Assembly (NCBI RefSeq): GCF_007981265.1
Contig: NZ_CP034363.1
Location: 868,001 to 932,000, forward strand
DNA from: Pantoea sp. CCBC3-3-1
Lineage (GTDB): Bacteria; Pseudomonadota; Gammaproteobacteria; Enterobacterales; Enterobacteriaceae
Direction of reading: 5' to 3'
Length of the DNA: 64,000 nt
Positions 1-64,000 of this stretch are shown in pieces; within the stretch, counting starts at the first letter, position 1, and each line of letters begins with the position of its first letter. The translations under genes and the position numbers were made by a program. The notes under the pieces are model-generated. The model had not been told where the DNA came from and did no database searches. It saw only the letters and a list, made by a program, of their open reading frames with translations.

Positions 1-632
1 CATTCCAGTGTGTTGGGTAAAGCGGCGAATCAAGTAATATTTGCTTAAATTAGTAACCTGAGCCAATACCTCCAGCTGCGGTTTTACGGTCAAGTACTCA
101 CGCAGAAACTCGATTACAATCCTAATTCTGTTTCCGTTACTTTCTGGAGATCCGGGGTGCGTTTCAAGCAATTCACCACATAACAACATCCGTTCCTGCT
201 CCTGACTGCAGTCATTATCCTGCCGCGCTGAAGCTGCATAGAAACATATTGCTCTGAATAAACGTGGGCCGTTAATGATCCCTTCACGCAAAAACCGGCG
301 CGTTACAATCACTACGCAGATTATCTTCCTCTGCCAAATTTTTTCAGAACAGACTGAGGTGGATGGATACTGATAAATTCCACATCTTTATTGTCAAAAC
401 GGGAAGTCTGGATAGTACCGGGGTTATATAAGATTACCTGACCACTTTCGACGTTCGAGGTTTTTCCCGCGAGCCAGATTTCTTCGATTCCCGACAGATT
501 TGCACTAATGACATATTCGTCATGCAAATGCTTATGAATTCAGGCATTACAGGCCTTTGCTCGGGGGTGTTCAATACCATTCCGGCTAAACCATTCTGAA
601 GGATATAGCGCCACTTCATCATACCTTCATGC
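1..632 (-). pseudogene. AraC-family transcriptional regulator, degenerate and cut by the window edge
   Basis: Minus-strand reading gives recognisable AraC-family pieces in different frames. The N-terminal cupin part reads HKHLHDEYVISANLSG and VESGQVILYNPG (about 535-400). The C-terminal helix-turn-helix reads LAQVTNLSKYYLIRRF and TQHTGM, open to position 1. The pieces are not continuous: an in-frame TGA (plus-strand TCA at 540-542) splits the N-terminus. A first frameshift lies in the T-rich run near 338-342 and a second near 285-290, because the middle segment (AEEDNLRSDCNAPVFA) ends at a stop and only the next frame continues as EGIINGPRLFRA. I infer a decayed regulator. Sequencing error could explain one lesion but hardly three. 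The gene it once controlled is not visible. Confidence 0.8.
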
Positions 633-689
633 ATTATTTGTGAATAAATATTTACATGACCAATTACTGATTGTGATCTCAAATCACAT

Positions 690-1034
690 CAGAAATATTG
701 ATAATTTAGTCCGATATATAAATGTATGCCAGAGCGTAGGGGCAGGCTGGATGAGGGATCAATCCGCCAGATTTTTTACATCAGGTGTAGAAAGTGGTTT
801 CTGAAAAGGTAGAGTTGCGACAGAGCTGACAGCCAAATACCTGGTGTCGTTCCTGGCGGAAAATAGTGATGCCCTTACGTCAAAAACTGCTTCTTAAGGC
901 ACATACTCTAAGGTGCATCTAAGGGAGAACGTAGCAACATGAAAAAACTGAGGGATGGCTGAGGCTAAACAGGGGGTTACCCCTGTTTCATCAGTATATC
1001 CTGACGGTTGGGCAGCAGGTTTAGCGGTAAATTA
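690..1034. other. Intergenic stretch without a supported gene
   Basis: About 345 bases between the broken AraC gene and the Rpn-type nuclease gene. Short open frames exist on both strands, but none has a plausible ribosome binding site together with a recognisable protein. No inverted repeats typical of an insertion-sequence end were found. Confidence 0.5.
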
Positions 1035-1997
1035 TCAATGGCGGATTTGCGCCAGATCGTCTTCAGTTAACCCGGTCATCTTCATGATGGTATTGCGATC
1101 CAGGCCGTTCTGCAACATGGTGCTGGCAACTTCGAGTTTACCTTTCTCAATGCCACGCTTTTCACCAAGCTGTATGCCCTTCTCAAGACCTTTCTCAAGA
1201 CCTTTTTCAATGCCCTTCTGTTCAAGCTGTTGTGCGATGGTCATCAAAGCGTCTCCATGTTGCGGCACACGCTGTGCCAGTTCGCGTACAAACGCCTCTG
1301 CGTCTGCCGTTTCACCCGTCTGTATCAGGTAGTTTATCAGCGATGTCAGCTGTTGTCCCGTAACCGGTTCTCTCAGCAGCAGGGTCGCCAGCCTGTCCAG
1401 CAGCTCTGCCAGGTCGCGCCGGTGAATATGCTTTTGCAGCAGCGTCAGGGCAGCCATGCTGCGGTGGCCCATTATCTCGTCGTCGGAAATCACCGTGACG
1501 TCAACCAGCGGAAACTCACCGCCGTAAAGCTTACCGGCCAGCCCGGGATGATTAAACTCATCCAGCCAGCGGGTTGAATAGGGATAGGGAGTGCGCTTTC
1601 CCGTATAAAACAGCACCGGTATCACCAGCGGCAGCTTTTTGTGCCCGGCGTCAAGGTGGCGCTGCATGGCCGCCACCGCGTAGCGAAGAAGCCTGAACGC
1701 CATGTGCCTGTCCGGCGTGGACTGGTGTTCGATAAGAACGTGGACGTAGCCATCATCGCCGGTCGTGGTTTTCAGGCTGTAGAGCACGTCGCTGAAATAG
1801 GGACGAAGCGTCTCTTCAACAAAGCTGCCGGACTCCAGTTTGAGGGTACTGAAATCGCAGACGGCCTGCAGCTCCGCGGGCAGATGCAGCTGCATAAAAT
1901 CCCGTGCGGTAGCGGGATGGGTCAGAAACTGTTTAAAGGCGAGATCGTGCGGTGTCGGGCTCGCGTTCCTGCGGCCCTTTGCTTTCCTGTCAGACAT
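1035..1997 (-). CDS. Rpn/YhgA-like recombination-promoting nuclease (putative transposase family)
   Basis: 320 residues, full length for the RpnA-E/YhgA-like family (PF04754, related to PD-(D/E)XK nucleases). The N-terminal motif TPHDLAFKQFLTHP is typical. The likely catalytic residues are D70 (PYFSDVLY) with E90 and Q92 (HVLIEHQSTPD). The C-terminus carries the family's lysine/glycine-rich heptad-like repeats (GIEKGLEKGLEKG, about residues 263-285), predicted to form a coiled coil. E. coli Rpn proteins are DNA endonucleases that raise RecA-independent recombination, and the family has also been linked to phage defence. It is a single gene between a pseudogene and a LysR gene, with no transposon ends visible. 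Genes of this family vary in copy number between strains, so recent movement is plausible but not shown. Confidence 0.85.
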   Translation of the reverse strand: MSDRKAKGRRNASPTPHDLAFKQFLTHPATARDFMQLHLPAELQAVCDFSTLKLESGSFVEETLRPYFSDVLYSLKTTTGDDGYVHVLIEHQSTPDRHMAFRLLRYAVAAMQRHLDAGHKKLPLVIPVLFYTGKRTPYPYSTRWLDEFNHPGLAGKLYGGEFPLVDVTVISDDEIMGHRSMAALTLLQKHIHRRDLAELLDRLATLLLREPVTGQQLTSLINYLIQTGETADAEAFVRELAQRVPQHGDALMTIAQQLEQKGIEKGLEKGLEKGIQLGEKRGIEKGKLEVASTMLQNGLDRNTIMKMTGLTEDDLAQIRH

Positions 1998-2194
1998 TCC
2001 CTGCTCCGTTGTCCCTGGAATTCTCTTTTCGAGAAGCGGGATTATAGCGAAATCCGGGCCTGCATACCCGCAGTTTATCGGGAGCGGTATGTGTCCCCCA
2101 CGTCAGCAATAACAAACCAATGTTGTCGTTAGCATGCCATCCTTCGTCAATGCGTTTTTGCCAACAGCGAAGTCTTAACGCTACTGCATCTATT

Positions 2195-3103
2195 TTAGGA
2201 TTCACATGCCCGGTTAAACGCTCTCAGCCACGCAATAAAGCAGCTTAGTGCGGTGGAATGATATTTCCGGCTCGGGTAATAAAGCGAGAAGCCTTCTGAC
2301 GGTGCCGCGAAATCTGCCAGTACTTCCACCAACTCACCGCTTTTTAGCTTTGAACGCACCAAATCCCTGATGACAAACGCCAGGCCCGCACCTGCACCAA
2401 CGGCTTCAATCATAATGTAATCACTGTCCAGCGTCAGGCCGCCTGCAACCGCGATATTGAGCGGTCGGCCGTTTTCGCAGAACTCCCATTTGTAGTTTAT
2501 CCCGCTGGGGAAACGGCGCTGAATGCAGGGGAAATCCACCAGTTCCAGCGGATGCTGCGGAACGCCGAAACGTTCAATAAAATCCGGGCTGGCAATCACC
2601 GCACCCTGTAATCGGGGGCCAAAAGGAATGGCAACCATATCCTGCGGGATAGCTTCGCCAAAGCGCACGCCGGCATCAAAACCCGTTTCGACAATATTGA
2701 TCAGGCCATCGCTGGTCGTCACTTCCAGCGCGATATCAGGATAGCGTTCACGAAAGGGGAGTAGTACCGTGCGAAGGTAAAGCGCTTCGGCGCTGCGCGG
2801 CAGATTCAATCTCAACGTGCCGCGTGGCGCTATGCGCCAGTCATTCAGCTCATCTACAGCCAGCGAAAGATCCTGGATTGTGGGTTCAATGCGTTGCAAA
2901 AAAGCCTGCCCGGCTTCGGTTAGCGAGACGCTACGGGTAGTACGGTTAAGCAACCGGACGCCGATCCGCTGTTCGAGATTGGAGATCGTATGGCTAAGGG
3001 TGGAAGGCGTAACGTTACGTTCCTCTGCCGCTTTACGAAAATTACGATGCCGCGCGATAGCGGTAAAAATTTCCAGTTCCTGTAACGTAGCCCGTGATTT
3101 CAT
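2195..3103 (-). CDS. LysR-family transcriptional regulator
   Basis: 302 residues. The N-terminal winged helix-turn-helix reads LEIFTAIARHRNFRKAAEERNVTPSTLSHTI (residues about 10-40, quoted in part), followed by the LysR substrate-binding domain to the C-terminus. It starts at the ATG at 3103, 99 bases from the divergent aldo/keto reductase. That arrangement is typical of a LysR activator controlling the neighbouring gene and itself. The best matches in my memory are the many LysR proteins paired with aldo/keto reductases or short-chain dehydrogenases. The inducer cannot be read from sequence. Confidence 0.88.
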   Translation of the reverse strand: MKSRATLQELEIFTAIARHRNFRKAAEERNVTPSTLSHTISNLEQRIGVRLLNRTTRSVSLTEAGQAFLQRIEPTIQDLSLAVDELNDWRIAPRGTLRLNLPRSAEALYLRTVLLPFRERYPDIALEVTTSDGLINIVETGFDAGVRFGEAIPQDMVAIPFGPRLQGAVIASPDFIERFGVPQHPLELVDFPCIQRRFPSGINYKWEFCENGRPLNIAVAGGLTLDSDYIMIEAVGAGAGLAFVIRDLVRSKLKSGELVEVLADFAAPSEGFSLYYPSRKYHSTALSCFIAWLRAFNRACES

Positions 3104-3202
3104 ATTAGTGAAAACTCTTCATTAATCCGCTTTAAAAACGTCAATTGTTGATTTTAACCGGGCAAAGTATAACGACTTTATCGCAAATCAACGGAGATAA
3201 TT

Positions 3203-4201
3203 ATGAAGCGCAGAACATTAGGTCATCAGGGGTTGGAAGTATCCGCTATCGGTCTGGGCTGCATGGGAATGACCTTTGCCTATGGCAAAAGCGATGAGCA
3301 GCAGGCCATCAATACTCTGCATCGCGCTTTTGATTTGGGTGTCGATTTTCTGGATACGGCAGAGGTTTATGGGCCTTTCGATAACGAAGAACTGCTGGCC
3401 AAGGCGCTGAAAGGTCGGAAAGAACAAATTAAAGTCGCTACAAAATTTGGCTTTAATATCCTGCCGCAAGGTGAGGGCTGGGAAAGGATTAAAGGCGTTA
3501 ACAGTCAGCCTGCTAATATCCGTAAAGTCGCAGAAACGTCGCTGAAAAGATTAAATATTGAGGCCATCGATCTCTTTTATCAGCATCGCCCGGATCCTGT
3601 CGTGCCTGTAGAAGAAGTCATGGCAACGCTGGCCGATCTGGTGCGGGAAGGAAAAATTCTACACGTAGGGTTATCAGAAGTTTCCAGCGAGACGCTGCGT
3701 CGCGCCCATGCTATTCATCCCGTTAGTGCTTTACAGAGCGAATATTCACTGTGGAGTCGGGACGTTGAGCGCGATGTGCTGGCAACCTGCCAGCAACTGA
3801 ACATTGGTTTTGTGCCATACAGTCCCTTAGGTCGCGGTTTTCTGACCGGAAAACTGGCGGCGCCGTCTACGCTGGATGAGAGGGACTACCGCCGCACGCT
3901 ACCGCGCTTTCAGCCGGATGCCCTGGCCCATAATGAAAAGTTGGTCGGTCAGCTGGGTGAGATGGCAGCAGGCTACAACAGTACAACAGCGCAGCTCGCT
4001 CTGGCCTGGGTGCTGGCAAAATGGCAGCACATTGTTCCCATTCCTGGCGCACGGAAAATCGCTCATCTGGAAGATAACTGCCGGGCGGCAGATATCGTGC
4101 TGATGGCGGAGGATGTCGCGTTACTTGACCAACTTTTCAGCCCGGAAAACATCGCCGGAGAGCGTTACAGTGAAACCGAGTTCGCGCTGGTGGAAAGATA
4201 A
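3203..4201 (+). CDS. Aldo/keto reductase (AKR13-like, NADPH-dependent)
   Basis: 332 residues, the usual length of soluble bacterial aldo/keto reductases. The full catalytic tetrad is visible: D51 and Y56 (DTAEVYGPF), K81 (VATKFGF) and H128 (FYQHRPDP). The N-terminus LEVSAIGLGCMGMT and the C-terminal IPGARKIAHLEDN are typical of the YakC/AKR13 group, which reduces aldehydes such as methylglyoxal and small aromatic aldehydes with NADPH. The start ATG at 3203 follows a purine-rich stretch (ACGGAGATAATT). It is divergent from the LysR gene and probably controlled by it. The physiological substrate is unknown. Confidence 0.88.
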   Translation: MKRRTLGHQGLEVSAIGLGCMGMTFAYGKSDEQQAINTLHRAFDLGVDFLDTAEVYGPFDNEELLAKALKGRKEQIKVATKFGFNILPQGEGWERIKGVNSQPANIRKVAETSLKRLNIEAIDLFYQHRPDPVVPVEEVMATLADLVREGKILHVGLSEVSSETLRRAHAIHPVSALQSEYSLWSRDVERDVLATCQQLNIGFVPYSPLGRGFLTGKLAAPSTLDERDYRRTLPRFQPDALAHNEKLVGQLGEMAAGYNSTTAQLALAWVLAKWQHIVPIPGARKIAHLEDNCRAADIVLMAEDVALLDQLFSPENIAGERYSETEFALVER

Positions 4202-4875
4202 AACAGCCAGGCCTGATTGAATTGATTTCTCTGACCCTTTTTTTGCACGCGCAGCTAAATTATTGTTTTTTCGATAGCTCAAACATCAGTGTGAAAAAAG
4301 GGTTTTTTAACGCTATGCGTCAACTTTCTTCTTAAAACGCTGGCTTATGATGCAACCGCTACTGTTCACTGCCGTCCAGGCAGCTTAGAAAGTAGCGCCA
4401 TCATGTTTAAATACACAGGATCGGTTTCCGGCGTGAAATTTATCCCCGTTTCCATAACTTTTTCTGAATCAGCGTTGATAACACATTCATATCATTCACT
4501 GAAGTGATAAACCGGTAAGGGGTTATTTAACAACTCGCTGCTCTTCACCATTTTGCTCGCGTTCAGGAGGAAACCGCATTACGCCATAAAAAAACCGGAA
4601 ATATTTGTCCAGCTAATTTGTACGCGTTAGGGGCTTAACTTAGCGGTAGCCGCAACGAAACAATAAGCAATTAAACGTGCTGTTGCTTTTGCATCAACGG
4701 CTTATCGTCGTATTAAATCCCCTGTAAAAAGAAGGCTAATCGAGGCTGTGTGCGCTTTTAAACAGGTTGGGGCAGCATCTAAAAAAACAGCGCATGCGCC
4801 GCCTGAACCGGCTTTTTATTACGCAATTAGTCCATGTTGTTGACCCTGTGGTGATGTTGCTTTTTTGTAAACAGA
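4202..4875. other. Long region upstream of the acnB promoter; no supported gene
   Basis: In E. coli this place, upstream of acnB, holds lpd and yacH, and neither is present. The sequence is AT-rich with homopolymer runs (for example around 4240 and 4295-4310). Only very short open frames occur, such as one of 34 codons from 4402 with no recognisable product. I see no clear terminator for the aldo/keto reductase gene. Confidence 0.45.
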
Positions 4876-4904
4876 TTAACAACCCACCAAAATCCTGCTA
4901 TGCT
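4876..4904 (+). promoter_or_regulatory. Sigma70 promoter of acnB
   Basis: -35 TTAACA (4876-4881), 17-base spacer, -10 TATGCT (4899-4904) preceded by an extended TGC. The predicted start of transcription near 4911 would give a leader of about 85 bases to the GTG start at 4995. In E. coli the acnB promoter is CRP- and Fis-responsive. The TGTAAACAGATTAACA stretch overlapping the -35 may contribute to such control, but that is an inference. Confidence 0.6.
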
Positions 4905-4994
4905 GGCCCACGCAAAACCGGGCACCTTACCCTACAGAAAAGCGCAGTTTGCCTGAGGGCGCCCGGTCATTACAATGTGAGCGAGGAGAACGTC

Positions 4995-7592
4995 GTGCTA
5001 GAAGAATACCGTAAGCACGTTGCCGAGCGTGCTGCCCAGGGGATCGTTCCTAAACCGTTAGATGCTTCCCAAATGGCCGCGCTGGTTGAACTGCTGAAAA
5101 ACCCGCCAGCGGGTGAAGAAGAATTCCTGTCTGATCTGTTAATCAATCGAGTTCCGCCGGGCGTAGATGAAGCGGCGTATGTCAAAGCCGGATTCCTGGC
5201 TGCCGTCGCGAAAGGCGAGGCGACTTCTCCTCTGGTTACTCCTGAAAAAGCGATTGAGCTGCTGGGCACCATGCAGGGCGGCTACAACATTCATCCGCTG
5301 ATCGATGCGCTTGATGATGAAAAGCTGGCACCCATTGCGGCGAAAGCGCTGTCCCATACGCTGCTGATGTTCGACAGTTTCTACGATGTAGAAGAAAAAG
5401 CGAAAGCCGGTAACCCACACGCACAAAAAATCCTCCAGTCGTGGGCCGATGCTGAATGGTATCTTTCCCGCCCGGAACTGGCTGAAAAAATTACCGTTAC
5501 CGTCTTTAAAGTCACTGGCGAAACCAACACCGACGACCTTTCTCCTGCGCCTGATGCCTGGTCCCGTCCTGATATCCCGCTGCACGCTCTGGCGATGCTG
5601 AAAAACGATCGTGAGGGCATTGAGCCGAATGAGCCAGGTAACGTTGGCCCAATCAGGCAGATTGAAGCGCTACAGGCGAAAGGTTTCCCGCTGGCCTATG
5701 TTGGTGATGTGGTCGGTACGGGTTCATCCCGTAAATCCGCAACCAACTCCGTCCTGTGGTTTATGGGCGACGATATTCCTTACGTGCCGAACAAAAAAGG
5801 CGGCGGCGTGGTGCTGGGTAACAACATTGCGCCAATCTTCTTCAACACCATGGAAGATGCTGGCGCACTGCCGATTGAAGTGGACGTGCAGAACCTGAAT
5901 ATGGGCGATGTTATCGACATCTGGCCGTACAAAGGCGAAGTGAAAAACCATGAGACTGGCGAAGTGCTGGCGAACTTCTCGCTGAAAACCGACGTGCTGC
6001 TTGATGAAGTGCGTGCAGGCGGTCGTATTCCGCTGATTATCGGTCGCGGTCTGACAACCAAAGCCCGTGAAGCTTTAGGTCTGCCACACAGCGACGTGTT
6101 CCGTCAGGCAAAAGATGTAGCGACAAGCACGCGTGGCTACTCGTTGGCGCAGAAAATGGTAGGTCGGGCCTGCGGCACCGAAGGTGTTCGTCCGGGCGCC
6201 TATTGCGAACCTAAAATGACCTCCGTCGGTTCTCAGGACACCACCGGGCCGATGACCCGTGATGAACTGAAAGATCTGGCGTGTCTGGGCTTCTCTGCCG
6301 ACCTGGTGATGCAGTCTTTCTGCCATACCGCCGCCTATCCGAAGCCGGTTGACGTCTCCACACACCACACGCTGCCGGACTTCATTATGAACCGAGGCGG
6401 CGTCTCGCTGCGTCCGGGCGATGGTATTATCCACAGCTGGCTGAACCGTATGCTGCTGCCGGATACCGTGGGCACCGGCGGCGATTCGCATACCCGTTTC
6501 CCAATCGGCATCTCCTTCCCGGCGGGGTCTGGTCTGGTGGCCTTTGCTGCCGCGACGGGCGTAATGCCGCTGGACATGCCGGAATCGGTGCTGGTGCGCT
6601 TCAAAGGCAAAATGGAGCCGGGCATTACGCTGCGCGATCTGGTCCATGCTATTCCGCTGTATGCGATCAAAGCGGGCTTGCTGACCGTTGAGAAAAAAGG
6701 GAAGAAAAACATCTTCTCTGGCCGCATCCTGGAAATCGAAGGACTGCCGGATCTGAAAGTTGAGCAGGCCTTTGAGCTTTCCGATGCTTCTGCCGAGCGT
6801 TCTGCGGCGGGCTGTACCATTAAGCTGGGCAAAGATCCGATTATCGAATACCTCAACTCCAACATCGTTCTGCTGAAATGGATGATTGCTGAGGGCTATG
6901 GCGATCGCCGTACGCTGGAGCGTCGTATTCAGGGCATGGAAAAATGGCTGGCGGATCCGCAACTGCTGGAAGGCGATGCGGATGCAGAATATGCAGCGGT
7001 CATTGAGATCGATCTGGCGGAAATCAAAGAGCCGATCCTGTGCGCGCCAAACGATCCGGACGACGCTCGTCTGCTGTCGGACGTGCAGGGCGAGAAGATT
7101 GATGAAGTCTTTATCGGTTCCTGCATGACCAACATTGGGCACTTCCGCGCCGCCGGTAAGCTGCTGGACAGCCATAAAGGCCAGCTGCCAACCCGTCTAT
7201 GGGTTGCGCCGCCAACCAAGATGGATGCGGCTCAGCTGACCGAAGAGGGCTACTACAGCGTGTTTGGCAAAAGCGGTGCGCGTATTGAAATCCCAGGCTG
7301 CTCATTATGTATGGGTAACCAGGCGCGCGTGCAGGATGGCGCGACGGTGGTTTCAACCTCAACTCGTAACTTCCCGAACCGTTTAGGGACGGGTGCCAAC
7401 GTGTATCTGGCTTCAGCAGAGCTGGCGGCGGTTTCCTCGCTGCTGGGCAAACTACCGACGCCGGACGAGTATCAGCAGTTTATGAATCAGGTTGATAAGA
7501 CGGCGGTGGATACCTATCGTTATCTGAACTTCGATCAGCTGGCTCAGTACACCGACAAAGCTGACGGCGTGATCTTCCAGACTGCGGTATAA
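4995..7592 (+). CDS. acnB: Bifunctional aconitate hydratase 2 / 2-methylisocitrate dehydratase
   Basis: 865 residues, identical in length to E. coli AcnB. It interconverts citrate and isocitrate in the TCA cycle and dehydrates 2-methylisocitrate derivatives in the methylcitrate cycle. It carries the AcnB-specific order: N-terminal HEAT-like domain, then the swivel domain ([15 protein letters not shown]), then domains 1-3 with the 4Fe-4S cysteines (IGSCMTN and GCSLCMGNQ near the C-terminus). The frame is open upstream to 4767, but the GTG at 4995 is chosen: it follows GAGGAG at 4984-4989 and gives [16 protein letters not shown], the conserved N-terminus. It is monocistronic with its own promoter and terminator. 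In E. coli the apo-protein also binds mRNA. Confidence 0.97.
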
Positions 7593-7642
7593 CGGCTGAT
7601 TCGGCGATGCTCAACGCTCGCCGGATCCTGTCAACTGGCTTA

Positions 7643-7671
7643 AACCGGGGTTATCCAGCCCCGGTTTTTTT
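7643..7671 (+). terminator. Rho-independent terminator of acnB
   Basis: Perfect 8-bp stem AACCGGGG / CCCCGGTT (7643-7650 with 7659-7666), 8-base loop, then a T-run ending at 7671. It lies 50 bases after the acnB stop. Confidence 0.9.
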
Positions 7672-7736
7672 ATGGCCAATTTGCAGGCATTCAGTAACGG
7701 CTCCAGTCATTGCGCACGCTGGCAACATCACCGGCG

Positions 7737-8093
7737 CTATTGATCTTTTTTCTCACAATCATATGAACCAGAAATGCGGATCCCGCTGCGGCTGCTACGC
7801 ACGATCTCGACGTCCAGCGTCGGCTTGCCTTTTTGCTTCACGTAATGCATGGCGTAATCTCCCTGAAACTTAGTCGCGGCAACGATCCATCGCATCGACA
7901 CGTTGTTGTAGTCTTCCTTGCGCGCCAAAAAATCGATCTTCTGTTTTCTCACTTTGACGCCGTTAACGCTGGACACTTTTCCCTCGGCGGAAGATTGAAG
8001 ATGAAAAGGGCCACACTGCGTATCCGCCAGGCTGGTCAATGGGATTGATGAAAACAGGCAGGTTGTGACTGCCAGAATGACGTTAAATTTCAC
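7737..8093 (-). CDS. Small secreted protein of unknown function
   Basis: 118 residues. The N-terminus MKFNVILAVTTCLFSSIPLTSLA is a good Sec signal peptide with likely cleavage after about residue 23. The mature part of about 95 residues has two cysteines (TQCGPFHL and SYDCEKKD) that could form one disulfide linking the two ends. I do not recognise a family. It is convergent with acnB, sharing the region after the terminator. The composition is enterobacterial and less AT-rich than the protease gene that follows. It is probably periplasmic; a role cannot be named. Confidence 0.65.
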   Translation of the reverse strand: MKFNVILAVTTCLFSSIPLTSLADTQCGPFHLQSSAEGKVSSVNGVKVRKQKIDFLARKEDYNNVSMRWIVAATKFQGDYAMHYVKQKGKPTLDVEIVRSSRSGIRISGSYDCEKKDQ

Positions 8094-8571
8094 CTGTCGT
8101 TGGCCTTTCGTAAAGTGGCGTTAGCCTGGAATTTAGCGAGATATCAGCCATGAACGGTTAAGGTCTCTCTGTCTCGCGCCTGGCTATCAGTATAACGAAG
8201 GGGGAGGAAAAGGTGGTTGTTATCGATGGCTGGATTAATAAAATCTATGTCAACGAGCCTCTGTTGTCGCGGGAACTGAGTCGTATCGTCATTGACAATA
8301 TAGTTTGAAGCTTCTGAATAATCATTTCTTCTTAAACAAAAGAACAATGGGCTGGTGGATGTGCGAGAGTCCGGAAATATATTTGATTTAAGTCAAACCG
8401 AGTAAGGGGGTTATCATTGATCTTAACCAGGTGAAAAATTAGATCTCTGCCGTTAAAAATAAAGCAAAACGATAAGTTATAGCGTGGCTGAAAAATAAAA
8501 GCGGTAGATGAAATTATTTTCATAAATGAAACTCCCTTGTTACCCTATACCTCATTTTAAAGAGGATTTAA
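8094..8571. other. AT-rich intergenic region; nothing supported
   Basis: Nearly 480 bases between two divergently placed genes for secreted proteins. Minus-strand open frames of 67 and 63 codons (8144-8347, 8332-8523) have no recognisable product and no convincing ribosome binding site. The only clear signal is AAAGAGGATTTAA just before the protease start. Confidence 0.5.
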
Positions 8572-9381
8572 ATGAAAATTAAAACTATTATTTCAGGCTC
8601 GGGTATTATTTTATGCTTACTGATCCCTTTTAGCGGAACGGCTCGCGCCGAGAATATAAAATTTTCAGATTCAGCTATCAAAGCAGAAGGCCACTGTAAT
8701 CCAGGAGATGATATTCATACCTTATTCCCCTCTGGTTACAGTCTTCCCTCGGTAGTTATGATCTACGTCAATGATTCCTCTGGTAAACCCGTAGACTGGG
8801 GAACGGGAACGTTTATTAGCCCTGACAAAATACTGACCGCAGGGCATGTTGCATATAATATGCAGCAGTATCAAAAAAAAGGTAAAAAGGTTTACATCAC
8901 GGCCGGACTCCATGAACCCGAACCTGGAACTGCCTATGAGATTAAAAGTATCGCCATACATCCAGAGATGAATTTAGACACTTCCGATCATGACATTGCA
9001 GTGATAACGACAACCAAAAATTATCCCACTCGAACTTATCCAATTACAGAGATTACAGCAGACCTTCCTGATGCTTTTTTTGGTAGTGTGAGCTATCCGA
9101 GTGGATTAATAGAAAAAATTGGGAAGTTTAACCAATATACAGCTCGCTTTAAAATTGATGGGCATCTGTACTCATCTGCTGTTGCTTTGACTAAATGCCT
9201 TACTTATGGAGGGGAATCGGGAGCTGCACTAATTGGTTATCAAAATGATAGTCCTCTTAATGGAAAGATAGTGGGGGTTTTATCAAGTGGTTCTGGAGAT
9301 CATCCAGGTGATCCGACAACCTTGACTTATTACACCACACTGAGCGGCAGTAATTATAAATTTATTACTGATAACTTATAG
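8572..9381 (+). CDS. Secreted trypsin-like serine protease (S1 family)
   Basis: 269 residues with a Sec signal peptide (hydrophobic core about 10-20, cleavage after TARA at about residue 26). The catalytic triad can be placed: H92 (LTAGHV), D141 (SDHDIAVI) and S216 (GGESGAAL, where most S1 enzymes have GDSG). C42 and C209 could form a disulfide. The chymotrypsin-like fold is close to the V8/HtrA-like secreted proteases of bacteria rather than to DegP: there is no PDZ domain. The gene is markedly AT-rich next to acnB and yacL, which suggests acquisition. It has its own GAGG ribosome binding site. Substrate unknown; a role in host interaction or competition is possible but only an inference. 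Confidence 0.85.
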   Translation: MKIKTIISGSGIILCLLIPFSGTARAENIKFSDSAIKAEGHCNPGDDIHTLFPSGYSLPSVVMIYVNDSSGKPVDWGTGTFISPDKILTAGHVAYNMQQYQKKGKKVYITAGLHEPEPGTAYEIKSIAIHPEMNLDTSDHDIAVITTTKNYPTRTYPITEITADLPDAFFGSVSYPSGLIEKIGKFNQYTARFKIDGHLYSSAVALTKCLTYGGESGAALIGYQNDSPLNGKIVGVLSSGSGDHPGDPTTLTYYTTLSGSNYKFITDNL

Positions 9382-9724
9382 TGTTCCAGACAGGGGCGGG
9401 ATCTTTCAATTTCGGCCCCTGCATACTGATTGGGACTGATAATACGATCGCCGCTCTTTTTCTCAAGTGCCGGCAGGTTTGGGCAAGAACACGGTGCAGC
9501 AGACCGTCCTGGCCTCAGCGCTGGCAAGGTTTGCCCGATGCAGCATCAGCAGGCATTAGCCTTCCGGGTCCGGCAAAAGATCCGCCGATTTTGAATCAAC
9601 AATCATTTCCCCAATACCGCTATCCACTCGCTGTTTTTTTCCGACAGGTTGCGATAATGCCCACTATCCGCCATCATTCGCGCCCGGCGCATCAGCACAC
9701 GCAATCAGGTTTGAGGTAAACAAC
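9382..9724. other. Intergenic region before yacL
   Basis: About 340 bases. A 7-bp hairpin CAGGGGC / GCCCCTG (9391-9397 with 9415-9421) just after the protease stop may weakly terminate it, but there is no T-run. A 112-codon open frame over this stretch has no ribosome binding site and an arginine/proline-rich, non-protein-like translation, so I do not call it. Confidence 0.45.
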
Positions 9725-10087
9725 ATGGAATACGAATTTTTACGGGATATCACCGGCGGCGTGAAGGTGCGCATGTCGATGGGACATGAAGCCGTCGGCC
9801 ACTGGTTTAATGAAGAAGCGGCAGACAATCTGGCTCTGCTGGATGAGGTTGAAGCCGCCGTCGCTGAAGTTAAAGGCAGCGAGCGTCAGTGGCAGCGCGT
9901 AGGGCGTGAATACACGATCTGGCTGGATGAAGAAGAAGTGATTATTCGCGCCAACCTGCTCAGCATCGAAGGCGACGAGATGGAGGAGGGCATGAGTTAC
10001 TACGACGAAGAAAGCTTGTGCTTCTGCGGCGTGGAGGATTTTCTGGCGGTGATTGCTGCCTACCGTGCTTTCTTGCAGGGAAGATAG
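9725..10087 (+). CDS. yacL: UPF0231 family protein YacL
   Basis: 120 residues, same length as E. coli YacL and colinear with it (start [20 protein letters not shown]; end [16 protein letters not shown]). It is a conserved acidic cytoplasmic protein without assigned function. In E. coli yacL lies directly between acnB and speD. Here it marks the left border of the 14-kb block that separates it from speD. The ATG at 9725 is preceded by TTGAGGTAAACAAC, a good ribosome binding site. Confidence 0.95.
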
Positions 10088-10223
10088 TTCCGGGCAAGGC
10101 AGGCCGGGCAACGTTCATTGCGGTTTTCGTCTCAGGCAACCGTTGTGCAGATCGCGCGTAAACGCCTGCCGATAGGGAGTCGAGCTGGCGGTTTCTATCC
10201 CGCCTGCCGCATTCATTCGTCCA

Positions 10224-11513
10224 TCAACGTTCGTAAGTATCGTTTTCCGTCAGCGTCATCGCTGGCGCATCCACATTAACCTGTTCAAAACGCAGATGGG
10301 TAACGCCAGCAATTTTACCAAACTCCTGCGCCTGCAAGTGAAGATGGCTGAAGGTAAGATTCTTGATCGGGCATTCTGCGGCACCTTCAATAAAAAATGC
10401 GCGGGAGAAGTTCTGCGGCTGAGTAAGCTGGCTGGTGATATGTGAAATAGTGATATTTTCCAACCGCGTTAATCCTTCAATGCCTTCCACGCCCTCGCTG
10501 AGTTTACGCCAGTGCAGCGGCCGATCGTCGCTGATTTTCTGACCATAGCTGTATTGCGGAAACCAGTTCAGCTGCATCATAAAAGGATAACAGACATCTT
10601 TCAGCGTCAGATGACGCACGATAATGTCTCGGATAAAGCCGCCGCGATTGCGGGCAGACTTGATGCGAAAGCCCACGCCGGTACCGAAGAAACGATTATG
10701 CTCAATAATCACTTTTTCGATGCCGCCAGAGGTTTCGCTGCCCAGCGTAATCCCGGACCCTTTATGCAATTCACAATCACGAATGATGATCTCACTGGCC
10801 TTTCTTGCCAGCGTCTGTGCTTCAGCGCCACGGCCTGATTTGACGCAGATATTGTCATCGTTGCAGGAAACCATGCAGCGCTCGACGCGTACATGCTGAC
10901 AGGAGTCGATATCAATACCGTCGGTGCTTGGGCCTGTGGAGTTGCTGACTTTTACGTTTTGCAAAATAACGTGTTTTGAATAGCAAAGATGAATATTCCA
11001 GAAGCCCGATTCGCGCGAAGTGAAACCGCTCAGTTCGACTTCATCGCTCTGATAAACCACCACGTTTCGCGGGCGCTCACATTCGTAATCCACTACCCAG
11101 CGCAGCCCTTGCTCGCTGTATTCCGCCAGCACACCGCTTTTTTCGTCATCGCCCCAGAATCGGTGCCACCAGACCGCGCCCTGGCCATCGACAGTGCCCG
11201 CGCCGGTGACTTTAACATTCCGACATTGATTGATATTGATGATTGCCGCAGGCCAGGGCATGTCAATTCCGGCGATACGAGTCTCGATTCTGCGGTAATC
11301 GACTAATTGCTGGCTGCCCAGCAACACTGCGCCTTCGGCCAGTTCCAGCGTCATATGGCTTTTTAAAAACAGTGAACCGGTGAGGAAACGGCCCGCCGGG
11401 ATCAGGACGCTGTCGCCAGGCGCAGCCCGGTCGATAGCGCGTTGAATGGCCTGGGTGGATAAAGTTGTTGCATCAGGAACCGCATCAAAATCTAAAACGT
11501 TTAAGACGGCCAT
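10224..11513 (-). CDS. Glycoside hydrolase family 28 protein (polygalacturonase-like), cytoplasmic
   Basis: 429 residues forming a right-handed beta-helix of the GH28 pectinase family. Catalytic aspartates appear as D198 (PSTDGIDIDS) and D219-D220 (SCNDDNICVKSG); the RIK motif is at 283-285 (GFRIKSARNRGG). The usual GHG motif reads GSG (252-254), so the histidine is replaced by serine. There is no signal peptide (MAVLNVLDFDAVPD is already the first helical turn), so it should act in the cytoplasm on imported oligogalacturonides or related pectic oligomers. It is convergent with yacL, and no transporter for oligogalacturonides is adjacent. It may cooperate with the sugar-acid cluster further right. 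Confidence 0.88.
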   Translation of the reverse strand: MAVLNVLDFDAVPDATTLSTQAIQRAIDRAAPGDSVLIPAGRFLTGSLFLKSHMTLELAEGAVLLGSQQLVDYRRIETRIAGIDMPWPAAIININQCRNVKVTGAGTVDGQGAVWWHRFWGDDEKSGVLAEYSEQGLRWVVDYECERPRNVVVYQSDEVELSGFTSRESGFWNIHLCYSKHVILQNVKVSNSTGPSTDGIDIDSCQHVRVERCMVSCNDDNICVKSGRGAEAQTLARKASEIIIRDCELHKGSGITLGSETSGGIEKVIIEHNRFFGTGVGFRIKSARNRGGFIRDIIVRHLTLKDVCYPFMMQLNWFPQYSYGQKISDDRPLHWRKLSEGVEGIEGLTRLENITISHITSQLTQPQNFSRAFFIEGAAECPIKNLTFSHLHLQAQEFGKIAGVTHLRFEQVNVDAPAMTLTENDTYER

Positions 11514-11656
11514 TTTTCCTGCCTTAAGGTAGATGAAACAGAGGAGAAACAGGTTCTGAATTTATCATTTTTAATACGCCGCGTTCTTGTGCAGGATCAG
11601 CGGAGACATTTTCGAATTGTCATCAGTCGAAAGTTCGATAATGAGGAGAAAGCAGG

Positions 11657-11867
11657 ATGAATAAATGGAATTTCAAACCTGAAAAGGTGGCGCAAGGCAG
11701 GCAGTGACCTGCCATTCAGAGATACACCCGATGGCATTGTGTCAGTGTTGGAATACAAAGAGTATGACTCGGCGATATTCCCATCTGACTGGAAGAACCC
11801 ATACATGTCGGATGATGACATGTTAGAAGTCTTATTGAACTTCGAGATTACACCTGAACCGCAATGA
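11657..11867 (+). pseudogene. Small acidic protein gene broken by a 4-base duplication
   Basis: A start ATG at 11657 follows AGGAG (11644-11648), but the frame stops after 16 codons. Downstream an open, protein-like stretch in another frame runs to TGA at 11865-11867 (DLPFRDTPDGIVSVLEYKEY, then SDWKNPYMSDDDMLEVLL). At the break the DNA reads GGCAGGCA (about 11697-11704). Removing one GGCA joins both parts into a single 68-residue acidic protein, beginning MNKWNFKPEKVAQGSDLPF. It is followed directly by a terminator. I do not recognise the family. Either a recent frameshift mutation or a sequencing error. Confidence 0.6.
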
Positions 11868-11873
11868 CTTAGA

Positions 11874-11901
11874 GAGGGCATGCAGGTGCCCCTCTTTTTT
11901 T
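11874..11901 (+). terminator. Rho-independent terminator after the broken small gene
   Basis: Hairpin GAGGGCA / TGCCCCTC with one bulge and a 6-base loop, followed by a run of T to 11901. The T-run overlaps the TAA that ends the restored frame of the convergent gene to the right. Confidence 0.7.
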
Positions 11902-12539
11902 AGCTCGCCATATCAGCGCCAAAGAGATTGGCATTTCGGATTAACACGTCCATTTCTCTTTTATTCGCACCGCTCTGCAATATATCAATGGGTGAGCGAC
12001 GAACGCCATTTCCATATATCAATCGGAGTCTTCAGTAGGTTCAAAATCATCATCGGATGAATGGCAGGATCGAAAGCACCCATAACCTCTTCGAACCCCG
12101 GCAGTAGTCCAGAATCGGTGAACTGAAAACGTGGATAGATAAAGTCGCCGTTCTGCTTAAAGGCAAGCAACTTGTTTTTTTTCACACGCGCGTGAACGCC
12201 CTGGCGAGAGATGCCAGGGATGTTTGCAACGTCATGTACCTTGAGCGTTCCTCCCATCTCCTGAAGCTGGTCGTAGAACTTCTCAAGATGCTCACGGCGA
12301 CGGCGATTCTTGCGTAACTCGCTGTCAGGCACGCGTGTATTTTGCTCCAGCATCGTGGTGTACAAGCGCTGAAACAGAGTCTTGTCATCCAGGCTGACAG
12401 CACCCATAGCCTCTGATTTATCTTCAAACTCAGGCATCAAGCCCAGAGCGATATTATTAATACGTTTGAGAAGATTCAGCTGGTATTCGTTTAAGCCAGT
12501 AGTAGCAGCCCGATCTTTAGCGATAGTTGCATTGCTCAT
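11900..12539 (-). pseudogene. Helix-turn-helix regulator with MbcA/Xre-antitoxin-like C-terminus, frameshifted
   Basis: From ATG at 12539 (strong site GGAGGTGCCAT) the frame runs to TGA at 11985 and encodes 184 residues. The middle part DVANIPGISRQGVHARVKKN looks like a DNA-binding helix-turn-helix, and GLLPGFEEVMGAFDPAIHP follows. The end WKWRSSLTH is not natural: a one-base shift near 12013 continues as GNGVRRSPIDILQSG and MDVLIRNANLFGADMAS to TAA at 11900-11902. This resembles the C-terminal domain of Xre/MbcA/ParS-type antitoxins (DUF2384-like). No RES-type toxin lies next to it. So the gene appears broken near its 3' end, or is read by frameshifting; the former is simpler. Confidence 0.62.
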
Positions 12540-12552
12540 ATGGCACCTCCAT

Positions 12553-12581
12553 TTGACCACTATCACATGCTCAGTTGACCA
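12553..12581 (-). promoter_or_regulatory. Direct repeats upstream of the frameshifted regulator; candidate autoregulatory operator
   Basis: TTGACCA occurs at 12553-12559 and again at 12575-12581, 22 bases apart (two helix turns), immediately before the ribosome binding site. Spacing and position fit an operator for the antitoxin-like regulator itself. No binding data can be inferred. Confidence 0.4.
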
Positions 12582-12705
12582 GTTTGTAAATTTAATTATC
12601 AATACTGGTAAAGCGGGGTTGAGCCTGGTCGCCCAGCTGCACAGTAAATGACGTCATGGCTCGCTGTTCAATGAGATAGATATTAAAATTAGCAATAACA
12701 AAGGA

Positions 12706-13383
12706 TTACAACGATGCTCCCCCACACAGCACCAGCTCCTGGCCGGTCATGGCATCGGCGGTGGGAGAGAGTAAAAAACTGACCAGTGCGGCAACCTCCT
12801 GCGGCTGGATGTAGCGCCCAATCGGCGGGAGTTTAGGGGGGGAGCTTTCGCGTCCAGGCTTAGTCAGCATCGGCGTTTCCGTTGCACCTGGCGCAACAAT
12901 ATTGGCCGTAATGCCGCGAGGAGCCAGCTCGGCCGCCCAGCTTCTGACCATACCTTTCATCGCCGATTTGGTGCTGACATACTGACTACGACCCGCCGCG
13001 CCGGTCGACGTGCGGCTGCCCAGTAAAACAATACGTCCTCCTTTTGGTAACTGCGCCACCAGCTCGTTAGCGAGGATCTCCGCGACCCGGATATGCAGGT
13101 GCCAAAGCTGTTCGCTAACGCCATCATCCAGCTCGCCCAGCTGCGCGGCCGTCATCATGCCTGCTGCATGAATAATGGCATCGACCGGCGGCAGCGTGGC
13201 CAGCGTCTGTTTTAATGCAGCAGTATCGAAAAGATCGACCGAACGCGAGGCAAAATGTGGATTATCGCGCTTAACCGCTGTACGACTGAGACCGGTCACG
13301 CGCCAGCCTTCAGCCAGCAGCTTATCGGTGACGGCCGCGCCAATACCGGAGCTGGCTCCGGTGACCAGGGCATGACGGTTCAT
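12706..13383 (-). CDS. Short-chain dehydrogenase/reductase
   Basis: 225 residues, classical SDR. The dinucleotide motif is TGASSGIG (8-15), the NAG-like motif HAAG (72-75) and the active-site YxxxK Y135-K139 (SQYVSTKSAMK), with a serine at 123 or 126. The C-terminus MTGQELVLCGGASL is typical. The start overlaps the stop of the preceding yhcH-type fragment by ATGA, so translation is likely coupled. It is the last gene of the minus-strand arm of the sugar-acid cluster. Substrate unknown; SDRs in such clusters usually oxidise or reduce a hydroxyl of a sugar acid. Confidence 0.87.
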   Translation of the reverse strand: MNRHALVTGASSGIGAAVTDKLLAEGWRVTGLSRTAVKRDNPHFASRSVDLFDTAALKQTLATLPPVDAIIHAAGMMTAAQLGELDDGVSEQLWHLHIRVAEILANELVAQLPKGGRIVLLGSRTSTGAAGRSQYVSTKSAMKGMVRSWAAELAPRGITANIVAPGATETPMLTKPGRESSPPKLPPIGRYIQPQEVAALVSFLLSPTADAMTGQELVLCGGASL

Positions 13384-13628
13384 CGCTTTTCCTCTTCCAG
13401 CACCACCTGAATATCCAGGTACTGGCGGTGAAATTCCGTATGGGGGCTTTCTGAGGGCGCGGTCTGCGCCACGCCGATTGTGCAGAACCCTGCTTCACCG
13501 ACCGGCTGGATTTTGCCGTCATCATGCGCTTGTAATATGGCAAGCTGGTACCCTGGCCTTGCCGGCAGATTGCTAAGCAGATGTGGCAAGGTTGCCAGCG
13601 GCAGCGTCGTTAAATGCCCGGTGATCAT
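13380..13628 (-). pseudogene. YhcH/YjgK/YiaL family protein, N-terminal half only
   Basis: 82 residues from the ATG at 13628. The family is a cupin-like protein of about 150 residues (NanQ/YhcH, YiaL) that helps process sialic and other sugar acids, for example as an anomerase. This copy matches through EFHRQYLDIQVVLEEEKR and then stops. The second half with its conserved proline/histidine strand is missing from all frames, because the SDR gene begins at once. Both borders are ATGA overlaps. The simplest reading is a deletion from mid-yhcH to just before the SDR start. The fragment is probably inactive but its translation may still be needed for coupling. Confidence 0.7.
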
Positions 13629-14812
13629 TGCTCCTCCTTTGCTGCCAGCACCCATGCCTCGCTGACGCGAACATATTTGATCGCCTGGCGGAAATACGTG
13701 TAAGCAATATGCAGCTCGCCGTTCACACCCTCTTTGATGGTCGGATAGGAGAATTCGCGGTTCAGCTTCTGCTGTGAGTTATTGGTCATACAGTAGCCGT
13801 CGCCTTCATCCAGATTGCGCTGCCACGGCCAGCTCTGGCCACCATCTTTCGAAATCGCCAGCGTCATTGGCGCTCGCGGCGCCCCCCAGAAAGCGGTCTT
13901 ACCGCGGTGCACAACGGGCTGCGTTGCGACGGCGACATCATCCTCATCTTCTATCTCATCGTATAAGGAGAGGCGGCGTTCACTGGCGCCTTCGGCGCTC
14001 ATGGCATTGAACACCAGCGCCAGATCGCCATTCGCCAGCGTCGTCACCTGGATCGACGAGTTGTTATTCGGCAGATCGGTTGGCTGCGGAACCGACCAGC
14101 TCTCGCCCCGATCGAAGGAGCGGCTGAGATAAATATGATCCGCCCAGCGGCTGCGGTACAGCGCCAGCAGGGAGCCATCCTTCAGCAGCGTAATGTTCAT
14201 ATGCACGCAACCGGTACTTTCCGGTACGGCAACATCCCGCCAGGTTCTGCCCTTATCGGAGGAGATTTTTACCGCGCTGGTGTCCGCGTTGCCGACCCAT
14301 TTTTCACCGGGCTGCGTCACGCAGTAAAACACCGGCAGCAGCCAGTTGCCGCCAGGAAGCACCACCACCGGCTGGCGGATAAAGGTGCCGGGCTTATCCA
14401 GCAGCGTGGCGATGGGCCCCCAGGTTTTGCCCAGATCGCCGGACTGGCGGAAGCGAACAATAGCGGTATCCTGATTGCCTGACTTCTGCGCGGTGTACAT
14501 TAGCCACAGTACGTTTTCGGGATCGAGAAACAGCACCGGGTTCTGCTCAGAACGGCTGCTGTCGTCGGAAAGCTTCAGCGGTTCGCTCCAGCGCTGGCTG
14601 CCTTTCGCCAGCCGTGAACACCAGACGGAAATATCCGCAATGCCTTCCTGAGTGCCGCCAAACCAGGTACAGAGCAGATCGCCATCCGGCAGCGGCAGCA
14701 GATTAGCCGCATGATTTTGTGGGCAGACGGAAGGCAGCATCGCCACTTGCAGGGCCGCATCATTGTCTGCGGGATGTACCAGGCCATCGCGTTCCACGGT
14801 TTGCTGAGTCAT
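13625..14812 (-). CDS. Sialidase-like (BNR / Asp-box) protein, cytoplasmic
   Basis: 395 residues from the ATG at 14812 (MTQQTVERDG), chosen over an ATG four codons earlier because GGAG lies six bases before it. Four Asp-boxes (S-x-D-x-G-x-T/S-W) are present: SGDLGKTW (124-131), SSDKGRTW (184-191), SFDRGESW (232-239) and SKDGGQSW (321-328), marking a six-bladed propeller of the sialidase superfamily (BNR_2). There is no signal peptide. The family hydrolyses sialic acids or related ulosonic acids, but several cytoplasmic members have no known substrate. It overlaps the yhcH fragment by ATGA and nearly abuts the upstream symporter, so it is co-transcribed with sugar-acid genes. A Neu5Ac pathway is unlikely: nanK, nanE, nagA and nagB are absent. 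Confidence 0.83.
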   Translation of the reverse strand: MTQQTVERDGLVHPADNDAALQVAMLPSVCPQNHAANLLPLPDGDLLCTWFGGTQEGIADISVWCSRLAKGSQRWSEPLKLSDDSSRSEQNPVLFLDPENVLWLMYTAQKSGNQDTAIVRFRQSGDLGKTWGPIATLLDKPGTFIRQPVVVLPGGNWLLPVFYCVTQPGEKWVGNADTSAVKISSDKGRTWRDVAVPESTGCVHMNITLLKDGSLLALYRSRWADHIYLSRSFDRGESWSVPQPTDLPNNNSSIQVTTLANGDLALVFNAMSAEGASERRLSLYDEIEDEDDVAVATQPVVHRGKTAFWGAPRAPMTLAISKDGGQSWPWQRNLDEGDGYCMTNNSQQKLNREFSYPTIKEGVNGELHIAYTYFRQAIKYVRVSEAWVLAAKEEQ

Positions 14813-14813
14813 A

Positions 14814-16229
14814 TCAGGCTCCACTTTTTTGCAGCGTGTTTTCGGTTTCTTTAACGGTTACGCGACGCGGGATCAGGTGGTCGATAACCATAATCACCGC
14901 TGGGGTGATCAGCGCGATATACATGTTGTTAATGCCAAAGGGATCGCCGAGCACAAACCAGACGGAGGTCATTACGCAGGCGCCAATCAAGCCCCAGTTG
15001 GCTCCACGCGCGCTTTTGAACATCGGCAGATAGAAGGCGATGATCGCCACCACGGAAATCGAAAGACGAATGGCGCGCGTAAAAAACGACAGCTTCAGCA
15101 CTTCCGGGACGAACAGCACAAAAATCAGCGGCGCAAAGCCAATCGCCAGCGACAGCAGACGCGTCATTTTAAATTCGCGCTCCGGTGTAGGATGACGATA
15201 CGGCACGTAAAAATCTTTCACGATCAATGACGCAATGGCCAGCGCGACGGTGCCGACGCTGACAAAGATCGAAGCCACCAGCGAAGTCGTCACGATGCCC
15301 GCCAGCCACGGATTCATATCCTGCAAGAATACCGGCAGCGCATACAGGCTGTTGATTTCAGGATGAAGGTACTTGGCCGCCACGCCAATTAGCGCAATCG
15401 CGAGGCCAATCGGCAGGCAGAAAAAGAACGCCACCCAAGTGGCACGGCGCGCGGCTGCCGGGCTTTTTGTCGAGGAGATCGCCTGAATCACGAACTGGGT
15501 ACAGAAGATCGACCCGATCGTGCCGATCAGCCAGGCCATAATGGTGCTGGCACCGACATGACCGTCCCACGTCCAGTAGAAATCCGGCATTTTTTGCACC
15601 ATTGGCGTAATGCCGCCGGTCATTTTCAGCGCCACACCAAGAATAATCAGAATGCCAATATATTTCAGCGCACTGTGCAGCATGGTCACCCATGCCATTC
15701 CTTTCATGCCGCCAAAAGCAAAATAGAACGTGCTGACGATAGCGGTAATAAAAGCGGCCACCGGCAGGTTTACTTTCAGCACGGTGGAAATCGCTGCCGC
15801 GCCGCTGACGTAGTTACCGACGTTCACCAGTAGCAGGGCGTAAATCATGATAAGGGAGATGATGTTTTTCGTGGTGCTACCGTACTTCTCGGCAATTGCG
15901 CCAGAAATGGTGATTTTTCCGGTGTTATAAATGCGTTTTACCAGCAGCAGGCCGAAAATCGGGAAGCCGATAGCGGCACCAATTACCGACCACGAGGCGG
16001 CAAAACCGTCTTCAAACGCCGCCTGGGCGGTACCCACGGTAGATTTGGCACCGATATATTCCGACATCAGCATTATCCCAACGATAAAGGCCGGCATGGA
16101 GCGCGCACCTTCCATAAAATCGCCGGAGCTTTTACTTCTTAACCGGAACGTTAGCCAGGTAGTAAACAAAATGTAGCCCACGACCATTACAATAATGATC
16201 AGCGTGCCCTGGTTGGAAAACTCTTTCAT
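14814..16229 (-). CDS. Sodium:solute symporter family transporter
   Basis: 471 residues with about 13 hydrophobic segments, SSS family (SLC5-like core). The motif RSMPAFIVGIMLMSEYIGAKSTVGTA (residues about 43-68, quoted only in part as MLMSEYIGAKSTVG) is typical of TM1 and the sodium site. It should import a carboxylate or sugar acid with sodium. Its stop lies one base before the start of the sialidase-like gene. It is the second transporter of the cluster, separated by 78 bases from the MFS gene. Family members include SiaT and PutP; the distance to either cannot be judged here. Confidence 0.87.
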   Translation of the reverse strand: MKEFSNQGTLIIIVMVVGYILFTTWLTFRLRSKSSGDFMEGARSMPAFIVGIMLMSEYIGAKSTVGTAQAAFEDGFAASWSVIGAAIGFPIFGLLLVKRIYNTGKITISGAIAEKYGSTTKNIISLIMIYALLLVNVGNYVSGAAAISTVLKVNLPVAAFITAIVSTFYFAFGGMKGMAWVTMLHSALKYIGILIILGVALKMTGGITPMVQKMPDFYWTWDGHVGASTIMAWLIGTIGSIFCTQFVIQAISSTKSPAAARRATWVAFFFCLPIGLAIALIGVAAKYLHPEINSLYALPVFLQDMNPWLAGIVTTSLVASIFVSVGTVALAIASLIVKDFYVPYRHPTPEREFKMTRLLSLAIGFAPLIFVLFVPEVLKLSFFTRAIRLSISVVAIIAFYLPMFKSARGANWGLIGACVMTSVWFVLGDPFGINNMYIALITPAVIMVIDHLIPRRVTVKETENTLQKSGA

Positions 16230-16307
16230 AGTGATGCCTCACAAAGAGTGTAAGCGCGCCGACCTTCAGGTTCTGTTCGCGCTTGTGTAGGGTTTAAGGA
16301 AAAGGGG

Positions 16308-17627
16308 TTAAACGCGCCCCATCGACACCTGGTGAGCCGGCAGTGAGTCGTGGTCGTCAATGGGTTCGACTTTGCCCATCAGGAACAGATAGTTAAGGAT
16401 GCCAATCACCACCAGCACGGCGGAGAAGACCAGCGCCCAGGTAAAGGAACCGGTCGCCGCAACGATAGCGCCGGTGACGATCGGCCCCACCGCGCCGCCC
16501 ATATTCGAGACGGTATTTTGCAAACCGGCGACGATAGAGACGCTGTTTTTCGGCGCAACGTCGCCGGGCAGCGCCCAGACTTGCGAAGCAGCGACCGTAG
16601 TGCCGGATTTCGCGACGCAGAGCAGAAAAACGGTCATAAAGACGGAGTCAGTAAAAGGCGCAAAACCAATACACAGCGCCATCAGCAGGCCAATGGTCAG
16701 GAACAGCTTGCGGGTGGCGGTCAGCGACAGCACTTTTTTATGCACTATCCGATCGGATGCCCAGCCAGCCGCGACCTCAATAATCATTCCGCACAGCAGC
16801 GGCAGGGCGGCAATCATTCCCATTTTGATAAAATCCATGCCTTTTTCTTTTACCAGGTAAGTCGGCAGCCAGGTAATAAAGAAATAGGAGGTGTAATTGA
16901 TGGTGAAGAAGCCGATGCACATCGCCCAGATATTGCGATAGCGCAGCAGCTTGTACCATTTCATCGGCTTCACGTTTTTGTCGCCGTGCTGGCGGGCCTG
17001 GCCCTGACGGATCAGATTTACTTCCTGCGGGCTGATGTACTTGTGATCTTCCGGGTTTTCCAAGTAGATAAAGTACCAGGCAATGACCCAGAACAACCCG
17101 ACGCCACCGATGACCAGGAAGGTCAGACGCCAGTCGAACAGATAAATTATCCAGACGATCAGCGGCATTGCCACCGCGCCGCCGAATTTTGAGGCGCTGT
17201 CGAACAGGCCGGAAACGGTAGCGCGCTCTTTATCCGGGAACCAGCGGGCGGTGATCCCGGCATTGCTCGGATAAGCCGCCGCTTCGCCCACGCCTAATGC
17301 CAGACGCAGTGCCAGCAGGGATTTAAAACCGGTCGCCAGCCCCATCATTGAGGTGGCGATAGACCACCAGGCGACTGCCAGACCCAGCCCTTTTTTCTGC
17401 CCGAAACGGTCGGCAAACCAGCCCGCCGGAATTTGTAGCAGCGAATAGGACCAGAAAAACGCCGCCATAATAAAGCCCATCATTTCAGGCTTGAGGCTTA
17501 GTTCGTCGATCAGATGGGGGGCGGCCGCAGACAGCACGGTGCGGTCGATATAGTTGATGGCAATCGCCAGCCACATCAGGCCAGCAATCCACCAGCGGAT
17601 ACGGGTGTTTCCTGCAACAGTATTCAT
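16308..17627 (-). CDS. MFS transporter, anion:cation symporter (GudP/ExuT-like) family
   Basis: 439 residues from the ATG at 17627; an ATG two codons earlier is possible. Twelve hydrophobic segments are visible, with the MFS loop motif GWFADRFGQKKG after TM2 and TRWFPDKERATVSG between TM4 and TM5, as in the ACS family that imports hexuronates, glucarate, galactonate and other sugar acids. In the cluster it would import an anionic sugar acid. The presence of both an SSS and an ACS carrier suggests two related substrates or a substrate and a breakdown product. Confidence 0.88.
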   Translation of the reverse strand: MNTVAGNTRIRWWIAGLMWLAIAINYIDRTVLSAAAPHLIDELSLKPEMMGFIMAAFFWSYSLLQIPAGWFADRFGQKKGLGLAVAWWSIATSMMGLATGFKSLLALRLALGVGEAAAYPSNAGITARWFPDKERATVSGLFDSASKFGGAVAMPLIVWIIYLFDWRLTFLVIGGVGLFWVIAWYFIYLENPEDHKYISPQEVNLIRQGQARQHGDKNVKPMKWYKLLRYRNIWAMCIGFFTINYTSYFFITWLPTYLVKEKGMDFIKMGMIAALPLLCGMIIEVAAGWASDRIVHKKVLSLTATRKLFLTIGLLMALCIGFAPFTDSVFMTVFLLCVAKSGTTVAASQVWALPGDVAPKNSVSIVAGLQNTVSNMGGAVGPIVTGAIVAATGSFTWALVFSAVLVVIGILNYLFLMGKVEPIDDHDSLPAHQVSMGRV

Positions 17628-17711
17628 AGTCATCGCCCGGTACAGAGGTTGTTATTATCCGGATCGCTGTCCGGCTTTTTAGTCGGGGCGGAAACGGCGC
17701 CCCGGGCTTTA

Positions 17712-18662
17712 TTACAATGAATTCATAATATTAACTGGTCGCTGATGCTGGCAGACGCACTGGATAATCTGCTGCACGCAACGCTCGCCAATCGCGCTGA
17801 TGGCGCCATCGGTATAGCCTGCGATATGCGAGGTAGGTATGAAATTCGCCAGCGAGAACAGCGGATGGGTCTCCAGAGGTTCACGATCGAAAACATCGGC
17901 GGCGGCACCCGCTATCACGTTATCGGTCAGCGCGTGGTACAGCTGCTCTTCGTTCACCACGCCGCCGCGCGAGACGTTAATCAGAAAGGCAGATTTCTTC
18001 ATCATTCTGAGGCGTGAGCTATCAAACAGATTGCGCGTTTCAGGCGTCAGCGGGGTATGCAGCGTAATAAAGTCGCTCTGCGCGGTGAGCTCGTTGAGCG
18101 AAACAAACTCGATATTGTGCTCGGCGGCGAACTTCTCGTCGGGATAAAAATCGAAGGCCAGTACGCGCATATTGAAACCGCTGGCGCGCAGGGCAACCTG
18201 TTTGCCGATATTGCCCAGCCCAATAATGCCAAGCGTTTTGCCATAGACATCCGTAGCGAAAATACGCGGCCACTGTCCGGCACGGGTTGCTGTTGCGGCG
18301 GTCGTCACCTGACGGGCAATATTGAGGATCAGCGCGAACGCAAAATCCGCCACCGCATGCTTGTTGGCATCCGGCACGTTGGTCACAAAAACGCCGCGAG
18401 CCTGGGCGGCGATCAAATCGATATTGTCCACGCCGACGCCATGCTTGCAGACAATTTGCAGCTTTGGTGCTCGCGACAGCAGCTCTTCATTGACGTCGGT
18501 AAAGGCGACAATCATCGCTACGGTTTCTGCCAGATGTGGTTCCAGCGCGCTTAGCGGCGCGTCGGCGGGTAGCATGATCGGCTCCAGGCCCTGTTCTTTC
18601 AGTGCGGTAACAGGTCGGGCGTTATATTTTGCAAACGAGGGTGAAGTACAGAGAACTTTCAT
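17712..18662 (-). CDS. D-2-hydroxyacid dehydrogenase (NAD-binding)
   Basis: 316 residues from MKVLCTSPSFAKYN at 18662; an ATG fifteen codons upstream adds a proline/alanine-rich stretch with no family counterpart. The Rossmann motif is GLGNIG (148-153). Catalytic residues are R232 (NVSRGGVVNE), E261 (DREPLETHP) and H279 (TSHIAGYTDGA). This family reduces 2-keto acids to D-2-hydroxy acids or the reverse (phosphoglycerate, glyoxylate/hydroxypyruvate and similar). It sits between the transporters and the aldolase gene. Its exact step is not clear; it could act on a 2-keto acid intermediate of the pathway. Confidence 0.87.
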   Translation of the reverse strand: MKVLCTSPSFAKYNARPVTALKEQGLEPIMLPADAPLSALEPHLAETVAMIVAFTDVNEELLSRAPKLQIVCKHGVGVDNIDLIAAQARGVFVTNVPDANKHAVADFAFALILNIARQVTTAATATRAGQWPRIFATDVYGKTLGIIGLGNIGKQVALRASGFNMRVLAFDFYPDEKFAAEHNIEFVSLNELTAQSDFITLHTPLTPETRNLFDSSRLRMMKKSAFLINVSRGGVVNEEQLYHALTDNVIAGAAADVFDREPLETHPLFSLANFIPTSHIAGYTDGAISAIGERCVQQIIQCVCQHQRPVNIMNSL

Positions 18663-18709
18663 CGTGCTTGTCCCGGTATTGGAGCAGGCGGCAGCAGGCC
18701 GCCGCAAAA

Positions 18710-19591
18710 TTATTGGGTGTACTGATTGACGATCTGGCGGATACGCTGCGCGTCGTCGTCGCTGAAGCGTACGGCATAGCGGCTTTCACCCACGTCATAG
18801 CCCATCAGCGCCACGGCTTTTTTCACGGCGGCGGGCGAGAAGGCCACGCTGTAGAGATCGGTGCGCAGGCCGGTGACGTTTTCCTGTGCCTTGCGCGAAC
18901 CGTCGATATCACCAGCATAGAAACGCGCCCAGATAGCGTTGATCTCTTTCGGCGCGACGTTTGCCAGCCCGGAAATACAGGCGGAGCAGCCGTCGACAAA
19001 ACCCTGATGGATCAGCGAGTCAGGTCCGTTCAGCACGTCAAAGTTTTGCTGGCCTTCTGCCGCCTGTAGAAAACCGCTCAGGCTTTCATAGCTGCCCGCG
19101 CTGTCTTTAATACCAATGATATTCGGGTGAGCGGCCAGTTTGCGGACGGTTTCCGGTTGCAACGTATTGCCGGTACGCGCCGGGATGTTGTAGAGGAAAA
19201 CCGGCACGTCGAGTGCATCCGCCACGGCTTCGTAGTGGACGATCAGTTCCGCCTGCTTCAGCGGCACAAAGTAAGGCGTGATCACCGAAACAGCATCCAC
19301 GCCGAGGGCCGCGACCTGTTTGCCAAGCCGGATTGTTTCGCGAGTAGAGATTTCGCCGACGTGGGCCACCACATGCGCTTTGCCTGCTACTTCGTCCACG
19401 CAGGTTTGGGTCACCGCCAGCTTCTCCTGCTCGTTGAGCACGAAAAATTCGCCGTTGGTACCGCCACAGAAGATACCGTTGCCCGCCGCCAGCTGACGGC
19501 GGATCTGCTCGCGCATCGCGCGCTCAAAGTAGTCGCCGTCGCGGGTAAAAGGCGTCACGATGGCGGTTAATACACCGGTAATTTTTTTCAT
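18710..19591 (-). CDS. DapA/NanA-superfamily aldolase
   Basis: 293 residues from MKKITGVLTAIVTPF at 19591, which has GAGG at a good distance; an upstream ATG at 19609 overlaps the previous stop as TAATG and is also possible. The (beta/alpha)8 barrel shows GGTNGEFFVL (carboxylate-binding), the catalytic tyrosine in LYNIPARTGN (Y134) and the Schiff-base lysine in IIGIKDSAGS (K162). The family makes or cleaves pyruvate adducts: dihydrodipicolinate synthase, N-acetylneuraminate lyase, 2-keto-3-deoxy sugar acid aldolases such as YagE. GEFF in place of GE-x-x-T-L fits the catabolic 2-keto-3-deoxy acid aldolases. In this cluster, cleavage to pyruvate plus an aldehyde is the likely job. Confidence 0.88.
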   Translation of the reverse strand: MKKITGVLTAIVTPFTRDGDYFERAMREQIRRQLAAGNGIFCGGTNGEFFVLNEQEKLAVTQTCVDEVAGKAHVVAHVGEISTRETIRLGKQVAALGVDAVSVITPYFVPLKQAELIVHYEAVADALDVPVFLYNIPARTGNTLQPETVRKLAAHPNIIGIKDSAGSYESLSGFLQAAEGQQNFDVLNGPDSLIHQGFVDGCSACISGLANVAPKEINAIWARFYAGDIDGSRKAQENVTGLRTDLYSVAFSPAAVKKAVALMGYDVGESRYAVRFSDDDAQRIRQIVNQYTQ

Positions 19592-19608
19592 CATATCCTC
19601 GGTTGTCA

Positions 19609-20751
19609 TTAATGATTCAGTGCCGGAAACAGCGTCAGATAGACGTTGCGAACGTCGCTGGCGCTGACGGGAGCAGGAACGTTTTTCATCAGGCGCTGTA
19701 CGTCCAGCGCAGCCTCCACCAGATAGGGAAGATGGTCGGCATTAATGCCCAGCTCATCGAGGCTGGCGGGCAGCTTGAGGCGTTTGACCAGCGCGGCGAA
19801 GTAATCGACCAGCGCGAAAGATTTCTCTTCTTCGCTAAGCGTAAAGTCGGCATCTGGCAGCAGGTCATACGCCTGAGCGAATTTACTGACTGCCGCCGGG
19901 CGCACAAAGCGCATACAGGGTGCGAGCAGGATGGCGTTCGCCACGCCGTGGGGAAGGTGATATTTGCCGCCCAGCGGATAAGACATGGCATGCACCAGAT
20001 GCGTCCCGGCATGCGCAATCGCCGCGCCGCCGTAATAAGAGGCCCAAAGCATATCGAGACGAGCCGCGAGGTTGTCGGGTTCGGCCAGCGTTTTTTCCAG
20101 GCTGGCAAACAGCTTTTTCAGGCCGATCAGCGCATAGTTATCGCTGACCGGATTCGCTACGGTTGCCGTGAAGCACTCAATCAGATGACACAGCGCATCG
20201 ATTCCCGTAGAGGAGGCGATGTGCGCGGGCATGCTGATGGTCAGTTCAGGCGCCAGCACCACATAGTCCGGCAGCATCACCGGCGAAATAATACCGACCT
20301 TGGTCTCTTTTTCCGGGATCGCCAGGATGGCGTTTGGCGTGGCTTCTGAACCGGTGCCCGCAGTGGTTGGGATCAGCAATGAGGCGATGCGGCGCTGCGG
20401 TTTTTCGCCCTGAAGCAGCGCGTCCAGCGACGGCGCATCTTCCACACAGAGCACGGAGAGCAGTTTAGCGACGTCCAGCACGCTGCCGCCGCCAATACCA
20501 ATAACCCTGTCGATGCCCTTGATAGCCAGCGGTGCAACAATCGCCGCCACGTCATGCTGGCTTGGTTCCGGCGGCACCGAATCGATGATGTTGACGGTCG
20601 GTACCTTACTGGCAATGTGTTTAATCAGCGTTTGTACCGCTGCAATCCCCGCAATATTTTTATCCGTTACCAGCAGCACGTGCTGGCAGTCATGCAGCAG
20701 ATAGCCAATGTCATGAAGGGTTCCACTGATTACGGTGCTGTTGATATTCAT
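19609..20751 (-). CDS. Iron-containing alcohol dehydrogenase (group III)
   Basis: 380 residues. The NAD(P) motif GGGSVLD is at 87-93. Metal ligands are D185 and H189 (TGIDALCHLIECF), H254 (HLVHAMSYPLGG) and H268 (YHLPHG), all in place. Relatives include FucO, 1,3-propanediol dehydrogenase and succinic/lactaldehyde reductases. It is the first gene of the minus-strand arm, 202 bases from the divergent kinase gene, and precedes the aldolase with a TAATG junction. The natural inference is that it reduces the aldehyde released by the aldolase. Confidence 0.9.
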   Translation of the reverse strand: MNINSTVISGTLHDIGYLLHDCQHVLLVTDKNIAGIAAVQTLIKHIASKVPTVNIIDSVPPEPSQHDVAAIVAPLAIKGIDRVIGIGGGSVLDVAKLLSVLCVEDAPSLDALLQGEKPQRRIASLLIPTTAGTGSEATPNAILAIPEKETKVGIISPVMLPDYVVLAPELTISMPAHIASSTGIDALCHLIECFTATVANPVSDNYALIGLKKLFASLEKTLAEPDNLAARLDMLWASYYGGAAIAHAGTHLVHAMSYPLGGKYHLPHGVANAILLAPCMRFVRPAAVSKFAQAYDLLPDADFTLSEEEKSFALVDYFAALVKRLKLPASLDELGINADHLPYLVEAALDVQRLMKNVPAPVSASDVRNVYLTLFPALNH

Positions 20752-20862
20752 TCGCCTTACCCTGTTTCTGCCCGCGCTGTCGCGAGTGATTTTAATTAGT
20801 CATTTACTCACGACTGTGAGCGAGTGGTGGCTAATTTTATAGGGCAAATTGATTTTGATTAA

Positions 20863-20878
20863 TTTGATCGTGCTCACA
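20863..20878. promoter_or_regulatory. CRP-like site in the divergent control region
   Basis: TTTGATCGTGCTCACA fits TGTGA-N6-TCACA with one mismatch. It lies between the divergent Fe-ADH and DUF1537-kinase genes, about 75-90 bases before the kinase start, where activation of the kinase arm by CRP-cAMP would be expected. Confidence 0.5.
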
Positions 20879-20883
20879 TATAA

Positions 20884-20897
20884 TCAATCATGATTGA
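20884..20897. promoter_or_regulatory. 14-bp perfect palindrome, candidate operator of the cluster's DeoR repressor
   Basis: TCAATCATGATTGA is a perfect palindrome in the middle of the divergent promoter region. Further left, direct TTGAT repeats (20849-20867 region) and a short inverted repeat CTCAC / GTGAG (20807-20820) add structure. Palindrome position and the DeoR-type gene at the end of the kinase arm suggest local repression; binding is inferred. Confidence 0.5.
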
Positions 20898-20953
20898 ATA
20901 TAATCATTACCGGTCGAAGCGAACCGCTTCCGTTCTTTTAGCCAGGAGAAAAG

Positions 20954-22360
20954 ATGACGCGCTTGCAGTGGAAAACGCCGGTATTGGTGATCGCTGATGA
21001 CTTTACCGGTGCCAATGATGCCGGCAGCGGGTTGGCCAGAGCCGGTGCGCGGGTCAATGTGCTGTTCAATGCACGACGGGATCAGGACGCCGATGTTCAC
21101 GTCATCAACACCGACAGTCGTGCGGTCAGCGCCGGACTGGCCGCCCGCCTTGCGACGGCGGCAATCCACAGCCATGCAGACATTGCGGCCAGCGGCTGGG
21201 TTTTTAAGAAAATGGATTCGACGCTGCGTGGAAATCCCGGGGCGGAAATTGAGGCGGCGCTGCTGGCAAGCGGCGCACCGGCCGCGCTAATCGCGCCAGC
21301 GGTACCGACGCTGGGCCGCGTCACGCGGGAAGGCTGCTGTTTTATTCACGAGCAGCTGTTAACGACAACCGAATATGCCAGCGATCCAAAAACGCCCGTT
21401 ACGCAAGCCAGCGTGCTGCTGCGGCTGAAAGAACAAAGCTCGCTGCCTGTCGGACTCATTCCCTTATCTGCGGTACGCGAAGCGGATCTCGTTGAAAGGA
21501 TCCATGCGGCCATCGACCAGGGGCAGTTGCTGATCGTGGTTGATGCAGAAACCGATGACGATTTGCAGCGCATTATGCGAGCGGCTTCGCAGCTGGCTCA
21601 GCGACCGCTGCTGGCGGGCGCAGCCGGTCTCAGTGACGCGTTGGGAAACCTGCTGGCGCAAACCGCCAGGGCAGGGTTGTGCTCCACGGACAACGGCGAC
21701 GCCAGCTATGCCGAAATCGAAACCGAAACCGAAACCGAAACCGAAACCGAAGCCGAAGCCGAAACCGAAACCGTTGCAGCCACCGCGCACGGCAGAGCCT
21801 CGCAGTTCAGACCCGTGCTGGCCGTTGTTGGCTCAATGAGCGAAATCACCCAGCGCCAGCTAACCCAACTCCAGCAACATAAGCCGCTCTGCCTGATTGA
21901 CGTTGATATCACCCAGCTGTTTACCGGCTGGCAGGACAGCGATAAGTGGTTACAAACGGCACGGCAGGCTTTGCTGCAAGGACGACACTGCGTCATCCGC
22001 ACCTGTCAGCAGGCCGATCAGCGTCGGGCCATTACCGCCTTGTGCGAACGATACGATCTCTCTCGCCAGCAGCTTGGCGAAAGCATCTGCCTTTTTCTGG
22101 CAGAACTGACAGGTGACATTCTGAGCGAGGCGACGCCCGCCGGGCTGTATCTTTCGGGCGGCGACGTGGCGATAGCGGTGGCGCATAAGCTCGGTGCTCA
22201 GGGCTTTCATATTGTCGGACAGGTGGCGGGCTGCGTGCCTTATGGCCAGCTGCTGGCGTGTAAAAATGACCTGCTGGTGCTCACCAAGGCTGGCGGTTTT
22301 GGTGATGACAACACCCTGGTAGAGGTTTTTCGTTTTATTGAGGAGAAAGCGAGTGAGTAA
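20954..22360 (+). CDS. dtnK: Four-carbon acid sugar kinase (DUF1537; DtnK/OtnK family)
   Basis: 468 residues, longer than the usual 420-430 because of an acidic insert. The N-terminal substrate domain begins VLVIADDFTGANDAG (DDFTGAND 15-22). KKMDSTLRGNPG follows near residue 85, and the C-terminal nucleotide domain has LYLSGGDVAIAV (S401-D404) and the end TKAGGFGDDNTL. Family members phosphorylate the 4-hydroxyl of D-threonate, L-threonate or D-erythronate. Pairing with a PdxA2-type gene, as here, points to D-threonate kinase (DtnK). The insert at residues 254-273 is an (E-T)n tract encoded by a hexanucleotide repeat in the interdomain linker. The stop overlaps the next gene by 8 bases. Confidence 0.88.
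   Translation: MTRLQWKTPVLVIADDFTGANDAGSGLARAGARVNVLFNARRDQDADVHVINTDSRAVSAGLAARLATAAIHSHADIAASGWVFKKMDSTLRGNPGAEIEAALLASGAPAALIAPAVPTLGRVTREGCCFIHEQLLTTTEYASDPKTPVTQASVLLRLKEQSSLPVGLIPLSAVREADLVERIHAAIDQGQLLIVVDAETDDDLQRIMRAASQLAQRPLLAGAAGLSDALGNLLAQTARAGLCSTDNGDASYAEIETETETETETEAEAETETVAATAHGRASQFRPVLAVVGSMSEITQRQLTQLQQHKPLCLIDVDITQLFTGWQDSDKWLQTARQALLQGRHCVIRTCQQADQRRAITALCERYDLSRQQLGESICLFLAELTGDILSEATPAGLYLSGGDVAIAVAHKLGAQGFHIVGQVAGCVPYGQLLACKNDLLVLTKAGGFGDDNTLVEVFRFIEEKASE
21713..21772 (+). repeat. In-frame hexanucleotide tandem repeat inside the DUF1537 kinase gene
   Basis: Ten consecutive 6-base units: one GAAATC, five GAAACC, two GAAGCC, two GAAACC. They encode alternating glutamate with isoleucine, threonine or alanine. 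Length changes by whole units would keep the frame, so this is a variable-length linker rather than an on/off switch. Confidence 0.95.
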
Positions 22361-23333
22361 AATTATTGCAGTTACCATGGGCGATCCGGCGGGTATTGGT
22401 CCGGAAATTATCATCAAATCTTTGGCTGAGGGAGAACTCTCCGGCGCGCCAGCGATTGTGGTGGGATGTGCGGCGACACTACGTCGGATTCTGGCGATGG
22501 GCATCACGCCGCAGGCTGAGCTGCGCGTGCTGAACAGCGTAGCCGATGCGCATTTTGCGCCAGGCATCATTAATATTATCGACGAGCCGCTCACCGATCC
22601 CGAGGCGTTAAAGCCGGGTGTGGTGCAGGTTGATGCAGGCGATCTGGCTTACCGCTGCGTCAAACGCGCCACCGAACTGGCAATGGCGGGGGACGTTCAC
22701 GCTATCGCCACCGCGCCGCTAAATAAAGAAGCGCTGCATTCTGCCGGGCATCTCTATCCGGGGCATACTGAATTGCTGGCAAAGCTGACCAACAGCAAAG
22801 ATTACGCCATGGTGCTGCACACCGATCGCCTGAAGGTCATTCATGTCACCACGCATATCGCCCTGCGCAAGTTCCTGGATACGCTGAACCGCGAACGTGT
22901 AGAAACGGTAGTCAGCATGGCAGATACTTTCCTTAAACGCGTCGGTTTTGAAAAACCACGTATTGCCGTGGCGGGCGTCAATCCGCATGCCGGAGAAAAT
23001 GGCCTGTTCGGCGACGAAGAGATCGGGATTGTCGGTCCGGCAGTTGAGGCGATGAAAGCGCAGGGCTACAGCGTGTTCGGCCCCTGCCCGCCGGACACGG
23101 TTTTTCTGCAATGCTACGAAGGCCTGTACGATATTGTGGTGGCGATGTATCACGATCAGGGACACATCCCGCTGAAGCTGCTGGGCTTTTATGACGGGGT
23201 GAATATCACCGCCGGACTGCCGTTTATCCGCACTTCTGCCGACCACGGCACGGCTTTTGATATTGCCTGGACAGGTAAAGCGAAGTCTGAGAGCATGGCG
23301 ATTTCCATTCAGCTAGCGATGCAGCTGGCATAA
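22353..23333 (+). CDS. pdxA2: 4-phospho-D-threonate 3-dehydrogenase (PdxA2-type)
   Basis: 326 residues from the GTG at 22353, chosen because AGGAG (22341-22345) lies 7 bases upstream and it gives MSKIIAVTMGDPAGIGPE, the conserved start; an ATG at 22338 would lie inside the Shine-Dalgarno region. Metal ligands H138 (YPGHTE), H212 (NPHAGENG) and H267 (MYHDQGH) are all present. PdxA2 proteins are paralogues of the vitamin-B6 enzyme PdxA; with DUF1537 kinases they oxidise 4-phospho-threonate/erythronate, and decarboxylation yields dihydroxyacetone phosphate. The start overlaps the kinase stop. This copy is distinct from the biosynthetic pdxA, which in enterobacteria lies near rsmA/surA. Confidence 0.9.
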   Translation: MSKIIAVTMGDPAGIGPEIIIKSLAEGELSGAPAIVVGCAATLRRILAMGITPQAELRVLNSVADAHFAPGIINIIDEPLTDPEALKPGVVQVDAGDLAYRCVKRATELAMAGDVHAIATAPLNKEALHSAGHLYPGHTELLAKLTNSKDYAMVLHTDRLKVIHVTTHIALRKFLDTLNRERVETVVSMADTFLKRVGFEKPRIAVAGVNPHAGENGLFGDEEIGIVGPAVEAMKAQGYSVFGPCPPDTVFLQCYEGLYDIVVAMYHDQGHIPLKLLGFYDGVNITAGLPFIRTSADHGTAFDIAWTGKAKSESMAISIQLAMQLA

Positions 23334-23339
23334 GGACAT

Positions 23340-24098
23340 ATGAAGGGACAAAGTCGCCTCGATCAGATTATGGATTATCTGAAAAGCCATAATCTCGTTA
23401 CCGTCGATCAGCTGGTGGCTGCTATTGAAGCGTCACCCGCGACCATTCGCCGGGATCTTATTAAGCTCGATCGGGAAGGGGTGATCAGCCGGACGCACGG
23501 CGGCGTCACCCTGAATCGTTTTATTCCTGCGCAGCCGACCACGCTGGAGAAAATGCAGCGCAATCTGGCCGAGAAGCAGGCGATCGCTGTTGCTGCCGCC
23601 GGCCTGGTGAAATCTGGCGACTCCGTGGTGCTGGATGCGGGCACGACCATGCTGGAGCTGGCTCGTCAGTTAACGCATCTGCCGCTGCGGGTGATCACTG
23701 CCGACCTGCACATTGCGCTGTTTCTGTCGGCGTTTAAACAGATTGAAGTGACGATCATCGGCGGGCGGATTGATGATTCCAGCCAGTCCTGTATCGGCGA
23801 ACATGGTCGCCGACTGCTGCGGAATATCTACCCTGATATTGCTTTTGTCAGCTGTAATTCCTGGAGTCTGGAGAAGGGGATCACCACGCCGACGGAAGAG
23901 AAAGCGGGGCTGAAAGAGGATTTGCTGGCCAACGCCCGGCAACGCGTATTGCTGGCAGACAGCAGCAAATACGGTTCCTGGTCGCTGTTTTGCGCCACGC
24001 CGCTGCAAAACCTTACCGACGTCATTACGGATAAGCATTTGAGCAGTGACGCTCATCTTCAACTGAGTGGTCAGGCATTCAACCTGATCCTGACGTAA
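23340..24098 (+). CDS. DeoR/GlpR-family transcriptional regulator
   Basis: 252 residues. The N-terminal DeoR helix-turn-helix reads [20 protein letters not shown] and [17 protein letters not shown] (residues 5-45), with the typical RTHGG at about 54-58. The C-terminal sensor domain contains the [13 protein letters not shown] and [19 protein letters not shown] motifs that bind phosphorylated sugars. It is the third gene of the plus-strand arm, six bases after pdxA2. A phosphorylated intermediate such as 4-phospho-threonate or DHAP is the likely inducer, by family analogy, and the palindrome at 20884 a likely operator. Confidence 0.9.
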
Positions 24099-24110
24099 TG
24101 CCTGAAAGCA

Positions 24111-24137
24111 AAACGGGTGACCATTGGCCACCCGTTT
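24111..24137. terminator. Bidirectional terminator between the DeoR gene and speD
   Basis: Perfect 9-bp stem AAACGGGTG / CACCCGTTT (24111-24119 with 24129-24137) in the convergent gap. The A-run on one side and T-run on the other serve both directions. Confidence 0.75.
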
Positions 24138-24143
24138 CTGCTG

Positions 24144-24953
24144 TTACAGCGTTTTAAACCCCACGGACGGGATATTGCGTCCGTAGTAAATCTCACGCAT
24201 CTCTTTCCACAGCAAATCGGTGATCCGCTTGTGCTCTTGCGGGCTGAGATCTTCCGGTTTGGTGTTAAATAAGTAGTGCTTCAGATCGAACTCTTTCAGT
24301 AACATCTTGGTATGGAAGATGTTTTCCTGATAAACGTTCACATCCATCATGTCGTACATCGATTTCATGTCTTCCGACATAAAGTTCTGAATGGAATTGA
24401 TTTCATGATCGATAAAGTGCTTCACGCCTTTCACATCACGGGTAAAGCCCCGCACGCGATAGTCGATGGTGACGATATCAGATTCCAGCTGGTGGATTAA
24501 ATAGTTCAGCGCTTTAAGCGGCGAAATGACGCCACAGGTAGAAACCTCAATATCCGCACGGAAGGTGCAAAGGCCGCCCTGAGGATGACTTTCCGGGTAA
24601 GTGTGCACACAAATGTGGCTCTTATCCAAGTGGGCAACGACCGAACCCGGCAGCGGGCCTGGGTGTTCTGATGTATCGATATCTTTCGGGTCGATTGGCT
24701 CCTCGCTAACGAGGATGGTGACGCTGGCACCCTGCGGCTCGTAGTCCTGGCGAGCGATGTTCAGCACGTTAGCGCCGATAATCGAGCAGGTTTCGCTGAG
24801 GATCTCAGTCAGGCGGTTAGCATTATACTGCTCATCAATGTACGCAATGTATCCGTCACGCTCCGCATCGGTGTTTGCGTAACAGATATCGTAGATACAA
24901 AAACTCAGGCTTTTCGTCAGGTTGTTGAAGCCATGTAGTTTAAGCTTTTGCAA
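24144..24953 (-). CDS. speD: S-adenosylmethionine decarboxylase proenzyme
   Basis: 269 residues (E. coli 264). It supplies decarboxylated SAM for spermidine synthesis. The self-cleavage site that generates the pyruvoyl group is K111-S112 in [15 protein letters not shown]; the catalytic cysteine lies in STCGVISP. It starts with TTG at 24953, as in E. coli: GGGGGTG lies just before it, and no ATG would preserve the conserved [15 protein letters not shown] start. The C-terminus is five residues longer (SVGFKTL) than E. coli. It lies 27 bases after speE in a speE-speD operon. Confidence 0.96.
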
Positions 24954-24980
24954 TTTCGTTCACCCCCTTAAAATGCGCGG

Positions 24981-25838
24981 TCATTCGGCCAGCGCATTCA
25001 ACAGATATTGTGGCAGGGCAAAGCTGCCAGTATGGATCGCCGGATTGTAGTAACGGCACGTCAGGCCAGCCGCATCGAAACGCGCCTGTAACGTTGTCGC
25101 ATCCAGCTGACGCAGCGTTGGGTTATCGCTGGCCCAGGCAAAGGTCATGATGCCGCCGTAATAGGTCGGGATCGCCGCCTGGTAAAAGCTGACGTCGCCA
25201 AAATAGTGGCTCAGCTTGCGATGGCTGTTAATGGCCTCTTCCTGTTGCAGGAAGCAGACGCCGTTCTGCGCCACGAAAATGCCGTTCTCATTAAGGCAGC
25301 GTTTGCATCCGGCGTAAAACGCTGAGGTAAACAGGCTTTCACCCGGTCCGATAGGATCGGTACAGTCGGAGATGATCACGTCGAATTTATCGCTACAGGT
25401 CGCGACAAAATTCACGCCGTCGTCAATCACCAGATTAAAGCGGGGATCGTCATAAGCGCCCGCGCTGTGGTTCGGCAGATACTGCTTACAGAAATTGACC
25501 ACGCCCGCGTCGATTTCCACCATGGTGATCTGCTCAATGCCTTTATGTCGACTGACTTCACGCAGCATGGCACCGTCACCGCCGCCAATAATCAGCACGC
25601 GTTTTGCGGCGCCGTGGGCCAGCAGAGGGACGTGGGTCATCATTTCATGATAGATGAACTCGTCACGCTCGGTAGTTTGTACCACGCCGTCGAGTGCCAT
25701 AACGCGACCCAAAGCGGCATTTTCGAAAATCACCAAATCCTGGTGTTCCGTCTTCTCACGGTACAGCACGTTGTCGACAGAAAAATACTGTCCAAACCCG
25801 GCATGAAGCGTTTCATACCACATTTCTTTCTCGGCCAT
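24981..25838 (-). CDS. speE: Spermidine synthase (polyamine aminopropyltransferase)
   Basis: 285 residues from [16 protein letters not shown] at 25838 with AGGAG upstream; the frame is open further but lacks homology. It transfers the aminopropyl group of decarboxylated SAM to putrescine. The cofactor motif is [15 protein letters not shown], with the polyamine-pocket residues in [16 protein letters not shown] and [16 protein letters not shown]. It is the first gene of the polyamine operon with speD, as in E. coli. Confidence 0.96.
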
Positions 25839-25949
25839 GATGGGCTCTCCTGTCATTACAGCCACGAAAAATGGGGGCGATATCATAGCTAACTCTGACC
25901 GTGGTTGCACGGTCAAATTATCAGCAGGGGAAACGGTAAAACGGCGGGA

Positions 25950-26297
25950 TTACTTCACGTAGGCGAGCAGGCTGAGAGAATCGCGAGCCAGTGATTTGCA
26001 CTTCTTGTCGTTCGGGACGGCAATGCCGCTGAGGTCTTTGTAGCTGTCTGCGCCCAGCGATTTCATATTAAAGCTGCCGTAGTTGCTCAGATCCCAGCGA
26101 TTTTGTCGGGCAAAAAAGACCAGTGCGCGACGAATTTGTCCGTCCGGCAAATCCTGATAGCCACAGTCATTTTTCAGATACACAAAAACGGCGGTCAGAT
26201 CCGCCAGATCTTCCGCTTCAGACTCGCTTAACGCAAAACTTGCCGACGAGAAGCTAAACAGACCCAGTAACAACAGAGCCCTGATGCTTTTCTTCAT
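25950..26297 (-). CDS. yacC: YacC family protein (periplasmic, PilS-like lipoprotein family of unknown role)
   Basis: 115 residues from MKKSIRALLLLGLFS at 26297, same length as E. coli YacC. A signal peptide ends near SFA-LSES (about residue 21). The mature part LSESEAEDLADLTAVFVYLK and the end ARDSLSLLAYVK are almost identical to E. coli. Two cysteines (KNDCGYQ, DKKCKSL) could pair in the periplasm. It lies upstream of speE in the same direction, separated by about 110 bases. No function is established. Confidence 0.92.
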   Translation of the reverse strand: MKKSIRALLLLGLFSFSSASFALSESEAEDLADLTAVFVYLKNDCGYQDLPDGQIRRALVFFARQNRWDLSNYGSFNMKSLGADSYKDLSGIAVPNDKKCKSLARDSLSLLAYVK

Positions 26298-26427
26298 AAT
26301 TGTTCTCAACCAATTGCAATACCCAGACGTTAGCACAGTTATCGGCAGGCTACAGGCAAAATTGCCAAAGAAATGTCCGGAATTCGCCATTTATTTACCG
26401 CGGCCAGCGGGTGGGCGTCGGGGAAAC

Positions 26428-26458
26428 TTGACCTTGCTCCCGGGTAAGGGTTTATGCT
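26428..26458 (+). promoter_or_regulatory. CueR-type (MerR family) promoter of cueO
   Basis: -35 TTGACC (26428-26433) and -10 TATGCT (26453-26458) are separated by 19 bases instead of 17, the hallmark of MerR-family promoters. The spacer contains the dyad ACCTT-N10-AAGGGT (26431-26446), matching the CueR operator pattern. The start of cueO lies about 38 bases after the -10. Confidence 0.85.
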
Positions 26459-26495
26459 GCGGGCGACAAACGATTGCCCGATTAAGGAAAGGCCG

Positions 26496-28082
26496 ATGCA
26501 ACGCCGTGATTTTATTAAGATGACTACCGCGATGGCCGCTGCCAGCGCGCTGCCGTTATGGAGCCGTTCGCTGATGGCCGCGCAGGCACGCCCGGAGCTG
26601 CCCATTCCAACGTTACTGTCGCCAGACGTGCGCGGCGTAGTGAATATCTCGGCTCAGCAAGGTCAGTCGGTCTGGGCGGGGCAGTCGGTGCCGACCTGGG
26701 GCTATAACGGGGGGCTTCTCGGCCCGGCGATTCAGCTTGAACGTGGCAAACCCGTGAAGCTGAATGTGCATAACACGCTACCCGAAGCCACCACTCTCCA
26801 CTGGCACGGTCTCGAACTGCCGGGAGAGGTTGATGGCGGGCCGCAGGCACTGATTGCGCCAGGCCAAACGCGTAGCGTCAGCTTCACACCTGACCAGCCT
26901 GCGGCCACCTGCTGGTTCCATCCTCATCAGCATGGCCGTACGGGATATCAGGTTGCACAGGGGCTGGCAGGATTAGTGCTGGTCAAAGACGATACGGCTG
27001 AAAAACTGCTGCTGCCTAAACTGTGGGGCGTCGATGACATCCCCGTTATTCTTCAGGATAAAAGGCTGAGCATGGACGGCGGCAAGATAGATTACAAACT
27101 TGACGTGATGAGTGCCGCCGTCGGCTGGTTTGGTAACACCCTGCTGACGAATGGCGCGATTTATCCGCAGCATCCGGTTCCGCGTGGCTGGCTGCGGCTA
27201 CGGTTGCTGAACGGCTGCAACGCCCGTTCGCTGAATATCTCTACCTGTGACCGCCGCGCCATGTACGTCGTCGGCAGCGACGGCGGCCTGCTGGCCGAAC
27301 CAGTAAAGCTAACCGAGCTTGCGATGTTGCCTGGGGAACGTTTTGAAGTGCTGATTGACACCCTGGACGGCAAACCTTTCGATTTACAAACGCTGCCGGT
27401 CAGGCAGATGGGCATGACGCTGGCGCCGTTCGACCAGCCGTTGCCGGTGCTCAGCATCAAGCCGCTACAGATCATGGCCAGCGGCTCGTTGCCGGACAAA
27501 TTAGTCGACGTTCCGGCGCTTCCTGCACAGGACGGGCTGAAGACGCGCTGGCTACAGCTGTCGATGGATCCCGAGCTGGACCGCCGCGGCATGCTGGCGC
27601 TGATGGAAAGATACGGTCACGCGGCGATGGCAGGCATGAGCGGCGATGCTCATGATAATGATAATGAGATACCTCACGACACGCATCATGAGATGGCCGG
27701 CATGAAACCGTCAGCCACGCCGCAAGATTATGATTTCAGCATGGGCAATAAGATTAACGGCGTCGCTTTTGATATGAATAAGCCCGCTTTTGACGTTAAA
27801 CAGGGCGTAACGGAGAAATGGACGATTTCGGGCGAGGGTGACGCGATGCTGCATCCTTTCCATATTCACGGCACGCAGTTCCGTATTCTGTCGGAAAACG
27901 GCAAGCCGCCAGCCGCGCACCGTAGCGGCTGGAAAGATACGGTTCACGTCGAAGGCTGGCGTAGCGAAGTGCTGGTGCGCTTTGATCATCTGGCCGCCAA
28001 AGAGCAGGCGTATATGGCGCACTGCCATCTGCTGGAACATGAAGATACCGGCATGATGCTTGGGTTTACGGTGAGTGCCTAG
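26496..28082 (+). CDS. cueO: Multicopper oxidase CueO (cuprous oxidase)
   Basis: 528 residues from [20 protein letters not shown] at 26496. The Tat signal RRDFIK indicates folded export to the periplasm. Three cupredoxin domains are visible, with all four copper motifs: [20 protein letters not shown] and [13 protein letters not shown]. The Met/His-rich insert typical of CueO (about 370-415: [23 protein letters not shown]) binds Cu(I), although it is richer in histidine and aspartate than the E. coli version. It oxidises Cu(I) to Cu(II) and protects periplasmic enzymes. It is divergent from yacC, under the CueR promoter. In E. coli gcd follows, but is absent here. Confidence 0.95.
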
Positions 28083-28168
28083 CTAACATTGCACGCCAGG
28101 TTTACTGGATGTGTTTACGCTTTAAAGCCGCGCATCGTTGCTAAGCAGCGGCACTATTAACAGAAAAA

Positions 28169-28202
28169 CGCCTGCTTAATTTACGTTTTGCAGGCGCTTT
28201 TT
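28169..28202 (+). terminator. Rho-independent terminator of cueO
   Basis: Stem CGCCTGC / GCAGGCG (28169-28175 with 28190-28196), extendable by A-T pairs, then CTTTTTG. It lies about 90 bases after the cueO stop. Confidence 0.75.
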
Positions 28203-28260
28203 GCTTACAGGATATTTTTATGAGAAGAACTGGCAAATAAGCCGTTCCGTTACCTGAATT

Positions 28261-28692
28261 TTACTGCCTCATACCGATAGCCAGTCGGTTAAAGGCGGAC
28301 ATAAGAGAAACGGCAAAAGTAAGATCGGATATCTCGCTATCTGAAAAATGTTCCTTCAGCGCTGCAAAATAGTCATCAGGCGCAAAAGTATCCCCGACGT
28401 TAACTAATGCTTCTGTCCACTGCAAAGCCGCTGTTTCTTTATCGTTAAAATGATGACTCACTCGCCAGCCTGCAAGTGCATCAATCTTAGCGTTTTCCAC
28501 GCCCGAGCTCCTGAGCGATTTGGCGTGCATTTCCAGACAAAAAGCACATCCATTCATTTGGGAAGTGCGAAGATAAACCAGCTCAATAAGCACTTTACCC
28601 AACGTGCTTTTTTCTAACGCTTTTTTAGTCGCCGCGAGTCCGGCATAAGCGTCGTTTGATAACTGAAAGTAAGGCAGGCGAAGATGGCTCAT
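28261..28692 (-). CDS. Carboxymuconolactone decarboxylase / AhpD-like family protein
   Basis: 143 residues, all-alpha AhpD-like fold. The redox motif CAFCLEMH (C49, C52, H56) is intact, as in AhpD and the many small alkylhydroperoxidase-like proteins (YciW/Rv0-type). The N-terminus RLPYFQLSNDAYAGLAATKK is typical of the subfamily. It probably reduces hydroperoxides or protein disulfides. It is a single gene convergent with cueO, placed where E. coli has gcd. No cognate partner adjacent. Confidence 0.86.
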   Translation of the reverse strand: MSHLRLPYFQLSNDAYAGLAATKKALEKSTLGKVLIELVYLRTSQMNGCAFCLEMHAKSLRSSGVENAKIDALAGWRVSHHFNDKETAALQWTEALVNVGDTFAPDDYFAALKEHFSDSEISDLTFAVSLMSAFNRLAIGMRQ

Positions 28693-28947
28693 CGTAATTC
28701 CTCAACGTTATTCGTTTTTAGATAATACCTGTTTTTATAAACAGCCATTTTCTTGTTGGTGCTGTCCGGGATGGGATAAGCGGCCTGATGTCATCGGCAA
28801 AAAACGTCTGCAAAGCGGGTATAAAAGTACAACCCGGCGGAATCTCTATTCCGCCGGAGCTTCGGTCTGTGCAGTTGCGTTAGCTAAAAGAGGGCAGCGT
28901 AGTAATGAAAGTAAATGAGTGAAAATATCAGCCCGAAATGCCGCGCT

Positions 28948-30231
28948 TTACACCTCTGCCAGCGCCAGCCGCAAATCCTCAATTAAATCGTCTTTGTTCT
29001 CAATACCAATCGAGACGCGAACCGTCGCTTCGTTGATACCGATCCGGGCACGCACGTCGGCCGGTACGCCGGAGTGCGTGGTGCTGGCTGGATGGCTGGC
29101 CAGCGACTCCGTACCGCCAAGACTCACCGCCAGTTTAAAGAGTTGCAGCGTATTCAACAGCTTGAATGCAGCTTCCTGACCGCCGACCACATCAAATGAG
29201 AAAGTCGACCCCGCGCCGCTGCACTGATTTTTAAACGTTTGCGCCGCAGCTGAATCCGCTGCCAGGAACGACAGATAATGCAGCTTTTCGATTTTGCTGT
29301 GAGTCCGCAGAAACTCGGCAACGGCCGCAGCGTTGTCGTTCGCTTTCTCCATCCGCAGCGACAGCGTTTCCAGCGAGCGGCCAATCATCCAGCAGGAGTG
29401 CGGATCGAGCTGGGTGCCAATAGCGCTGCGAAGTGATTTAATCTGTTTAATCAGTGTTTTATTTCCCATGACCGCGCCAGCGATCAGATCGGAATGGCCG
29501 CCCACATATTTGGTCAGAGAGTAGAGCGATAAATCAGCCCCATGTTCAGTCGGGCGCTGGAAAACAGGCCCGAGCAGCGTGTTATCGCAGGCAATCACTG
29601 GCCGGTGCTGCTGCTGTTTTTCAATGGCATCAGCAACCCGTTTAATCAGCGCAATATCCACCAGGCTGTTGGTCGGATTCGCGGGGGATTCAATCAAAAT
29701 GACCGATACGCGCCCTTGTTGCATCGCCTCAGCGGCGGCAGCCTGCACCGACGCTTCGGTGACGCCGTCGGCAAAACCGACCGTCGCCACGCCCAGCTTG
29801 CGAAAAGTTTTGGTCAGCAGCGTTTCCGTCCCGCCATACAGCGGCTGCGAATGCAAAATAGCATCGCCTGGCTCGACAAAGGCCAGCAGGGTGGTAGAGA
29901 TCGCCGACATCCCCGAGGAAAAAAGGGCGGCGCTTTCGGTGCGTTCATAAATTGCCAGGCGATCCTCAACGATTTCGCTGTTGGGATGGTTAAAGCGGGA
30001 ATAGACCAGGCCGTTGCCTTCACCTTCGGGCGGTTCACGCCTGCCGGAAACATAATCAAAAAAATCACGGCCTTCTTCTGCCGTATTAAAAACGAAGGTC
30101 GACGTCAGAAATACTGGCGGTTTTACCGCACCTTCAGACAGCGCCGGATCGTAGCCATAATTCAGCATTTGTGTTTCAGGTTGCAGCTCACGAGTACCGA
30201 GGTGGGTTTTTTTGGAATGCGGGGTAGCCAT
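28948..30231 (-). CDS. Cys/Met-metabolism PLP-dependent enzyme (cystathionine gamma-synthase family)
   Basis: 427 residues. It is a fold-type I PLP enzyme of the trans-sulfuration family. The PLP lysine is K241 ([14 protein letters not shown]). [16 protein letters not shown] (78-92) and the motif ESPANPTN are typical of cystathionine gamma-synthase/lyase and methionine gamma-lyase. The insert around 60-75 ([10 protein letters not shown]) marks the subgroup annotated only as cystathionine gamma-synthase family. It is not metB, which lies elsewhere in enterobacteria. It may degrade or interconvert sulfur amino acids. Divergent from hpt with a 258-base gap holding no other gene. Confidence 0.87.
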
Positions 30232-30489
30232 GCAATCTCCTGCCGGTCAGGCATGTTGACACAGAGTAAGTTGGGCCTAGGCTAGCATGCCGACAAACCG
30301 GCGATTAAATAAATTATTCATCTATCGTTAAAACCAATTGCATTATTAAATGATGTAAAACAGCCATTTTGAAGTCTATATGTCTGACTGGTGAATATGA
30401 CGCCGGTTGAGCCGCAACGGGTAAAAGCACGAGTGAAGTGTGATAAACTTGGCTGCTTCCGTTAAGCCATCGACAATATCGACATAACT

Positions 30490-31026
30490 ATGAAACACAC
30501 TGTAGAAGTCATGATCTCTGAAGAAGAGATTGCCAAACGCATTGCTGAGCTGGGCCAGCAGATTAGCGAAAACTATCGTGACAGCGGCAGCGAAATGGTG
30601 CTGGTTGGCCTGTTACGCGGCTCCTTTATGTTTATGGCAGATCTCTGTCGCAAAATCGATGTGTCACACGAAGTCGATTTTATGACGGCTTCCAGCTACG
30701 GCAGCGGTATGTCTACCACGCGCGATGTAAAAATCCTGAAAGATCTGGATGAGGATATTCGCGGCAAGGATGTATTAATCGTGGAGGACATCATCGACTC
30801 CGGCAATACGCTGAGCAAAGTGCGGGAAATTCTCAGCCTGCGTCAGCCAAAATCGCTGGCGATTTGCACGCTGCTGGATAAGCCTGAACGTCGTGAAGTG
30901 GAAGTGCCGGTAGAATACGTCGGCTTTACGATCCCGGATAAGTTCGTGGTGGGTTATGGCATTGACTACGCCCAGCGCTATCGCCATCTGCCTTACGTAG
31001 GCCACGTGGTAATGCTGGACGAGTAA
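30490..31026 (+). CDS. hpt: Hypoxanthine phosphoribosyltransferase
   Basis: 178 residues, same length as E. coli Hpt. It salvages hypoxanthine to IMP using PRPP. The PRPP loop EDIIDSGNT is at 99-107, and the flexible-loop residues TASSYGSGM at 67-75. It is convergent with can, as in E. coli. The start ATG at 30490 lies after a short AT-rich stretch; I could not place a convincing -35/-10 pair. Confidence 0.96.
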
Positions 31027-31047
31027 GACTGACCGCACAATCGACTA

Positions 31048-31066
31048 AGGCCGGATTTTCCGGCCT
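31048..31066. terminator. Hairpin between hpt and can
   Basis: Perfect 7-bp stem AGGCCGG / CCGGCCT with loop ATTTT, in the 62-base convergent gap. There is no strong T-run, so it is a weak or Rho-assisted terminator candidate. Confidence 0.5.
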
Positions 31067-31088
31067 GTTATATTATGCAGCCCGGAAA

Positions 31089-31754
31089 TCAGTTCGGGTT
31101 TTGTAAGTCTTTCAGCGCGTTAGCCATACCGGCATGATAACGCTGCTCAAGGTCATCCATGCTGGACGAGGCGACTTCCAGATCGTGCAGATGACCATCC
31201 TGAATGCCGTAAACCCAGCCGTGAATTTTGACATCCTGACCACGCTTCCATGCAGACTGCATGATCGTTGAGTGGCCCAGGTTATAAACCTGCTCAATCA
31301 CGTTGATTTCACAAAGTTTATTAAAACGCTGTTCCGGCGTCGGCAGCTGTTTCAATGACGAACTATGCTTGTACCACAGATCGCGAATATGTAGCAGCCA
31401 GTTGTTGATCAGGCCCAGTTCCGGGTTTTCAACCGCAGCCTGCACACCGCCGCAGCCATAGTGACCACAAATGATGATGTGTTCGACTTGCAGCACTTCA
31501 ACAGCGTACTGCACAACGGACAGGCAGTTCAGATCGGTATGAATAACCAGGTTTGCGACGTTGCGATGAACGAACAGCTCGCCCGGTTCCAGACCGGTCA
31601 GGCGTTCGGCAGGTACGCGGCTGTCGGAACAGCCAATCCAGAGAAAACGAGGTTTCTGCGCCAGTGACAGACGCTCAAAGAACTCCGGGTTTTCTTCTTT
31701 CAGCAGGCGAGACCACTCGCGGTTGTTACTGATGAGAGTTTCAATGTCTTTCAT
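31089..31754 (-). CDS. can: Carbonic anhydrase (beta class)
   Basis: 221 residues. It interconverts CO2 and bicarbonate, needed for growth in air. The zinc ligands C42, D44, H98 and C101 ([16 protein letters not shown]) match E. coli Can exactly. Convergent with hpt and divergent from yadG, the E. coli arrangement. The C-terminus is rich in Asp/Asn and of standard length. Confidence 0.96.
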
Positions 31755-31861
31755 TTTTTATATCGCCATAACTTGATATGCGTCGCAGTAATATAGGCCA
31801 TCAAACTGTGATTTAAAACGCTAAACAAGAAAACCATACAAAACAGGGCAATCCTTTACCT

Positions 31862-32788
31862 ATGACTTATGCACTGGAACTCGAAAAACTGACCAAAACC
31901 TATGCGGGTGGCGTTCAGGCTTTGAAGGGAATCGATCTCAGCGTGGAGGCCGGCGATTTTTACGCACTGCTTGGCCCTAACGGCGCGGGCAAATCCACCA
32001 CCATCGGTATTATCAGCTCGCTGGTTAATAAAACGGCTGGCAAAGTGCGGGTGTTTGGCTATGACCTGCAACAGGATGTGGTCAATGCCAAGCGTCAGCT
32101 GGGTTTGGTGCCTCAGGAATTCAACTTCAATCAGTTTGAAACCGTCTTGCAGATTGTGGTCAGTCAGGCTGGCCTGTATGGCGTTGAGAAGCCTGAAGCG
32201 CTGAAACGAGCTGAAAAATACTTGAAGCAGCTGGACTTATGGGACAAACGCAACGAACGTGCGCGGATGCTATCTGGCGGGATGAAACGACGCCTGATGA
32301 TTGCACGTGCGCTGATGCACGAGCCTAAGCTGCTGATTTTGGATGAACCCACCGCAGGCGTGGATATTGAGCTGCGTCGCTCAATGTGGACGTTTTTGCA
32401 GGATCTGAATGCCAGAGGCACCACCATCATTTTAACCACCCACTATCTGGAAGAAGCTGAGATGCTGTGCCGCAATATCGGCATTATTCAGCACGGTAAG
32501 CTGGTGGAAAACACCACCATGAAAGGGCTGCTGTCGAAACTGAAGTCCGAGACTTTTATTCTCGATCTGGCACCCAAAAGCGCGCTGCCGCAGCTGGAAG
32601 GTTTCCAGTATCGGCTGGTGGACACCTCAACGCTGGAAGTGGAGGTGCTGCGCGAGCAGGGGCTAAACAGCGTATTCAGCCAGCTCAGCCATCAGGGCGT
32701 GCAGGTATTGAGTATGCGTAACAAGGCGAACCGTCTTGAGGAGCTGTTTGTCGACCTGGTAAACGGTCGCAAAGGAGGAAAAGCATGA
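31862..32788 (+). CDS. yadG: ABC transporter ATP-binding protein YadG
   Basis: 308 residues, one ABC domain plus a C-terminal regulatory extension. Walker A GPNGAGKST (38-46), signature LSGGMKRRL, Walker B LLILDEPTAGVD and H-loop TTHYLEEAE are intact. It pairs with YadH; substrates are unknown, and the DRA/NodI-like subfamily often exports drugs, lipids or polysaccharides. The stop overlaps the yadH start by ATGA. Confidence 0.94.
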   Translation: MTYALELEKLTKTYAGGVQALKGIDLSVEAGDFYALLGPNGAGKSTTIGIISSLVNKTAGKVRVFGYDLQQDVVNAKRQLGLVPQEFNFNQFETVLQIVVSQAGLYGVEKPEALKRAEKYLKQLDLWDKRNERARMLSGGMKRRLMIARALMHEPKLLILDEPTAGVDIELRRSMWTFLQDLNARGTTIILTTHYLEEAEMLCRNIGIIQHGKLVENTTMKGLLSKLKSETFILDLAPKSALPQLEGFQYRLVDTSTLEVEVLREQGLNSVFSQLSHQGVQVLSMRNKANRLEELFVDLVNGRKGGKA

Positions 32789-33555
32789 CACATTTGTATT
32801 GGGTCGCCCTGAAGAGCATCTGGGGAAAAGAGATTAACCGCTTCGCGCGCATCTGGATCCAGACGCTGGTGCCGCCGGTGATCACCATGACGCTCTATTT
32901 TATTATCTTCGGCAACCTGATCGGTTCGCGGATTGGCGATATGCATGGCTTCAGCTATATGCAGTTTATCGTGCCGGGCCTGATCATGATGGCGGTCATC
33001 ACCAATGCTTACGCCAACGTCGCCTCTTCCTTCTTCAGCTCGAAGTTCCAGCGCAATATCGAAGAACTGCTGGTCGCACCGGTGCCTACGCATGTCATTA
33101 TCGCAGGCTATGTCGGCGGTGGCGTGGCACGTGGCATCTGCGTTGGCGTGTTGGTGACGGCCATTTCGCTGTTCTTCGTGCCGTTCCATGTTCACTCATG
33201 GCTGATGGTCGCGGTGACGCTGCTGCTGACGGCGATCCTGTTCTCGCTGGCTGGCCTGCTGAACGCGGTCTTTGCGCGTACGTTTGACGATATCAGCCTG
33301 ATCCCGACCTTTGTGCTGACGCCGCTGACTTACCTGGGCGGCGTGTTCTACTCGTTAACGCTGTTGCCGCCTTTCTGGCAGATGGTCTCTAAGCTGAATC
33401 CTATCGTCTATATGATCAGCGGTTTCCGCTTCGGATTCTTAGGCATTTCCGACGTGCCGCTGGTGTTTACGCTGGGCGTACTGATTGCCTTTATTGTGGT
33501 GTTCTATCTTCTGGTCTGGGTGCTTATCCAGCGCGGGAGAGGGTTGAGAACCTAA
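32785..33555 (+). CDS. yadH: ABC-2 type inner-membrane permease YadH
   Basis: 256 residues with six hydrophobic segments. It has the ABC-2 permease pattern, e.g. YMQFIVPGLIMMAVITNAYA and the conserved late segment VFYSLTLLPPFWQ. It forms an exporter with YadG; translation is coupled through the ATGA overlap. Same length as E. coli YadH. The exported compound is unknown. Confidence 0.94.
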   Translation: MTHLYWVALKSIWGKEINRFARIWIQTLVPPVITMTLYFIIFGNLIGSRIGDMHGFSYMQFIVPGLIMMAVITNAYANVASSFFSSKFQRNIEELLVAPVPTHVIIAGYVGGGVARGICVGVLVTAISLFFVPFHVHSWLMVAVTLLLTAILFSLAGLLNAVFARTFDDISLIPTFVLTPLTYLGGVFYSLTLLPPFWQMVSKLNPIVYMISGFRFGFLGISDVPLVFTLGVLIAFIVVFYLLVWVLIQRGRGLRT

Positions 33556-33572
33556 CCCTGGCGTTAATTATT

Positions 33573-33598
33573 TGAAAGGCCGCTAACGCGGCCTTTCA
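33573..33598. terminator. Palindromic terminator between yadH and panD
   Basis: Perfect 11-bp stem TGAAAGGCCGC / GCGGCCTTTCA with loop TAAC in the convergent gap. T-rich sequence follows on the minus side, so it probably stops both transcripts. Confidence 0.75.
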
Positions 33599-33641
33599 GA
33601 CTGCTGACAAATCTGAAGCGAAGGGAGCCTACTGCGCAGAC

Positions 33642-34022
33642 TCAGGCAACCTGTACCGGCACCGCTTTTGCCAGACGCTTCATTACGTTATCCCCTTCAA
33701 AATAGGCCACTTTCGGCTGCCATTCCCGCGCTTCAGCATCCGGCATCTCTACGTAAGAACAGATAATCAGAATATCGCCTTCGCAGGCACAGCGCGCGGC
33801 GGCACCGTTAACCGAAATGATCTTCGATCCGCGCTCGGCGGCAATCGCGTAGGTGGAAAAACGCTGGCCGTTGGTCACGTTATAAATATCAATCGCTTCG
33901 TACTGCAAAATGCCAGAAGCGTCGAGGAAGTCCTGGTCGATAGCGCAGGACCCTTCATAATTAAGATCGGCCTGAGTCACTTTGACCCGGTGAAGTTTAC
34001 CCTGCAACATAGTACGGTTCAT
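33642..34022 (-). CDS. panD: Aspartate 1-decarboxylase proenzyme
   Basis: 126 residues from [16 protein letters not shown] at 34022, same length as E. coli PanD. It makes beta-alanine for pantothenate. Self-processing between G24 and S25 ([12 protein letters not shown]) yields the pyruvoyl enzyme. Last gene of the panB-panC-panD group; in E. coli yadD separates panC and panD, here they are 53 bases apart. The processing activator panZ is not in this window. Confidence 0.96.
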
Positions 34023-34075
34023 CACTTGCTTACCTTTCAAATAGCCATAACGAACGCCAGCGAGGCGTGACCACT

Positions 34076-34930
34076 TTACTGCGTTAAATCTACCTGCTTG
34101 TTATCAATCAGGCGGGCTTTGCCTAACCAGGCCGCCATCAGGATCACCGCTCGCTGGCTGTCGACGTTAAGCGGCAGCAGCGTGTCGGCGTCGCAAATCG
34201 CCAGGCCGTCAGCTCGCAGCCCTTTTACCGCCAGCGCGGCGTCAGCATCGGCAATGATTTCGTCAACGTGCCGTTCACCATTGGACAACCGCTCGGCCAT
34301 GCTGTTCATGACTTCGCTTAGTACTGGCGCAATTTTACGCTCGTCTGCGGTTAAATAGCCATTGCGGGAGCTGAGTGCCAGGCCATCTTTAGCACGAATG
34401 GTCGGCACGCCGACAATGTCGATGTCATAGCCCATATCCGCCACCATTTTGCGGATCAGCGCCAGCTGCTGATAATCTTTTTCGCCAAAGCAGGCGAGGT
34501 CCGGCTGCACCAGGTTGAAAAGCTTACTGACGATGGTTGAGACGCCGCGAAAATGCCCCGGACGGCTGGCACCTTCCAGCAGCGTGGACAGGCCAGGTAC
34601 ATCAACAAACGTCTGCTCGCTCAATCCTTTTGGATAGATATCGCCAGGCGCTGGTGCAAAAACCAGATCGACTTTGCGGCGGTTCAGCTTTTCGCAGTCT
34701 TCCTGTAGCGTGCGCGGATAGCGCGCCAGATCGTCAGGACGCTCAAACTGCATCGGGTTAACGAAAATGGACGTCACCACGATGTCAGCTCTCGCCCGGG
34801 CTTCGTCGACCAGCGTCATATGCCCTTCGTGCAGATTGCCCATCGTCGGCACCAGCGCAATACGTTTACCCTCCTGCCGCCAGCGGCGGATCTCGCGACG
34901 CAGCATGGGCAAGGTTTCAATAATTAGCAC
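34076..34930 (-). CDS. panC: Pantothenate synthetase
   Basis: 284 residues. It condenses pantoate and beta-alanine with ATP. The HIGH-like motif is [14 protein letters not shown] (28-41) and the KMSKS-like loop lies in [10 protein letters not shown]. Located 15 bases after panB, before panD, so the three pantothenate genes form one transcription unit. Length matches E. coli (283). Confidence 0.96.
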
Positions 34931-34945
34931 GGTGCTTCTCCTGGT

Positions 34946-35740
34946 TTAATAAAAACTGTGTTCATCGGCCGGGTAGGTTCCCGCTTTGACTTCTGCATCA
35001 TATTGCCTCACGGCTGCCCGCATATCACCTGTTTCAGCCAGGAAGTTTTTGGCGAATTTGGGGATATGACCGCCGGTGATGCCAAACGCGTCGTGCATCA
35101 CTAAAATCTGGCCGTCGGTAACGTTGCCCGCACCGATGCCGATAACCGGGATGGTGAGGGTGTCGGTAACACGCTGCGCCAGCGCAACGGGAACGCATTC
35201 CAGCACCAGCATCTGCGCGCCTGCGGCTTCCAGCGCCAGCGCATCGGCCAGCAGCGCATCCGCCGCCTCGCTGCTGCGTCCCTGAACCTTATAGCCGCCA
35301 AAGACATTAACCGATTGCGGCGTCAGGCCAAGGTGGCCGCAAACCGGCACCGCACGTTCGGTCAACTGCTTTACCGTCTCGCACAGCCATTTGCCGCCTT
35401 CAAGCTTGATCATATTTGCGCCTGCGCGCATCAGTTCTGCCGCGCTGGCAAAGGTTTGTTCCGGCGTGGCATACGTCATAAACGGCAGGTCGGCGAGCAG
35501 TAAGGCGGAAGGTGCGCCGCGACGTACGGCCTGGGTATGATAAACAATATCAGCCAGCGTGACGGGCAGGGTGGAATCGTGTCCCTGGACCACCATTCCC
35601 AGCGAATCGCCCACTAACATCACCTGAATCCCTTCATCGGCAAACAGGCGGGCAAAGCTGAAATCGTAGGCGGTAATGGAGGCAAACTTTTGCCCACTTT
35701 TTTTCCACTGGAGAAGGGTAGAGACCGTAGTCGGTTTCAT
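34946..35740 (-). CDS. panB: 3-methyl-2-oxobutanoate hydroxymethyltransferase
   Basis: 264 residues from the ATG at 35740; an adjacent GTG one codon earlier is possible, but AAGAGG is better spaced for the ATG. First enzyme of pantothenate synthesis, making ketopantoate with methylene-[22 protein letters not shown] and the metal-binding aspartates are typical. It heads panBCD. The 60-base gap to folK lacks the yad fimbrial cluster found here in E. coli. Confidence 0.96.
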
Positions 35741-35800
35741 CACAACCTCTTGGTAAGGGTTTTTGTGGACGTATAGTAATCGATGGAAAGGGGGTTTGCA

Positions 35801-36280
35801 CTACCAGGGAAGGATGGCGCTCGAATCAAGGCCTGAGAGTAGATCGCGGGCGCGAGTCCCGTCCGGTAGCACGATGTCCGGCACGATTTCCAGCAGCGGA
35901 ACCAGCATAAAAGCACGGTTGTGCATATCATAATGCGGCACGATCAGACGCGGCGTATTCAGCGTCAAATCACCAAACAGCATGATATCCAGATCCAGCG
36001 TGCGCGGTCCCCAACGTTCATCTTTGCGTACGCGGCCCTGTTCCAGCTCAATACGCTGCGTCAGATCAAGCAGCGCTTCCGGGGCCAGTTCGGTATCCAG
36101 CGCAACGGCTGCGTTAAGGTAATCCGGCTGATCGGGCGGGCCGTAAGGAGGCGTGCGATATAAAGAGGACGTGGCGACGAGTCTCGTGTCGGGCAGGGCG
36201 GCCAATGCATCAAGTGCAGCCTGCACCTGATGCAATGGATCGGCAAGATTACTGCCTAAAGCGAGATAAACGCGGGTCAT
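35801..36280 (-). CDS. folK: 6-hydroxymethyl-7,8-dihydropterin pyrophosphokinase
   Basis: 159 residues from [15 protein letters not shown] at 36280, same length as E. coli HPPK. Folate synthesis. The ATP and metal-binding motif [16 protein letters not shown] is intact (D95/D97 equivalents). The ATG overlaps the pcnB stop (ATGA), so the pair is translationally coupled, as in E. coli. Confidence 0.95.
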
Positions 36281-37695
36281 ACGTTGTTGCTGTTGCCGTC
36301 GCGGCGCGGGCCAGGAACGCGCTTGCGCGGACGGCGAGTGCGGCGGCGTGGAACGGGATCGTCTCCCAGCGTATTCAGCATCGTTTTCTGCTGTGGCGGC
36401 GCGGCCACCTGGAATTCGCCCCACCAGGCAGACAGGCGCAGCAGCTCCTGGTTGTTCTCAACTTCAGCACGCAGCGCCAGCAGATCGTAAGCCGCACGGA
36501 ACTTAGGATGCTCCATCAGCTTCCAGGCGCGTTTACCGTGACGGCGAGACAGGCGCAGCTGCAGCTGCCAGATATCCCGTACCAGCGTGGTAATACGCTT
36601 TGGAATGGCCAGCGAGCGGCAGGCTTCGTCCAGCACGTCATTCATCGCCAGTGCGAAAGCGTCGTAATAGGCGAGCCCGCTTTCCTGCGCAATTTTCTGC
36701 GCCGCTTCCAGCTGCGGATACCAAAACATCGCTGCGAACAGGAAGGCCGGATTAACGCGCATCTGGTTATGGATCCGGTTGTCGGTGTTTTTCAGCACCT
36801 GCACAATCATCCGTTCCATATTGCTGTCGCCCTTTTCCGTAAAGTAACGGGTAATGGTCGGGAACAGCGGCTGGAACAGCTGATATTCACGCAGCTGCAA
36901 ATAAGTGCTGTAGCCGTAACCGGCCTGCAGCAGCTTCAGCGTTTCTTCAAACAGACGAGCGGGCGGAATATCGTGCAGCAGCGTAGCCAGACGCGGGATT
37001 GGCTCAGCCGTTTCGGCCGCAATCGACATATCCAGCTTGGCGGCGAAACGGATCACGCGCAGCATTCGCACCGGATCTTCACGGTAGCGGGTTTCCGGCA
37101 CGCCAATCAGACGAATAATGCCCTGTTGCAGATCGTTCAGGCCGCCAACGTAATCGCGCACGCTGAAATCGGCCACGCTGTAATAAAGGCTGTTGATGGT
37201 CAAATCGCGGCGCTGGGCGTCATCTTCAATCGAACCGAAAATGTTGTCGCGCAGCAGCATACCGTTCTGGCCACGCTGAGAACTGTTGCGATCGTCCGCC
37301 AGCTGTTCCGCTTCGTGATGACCACGAAAGGTGGCAACCTCGATAATTTCGGGGCCAAACATCACGTGTGCCAGGCGGAAGCGACGGCCAACCAGACGGC
37401 AGTTGCGGAACAGTTTACGCATCTGCTCCGGCGTGGCGTTGGTGGTCACGTCAAAATCTTTTGGTTTTTTGCCCAGCAGCAGATCGCGGACGCCACCGCC
37501 GACAAGGTAGGCTTCATAGCCCGCTTTGTTCAGGCGGTACAGTACCTTGAGGGCATTTTCACTGATATCTTTGCGCGAAATAGTATGACGATCGCGAGGG
37601 ATAACGGTCATCTGTTGCACTTCAGCAATTTCGGCTGGTGCCTCGCCTTCGCGGCTCAAAACTTTTCGGCAAAAATTAGCAACTCGGGTAAAAAT
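36277..37695 (-). CDS. pcnB: Poly(A) polymerase I
   Basis: 472 residues when read from an AUU codon at 37695, giving (M)[15 protein letters not shown], the same N-terminus as the E. coli protein, which is known to start at AUU. GAGGTG lies 4 bases upstream. The first conventional start would be TTG at 37659. The nucleotidyltransferase core shows [15 protein letters not shown] and DFDV (D80, D82 catalytic), then the RNA-binding motif RRFRLAHV and an arginine-rich tail [10 protein letters not shown]. It adds 3' poly(A) tails that promote RNA decay and controls ColE1-type plasmid copy number. The poor start codon keeps expression low. Confidence 0.95.
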
Positions 37696-37884
37696 GGGAC
37701 ACCTCGATAGTGATTTTAAGCTGGGCGATAAAAAAACAGCGGCTAATCATAGCTCAGTGCGGCTCATTTGAGAATGCTCATCTCAAATACCTTCGATATC
37801 ATTGACGCCTCAGGCTGTCCAGTTTGCTATGAAATGAGCAAACCGTTGTCTGTTATCGTCTCACTGACGCTTAAAATTAATCCG

Positions 37885-38763
37885 CTACAGTGTTAGCAGC
37901 GAAGCATCCTTTTGCGGGATCTTCGCAACATCCCACTGCATCACCGCCTGCTGTAATAATGCCAAAAGCGGTCGATCCCGCCATCCCTGTTCCACCGGCT
38001 GACCCAGAAAGTGCAGCGCTTTTACCAATGCAGGACGCGGATCGCCTTCCGGCAACGGCGGCGCGTGATTCTGTTTGGAAAGCTTATTGCCATCTGGATT
38101 AATCACCAGCGGCAAGTGCAGATAGCCCGGTGCCTGCCAGCCAAACTGCTGATAAAGCGCAATCTGCCGGACCGTTGGCTCAATCAGGTCGGCGCCCCGT
38201 ACAACTTCCGTCACGCCCTGAAAATGATCGTCCACCACTACGGCCAGATTATAAGCAAACAATCCGTCGCGCCGGTGAATAATAAAATCCTCACGCGCCA
38301 GCCCGGGATCTGCCGTTATCAACCCACGCAAGTTATCATGAAATTGCTCAACTGGCTGATCCAGTCGTAGCCGTAATGCCGCGTTGGCCGGGCCACAATG
38401 TCGGTTTCGGCAATAGCCGTCATAAAGACCGCCAATTTGCTGAATACGGCTACGCGGACAGGTGCAGTAATAGCTACGATTGTGCTGCTGAAGAAATGCC
38501 AGCGCGTCGCGATAGGCCTCATGACGTTGAGACTGCCAGAGAACCTCACCATCCCAGTGCAAACCGTGCTGTTCCAGTTGGGTGAGGATGCGTTTGGCCG
38601 CGCCGGGCACTTCGCGAGGCGGATCGATATCTTCAATGCGAACCCACCATTTGCCCTGATGCGCGCGAGCCTGTAGATAGCTACCGAGCGCGGCAATCAA
38701 CGAGCCGAAATGCAGTTCACCGGAAGGAGAGGGGGCGAAACGCCCAACGTAAGCGTTGTACAT
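37885..38763 (-). CDS. gluQ: Glutamyl-Q tRNA(Asp) synthetase
   Basis: 292 residues from [20 protein letters not shown] at 38763. An upstream ATG at 38817, overlapping the dksA stop as TAATG, would add 18 unconserved residues and is also possible. It is a truncated GluRS catalytic domain that glutamylates queuosine in tRNA(Asp). HIGH-like SGELHFGSL, the zinc-binding [10 protein letters not shown] with YDGYCR, and the KLSKQN loop are present. It follows dksA, as in E. coli. Confidence 0.92.
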
Positions 38764-38816
38764 AGAGGATGAGACAGGCAGTGAAGCAGGCGCCTCACTG
38801 CACAATCCATTAGCCA

Positions 38817-39272
38817 TTAACCGGCCATTTGTTTTTCGCGGATTTCCGCCAGCGTTTTACAGTCGATACAAAGATCGGCAGTAGGACGTGCTTCAAGGCG
38901 GCGAATACCAATTTCTACACCACAAGAATCGCAGTAGCCGAAATCGTCATCTTCCACTTTCTTCAGCGTCTTCTCGATCTTCTTAATCAGTTTGCGCTCA
39001 CGGTCACGGTTACGCAGTTCAAGACTGAACTCCTCTTCCTGTGCAGCCCGGTCAACCGGATCGGGGAAGTTGGCAGCTTCGTCTTGCATGTGCGACACGG
39101 TGCGGTCAACTTCATCCCGGAGCTGATTGCGCCAGGCTTCAAGGATCTTCTTGAAATGCTCCAGCTGGGCGTCATTCATGTACTCTTCGCCCGGCTTCTC
39201 CTGATAAGGCTCCACGCCAGCAATGGCGAGAATACTCAGGGACGAGGTTTTACGGTTTTGCCCTTCTTGCAT
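38817..39272 (-). CDS. dksA: RNA polymerase-binding transcription factor DksA
   Basis: 151 residues from [15 protein letters not shown] at 39272, same length as E. coli. It works with ppGpp in the secondary channel of RNA polymerase. The coiled-coil tip residues D71 and D74 ([10 protein letters not shown]) and the four-cysteine zinc finger (GYCDSCG, LCIDCKT) are intact. It lies upstream of gluQ and downstream of sfsA with a 169-base gap that should hold its promoter. Confidence 0.97.
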
Positions 39273-39441
39273 GCTGTTTCTCCTGGATAACACGCACTAT
39301 CGATCCCCAGCGGGGATAAAAACAGGTCGCTATAAATAGCAGAAGCGATAAAGGTTGGCAATTATTCCTGAACATCCCTTGACAAGGCTGTGAGTAAAAG
39401 CGTATTTGGCACAATATAGAGATCGTTCCAATTACAGCAGT

Positions 39442-40146
39442 TTATCCCTCAACGGCCACGCTCTTTTGCAGGATAATTTCTTCAGGTGATAACTGCGCTT
39501 TATAACAAAGCACTTCAACCCCGCTTGCACGCGCCTGTGCCATGAGTTCTGCGTATCGTGCATCAATATGACGCGCCGGGGTAACGTCCTCAATCCCCGA
39601 GTGCAGAACGGCAAATAACATCACCGCGCGCTGGCCATTTTCAGCAATTTTCGCCAGTTCACGCAAATGCTTCTGGCCCCGCACGGTAACCGCATCCGGA
39701 AAATACCCTTTACCTTGGTGTAAAAGCGTCACGGATTTGACTTCAATATAGCAGTTGACGCGGTCGTCTGCCTTTAACAGGAAATCAATACGGCTTTTTT
39801 CTGCGCCGTATTTCACTTCACTTTGCAGACTGGTGTAACCGGACAATTCCGGAATAGTGTGCGTACTCAGCGCCTCTTTAACTAACGTATTGGCGCGTAA
39901 GGTATTCACGCAAATCCAGTGGCCCTGTTGCGTTTCCGTCAGCTCCCAGCTGTGCGGATATTTTCTTGTTAAACTTGCCGAGGTCGAATACCACACCGTA
40001 TCGCCGGGCGTCGCGCAGCCGGTCATTGCACCGGTATTGGCGCAATGAATGGTCATTTCTTCCCCCTCAGGGGTGATCACATCGGCCAGAAAGCGCTTGT
40101 AACGTTTGATCAGCGTCGCTGGCTTCAGCGCGGGCGTAAATTTCAT
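39442..40146 (-). CDS. sfsA: DNA/RNA nuclease SfsA
   Basis: 234 residues, same length as E. coli SfsA (sugar fermentation stimulation protein). It combines an OB-like N-terminus with a PD-(D/E)XK-type core: [28 protein letters not shown] and IEVKSVTLL. Its start overlaps the thpR stop by ATGA. Once thought to regulate maltose genes, later reported to have nuclease activity. Confidence 0.94.
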
Positions 40147-40682
40147 TCCGTATCCTGCTTCAGTTCCCAGTCTGCCAGCGTTTTGTAGCGTGTCCGGCCT
40201 TTAGCAAAAACCGACTCGAACAGCGCAAAACGCTCGACGCGAAACTGCCAGCGAAAATTACGCGGCGGCAACGTGACCGGCTGCGTAGCATTACGCAGTA
40301 ATGTGACATGTGGATGAAAGGGGAGAGGACTTTGATAACATCCGCTGCGGGCGGCCTGAGATCTCAGCATCCCGGCCAGCTGGAGCAAGCCGCGCGGCGC
40401 CTGCTTTGGCCCCAGCCAGACGACGCCCGAGCGCGGCCAGTGCCCGGCATCATCCAGCGTCAGGGTAAAAGGAGATTGCCTGATACGTCCGGCCATCTGC
40501 CGTAGCGCCCGGCCTTTTTCTTCACCGATTTCACCAAGAAAGGCCAGCGTCAGGTGTAGATTCGCTGCGGCAACAGGACGTCCCGCTTCCTCCGCAAAGG
40601 TAGTGGCTCGCCATTTTATTAAGCTCTGCCTGCTCTCTTCCGGCAGCGCGATGCCGAAAAACAGCCTTTTTTGCTCACTCAT
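40143..40682 (-). CDS. thpR: RNA 2',3'-cyclic phosphodiesterase (LigT family)
   Basis: 179 residues of the 2H phosphoesterase family. Two HxT motifs: H43-T45 ([10 protein letters not shown]) and H125-T127 (FHPHVTLLR). It opens 2',3'-cyclic phosphates of RNA and can act as a 2'-5' ligase. Divergent from hrpB by 68 bases and coupled to sfsA, as in E. coli. Confidence 0.93.
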
Positions 40683-40750
40683 GGTGCTCCCCGGTATTCC
40701 AGAAACAGGAATGCTACAATGCCCGACAAATTAAGGCCAGGAGCAGAGAC

Positions 40751-43192
40751 GTGGGTTCATTACCGGTTAGTGCCGTTTTATCAGAATTGTTACAGGCCTT
40801 ACGGGATGCGCCGCAGGTGCTGCTGGCTGCCCCAACCGGCGCGGGAAAATCAACCTGGCTGCCGCTGCAAATTTTGCAGCAGGCCGACTTCAGCGGGCGC
40901 ATTCTGCTGCTGGAACCACGCAGGCTGGCTGCCCGCAATGTGGCGCAGCGGCTGGCGGAACAGCTTGGGCAGGAGCCGGGCGAGACGGTGGGCTACCGCA
41001 TGCGCGCAGAAAGCCGCACCGGGCCGGCAACGCGTCTGGAAGTGGTCACCGAAGGGATTCTCACACGTATGCTGCAACAGGATCCGATGCTGGAAGGCGT
41101 GTCGCTGGTGATCCTGGATGAATTTCACGAACGCAGCCTGCAAGCCGATCTGGCGCTGGCGCTGCTGCTCGACGTGCAGCAGGGACTGCGCGATGACCTG
41201 AAAATCCTGCTGATGTCGGCCACGCTTGATAATCAGCGCTTGCAGGCGCTGCTGCCCGATGCGCCGATGATTGTCTCTGAAGGCCGCTCCTTTCCGGTGG
41301 AACGCCGCTATACTTCGCTGCCCGCCAGCTATCGCTTTGATGAGGCGGTAGCGCGGCAGGTTAGCCAGCTGCTGAATGAGCAGGCGGGTTCGCTGCTGCT
41401 GTTTTTGCCCGGCGTTGCAGAAATACGGCGTGTCCAGACACACCTTAGCGAGCGGGTGGGAAGCGATGTCGATCTCTGTCCTTTATACGGCGCGTTGCCG
41501 CTGAGCGAACAGCGCAAAGCGATTCTTCCCGCCAAAGCGGGTCGCCGTAAAGTGGTGCTGGCAACCAATATTGCCGAAACCAGTTTGACCATTGAAGGTA
41601 TTCGGCTGGTCGTGGATAGCGCGCTGGAACGCACGGCGCTGTTCGACGCCCGCACCGGGCTGACCCGGCTGCAAACACAGCGTATTAGCCAGGCCTCAAT
41701 GATCCAGCGTGCGGGGCGTGCGGGCCGTCTTGAGCCGGGGCTGTGTCTGCATCTGATCGCCAGAGAACAGGCGGAGCGGGCAGCAGTCCACAGCGACGCA
41801 GAGATCCTTAACAGCGATCTCGCCTCGCTGTGGCTGGATCTGTTGCAGTGGGGCTGCCATGACGTCGCGCAGCTTACCTGGCTGGATACGCCGCCTGCGG
41901 CCAGTCTTCATCAGGCACAGCGGTTATTACAGCAGTTAGGCGCAACGGACGGCGCGGGCAAGTTGACCAGCAAAGGACGACAGATGGCCGCACTCGGTAG
42001 CGAGCCGCGCTTTGCCGCCATGCTGATCGCTGCCGGTAACGACCCGGCAAAAGTGGCAACGGCCGCGCTGCTGGTGGCGATGCTGGAGGAACCCGCACGG
42101 AGCAGTGCCGATCTGCGGGACAGTTTTCATCGCAGCCAGCCTAACTGGCAGAAACGGGCAGCCCAGTTACAAAAACGGCTTCAGGTTAAGAACGGCAAAG
42201 CGGACAGCGATTTGATTGCGCCGCTGCTTGCCTCTGCTTTTGCCGACCGCATTGCTCGTCGGCGCGGCGCGGAAGGGCGTTATCAGCTGGCAAACGGCAT
42301 GGGCGCGATGCTTAATAACGATGAAGCCTTAACCCGCTATGAATGGCTGATTGCGCCCGGCCTGTTGCAGGGAAACGCGCAGCCTGATGCCAGAATTTTG
42401 CAGGCGATGCCGATAGAGATCGCCACGCTTGCGGCTCAGCATCCTCAGCTGGTCGAACAGCATACCGAAGTGGAATGGGATGATGACCGCGGCACGCTGC
42501 GCGCCTGGCGACGCGAGCAGATTGGCGAGCTGGTGCTGAAGGCGCAGCCGTTAAGTAAACCCGATGAAGCGGATCTGCATCCGGCGATGCTGCGCTGGAT
42601 CCGCCTTAAGGGTTTGTCGGTGCTTAACTGGACGCCTGCCGCCGAGCAGTTACGTATCCGTCTGGTTTGCGCCTCGCTTTGGCTACCCGAGCAAAACTGG
42701 CCTGCTGCCGGAGAGGCCGATTTGCTTGCCGGTCTTGAACAATGGCTGTTGCCGGTAATGAGCGGCGTGCGCGATGCGAAAGGCTTAAAGCAGATCGACA
42801 CCGTAAGCGCCTTATTACATTTACTCACATGGTCTCAGCGTCAGCTGCTGGATACTCTGTTGCCAACTCATTACACTGTGCCCACCGGAAGCCGGCTTGC
42901 CATTCGCTACGATGTTGACAAGCCGCCCGCGCTGGCCGTGCGCCTGCAAGAGATGTTTGGCGAAGCACGCAATCCCTGCGTGGCCGAGGGACGGATCCCG
43001 CTGGTACTGGAGCTGCTTTCACCCGCACAGCGTCCTCTGCAAATTACCCGTGATTTGGCGGCGTTCTGGCAGGGCGCTTACCGCGAAGTACAAAAAGAGA
43101 TGAAAGGCCGCTATCCGAAGCACGTCTGGCCAGACGATCCGGCCAACGCGCTGCCAACCCGGCGCGTGAAAAAGTATTCTGCGCCTTCCTGA
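40751..43192 (+). CDS. hrpB: ATP-dependent helicase HrpB
   Basis: 813 residues, DEAH-box type. Starts with GTG at 40751 ([17 protein letters not shown]). Walker A PTGAGKST (28-35), DEFH (123-126), SATLDN and the helicase C motif [12 protein letters not shown] are intact, followed by the HrpB-specific C-terminus ending [21 protein letters not shown] helicase of unclear role in enterobacteria. It precedes mrcB in the E. coli order. There is no ATG near the start that would preserve the conserved N-terminus. Confidence 0.95.
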
Positions 43193-43268
43193 GCTGCGTT
43201 TCGGAAGGTTCCCGTTCCGAAGCAGCGAGTGTAAGAACAAAGTATGCGGCCCTGGAGAGAAGAGAAGA

Positions 43269-45800
43269 ATGTCTGACGATCGCGAACCTATTGGGCGGAA
43301 AGGTAAACAGCCCAAACCCCCGCGTAACAAAGCGGGACGAGGTCGCCGCAGGGATGACGAACACGATAATTATGCTGATTTTCAGGATGACAATCATAAC
43401 AATGAGGAGGCAGAACCCGTGCCACGTAAAGGAAAAGGGCGCCCACCGCGCAAAAAGAGGGGCTGGCTGAGCTTATTACTGAAGCTGCTGCTGGTATTTA
43501 TAGTGGTGATGGTGGTGTACGGGGTTTACCTCGATTCACAGATCCGCAGCCGTATTGATGGCAAAGTCTGGCAGTTACCGGCGACGGTTTATGGTCGTAT
43601 GGTCAGCCTTGAGCCGGGCATGTCTTATAACAAGAAAGAGATGATCGCGCTGCTGGAAGGCACGCAGTATCGTGAAGTGACGCGCATGACGCGGCCTGGC
43701 GAGTTTACCGTTCAGGCGAACAGCATCGAGATGATCCGTCGTCCGTTCGACTTCCCGGACAGCAAAGAAGGGCAGATCCGTGCGCGACTGACTTTCAGTA
43801 ACGACGCCCTGAGTGAAATTAAAAATCTCGACAGCGGCCGTGATTTTGGTTTCTTCCGCCTCGATCCGCGTCTGATCACCATGCTGCAATCGCCAAACGG
43901 CGAGCAGCGACTGTTCGTGCCGCGCGCGGGCTTCCCCGATCTGCTGGTAGATACGCTGGTGGCGACCGAAGACCGTCATTTTTATCAGCATGATGGCATT
44001 AGTTTCTATTCTATTGGACGTGCGTTCCTGGCCAATATCACGGCGGGAAGGGCAGTGCAGGGCGGCAGTACGCTGACGCAGCAGCTGGTGAAGAACCTGT
44101 TCCTCACCAACAAACGCTCGCTGTGGCGTAAAGCTAACGAAGCCTATATGGCGCTGATTATGGATGCGCGTTACAGCAAAGATCGCATCCTGGAGCTTTA
44201 CCTGAACGAGGTCTATCTGGGCCAGGCGGGTAACGATCAGATCCGCGGCTTCCCGCTGGCAAGCCTGTACTACTTCGGCCGTCCGGTCGACGAGCTGAGC
44301 CTTGATCAACAGGCGTTGCTGGTCGGCATGGTGAAAGGCGCGTCGCTGTATAATCCATGGCGCAATCCGAAGCTGTCGCTGGAGCGACGTAACCTGGTGC
44401 TGCGTTTGTTGCAGCAGCAGAAAGTGATCGATCAGGAGCTGTACGACATGCTCAGCGCACGTCCGCTGGGCGTGCAGCCGAAAGGCGGCGTGATTACGCC
44501 TCAGCCTGCGTTTATGCAGATGGTGCGTAACGAGCTTCAGGCGAAGCTCGGCGACAAAGTGAAAGATCTTTCCGGCGTGAAGATTTTCACCACGCTGGAT
44601 TCGGTTTCTCAGGATGCGGCCGAAAAAGCGGTTGAAGATGGGATCCCGGCGCTGCGTAAACAGCGTGGCCTGAACGATCTGGAAACGGCGATGGTGATTG
44701 TTGACCGTTTCAGTGGGGAAGTGCGCGCAATGGTTGGCGGTTCCGATCCGCAGTTCGCCGGTTATAACCGCGCCTTGCAGGCTCGCCGTTCAATCGGGTC
44801 TCTGGCCAAGCCCGCGACCTACCTGACCGCGCTCAGCCAGCCGGACACCTACCGTTTGAATACCTGGATCGCCGATAACCCTATCGCGCTGAAACAGCCA
44901 AATGGCCAGATCTGGAAACCGCAGAACGATGACCGCCGCTTCAGTGGCCAGGTGATGCTGGTTGATGCACTGGCGCACTCAATGAACGTGCCGACGGTAA
45001 ATCTGGGGATGACGCTGGGACTGCCGCAGGTGGTGGATACCTGGACCAAACTGGGCGTGGCGAAAGATCAGCTGAACCCGGTGCCGTCAATGCTGCTGGG
45101 CGCGTTGAACCTGACGCCGGTTGAAGTGGCGCAGGCGTTCCAGACCATTGCCAGCGGCGGCAACCGTGCACCGCTTTCCGCGCTGCGCTCGGTCATTGCT
45201 GAAGACGGCACGGTGCTGTATCAGAGCTTCCCTCAGGCGGAGCGCGCGGTACCGGCTCAGGCTGCTTATCTGACGCTGTATGCCATGCAGCAGGTGGCGC
45301 AGGAAGGGACGGCCCATGCGCTGGGCGCACGTTATCCAAAAGCGCATCTGGCAGCGAAAACCGGCACCACCAACAATCAGATCGACAGCTGGTTTGCGGG
45401 CGTGGATGGCAAAGAAGTCGCCATCACCTGGATTGGTCGCGATAACAACCAGACCACCAAACTGTATGGTGCCAGCGGCGCAATGCAGATTTACCGTCGC
45501 TATCTGGATAACCAGACGCCAATGCCGCTGATGCCGACGCCGCCGGAAGATATCGCGCCGATGAGCGTTGATTCCGCCGGTAACTTTGTCTGCGGCACGG
45601 GCAGCAGCAGCTGGCGTACGCTGCCAGTCTGGACCACGGATGCTAACGCGCTGTGTCAGCAACAGCAGCAGCAAGTCCAGCAGCAGCAGGAGCAACAGCA
45701 GCAGCAGGAGCAACAGCAGCAGCAGCAGCAACAGCAACAGGACGAGCAGAAAGACAGTAATGGCGTGGCAGGTTGGATCAAAGATATGTTTGGTAAGTAA
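43269..45800 (+). CDS. mrcB: Bifunctional penicillin-binding protein 1b
   Basis: 843 residues. Cytoplasmic basic/acidic tail, one membrane segment (about 77-97), UB2H domain, glycosyltransferase GT51 with catalytic E234 ([12 protein letters not shown]), and transpeptidase with S511 ([10 protein letters not shown]), SMNVP and KTGTT (K697). It polymerises and cross-links peptidoglycan with the LpoB activator. The C-terminus is unusual: residues 797-824 are 25 glutamines in 28 positions, before the conserved [16 protein letters not shown] end ([13 protein letters not shown]). E. coli has only a moderate Q-rich stretch there. Monocistronic with a strong terminator. Confidence 0.96.
45657..45740 (+). 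repeat. CAG/CAA repeat encoding a polyglutamine tract in PBP1b
   Basis: 28 codons, of which 25 are CAG or CAA, one GTC and two GAG. The mixture of CAG and CAA limits pure slippage, but in-frame length variation is possible. It lies in the periplasmic C-terminal tail after the transpeptidase domain. Confidence 0.95.
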
Positions 45801-45815
45801 CTGACCTGTAGCGAT

Positions 45816-45846
45816 AAGCCGGTTTCCTCGAAACCGGCTTTTTTTT
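45816..45846 (+). terminator. Rho-independent terminator of mrcB
   Basis: Perfect 10-bp stem AAGCCGGTTT / AAACCGGCTT with loop CCTCG, followed by a run of T to 45846. It lies 15 bases after the mrcB stop. Confidence 0.92.
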
Positions 45847-46026
45847 GCCTGATATCTGAACCGATTCCCGCTAACTAAATAATAAAAATACGCTTTTCAT
45901 CATCACATTCCGATTACCACTCTGTTTTCCACAATTAACATCAGGCTATTCAGCCATCAGACAGTAGGAACAGGCTGGATTTGTTCTTGCAGCTTTTCCG
46001 GAAATTCGCATATTATCGAATCGATA

Positions 46027-46041
46027 TAATAATAATTCGCG
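46027..46041 (+). promoter_or_regulatory. Fur-box-like sequence before fhuA
   Basis: TAATAATAATTCGCG resembles the 7-1-7 Fur pattern TGATAAT-N-ATTATCA in 10 of 14 positions, with the left half much better than the right. It lies about 36 bases before the fhuA start, where Fur control of ferrichrome uptake is expected. Confidence 0.45.
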
Positions 46042-46076
46042 TTTACATTCCATCTTTTTGATTCAGAGAAATGCTA

Positions 46077-48266
46077 ATGGCTACTTTGTCTTTGAAACGT
46101 TTGTCCCCGCCAGCGACCCCATTACGTCCACTGGCGATCCTTGTTGCAGTGAGTCTTTCCGCATCGGCTTTTGCGGCTGGCGAAGAAACCCTTACCGTTA
46201 GCGCCGATGCTGCCAACGCTCCGCAGGAAAGCGCCTGGGGCCCGGCACCGACTATCGCCGCGAAGCACAGTGCAACCGGCACCAAAACCGATACGCCAAT
46301 CGAGAAGAATCCGCAGTCGGTCTCTGTGGTGACGCGCGATGAGCTGGAAACGCGTAACGTCAACACGGTAAAAGAAGCGTTTAACTACACGCCTGGCGTG
46401 ATGACCGGTAATCGCGGCAGCTCACAGGTGATTGATGCGCTGTCGATTCGTGGCTTTAGCGAAACCAATACTAACCAGTATCTCGATGGGCTGAAGTTAC
46501 AGGGCGATAACTACTCTGAATTCGCTATCGATCCTTACTTCCTGGAGCGCGCAGAACTGCTGCGTGGCCCGGTTTCCGTGCTGTATGGGAAAAGCAATCC
46601 AGGCGGCGTCGTCTCGCTGGTGAGCAAGCGGCCAACAACTGAAACCCTGCGCGAAGTCCAGTTCCAGATGGGAACCGATAATCTGTTCTCGACCGGCTTT
46701 GACTTTGGCGGCGCGCTGGACGATAGCGGCGTTTATTCTTACCGCTTAACCGGCCTGGCGCGTAGCCAGGATGCGCAACAGGAGATGCAGAAGGAAAAGC
46801 GCTACACCATCGCGCCTTCTTTCAGCTGGCAGCCGGATGCCAATACTAACTTTACGCTGCTGACCTATTTCCAGAACGAGCCTGAAACCGGCTATTACGG
46901 CTGGCTGCCTCGTGAGGGCACCGTGGTGCCAATAACGGATGCTAACGGTAAACAGCACAAGCTGGGTACGGACTTCGACGAAGGCGAGGCCAGCAACAAG
47001 ATTTCACGCAACACAAAAATGATTGGCTATAGCTTCTCGCACAGTTTTAACGACACCTGGACGGTGCGTCAGAACCTGCGCTACGCCGATTTGCGCACCG
47101 ATTACCGCAGCATTTACGGTAATGGTTTTGACAGCAATACCAACAGCATCACGCGTGGCTACGCCGGTTCTGAAGAAGAACTGAATCAGTTTGCGGTAGA
47201 CAACCAGGCGCAGGCTAAATTCGCCACTGGCGCACTGGATCACACGTTGCTGCTCGGCGTGGATTACCAGCGTACCCGCAACGATATCAACGCCAATTTC
47301 GGTTCAGCCTCCTCGCTCAGCGCGCTGAATCCGCAGTATGGTAATGACAGCACGGTTATCACTTTCCCTTATCACTACCTGAACAAGCAGGAGCAGACCG
47401 GGCTTTATGCGCAGGATCAGATGGAGTGGGATCGCTGGGTGATGACGCTGGGCGCGCGTTACGATTATGCCATGACCTCGGCATTTAACCGTGACGCCAG
47501 CACCCTGGTCAAAAGCCACGATCAGGCTTTCACCTGGCGCGGCGGCCTGAACTACGTGTTTGATAACGGCGTGGCACCTTATTTCAGCTACAGCGAATCC
47601 TTTATTCCAACTTCCGGCACAACATCAAGCGGCCAGCCGTTCGATCCTTCCCGCGCGAAGCAGTATGAAGCCGGGGTGAAATATGTGCCGAAAGATCGCC
47701 CAATCGTGATTACCGGCGCGCTCTATCAGCTGACTAAAACCAAAAACCTGACGGCGGATCCTGCCGATGTGCGGTTCAGTAATCAGGGTGGTGAGATCCG
47801 TTCGCGCGGCGTGGAGCTGGAAGCTAAGGCCGCCGTTAACGCTAACGTCGATTTGACCGCGTCCTACACCTACACCGATGCGGAATACACGCACGATACG
47901 TTGCTGAAAGGAAAAACGCCGGTTCAGGTGCCGAAAAATATGGCCTCGCTGTGGGCGGACTACACCTTCCACGAAACGGCGCTTTCCGGCCTGACCACCG
48001 GTGTCGGCGTACGTTATGTCGGCGAAAGCAAAGGTCTGTACAGTACCGGCGATAATGCGAACCAGAACTTTAACGTCGCTGCCTATACCACCGTGGATGC
48101 GATGGTGAAATATGACCTGGGCCGTTTCGGCCTGTCGGGCTCATCCGTGGGTGTTAACGTCAACAACCTGTTCGATCGCGACTATGTCGCCAGCTGCTAT
48201 CGCGATTACGCTTGCTACTGGGGTGCTGAACGTCAGATCGTCGGTACAGCCACGTTCCGTTTCTAA
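46077..48266 (+). CDS. fhuA: Ferrichrome outer-membrane receptor FhuA (TonB-dependent)
   Basis: 729 residues from the ATG at 46077; an ATG two codons earlier is too close to the AGAG site. Signal peptide ends at SAFA (about residue 34), then a TonB box (EETLTVSAD), the plug domain (VKEAFNYTPGV, IRGF) and a 22-strand barrel ending in TATFRF. It imports ferrichrome and similar hydroxamates. Compared with E. coli, the gating loop L4 (316-356 there, site of T1, T5 and phi80 binding) is much shorter: IYGNGFDSNTNSITRGY replaces it and the loop cysteine pair is missing. First gene of fhuACDB. Confidence 0.95.
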   Translation: MATLSLKRLSPPATPLRPLAILVAVSLSASAFAAGEETLTVSADAANAPQESAWGPAPTIAAKHSATGTKTDTPIEKNPQSVSVVTRDELETRNVNTVKEAFNYTPGVMTGNRGSSQVIDALSIRGFSETNTNQYLDGLKLQGDNYSEFAIDPYFLERAELLRGPVSVLYGKSNPGGVVSLVSKRPTTETLREVQFQMGTDNLFSTGFDFGGALDDSGVYSYRLTGLARSQDAQQEMQKEKRYTIAPSFSWQPDANTNFTLLTYFQNEPETGYYGWLPREGTVVPITDANGKQHKLGTDFDEGEASNKISRNTKMIGYSFSHSFNDTWTVRQNLRYADLRTDYRSIYGNGFDSNTNSITRGYAGSEEELNQFAVDNQAQAKFATGALDHTLLLGVDYQRTRNDINANFGSASSLSALNPQYGNDSTVITFPYHYLNKQEQTGLYAQDQMEWDRWVMTLGARYDYAMTSAFNRDASTLVKSHDQAFTWRGGLNYVFDNGVAPYFSYSESFIPTSGTTSSGQPFDPSRAKQYEAGVKYVPKDRPIVITGALYQLTKTKNLTADPADVRFSNQGGEIRSRGVELEAKAAVNANVDLTASYTYTDAEYTHDTLLKGKTPVQVPKNMASLWADYTFHETALSGLTTGVGVRYVGESKGLYSTGDNANQNFNVAAYTTVDAMVKYDLGRFGLSGSSVGVNVNNLFDRDYVASCYRDYACYWGAERQIVGTATFRF

Positions 48267-48311
48267 TCTATCCGGGTGCGGTTCGCCGCACCCGCCAATC
48301 AGAAGACCGTT

Positions 48312-49106
48312 ATGCATTCTTCGCACTCGTCCGATACTACCTTCTCGCTTGAAAACGCGACCTTTGCCGTTCCCGGCCGAACGCTTCTGCAACCGTTAAC
48401 GCACGCTTTCCCAACCGGTAAAGTTTGCGGCCTGATTGGTCATAACGGTTCCGGCAAATCAACATTGCTGAAACTGTTGGGGCGGCACTATCAAGCCACC
48501 AGTGGCAAAGTCATGCTGAACGGTAAACCGCTTGGTGAATGGCAAAGCAAGATGTTCGCTCGCGCCGTGGCCTATTTGCCGCAGCAGCTGCCGCCTGCGG
48601 AAGGGATGACGGTGCGTGAGCTGGTCTCGATGGGACGATATCCGTGGCACGGCGCGCTGGGCCGTTTTGGGCACGAGGATCGTGAGCGGGTAGAAGAAGC
48701 CATCAGCCTGGTAGGACTGAAACCTTTTGCCGGACGGCTGGTGGACAGCTTATCCGGCGGTGAACGGCAGCGTGCCTGGATTGCGATGCTGGTGGCGCAA
48801 AACAGCCGCTGCCTGCTGCTGGATGAGCCAACTTCCGCGCTGGATATCGCCCATCAGGTTGAGGTACTGGCGCTGATTCAGCGGCTCAGTCGTGAGCGCG
48901 GGCTAACCGTGATCGCCGTTCTCCATGATATCAATATGGCGGCACGCTACTGCGACAACCTTGTTGCGCTACGCCAGGGTGAAATGATTGCCGAAGGCGA
49001 TGCCAGCGTGATTATGCAGCCCGACGTGCTTCAGCGCATTTACGGTATTCCGATGGGAATTTTGCCTCACCCAGACGGCGTTACGCCGGTGAGCTTTGTT
49101 TACTAA
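48312..49106 (+). CDS. fhuC: Ferric hydroxamate ABC transporter ATP-binding protein
   Basis: 264 residues from MHSSHSSDTTFSLENA at 48312, matching E. coli FhuC (265). Walker A GHNGSGKST (43-51), signature LSGGERQRAW, Walker B CLLLDEPTSALD and the H-loop VLHDINMAARYC. It energises import of ferrichrome, aerobactin and coprogen through FhuB. It is 45 bases after fhuA. Confidence 0.95.
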   Translation: MHSSHSSDTTFSLENATFAVPGRTLLQPLTHAFPTGKVCGLIGHNGSGKSTLLKLLGRHYQATSGKVMLNGKPLGEWQSKMFARAVAYLPQQLPPAEGMTVRELVSMGRYPWHGALGRFGHEDRERVEEAISLVGLKPFAGRLVDSLSGGERQRAWIAMLVAQNSRCLLLDEPTSALDIAHQVEVLALIQRLSRERGLTVIAVLHDINMAARYCDNLVALRQGEMIAEGDASVIMQPDVLQRIYGIPMGILPHPDGVTPVSFVY

Positions 49107-49114
49107 GGGATTTT

Positions 49115-49993
49115 ATGCCGAACTATTTTCGCCGCCGTTTGCTGATGGCGATGGCGCTTTCGCCTTTGCTGCCCTCATTACGCGTGCAGGCAGCCCGGCC
49201 TGATATTCAGCGCATCATTACCCTCGAGTGGCTACCGACCGAGCTGATGATGGCACTGGGCGTGGCGCCTGTAGGCGCTGCCGAAATGTATAATTACGGA
49301 CTGTGGGTCGGTGAACCGGTGCTTCCCGCCTCCACCGTGGATGTCGGTCTGCGCACTGAGCCCAACCTTGAACTGATGATCCAGATGCAGCCTTCGCTGA
49401 TCCTTTATTCTTCCGGCTACGGGCCCGCGAAAGAGAAGATTGAACGCATCGCGCCGGTAATGGGTTTTGCGTTTAGCGATGACAGCGGTAAGCCGCTAAC
49501 GATGGCGCGCAAGTCGCTTTTGCAGCTGGCTGAGCGCCTCGACCGTCTGCCACAGGCGCAGCAGCATCTGGTGGAATTTGACGCGGCGCTTGCCCAAACG
49601 AAAAAGCGTCTGGCGGGCAGGGCAAAGCGGCCGGTGCTGCTGATGTCGCTGCTTGATCCTCGCCACGCGCTGGTTTTTGGCAAGGGCAGCCTGTTTCTGG
49701 AAGTGATGGACGAGCTGGGAATTGAAAATGCCTGGCAGGGTGAAACCAACTTTTGGGGCAGCGCGGTGATTGGCATCGAACGGCTGGCGACGCTGAGCAA
49801 TGTTGATGCGATCTGTTTCGCGCACGGCGACGATGCATTAACGCAGCAGGTAACATCAACGCCGCTCTGGCAGTCATTTTCCTTTGTGAAAGAAAACCGC
49901 TTCCGTCGGGTGCCGCAGGTTTGGTTTTATGGCGCAACGCTGTCGGCAATGCGTTTCTGCCGCTCGCTGGACAGCGCGCTGGGGGCAGCATGA
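49115..49993 (+). CDS. fhuD: Periplasmic hydroxamate siderophore-binding protein
   Basis: 292 residues. The N-terminus FRRRLLMAMALSPLLPS is a twin-arginine-like signal, as in E. coli FhuD; cleavage is likely near VQA. The clamshell of class III binding proteins follows, with DVGLRTEPNLELM and VWFYGATLSAMRF. It passes ferric hydroxamates to FhuB. Nine bases after fhuC, and its stop overlaps fhuB as ATGA. Confidence 0.95.
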   Translation: MPNYFRRRLLMAMALSPLLPSLRVQAARPDIQRIITLEWLPTELMMALGVAPVGAAEMYNYGLWVGEPVLPASTVDVGLRTEPNLELMIQMQPSLILYSSGYGPAKEKIERIAPVMGFAFSDDSGKPLTMARKSLLQLAERLDRLPQAQQHLVEFDAALAQTKKRLAGRAKRPVLLMSLLDPRHALVFGKGSLFLEVMDELGIENAWQGETNFWGSAVIGIERLATLSNVDAICFAHGDDALTQQVTSTPLWQSFSFVKENRFRRVPQVWFYGATLSAMRFCRSLDSALGAA

Positions 49994-51969
49994 GAACGTC
50001 GCTACGTTTCCCGGTCATTTTGTTAACGCTGCTGTTTGTACTGGCGTTAAGCCTGACATATGACAATTTTAGCCAGCAGCTGCCGCCTTCTCAATGGCTC
50101 AGTACGCTGCATGCCGCTCAGCCCGATCGTATTGACCAGATGCTGTTTCACTACAGCCTGATGCCGCGTCTGGCGCTGTCGCTGTTAGTGGGCGCAGGGC
50201 TGGGGCTGGTCGGCTTGCTGTTCCAGCAGGTACTGCGCAATCCACTGGCGGAGCCGACCACGCTGGGCGTGGCAACGGGCGCGCAGCTGGGTCTGACCGT
50301 CGCGGCGCTCTGGAGCCTGCCGGGCGGTCTTGCTGTACAGCAAATGGCGGCGATGGGCGGGGCGATTTTCGTCGGGCTGATTGTGTTTGGCATTGCCTGG
50401 GGAAAACGGCTTTCGCCGGTTACGTTGATTTTGGCTGGCCTGGTGATGTCGCTCTACTGCGGCGCGGTAAATCAGATAATCGGCCTGTTTAACCATGACC
50501 GGTTGCAGAATATTTTTCTGTGGGGCACCGGCACGCTAAATCAGATGGACTGGAGCAACGTCAGTTTTCTCTGGCCGAAACTGCTGGTGGGCTTTCTGCT
50601 CTCGCTGCTGTTGCTGCGTCCGATGACGCTGCTGGGTCTGGATGACGGCGTGGCGAAAAATCTGGGGCTGGCGTTATCGCTCACCCGTCTGGGCGTGCTG
50701 GCGCTGGCGATTGTCCTGAGCGCGCAGCTGGTCAATGCGGCAGGAATCATCGGCTTTATTGGTCTGTTTGCGCCGCTGCTGGCAAAAATGCTCGGTGCAA
50801 GACGGCTGCTCAGTCGGCTACTGTTGGCACCGCTGATCGGCATGCTGCTGCTGTGGCTGGCCGATCAGTGCGTCATCTGGTTAACCGCTAACTGGCGGGA
50901 AGTGTCAACCGGAACGGCGACCGCTATTATCGGCTCACCGCTGCTGCTGTGGTTGTTGCCGCGTTTACGCACCTCCTCCGCGCCGCCAGCGATGAACCAG
51001 GGCGACCATGTGCCGGTTGAGCGCCATCATGTGCTGGGCTGGAGCCTGGCCGGCACGCTGATATTGCTGCTTCTGGCCGGGGTGGCGCTGAGCTTTGGAC
51101 GTGATGCCCACGGCTGGCACTGGGCCAGCGGAGAACTCTGGCAGCAGCTGCTGCCATGGCGCATGCCTCGCCTGACCGCTGCCATTGCTACCGGAATGAT
51201 GCTTGGCGTTGCGGGCTGTATCGTTCAGCGCCTGACCGGCAATCCGATGGCCAGTCCCGAAGTATTGGGGATCAGTTCCGGTGCGGCATTTGGCGTGGTG
51301 GTAATGCTGTTTTTGGTGCCCGGTGACGCGTTTGGCTGGCTGCTGCCAGCGGGCAGTTTGGGCGCGGCGCTGACGCTGTTGGTTATTACCTTTGTTGGCG
51401 GGCGTGGCGGTTTCTCGCCGGAGCGTATGCTGTTGGCAGGGATGGCACTGAGTACGGCATTCGCCACGCTGCTGCTGCTGCTGATGGCCAGTGGCGATCC
51501 ACGGATGGCGGATTTAATGACGTGGATTTCCGGCTCCACTTACAACGTTGATGCCGCTCAGGCATGGCGGACGGTTCTTGTCGCGTTAGTGCTGCTGGCG
51601 CTAACGCCGCTCTGCCGACGCTGGTTGACGCTGCTGCCGCTGGGCGGCGAAACAGCGCGCTCACTGGGCGTTGCGTTAAAACCTGCACGTATGGCACTGC
51701 TGCTGCTGGCGGCTGCGCTGACGGCCGCAGCAACGCTGACTATCGGCCCGCTGAGTTTTATTGGCCTGATGGCGCCGCATATTGCCCGAATGACCGGTTT
51801 CCGTCGTGCATTACCTCAGCTGGTGATGGCTGCACTATTGGGCGGTGGACTGATGGCAGTGGCTGACTGGTGCGGCAGGATGGTGGCTTTTCCGGCACAG
51901 GTTCCGGCGGGATTACTGGCTACGTTTATCGGCGCGCCTTACTTTGTCTATCTGCTGCGGAAGGTGTGA
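49990..51969 (+). CDS. fhuB: Ferric hydroxamate permease (two fused halves)
   Basis: 659 residues from the ATG at 49990 (MRTSLRFPVILLTLL), overlapping fhuD as ATGA. About 20 membrane segments in two homologous FecCD-type halves, each with the coupling motif (GIIGFIGLFAPLL in the first, LSFIGLMAPHIAR in the second) that contacts FhuC. It is the inner-membrane channel for hydroxamate siderophores. Length matches E. coli (660). Confidence 0.95.
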   Translation: MRTSLRFPVILLTLLFVLALSLTYDNFSQQLPPSQWLSTLHAAQPDRIDQMLFHYSLMPRLALSLLVGAGLGLVGLLFQQVLRNPLAEPTTLGVATGAQLGLTVAALWSLPGGLAVQQMAAMGGAIFVGLIVFGIAWGKRLSPVTLILAGLVMSLYCGAVNQIIGLFNHDRLQNIFLWGTGTLNQMDWSNVSFLWPKLLVGFLLSLLLLRPMTLLGLDDGVAKNLGLALSLTRLGVLALAIVLSAQLVNAAGIIGFIGLFAPLLAKMLGARRLLSRLLLAPLIGMLLLWLADQCVIWLTANWREVSTGTATAIIGSPLLLWLLPRLRTSSAPPAMNQGDHVPVERHHVLGWSLAGTLILLLLAGVALSFGRDAHGWHWASGELWQQLLPWRMPRLTAAIATGMMLGVAGCIVQRLTGNPMASPEVLGISSGAAFGVVVMLFLVPGDAFGWLLPAGSLGAALTLLVITFVGGRGGFSPERMLLAGMALSTAFATLLLLLMASGDPRMADLMTWISGSTYNVDAAQAWRTVLVALVLLALTPLCRRWLTLLPLGGETARSLGVALKPARMALLLLAAALTAAATLTIGPLSFIGLMAPHIARMTGFRRALPQLVMAALLGGGLMAVADWCGRMVAFPAQVPAGLLATFIGAPYFVYLLRKV

Positions 51970-51998
51970 GTTTTTGTAGAAACGGCTCAGAGCTTAGT

Positions 51999-52103
51999 CG
52001 GGGAACACAGGCCGGGAATAAAGCGTCTCGCACCATGGATGGTGCGAGTCGAGCTGCCATAGACGGCGCTTTTTGCGTCTTTACGAGCGGCCTGTGTTCC
52101 CCG
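51999..52103. repeat. 105-bp nested palindromic element between fhuB and hemL
   Basis: The outer arms are a perfect 16-bp inverted repeat, CGGGGAACACAGGCCG (51999-52014) and its complement (52088-52103). Inside lies a second perfect hairpin, arms CTCGCACCAT (52027-52036) and ATGGTGCGAG (52039-52048) around a 2-base loop, and a third smaller one, AGACG / CGTCT (52061-52080). It lies in the convergent gap between fhuB and hemL and exceeds what a terminator needs. The compact, multi-armed form suggests a dispersed repeat (MITE-like or enterobacterial intergenic repeat) or a structured RNA. Confidence 0.8.
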
Positions 52104-52143
52104 CGCAGTCGCACTCTGTTTTGCTAACCAGCTAACTGCTTAC

Positions 52144-53427
52144 TCAGGCCAGCTTAACAAAGCTGCGGCGTGCCGCGTCAATGGTGCGCTGAATGTCTTC
52201 CTGACTGTGTGCCAGCGACATAAAGCCGGCTTCAAACGCGGAAGGTGCCAGGTACACGCCTTCTTCCAGCATCAGATGGAAGAATTTCTTAAAGCGTTCA
52301 ACGTCACATTTGGTCACGTCTGCATAGCAGGTCACTTCTGACGCATCGGTGAAGAACAGGCCGAACATGCCGCCTACGTGGTTAACGACCAGCGGAATAT
52401 GGGTCTCTTTTGCCACTTTCAGCAGCCCTTCTGCCAGCTGAGTCGTTAGTTCGGTCAGCGTGGCATGGGTGCCAGGTTTAGCAATTTCACTCAGGCAGGC
52501 AAAACCGGCCGCCATCGCGATTGGGTTACCGGACAGCGTTCCAGCCTGGTAAACCGGGCCGGTCGGCGCCAGCGCTTCCATCACTTCACGACGCCCGCCG
52601 AATGCGCCAACCGGCATGCCGCCGCCGATGATTTTGCCGAGGCAGGTCAGGTCGGGTACCACGCCATAATGCGCCTGTGCGCCAGCCAGCGCGACACGGA
52701 AGCCTGTCATTACTTCATCAATAATCAGCAATGCGCCAAACTCGTCACACAGCGCGCGCAGGCCTGGCAGGAAGTCCGGCTGTGGTGGAATGCAGTTCAT
52801 GTTGCCCGCGACTGGCTCAACGATGATACAGGCGATTTCATGCGGATACTGCTCGAACGCGGCGCGTACGGAATCCAGATCGTTATAGGTGCAGGTCAGG
52901 GTGTGCTTAGCGAAGTCAGCGGGGACGCCCGGTGAGTTCGGCTGGCCCAGCGTCAGTGCGCCGGAGCCTGCTTTAACCAGCAGATGATCGGCGTGACCGT
53001 GATAGCAGCCCTCGAATTTGATGATTTTGTCGCGATGGGTAAAGCCACGCGCCAGGCGAATCGCGCTCATGGTGGCTTCGGTGCCGGAATTTACCATGCG
53101 CACCATATCCATGGTTGGTACCAGGTCGGTGACCAGCTGCGCCATTTTCACTTCCATTTCGGTAGGCGCACCGAAGCTCAGACCACGCTGAACCGCTTCA
53201 ATCACCGCGTTGCGGATGGACGGGTGATTATGGCCCAGCACCATTGGCCCCCACGAACCGACATAATCCACATAGGCTTTGCCGTCCGCGTCATACAGAT
53301 AAGCACCGTCAGCGCGATCGATAAAGAGCGGTACACCGCCAACGCCGGTAAAGGCGCGTACCGGGGAATTGACGCCGCCGGGAATTAGTTGCTGTGCCTG
53401 AGCATACAGATTTTCAGACTTACTCAT
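52144..53427 (-). CDS. hemL: Glutamate-1-semialdehyde 2,1-aminomutase
   Basis: 427 residues. It converts glutamate-1-semialdehyde to 5-aminolevulinate in the C5 haem pathway. The PLP lysine is K265 ([15 protein letters not shown]). [15 protein letters not shown] and [17 protein letters not shown] are conserved. Convergent with fhuB; divergent from clcA, as in E. coli. Length is close to E. coli (426). Confidence 0.96.
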
Positions 53428-53596
53428 GGTTCCGCTCCTGAGGATGCATTATAAAAAAACTCCGCCATTCTAAGGGAACATGCGGCCGGGTTAAAAGGCC
53501 AGTCGCGTTTTTGACACAGAAGGACAACTTTTTTCCGCGACATCGGGAGTCAGGTAAGTAAAATATCAGGCTCCCCTTACCTGATACTGACTAAAT

Positions 53597-55027
53597 ATGA
53601 ATCCGGCTCCCTCTTCTGACCAGTTAAGCGTAGTTCCTGCACGACGTGGCGACTTCCTGCGCCTGTTATTACGGCGAGACAAGACGCCGGTGATGGTACT
53701 GATTATGGCCGGTGTCGTCGGCACGCTGGCAGGCCTGGTGGGCGTCGGGTTTGAGAAAGCGGTTAATGCTGTCAGTCACTGGCGGCTAAGTGTGCTTGCC
53801 CATGTAGAAACGCATTGGATCCTGCTGTTTCCGCTGGCTTTTATCCTGTCGGCGCTACTGGCCGTGGTGGGTTATTACCTTGTGCGGCGCTTCGCGCCTG
53901 AAGCTGGCGGTTCCGGCATCCCGGAAATTGAAGGGGCGCTTGAGGAGCTACGGCCGGTTCGCTGGTGGCGGGTGATCCCGGTAAAATTTATCGGCGGGAT
54001 GGGCACGCTGGGTGCCGGTATGGTTCTGGGGCGCGAAGGCCCAACCGTGCAGCTTGGCGGTAATATTGGTCGAATGGTGCTGGATATTTTCCGCATGAAA
54101 AGTGCCGAAGCCCGCCATTCTCTTCTGGCTACCGGCGCGGCAGCCGGGCTTTCGGCAGCCTTTAACGCGCCGCTGGCGGGCATTCTGTTTATCATCGAAG
54201 AGATGCGTTTACAGTTTCGCTACAGCGTAATCTCGATTAAAGCGGTGTTTATTGGCGTTATCATGTCGAGCGTGGTATTCCGCATTTTCAACGGGGAACA
54301 CGCGGTGATCGCCGTCGGAAAACTGGCAAATTCGCCGGTTAACACGCTGTGGCTCTATCTGGTATTGGGCATGATTTTTGGCGTGGTGGGCGTGGCGTTT
54401 AATGCGTTGATTTTCAAGACGCAGGATATGTTTCAGCGCCTGCACGGCGGCAATTTAAAAAAGGTGCTGATAATTGGCGCGGTGCTCGGCGGTATTTGTG
54501 GCGTGCTTGGGGTCATCCAGCCTGAGGCAGCCGGTGGTGGTTTCAACCTGATCCCCGTTGCGGCGGCAGGCAGCTATAGCGTTGGCATGCTGCTGTTTAT
54601 TTTTATTGCGCGTATGGCAACCACGCTGCTTTGCTTCGGATCCGGCGCGCCGGGCGGTATTTTTGCTCCCATGCTGGCTTTGGGAACGCTGCTGGGAACG
54701 GCGTTTGGTATGGCGGGCGCGGCGCTGTTCCCGGCTTATCATCTCGAACCGGGTACTTTTGCCATCGCCGGGATGGGCGCGCTGTTTGCCGCCTCGGTCA
54801 GAGCGCCGCTAACCGGCATCGTACTGGTGCTGGAAATGACTGATAATTACCAGCTTATTCTGCCGATGATTATTACCTGCCTTGGGGCAACATTGCTGGC
54901 ACAGTTTTTAGGTGGGAAACCGCTTTACTCCTCGCTACTGGCCCGAACGCTGGCGCGGCAGCAACAGGTCGATGATGCGGCAGCACAGAGTGCCACGTAT
55001 CCGGCAGCCAAACGGGCCGATACTTGA
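53597..55027 (+). CDS. clcA: H(+)/Cl(-) exchange transporter ClcA
   Basis: 476 residues, CLC family. The chloride-site serine S106 (GGSGIPE), the gating glutamate E147 ([11 protein letters not shown]) and the proton glutamate E202 ([10 protein letters not shown]) are all present, corresponding to E. coli S107, E148 and E203. Exchanges two chlorides for one proton and supports extreme acid resistance. It lies between hemL and erpA, the E. coli order. Confidence 0.96.
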
Positions 55028-55108
55028 TTGCTATACTGGTGTATAAGATAATGGTGCGATTGATGGTCGATTTATGACCTCTCGCCCGTAGGCATACTGG
55101 AGTGTTAA

Positions 55109-55453
55109 ATGAGTGACGAAATAGCTCTGCCCCTGCAATTTACCGAAGCAGCGGCCAGTAAAGTCAAGAATCTGATTTCAGACGAGGAAAACCCCGATCT
55201 GAAACTGCGCGTTTATATCACCGGTGGCGGCTGTAGCGGCTTCCAGTACGGCTTTACCTTTGACGACAAAGTGAACGACGGCGATATGACGATTGAAAAA
55301 GCGGGTGTGGCGCTGGTTGTCGACCCAATGAGCCTGCAATATTTGGTTGGCGGTTCGGTAGATTATACCGAAGGGCTGGAAGGCTCCCGCTTTGTGGTGA
55401 CTAACCCGAATGCGAAAACGACCTGCGGCTGTGGTTCTTCCTTCAGCATCTAA
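55109..55453 (+). CDS. erpA: Iron-sulfur cluster insertion protein ErpA
   Basis: 114 residues, A-type carrier. Cysteines C42 ([11 protein letters not shown]), C106 and C108 (CGCGSSF) bind the cluster. It delivers 4Fe-4S clusters, for example to IspG and IspH, and is usually essential under aerobic growth. Own promoter region of about 80 bases after clcA. Length equals E. coli. Confidence 0.97.
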
Positions 55454-55460
55454 ATAAAAA

Positions 55461-55488
55461 ACCCCGAAGCTTGCGCCATCGGGGTTTT
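55461..55488. terminator. Terminator of erpA, shared with the convergent gene
   Basis: Stem ACCCCGA / TCGGGGT (55461-55467 with 55479-55485) with an 11-base loop. The A-run before it and T-run after it suit both directions. Confidence 0.8.
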
Positions 55489-55490
55489 GC

Positions 55491-55745
55491 TTACCACTCT
55501 ATTGTTACCAGTTTCGAGACCCGACCTGTTTCACTACTGCGTGAAACCATCGTTTGCGTAACTTTAGGTTGCGCTGCAACCTGCTGCCCGCAGTCTATCG
55601 CTGGCGAAGCTGCTGGTGTAGTGCTTTGCCCGTCAATGTGACATTGCGAGTAAATGGTCAGTTTGACCCCAATGCTGCCGGTAATTGAGGCAGCACAGGC
55701 ATGACCAGCCATCATCAGGCCAAGGGCCAGGTAAACGGCTTTCAT
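55491..55745 (-). CDS. Small secreted protein of unknown function
   Basis: 84 residues from MKAVYLALGLMMAGHACA at 55745, which is a compact signal peptide with cleavage near CAA. The mature part ITGSIGVKLTIYSQCHIDG has the flavour of the spore-coat-U/fimbrial type of secreted beta-proteins, but is far too short for a full domain; two cysteines (SQCHI, IDCGQ) could pair. E. coli has yadS (a TRIC-like membrane protein) in this place; this is unrelated. A longer frame to 55796 adds residues before the signal peptide and is less likely. Confidence 0.6.
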   Translation of the reverse strand: MKAVYLALGLMMAGHACAASITGSIGVKLTIYSQCHIDGQSTTPAASPAIDCGQQVAAQPKVTQTMVSRSSETGRVSKLVTIEW

Positions 55746-55881
55746 TTTTTTAGAGATCCTGGTGTAAAGGACGTAAGCCCTGAATCCGGGCAGCAATTAT
55801 AAAAACCTCGCCGCCTCGTTACTCTATTAACGACACTTTTTGCCGAAACTTTAGCCGTCCTTTAGTACAGGCTGATCCGTT

Positions 55882-56682
55882 TCAGCGATTTCGCGCGCTT
55901 TGCAGTTGGCTGCATAATTGTTGAGCAGCAAGAATAATACGTGGTCCTGGTCGGCTAATCCAGTCGTCATGTAAAGCTATAACCGGAACGTTTAGCTGCG
56001 GTTGCCAAAACGCTTTTATCGCCATGACCCGATCGGCTTCTCCGCCAGTCACTATCACCGCCGGATGACGCATCAACACCTGTTCGCGACTGACCTGCGG
56101 CCATGCTACGCGGCTGTCGGCAAAGATGTTTTCGCCACCGCAGACCGTGAGAACTTCGTTTTGTAGCGTATTGCGCGAAGCCGTAAACAGTGGCTGCTGA
56201 CCAAACTGTAAAAAGACCGGCTGTTTGCTGACACCTTTGTAGCGCTGTTGCAACGCATCCCACTGCTGCTGAAGATGCAACGCTTCCTGTCGGGCCTGCT
56301 GAGGCTGCGGGCTAAAGGATTGCAGCTGTCGGATGCTGTCGATCATTTCACTGACCGAGGTGGGTGCCATCCAGATCACTTTGATGCCGAATGCTGTCAG
56401 CTGATCAACCTGTCGCTGCGGATTCCCTTCGCGCCAGGCCAGTACCACGTCCGGCTTTAGTCCGATGATGCGTTCGACGTTGATCCCCTGCCAGTTGGCA
56501 ACCTGCTCAATCGATTTGGCCGCGGGCGGATAATCTGAACAGGCGCTGACGCCAACAGGCGTGATGCCTGCTGCAAAAGCCAGTTCGGTCAGATTAGGCG
56601 CGAGCGTGATAACGCGTGGAGGAATTGCCGCCGCCGTGCTAAAGCAGCACAGCAGCAGCAGGGCGGCAAAAAATTTAGCCAC
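55882..56682 (-). CDS. btuF: Vitamin B12 ABC transporter substrate-binding protein
   Basis: 266 residues. A signal peptide ([19 protein letters not shown]) precedes [19 protein letters not shown], the class III binding-protein start. [21 protein letters not shown] matches E. coli BtuF, with the surface glutamates that dock on BtuC. It delivers cobalamin to BtuCD, encoded elsewhere. The start overlaps the mtn stop by 8 bases, so translation is coupled. Confidence 0.94.
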
Positions 56683-57373
56683 GGGACAAATGGGTCAGTA
56701 GCGTTTCCACCAGCAGCGAAGACTGTTTGGCGGCCACGACCAGGAACTCATCAAAGCTCAGATGGGATTCCTGGTCAGCCACGTCAGAAATGGCACGAAC
56801 CACGACAAACGGTACGGCAAACTGATGGCAGACGTGGGCAATTGCAGTGGCTTCCATCTCAACACCAACGGCCGCAGGGAAGGTCGAACGAATGCGGGCC
56901 AACGGTTCGGCACCGTTAATAAAGGCATCGCCGCTGACAACCAGACCGCGCACCGCATGCAATCCCAACTGTGCGATGCAGGTTTCTGCGGCGGCAATCA
57001 GTTTGGCATCAGCAGTAAAGGCTGCCGGGCAACCTGCCATCTGGCCCGCTTCGTAACCGAAGGCAGTGACGTCCGCGTCGTGATAACGCACTTCGTCGGA
57101 GACGACGATATCGCCTACTTTCAGCGTGGAAGCCAGACCGCCAGCAGAACCGGTGTTAATAATGAAATCCGGTTTGCAAAGCTCCAGCAGCAGCGTGGTG
57201 CCCATTGCCGCCGACACTTTTCCGATACCCGATTTCAGTAGCGCCACTTCTACGCCGTTCAGCGTGCCGGTATAAATTTCACATCCTGCCAGCGAGAGGG
57301 TCTGACGGTTTTCAATTTTGTCACGCAGCAGGGTTACTTCCTGCTCCATTGCACCAATAATGCCTGCTTTCAT
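56675..57373 (-). CDS. mtn: 5'-methylthioadenosine/S-adenosylhomocysteine nucleosidase
   Basis: 232 residues from [20 protein letters not shown] at 57373, same length as E. coli MTAN. It hydrolyses MTA, SAH and 5'-deoxyadenosine, recycling by-products of polyamine and autoinducer-2 synthesis. E12 and the catalytic aspartate in RAISDVADQ are conserved, as is [11 protein letters not shown]. Divergent from dgt with 100 bases between the starts. It pairs functionally with speD/speE, which generate MTA. Confidence 0.96.
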
Positions 57374-57473
57374 AGGGATACTCGCTATTGTTGTAGAACA
57401 ACTCGTCAAATGTAGTGCATAGTTTACCATGATTAATTGCAACCTGGCGGAAGCCAGTCAGAGGAGGGCAACT

Positions 57474-58988
57474 ATGTCTGCAATCGATTTCAGGACGAAA
57501 TTTAGCTTTGAGCGGCCCTTTAATAACCGCGAGCGGCCGGAAGGGGAATATTTCATCACTCGCCATTTTGAAAGCGATCGCGGGCGGATTATTAATTCTG
57601 CTGCTATCCGGCGACTCCAGCAAAAAACGCAGGTCTTTCCGCTGGAAAGAAATGCCGCCGTCCGATCGCGCCTGACGCATTCGCTTGAGGTTCAGCAAAC
57701 CGGCCGCTATATCGCCAAAGAGATCGTTCAGGCTTTAAAAGAGAAGCCCGGAGGCCTGGCGCAATATGGCCTGACCGATCTGACCGGTGCATTTGAAAGC
57801 CTTATTGAAATGGCGTGCCTGCTCCACGATGTGGGGAATCCCCCTTTTGGCCATTTCGGCGAAGCGGCAATAAACGACTGGTTCAGAGTTAATCTTCCTG
57901 GCCTGTTGATTGAGCCGCAAAATGCGGGGGTGGATAATAACGAGCTGAGCGAAAAATTCCTCGCTATGAATGGCCGCCTTCGTCAGGATCTTTGTCATTT
58001 TGAAGGGAATGCGCAGGCTATTCGGCTGGTCCATACGCTGTTACAACTCAATCTTTCCTATGTGCAGGTTGCCTGTATATTAAAATATACTGCTCCGGCC
58101 TGGTTTCAGGGAGAAAAACCCGAGCAGTTTAGTACGCTGATGAAAAAGCCCGGATACTATTTATCAGAAGAGAAATATGTTGCGGAATTATTGCAGGCGA
58201 CAAATACGGCACAGTACCATCGCTTTCCGTTAACCTATATTATGGAAGCCGCGGACGATATCTCCTATTGTATTGCCGACCTGGATGACGCCGTTGAAAA
58301 AGCAATCTTTAGCGTGGATCAGCTGTATGGATTCCTGAAAGATGAATGGGCATCTCTTAAAAAGAAAAAGAAGGTTGAGTCTGATGACCTTTTTGTAAAG
58401 ATAGTCGAGTCAGCTTACAATGAGGCGCAGAGCAAAGAGCGCTATCGCAGTCGCAGCGACACCTTTTTTATGAAGCTGCGGGTAAAAGTCCAGTCGGTGC
58501 TGGTCGAACATGCGGTCAGACGTTTCGTCGATAATATCGAGCATATTTATCAGGGCAGCTTTAATTATTCTCTGTTGGAAGATGAAGGCGATCAGAATCA
58601 GCTGCTTAATTTATTCAAAACGGTTGCCAGAAAGCACGTATTCAACCATGCGGAAGTTGAGCAGCTTGAGCTTCAGGGTTATCAGGTTATCAAAGGATTG
58701 TTGAATATATATCAGCCGCTACTGGCGATGTCTTATGCTGATTTTAACATTTTGATTAATGAAGATTTCCATAAAGATTACCCAATTGAAACACGCTTAT
58801 TCCATAAATTATCTGGAAAGCACCGGAAAGCGTATTCGGTCCATATGCGTAATCTGAATATTGAACATCGATTTGAACGGCTGCTCTGGGAGCGGTATTA
58901 TCGTGCCCGTCTTCTACAGGATTATGTGAGTGGCATGACCGATCTTTATGCGTGGGATGAATATCGTCGTCTGATGGCGGTGGAATAA
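57474..58988 (+). CDS. dgt: Deoxyguanosinetriphosphate triphosphohydrolase
   Basis: 504 residues from [16 protein letters not shown] at 57474 with GAGGAGGG upstream. HD-domain hydrolase that releases triphosphate from dGTP. HD-motif residues H69 ([11 protein letters not shown]) and H118-D119 ([14 protein letters not shown]) are intact. A lysine-rich run [10 protein letters not shown] lies in the middle. The 3' part is more AT-rich than the neighbouring genes, as it also is in E. coli. Confidence 0.95.
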
Positions 58989-59135
58989 GGTATTCCGTGG
59001 CGGTCTTTTGTAAAGAGAGAGAATAAATTTTTACTTTTAGCTGAAACTTTTACATGAACTAAGCGTTAAAAATTGACTCTCATTATCACAACCATATTAG
59101 TGTTGCATAATTGGATCATTAAGAGAAACAGACGC

Positions 59136-60572
59136 ATGAAAAAAACACTTTTAGCTAGCGCGTTGGCTCTGAGCCTGGGAATGGCGATGAACCCGCTTAT
59201 CGCCACTGCAGCAGAAACTGCTTCTTCTTCCAGCCAGCAGCTGCCCAGCCTGGCGCCGATGTTAGAAAAAGTGATGCCTTCAGTAGTGAGTATCAACGTT
59301 GAAGGAAGCACAACGGTACGCACACCTCGTTTGCCCCAGCAGTTCCAGCAATTTTTCGGCGGTAACTCGCCTTTCTGTCAGGACGGGTCACCTTTCCAAA
59401 GTTCGCCAATGTGTCAGGGCGGCGGGCAAGGGCAAGATCAGGGCGGCGCCGATACCCAGCAGGAAAAATTCCGTGCGCTGGGTTCAGGGGTAGTCATCGA
59501 TGCGGCTAAAGGCTACGTCGTAACCAATAATCATGTGGTTGATAACGCAACCAAAATTCAGGTCCAGCTCAGCGATGGGCGTAAATATGATGCGAAAGTG
59601 ATCGGGAAAGATCCGCGCTCCGATATTGCCCTGATCCAGTTAAACGAAGCAAAAAACCTGACGGCAATAAAAATTGCTGACTCTGACGACCTGCGCGTCG
59701 GCGACTACACGGTCGCGATCGGTAACCCTTACGGCCTGGGTGAAACGGTAACCTCCGGCATCGTTTCAGCACTGGGACGTAGCGGACTGAACGTTGAAAA
59801 CTATGAAAACTTCATCCAGACCGATGCAGCCATCAACCGGGGGAATTCCGGCGGCGCGCTGGTGAATCTCAATGGTGAACTGATCGGCATCAATACGGCA
59901 ATTCTGGCACCGGACGGCGGCAATATCGGTATCGGTTTCGCTATTCCAAGCGATATGGTGAAGAACCTGACGGCTCAGATGGTGGAATATGGCCAGGTTA
60001 AACGCGGTGAACTGGGTATTATGGGCACCGAGTTGAACTCCGAACTGGCGAAGGCGATGAAGGTTGATGCCCAGCGCGGTGCTTTTGTCAGCCAGGTGTT
60101 GCCAAACTCCTCTGCGGCAAAAGCTGGCATAAAAGCGGGCGACGTAGTGACAACGCTTAACGGTAAAGCGATCTCAAGCTTCGCGGCGCTGCGTGCTCAG
60201 GTCGGCTCTCTGCCTGTCGGCAGTAAAATGGTGCTGGGCCTTATTCGTGACGGTAAGCCGGTAACGGTCAGCGTCGAACTGCAACAAAGCGCGCAGGTTA
60301 AGGTCGACTCCGGAAACATCTATACGGGAATTGAAGGAGCCGATCTGAGCAATTTCGACGCGCAGAACGTGAAAGGCGTGAAGGTCGACAGCGTGAAAGC
60401 GGGCTCAGCGGCTGCGCGTATTGGCCTGAAGAAAGATGACGTGATCCTCGGTGTCAATCAGCAGGCGATCACTAATCTGGGCGAACTGCGTAAAATTCTC
60501 GACACCAAACCTTCGGTGCTGGCATTAAATATTAAACGTGGCGACAGCACGATCTACCTGTTGATGCAGTAA
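59136..60572 (+). CDS. degP: Periplasmic serine endoprotease DegP (HtrA)
   Basis: 478 residues from MKKTLLASALALSLGMAM at 59136; the upstream open frame is not conserved. Signal peptide of 26 residues (ends ATAA). Protease domain with H133 (VTNNHVVDN), D163 (RSDIALIQL) and S238 (GNSGGALV), then two PDZ domains. Periplasmic chaperone/protease for misfolded envelope proteins. In E. coli it is driven by sigmaE and CpxR; GAAACTT at 59043 is a weak sigmaE -35 candidate but I could not place a matching -10. Followed by a strong terminator. Confidence 0.96.
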   Translation: MKKTLLASALALSLGMAMNPLIATAAETASSSSQQLPSLAPMLEKVMPSVVSINVEGSTTVRTPRLPQQFQQFFGGNSPFCQDGSPFQSSPMCQGGGQGQDQGGADTQQEKFRALGSGVVIDAAKGYVVTNNHVVDNATKIQVQLSDGRKYDAKVIGKDPRSDIALIQLNEAKNLTAIKIADSDDLRVGDYTVAIGNPYGLGETVTSGIVSALGRSGLNVENYENFIQTDAAINRGNSGGALVNLNGELIGINTAILAPDGGNIGIGFAIPSDMVKNLTAQMVEYGQVKRGELGIMGTELNSELAKAMKVDAQRGAFVSQVLPNSSAAKAGIKAGDVVTTLNGKAISSFAALRAQVGSLPVGSKMVLGLIRDGKPVTVSVELQQSAQVKVDSGNIYTGIEGADLSNFDAQNVKGVKVDSVKAGSAAARIGLKKDDVILGVNQQAITNLGELRKILDTKPSVLALNIKRGDSTIYLLMQ

Positions 60573-60578
60573 GTGTTT

Positions 60579-60603
60579 GGTGCCGGAGCAGCGCTCCGGC
60601 ACC
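60579..60603 (+). terminator. Terminator of degP
   Basis: Perfect 11-bp stem GGTGCCGGAGC / GCTCCGGCACC (60579-60589 with 60593-60603) and a 3-base loop, followed by a pyrimidine-rich stretch. It lies 6 bases after the degP stop. Confidence 0.8.
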
Positions 60604-60742
60604 GCTTTCCTTTCTCCCGCTTCACTCAATCCTCTTAAGCCCCCTCATTTTTACAGGCTGGATCACGCTTAGTGCACCTGCACAATGCCGGGCTGCCCGC
60701 CTGCGGTTATGCTGGCAGAACGATGTTCTTCAGGAGTTTTGG

Positions 60743-61900
60743 ATGTCCAGCTATCATCTTGATGCCCGCCTGGCGCAGGAAATTGTTGCCCGCACCATGC
60801 AAATCATCGACAGCAATGTCAACGTGATGGATGCACGCGGCCGGATAATCGGCAGCGGCGACCGGGAGCGGATTGGAGAATTGCACGAAGGAGCGCTGCT
60901 GGCGCTCTCTCAGGCACGTGTAGTAGATATTGATGAGGCAGTGGCGAAGCATCTTCACGGTGTGCGGCCTGGCGTCAATCTGCCGATGCGTATTGATGGT
61001 GAGATTGTGGGCGTGATTGGGCTGACCGGCGAGCCTGAGTCGCTGCGCCATTATGGCGAGCTGGTTTGCATGACGGCCGAAATGATGCTGGAGCAGGCCC
61101 GACTCCTGCACATGCTGGCGCAGGACAGTCGCCTGCGTGAAGAACTGGTATTGAATCTGATCCGCAGCGACACGCTTTCACCGGCGCTTATTGAGTGGGC
61201 GCAGCGTTTACGTATCGATCTTAATCAACCGCGCGTGGTTGCTGTGGTTGAGGTTGACAGCGGTCAGCTTGGCGTGGACAGCGCGATGTCAGAACTCCAG
61301 CAGCTGCAAACGTTATTAACCACGCCCGAACGCGATAACCTGATTGCCATAGTCTCGCTAACTGAGATGGTGGTACTGAAACCGGCTTTTAATGCGCATG
61401 GCCGTTTTGATGCGGAAGATCACCGCAAGCGGGTCGCGCTTTTGCAATCAAGGATGAAAGAAAGCGGTCATTTGCGAATGCGTATTGCGCTGGGTAACTT
61501 TTTTACCGGGCCTGGCAGTATTGCCCGTTCTTACCGCACGGCGCATACCACGATGTTGGTCGGTAAGCAGCGTATGCCCGAGCAGCGCAGCTATTTTTAT
61601 CAGGACTTAGTCTTGCCCGTGCTGTTAGACAGCTTGCGTGGCGGCTGGCAGGCCAACGAGCTTTCAAGACCGCTGGCAAAGCTGAAGACGATGGATAACA
61701 ACGGACTGCTGCGACGAACGCTGATTGCCTGGTTCAGTAATAACGTTCAGCCTTCTGCAACGGCAAAAGCGCTTTATATTCATCGCAATACGTTGGAATA
61801 TCGTCTGAATCGCATTTCAGAACTGACGGGGCTGAATCTGAGTAACTTTGATGACAGACTGCTGCTGTATGTTGCTTTACAGCTGGATGATGAGCCGTGA
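60743..61900 (+). CDS. cdaR: Carbohydrate diacid regulator CdaR
   Basis: 385 residues, as in E. coli (SdaR). N-terminal diacid-recognition domain (SYHLDARLAQEIVARTMQII), C-terminal PucR-type helix-turn-helix (KALYIHRNTLEYRLNRI). It activates the glucarate, galactarate and glycerate genes in E. coli. The presence of a sugar-acid cluster in the same window makes it a possible trans-acting regulator, but no CdaR site was identified there. Confidence 0.95.
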   Translation: MSSYHLDARLAQEIVARTMQIIDSNVNVMDARGRIIGSGDRERIGELHEGALLALSQARVVDIDEAVAKHLHGVRPGVNLPMRIDGEIVGVIGLTGEPESLRHYGELVCMTAEMMLEQARLLHMLAQDSRLREELVLNLIRSDTLSPALIEWAQRLRIDLNQPRVVAVVEVDSGQLGVDSAMSELQQLQTLLTTPERDNLIAIVSLTEMVVLKPAFNAHGRFDAEDHRKRVALLQSRMKESGHLRMRIALGNFFTGPGSIARSYRTAHTTMLVGKQRMPEQRSYFYQDLVLPVLLDSLRGGWQANELSRPLAKLKTMDNNGLLRRTLIAWFSNNVQPSATAKALYIHRNTLEYRLNRISELTGLNLSNFDDRLLLYVALQLDDEP

Positions 61901-61941
61901 GGAAATAATCGTTAGGGGAGGGGCAGGCTCTCTGAATAAAG

Positions 61942-61991
61942 GAAAACCGGTTTTATCTCACCATGATTTCACACGTGTAAAACCGGTTTTC
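61942..61991. terminator. Paired palindromes after cdaR, likely bidirectional terminator
   Basis: The 12-bp perfect palindrome AAAACCGGTTTT occurs at 61943-61954 and again at 61979-61990, 36 bases apart. Together, GAAAACCGGTTTTA and TAAAACCGGTTTTC also form a 14-bp inverted repeat, so the RNA could fold as one long or two small hairpins. It lies in the convergent gap of cdaR and yaeH. Confidence 0.7.
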
Positions 61992-62006
61992 TGGCCAGTC
62001 AGGCTA

Positions 62007-62399
62007 TTACCGCCCGTTACGGGTCAGCTTTTCGAGATCGGCTTCAATTTCAGAAATCTTGTTCGTCACAACACTTTCCAGATGACGCAGGTCGTCCAGG
62101 ATTTTACGTTTCAGATCCACTTCCACCCGATCGCGCTGGCAAATCTGATCGAGTTCATCAATGACGTAACGCAGGTTAGGGCTGATCTCCTGAATCTCTT
62201 TGTAGCCCTGGTTGACGTTATCAGCGACCACGGTTTTACGCTGGCGAGGATATTTAAATTTCACGCTTTTGGCGAAGAATTCGCCTTTATCTTTGCGGAA
62301 ATAGATCTTCAGAATATCATTGCTGGCTTCCTGACGCAGGCTGTAGCGGTCGATGTCATCAGGCGTAGCAATACCCAAACCTTTCAAATTCTCGTACAT
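62007..62399 (-). CDS. yaeH: UPF0325 family protein YaeH
   Basis: 130 residues, conserved enterobacterial protein (E. coli 128). Highly charged and probably cytoplasmic; the start [20 protein letters not shown] and the end [16 protein letters not shown] are typical, with a predicted C-terminal coiled coil. No function known. Located between cdaR and dapD as in E. coli, where yaeI also follows; yaeI is absent here. Confidence 0.93.
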
Positions 62400-62697
62400 A
62401 ATTTTGTTTTCCTATGCGGGAGGTTGTCGTTCCGGCTGCGCTTCACAAACACGGCGTGGTGTAGTGCTCACCCTCCTCACGTACTGTGTGTACGCTGTGG
62501 TGGCTGCGCGCTGTACGCCTTGTTTTTGCTTTACTCGCTCGTCCCGTACCGTACTCAGCAGAGTATATGTGAAATCTGAAAATCGGGCGGGGAGGCTGTG
62601 CGCTGATGGCGCGGATTATCGCCTGATTATTGTGCAATAGCATTACTTATTTCGCGATGTAAAACAGGTTTTTCAGGCGGGAGTGTAAAGAAAAGAT
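62400..62697. other. Intergenic region with an imperfect hairpin, possible dispersed repeat
   Basis: Nearly 300 bases between yaeH and dapD. A structured part at 62469-62502 has CGTAC / GTACG (62480-62484, 62490-62494) within CACC / GGTG arms. The G+C-rich, non-coding text resembles intergenic repeats that are scattered in several enterobacterial genomes, but I cannot confirm copies. Small open frames here show no protein-like sequence. Confidence 0.4.
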
Positions 62698-62698
62698 G

Positions 62699-62721
62699 AC
62701 GGGCCACGTTACGCGGCCCGT
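62699..62721 (-). terminator. Terminator of dapD
   Basis: Perfect 7-bp stem ACGGGCC / GGCCCGT with a 9-base loop (62699-62705 with 62715-62721), 16 bases after the dapD stop; read on the minus strand it is followed by CATCTTTTCTTT. Confidence 0.65.
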
Positions 62722-62737
62722 TGAACAGCGATGGGAC

Positions 62738-63562
62738 TTAGTCGATGGTGCGCAGCAGTTCGTTGATGCCCACTTTGCCGCGGGTTTTCGCATCCACTTT
62801 CTTCACGATAACGGCACAGTACAGGCTGTAGCTGCCGTCTTTAGAAGGCAGGTTGCCGGAAACGACTACGGAGCCAGCCGGTACGCGGCCGTAGTGCACT
62901 TCGCCGGTTTCACGGTCGTAAATCTTGGTGCTCTGGCCGATATAAACGCCCATGGAGATAACCGCACCTTCTTCAACGATTACGCCTTCAACGATTTCAG
63001 AGCGTGCGCCGATGAAGCAGTTATCTTCAATGATGGTTGGGTTAGCCTGAAGCGGCTCCAGAACGCCACCGATGCCCACGCCGCCGGACAGGTGAACATT
63101 TTTACCGATCTGCGCACAGGAACCGACAGTTGCCCAGGTATCTACCATTGAGCCTTCATCAACGTAAGCGCCGATGTTGACGTAAGAAGGCATGAGTACG
63201 GTGTTACGTGCGATAAATGCGCCCTGACGAACGGCGGCTGGTGGCACAACGCGGAAGCCTTCTTTCTTAAAGCGCGCATCATCGTAGTCGGCGAATTTCA
63301 TCGGAACTTTGTCGAAGTAACGGCTTTCAGCTCCGTCAATCACCTGATTGTCATTGATGCGGAAAGAGAGCAGCACGGCTTTTTTCAGCCACTGATGCGT
63401 CACCCACTGACCGTCGATTTTTTCAGCAACGCGCAGTGCGCCGCTGTCCAACAGGCCAATAACCTGATTAACCGCTTCACGGGTTACCGTATCGGCGTTA
63501 GCAGGGGTGATCTCGGCGCGACGCTCAAAGGCGCTTTCAATAACATTCTGTAATTGTTGCAT
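62738..63562 (-). CDS. dapD: 2,3,4,5-tetrahydropyridine-2,6-dicarboxylate N-succinyltransferase
   Basis: 274 residues from [20 protein letters not shown] at 63562, same length as E. coli DapD. Lysine and diaminopimelate synthesis, succinylase branch. The left-handed beta-helix of hexapeptide repeats runs about 100-220 ([20 protein letters not shown]). Upstream is glnD, as in E. coli. Confidence 0.96.
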
Positions 63563-63676
63563 TAATTCAGATTCCTGTGTCAAATTCTTGTCCGGGACAG
63601 CCTTCACCGCTCGTTATACCGCTCAACGAACTGCAACAGGCTACGCCCGGAGGCGTGATAAAAAATTAAATCTGGG

Positions 63677-64000
63677 TCACACTTTATCGTTTGGATTTAG
63701 GGCCTCTGTCAACCGTTGTCGCAACTCTTGACGCAATTGGCGACTTAAAGCGCGGCGATCGTTATCTGCCAGAATAAATAAATCTTCGACCCGTTCGCCA
63801 ATGGTACTGATTCGTGCGCCATGGAGCGAAACCCCTAAATCGGCAAAAACTTCACCTACCCGAGCCAGCAGACCTGGCTGATCCAGTGCGATCAGTTCCA
63901 GATAGGTACGCCTGTCGGTGTGGGCTGGAAGGAATTTTACCTCGGTATCCACGCTGAAATGCTTTAGCCGCGCCGACTGTCGACGCATTCTGGGGGGTTG
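63677..64000 (-). CDS. glnD: Bifunctional uridylyltransferase/uridylyl-removing enzyme GlnD, C-terminal part
   Basis: 107 C-terminal residues in frame to the right edge, so the gene continues outside the window. ACT domain: [20 protein letters not shown] and [18 protein letters not shown], ending EALNPNDKV, near-identical to the end of E. coli GlnD. It modifies PII proteins according to glutamine. The ATG at 63986-63988 within the frame is internal, not a start. Confidence 0.95.

What the first reader, a model, noticed from the sequence alone, without database searches (positions are those of the whole stretch)
12706..24098. Sugar-acid catabolic cluster that could turn a pectin ulosaric acid (DHA) into pyruvate and DHAP
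Seen: Fe-ADH, DapA-type aldolase, D-2-hydroxyacid dehydrogenase, two carboxylate-type transporters, a sialidase-like protein, half a YhcH and an SDR diverge from a DUF1537 kinase, PdxA2 and a DeoR repressor. Known: DUF1537 kinase plus PdxA2 converts D-threonate to DHAP. No sugar-acid dehydratase is present, so the aldolase substrate is probably already a 3-deoxy-2-keto acid. Inference: cleavage of 3-deoxy-D-lyxo-2-heptulosaric acid (DHA, a rhamnogalacturonan-II sugar) gives pyruvate plus D-threuronate; aldehyde reduction by the Fe-ADH gives D-threonate, with the C5/C6 threo configuration carried over, exactly the substrate of the other arm. A GH28 enzyme lies next door. I know of no described pathway with this set. 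Against it: the DHA hydrolases I recall belong to another family (GH143), and the roles of the SDR, D-2-hydroxyacid dehydrogenase and second transporter stay open.
Basis: partly seen in the sequence, partly recalled or inferred. Interest (0 to 1): 0.9.

Follow-up and report, generated by a model that had tools for sequence, protein, structure and literature searches.

The report
Probable pectin sugar-acid breakdown gene cluster
A widespread bacterial gene cluster of unassigned purpose looks like a pathway that splits a seven-carbon, sialic-acid-like sugar acid, most likely one found in plant pectin, into pyruvate and a four-carbon acid that both enter central metabolism; the enzymes have not been tested.

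Summary
The genes are as described. The aldolase/Fe-ADH arm depends on the threonate arm: 29 of 29 aldolase-positive family genomes carry a D-threonate kinase, against 20 of 169 others, including three where the kinase lies elsewhere. One 16-bp palindrome precedes both arms, also where they are separate operons. The set recurs in Agrobacterium and, as a 9-kb region, in 1043 of 5426 complete E. coli genomes. Carriers are interchangeable; several belong to organic-acid families. The aldolase pocket joins the DHDPS arginine with the Asn/Ser of 4-hydroxy-2-oxoglutarate aldolase, as a hydroxylated C4 semialdehyde acid would need. This fits cleavage of a 3-deoxy-2-heptulosaric acid to pyruvate and threuronate, reduced to D-threonate; Dha is the only natural acid of that kind I can recall. 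Substrate and activities are untested.

The parts
12706..13383 (-). SDR family oxidoreductase (module B), role open
   Evidence: found with SSS and sialidase-like genes
13380..13655 (-). remnant of a YhcH/NanQ-type anomerase gene; C-terminal half missing
13625..14824 (-). sialidase-like propeller protein (BNR_2), no obvious signal peptide (read by eye); proposed intracellular ulosaric-acid glycosidase
14814..16229 (-). SSS-family sodium:solute symporter (module B carrier)
16308..17633 (-). MFS carrier nearest the D-galactonate transporter subfamily (module A carrier)
   Evidence: TIGR00893, 344.9 bits, below its cut-off of 395
17712..18665 (-). D-2-hydroxyacid dehydrogenase (module A), 317 aa from the ATG that fits relatives (313-318 aa)
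18710..19609 (-). DapA-type class I pyruvate aldolase with Asn52/Arg145/Lys168/Ser170 pocket signature (numbering of the 299-aa ORF)
19609..20751 (-). iron-containing alcohol dehydrogenase, proposed threuronate (C4 semialdehyde acid) reductase
20787..20802 (.). operator-like palindrome on the Fe-ADH side (TGATTN6AATCA with one mismatch)
20864..20878 (.). CRP-like site; the consensus is recalled, so a lead only
20891..20906 (.). operator-like palindrome on the kinase side, exact TGATTN6AATCA
20954..22360 (+). D-threonate kinase (DUF1537 family), with a repetitive linker
22338..23333 (+). PdxA2, D-threonate 4-phosphate dehydrogenase
23340..24098 (+). DeoR-family regulator

Best explanation
[quoted passage not shown] Proposed steps: (1) the SSS or MFS carrier imports the diacid, free or as a small glycoside (inferred); (2) the sialidase-like protein frees the ulosaric acid inside the cell and, where intact, a YhcH-type anomerase helps its ring to open (inferred); in other lineages a D2HDH module takes this place, perhaps oxidising a 2-hydroxy form (speculative); (3) the DapA-type aldolase cleaves the acid to pyruvate and D-threuronate (inferred from pocket and context); (4) Fe-ADH reduces the aldehyde to D-threonate (inferred); (5) D-threonate kinase and PdxA2 turn D-threonate into DHAP and CO2 (known route, recalled; both proteins pass curated cut-offs); (6) the DeoR protein controls both arms through TGATTN6AATCA sites (shown as conserved sequence only).
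Against: No enzyme, growth or expression data. The identity of the acid rests on stereochemical reasoning and on Dha being the only natural heptulosaric acid I can recall. No RG-II-specific enzyme was seen; the GH28 neighbour is sporadic. The Fe-ADH-side operator is missing at <=1 mismatch in 41 of 78 regions. D2HDH and SDR have no firm step. The SSS and ABC carriers say nothing about an acid. The D2HDH module, with an SMP-30/gluconolactonase in Roseomonas and no kinase or PdxA2 in that stretch, could mean another substrate there. L147 has no kinase beside PdxA2. L201 has aldolase, D2HDH and Tct without Fe-ADH or kinase in the stretch; another locus of that genome (L208) has the same enzyme set with a different DapA-type protein that lacks the Asn/Arg signature.
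Confidence: 0.6

Rival explanations
1. Same route, different acid: the aldolase acts on a C7 ulosaric acid other than Dha (for example the C4 epimer) or on several, and the D2HDH lineages enter from a 3-deoxy-aldaric acid (2-hydroxy form).
For: The evidence points to a C4 semialdehyde acid that ends as D-threonate but does not fix the C4 configuration of the precursor; D2HDH and sialidase-like modules replace each other around the same core (28 and 20 of 51 named loci, 3 with both); Roseomonas adds a lactonase-like gene.
Against: No other natural 3-deoxy-heptulosaric acid known to me; sialidase-like and YhcH partners point to a bound ulosonic-type sugar.
Confidence: 0.22
2. The kinase/PdxA2 pair salvages 4-hydroxythreonine into pyridoxal phosphate, and the rest of the cluster is unrelated sugar metabolism.
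For: PMC12928451 suggests PLP synthesis for this pair in E. coli and points to a similar Sinorhizobium cluster (passages; the source it cites was not read); PMC9997740 says PdxA2 can catalyse the PdxA reaction (passages).
Against: [quoted passage not shown] both proteins pass the D-threonate cut-offs; the operator is shared with the aldolase arm even where unlinked; kinase operons without the aldolase come with a KdgT-type carrier in 5 of 5 read (four of the five judged by eye).
Confidence: 0.06
3. A sialic-acid or Kdo type pathway: the aldolase is an N-acetylneuraminate, Kdn or Kdo lyase and the D-threonate arm only happens to be adjacent.
For: Sialidase fold, YhcH/NanQ-type partner, NanA superfamily.
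Against: Products would be a hexosamine, hexose or pentose without matching enzymes in the cluster; mere adjacency does not explain 29/29 co-occurrence with unlinked cases and a shared operator; the pocket Arg is Leu in NanA.
Confidence: 0.05
4. A 2-keto-3-deoxygluconate type pathway giving pyruvate and glyceraldehyde, with Fe-ADH making glycerol.
For: KdgT-type carriers accompany kinase operons without the aldolase; DapA-type KDG aldolases exist (YagE).
Against: Leaves the threonate arm without purpose; YagE lacks the Asn, Arg and Ser.
Confidence: 0.04

Closest known systems
D-threonate catabolism (DUF1537 kinase DtnK plus PdxA2; the original papers were not readable here)
   Same: The right arm passes both curated cut-offs; simple KdgT-DtnK-PdxA2-DeoR operons share the operator in 5 of 5 read, and 2 of 5 lie beside speD/speE like this cluster.
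   Different: Here the arm is fed from inside by an aldolase and an Fe-ADH instead of, or besides, imported D-threonate (inferred).
Sialic-acid (nan) catabolic operon of E. coli
   Same: YhcH/NanQ family protein, importer and DapA-superfamily lyase, plus a sialidase-fold protein.
   Different: No NanK, NanE or NanR in the cluster; the aldolase lacks NanA's pocket and its product would enter a C4-acid route.
5-keto-4-deoxyglucarate aldolase plus tartronate semialdehyde reductase (gar pathway; recalled)
   Same: Same kind of chemistry: pyruvate released from a ketodeoxy diacid, the semialdehyde acid reduced and phosphorylated.
   Different: C7 instead of C6; DapA-type aldolase, Fe-ADH and DUF1537/PdxA2 instead of the gar enzymes.
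ExPEC genomic region GR 6, nagE..glnS, of PMC12928451
   Same: The same gene set in its CitMHS/SLC13 version (passages and table rows; annotated example).
   Different: Described gene by gene with PLP synthesis / sugar metabolism suggested; no substrate or pathway assigned in the passages I saw.
GH143 Dha hydrolase of Bacteroides (named in PMC6811678, passage)
   Same: Would act on the same sugar.
   Different: A different described family; membership not tested here.

Membership tests
D-threonate kinase (DtnK) | score over the curated NCBIfam cut-off | tested here: met
   NF047819 520.6 against 450
D-threonate kinase (DtnK) | phosphorylates D-threonate | not testable with these tools
   needs an assay
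D-threonate 4-phosphate dehydrogenase (PdxA2) | score over the curated NCBIfam cut-off | tested here: met
   NF002891 670.5 against 583
N-acetylneuraminate lyase (NanA) | score over the nanA cut-off | tested here: not met
   TIGR00683 118.2 against 382
Dihydrodipicolinate synthase (DapA) | score over the dapA cut-off | tested here: not met
   TIGR00674 189.6 against 206.15; another DapA-like gene lies elsewhere in the genome (L030)
Class I pyruvate aldolase superfamily (PF00701) | family match, Schiff-base Lys and Tyr | tested here: met
   Lys and Tyr kept in 93/94 loci
GH33-type sialidase | propeller fold close to GH33 structures | tested here: met
GH33-type sialidase | catalytic Arg triad, Tyr/Glu pair and Asp in place | tested here: inconclusive
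   several Arg, Glu, Tyr and Asp invariant over five divergent members, not mapped onto a solved active site
GH143 Dha hydrolase | sequence or structure match to GH143 | not tested
   no GH143 reference sequence was fetched
Sialic-acid catabolic (nan) operon | NanA, NanK and NanE present | tested here: not met
   no such family match in the cluster; no nanA over its cut-off in the genome; NanK and NanE not sought elsewhere
YhcH/NanQ anomerase | full-length DUF386 domain | tested here: not met
   91 aa, profile positions 27-77 of 145; second half absent
DeoR-family regulator | HTH_DeoR and DeoRC domains | tested here: met

The most novel reading that the evidence does not exclude
A pathway not described in what I could read, shared by plant-associated Enterobacterales, Agrobacterium/Sinorhizobium, a Gilliamella-like lineage and about a fifth of complete E. 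coli genomes, in which a cytoplasmic sialidase-fold glycosidase, a DapA-type Dha aldolase and an Fe-ADH threuronate reductase feed the D-threonate route, so that the RG-II sugar acid Dha ends as pyruvate and DHAP.
Probability: 0.55. Interest if true: 0.85.

Novelty: new variant of a known kind. Interest (0 to 1): 0.72.

Why it matters
If true, it assigns a function to a 9-kb island held (at least 80% of it) by 1043 of 5426 complete E. coli genomes (RefSeq complete genomes are a biased sample) and to related clusters in Erwinia, Pantoea, Klebsiella, Citrobacter, Agrobacterium and Sinorhizobium. Dha occurs in plants only in rhamnogalacturonan-II (PMC12168206, passages), and I found no description of its catabolism in the searches named below, so the question what happens to it becomes directly testable with a handful of assays. 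It would also show sialidase-type and sialic-acid-lyase-type enzymes used on a plant sugar acid.

Tried and rejected
Rejected or weakened: (1) GH28 as evidence for pectin: 6 of 198 family genomes have this GH28 (E <= 1e-100) and 2 of the 6 (own genome, G180) have the aldolase; it lies near the cluster in 4 of 51 named loci, all Pantoea. (2) DapA or NanA function for the aldolase. (3) A frameshift instead of a loss in YhcH: no second half found. (4) A direct sequence match of the sialidase-like protein to solved structures: none at 1e-3; the profile gives weak matches to sialidases; a non-significant match of the L208 homologue to chain 5mqr (E 0.17) was not pursued. (5) Wider searches for the aldolase: 16 of 295 genomes of the order (E <= 1e-70), 5 of 349 of the phylum (1e-60), 2 of 289 of the class of G564 (1e-75); a search of the family of G813 held one genome. 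(6) Literature: the searches gave no paper seen to assign Dha catabolism or this pathway. Limits: 54 papers hold 'heptulosaric', 40 were listed with the start of the abstract, and passages of 3 were seen; some searches listed 20 of 122, 1,061, 300 and 36 papers; only open-licence papers are held; one DUF1537 paper and the RG-II degradation paper were not held, and a second DUF1537 paper was not looked up. (7) A second structure prediction was not used.
Full report
What is there. The window carries, on the minus strand, an SDR, a short YhcH, a sialidase-like BNR_2 protein, an SSS symporter, an MFS carrier, a D-2-hydroxyacid dehydrogenase (D2HDH), a DapA-type aldolase and an Fe-ADH; on the plus strand, after a 202-bp gap, a DUF1537 kinase, PdxA2 and a DeoR regulator; then speD and speE. 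Kinase and PdxA2 pass the curated D-threonate cut-offs. The YhcH is a remnant: 91 aa, matching residues 1-84 of a 163-aa relative, the rest absent. Of 23 named loci with the sialidase-like gene 14 give YhcH matches and 9 do not (one of the 9, L095, ends at a contig edge; one of the 14, L109, is in pieces).

Conservation. The aldolase is in 29 of 198 family genomes at E <= 1e-60. The scan of named genomes gave 56 distinct loci. Five of them (L111-L115, 30-34% identity, Clostridia-type) had no other cluster gene at 1e-10 in the stretch held and were set aside. In the other 51, Fe-ADH is next to the aldolase in 51, and the divergent kinase-PdxA2-DeoR arm is there in 50. Behind the core, modules swap (my count): D2HDH plus MFS in 28, SSS plus sialidase-like with YhcH and/or SDR in 16, sialidase-like plus YhcH without SSS in 4, both main modules in 3. 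The window is of the rare double type. For 2 of the 4 (L100, L097; Klebsiella) the ORF lists show TerC, sialidase-like, YhcH and a CitMHS/SLC13 permease (Pfam), and E. coli E2348/69 is annotated with the same order.

In 28 unnamed family loci read at 15-20 kb, some of which are the same genomes as named ones, the aldolase has Fe-ADH beside it in all 28; the kinase arm is not beside it in L033 and L035, and L047 has PdxA2 but no kinase or DeoR there.

Distant relatives. The same core recurs with other carriers: L138 (MFS, D2HDH) and L139 (SSS, sialidase-like, YhcH); the L139 aldolase is 99% identical to one of an uncultured Gilliamella. L140 has TRAP-TAXI and YhcH; L142-L145 have D2HDH and a Tct-type carrier (Pfam run on L142 only); L146 has a sialidase-like protein (39%), YhcH and TRAP-TAXI; L147 has no kinase beside PdxA2. 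G564 has a KdgT-like gene (by eye), kinase, PdxA2 and DeoR divergent from aldolase, D2HDH, TctC and Fe-ADH at 27-49% identity. Agrobacterium fabrum has Fe-ADH, PdxA, sialidase, four-carbon acid sugar kinase, FadR regulator, ABC carrier and the aldolase at 43%. Sinorhizobium meliloti has sialidase-like, PdxA2, Fe-ADH and aldolase matches in one 19-kb stretch, without a kinase match there. Roseomonas mucosa has a Tct receptor, SMP-30-like protein, Fe-ADH, aldolase and hydroxyacid dehydrogenase, with no kinase or PdxA2 match in the stretch. G813, probably Hyphomicrobiales bacterium UR115 by record length and position, has aldolase-D2HDH-Tct at one locus and, at another, sialidase-like, PdxA, a non-orthologous DapA-type protein, Fe-ADH and a DUF1537 kinase.

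Dependence. All 29 aldolase-positive genomes have a D-threonate kinase over its cut-off; of the other 169, 20 do (two searches with the same sampling; Fisher p 5e-22; relatedness makes the p-value too small). In G115, G141 and G146 the kinase lies away from the aldolase. Five aldolase-negative kinase loci were read (L185-L189): each has a KdgT-type carrier gene (Pfam for L185, by eye for the others), kinase, PdxA2, DeoR and at least one exact operator site; 2 of 5 lie beside speD/speE. So the threonate arm can stand alone, and the aldolase arm was not seen without a kinase in this sample.

Operator. A script placed both gene starts within 600 bp in 83 divergent regions (window included), 78 of them distinct. 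All 78 hold TGATTN6AATCA with at most one mismatch, near the kinase; 99 exact sites against a shuffle mean of 0.22; 37 of 78 have two or more sites at this stringency, usually one near each arm and roughly 90-125 bp apart, and 41 show only the kinase-side site. The motif was read from such regions, so this count is descriptive. The test on unlinked operons is separate: L182 and L183 (kinase side) and L033 and L035 (Fe-ADH side) have one exact site each, 40-150 bp upstream of the gene. The E. coli region has exactly two exact sites in 16.8 kb, both in the divergent gap. In the own genome 9 exact sites occur, 8 inside open frames. This supports common control of both arms; binding is not shown.

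Aldolase pocket. In the 299-aa numbering Asn52, Tyr140, Arg145, Lys168 and Ser170 are kept in 93 of 94 loci (51 named, 28 unnamed, 15 distant; some genomes occur in two sets); the exception, L109, matches only in pieces. The non-orthologous protein of L208 is not in this count and lacks Asn and Arg. Models and mutants of human 4-hydroxy-2-oxoglutarate aldolase give the equivalent Asn to the distal carboxylate and the Ser to the 4-hydroxyl, and E. coli DHDPS Arg138 is important for aspartate semialdehyde (PMC3188589, passages). NanA and YagE have Leu at the Arg position. A pocket with all of these suits an aldehyde that leaves a 4-hydroxyl and carries a carboxylate about as far away as in aspartate semialdehyde, as threuronate does. 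This is inference from alignment; nothing was docked.

Stereochemistry (own reasoning). [quoted passage not shown] Cleavage between C3 and C4 leaves OHC-C5(left)-C6(right)-COOH, D-threuronate; reducing the aldehyde and turning the chain gives C2 left, C3 right, D-threonate. Kdo, Neu5Ac, KDG and ketodeoxyglucarate would give other products that do not enter the right arm.

Open points. D2HDH and SDR have no firm role; the Klebsiella and E. coli versions lack both, so neither belongs to the core. D2HDH may oxidise a 2-hydroxy (3-deoxy-aldaric) entry form. YhcH loss here and in 9 relatives may be tolerated if ring opening is fast enough on its own.

Novelty. The gene list of the E. coli version is in print (PMC12928451, passages and table rows), and a D-threonate metabolism region is mentioned as associated with colibactin-bearing genomes (PMC9125672, passages). 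In the searches, with the limits stated under Tried and rejected, I saw no assignment of this pathway or of Dha catabolism. I file it as a new variant of a known kind: known enzyme families and a known end route, in a combination and for a substrate not described in what I could read.

Noticed in passing
window 21711-21773: A hexanucleotide repeat (CCGAAA, 10.5 copies) inside the D-threonate kinase gene encodes a Glu-Thr-rich stretch between its two domains; the repeat unit keeps the frame.
   Followed up: partly
window 4364-4391: A single CRISPR direct-repeat match (CRISPR-DR4); no repeat family covering it was found in 3000-9000.
   Followed up: partly
window 10224-11513: GH28 protein without an obvious signal peptide (by eye), best solved match an exo-poly-galacturonosidase (3jur); near the cluster only in some Pantoea relatives.
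   Followed up: yes
L100:11003-11764, L215:8943-9701: A TerC-family membrane protein sits inside the Klebsiella/E. coli version of the operon; its role there is unexplained.
   Followed up: no
L148:12377-14766: A second MFS gene follows module A in several loci; in L148 a putative cyclase (PF04199) follows too, which hints at a further substrate.
   Followed up: no
L208:8579-9487: A non-orthologous DapA-type protein stands in a parallel cluster of a genome that also has the orthologous aldolase elsewhere (L201).
   Followed up: partly
L031:1336-2229: A third DapA-type protein of the own genome beside a PhzF-like gene (by eye), function unknown.
   Followed up: no
L217:6856-7800: The Roseomonas mucosa plasmid version of the aldolase operon includes an SMP-30/gluconolactonase-like gene.
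   Followed up: no
window 45657-45748: CAG-rich tandem repeat.
   Followed up: no
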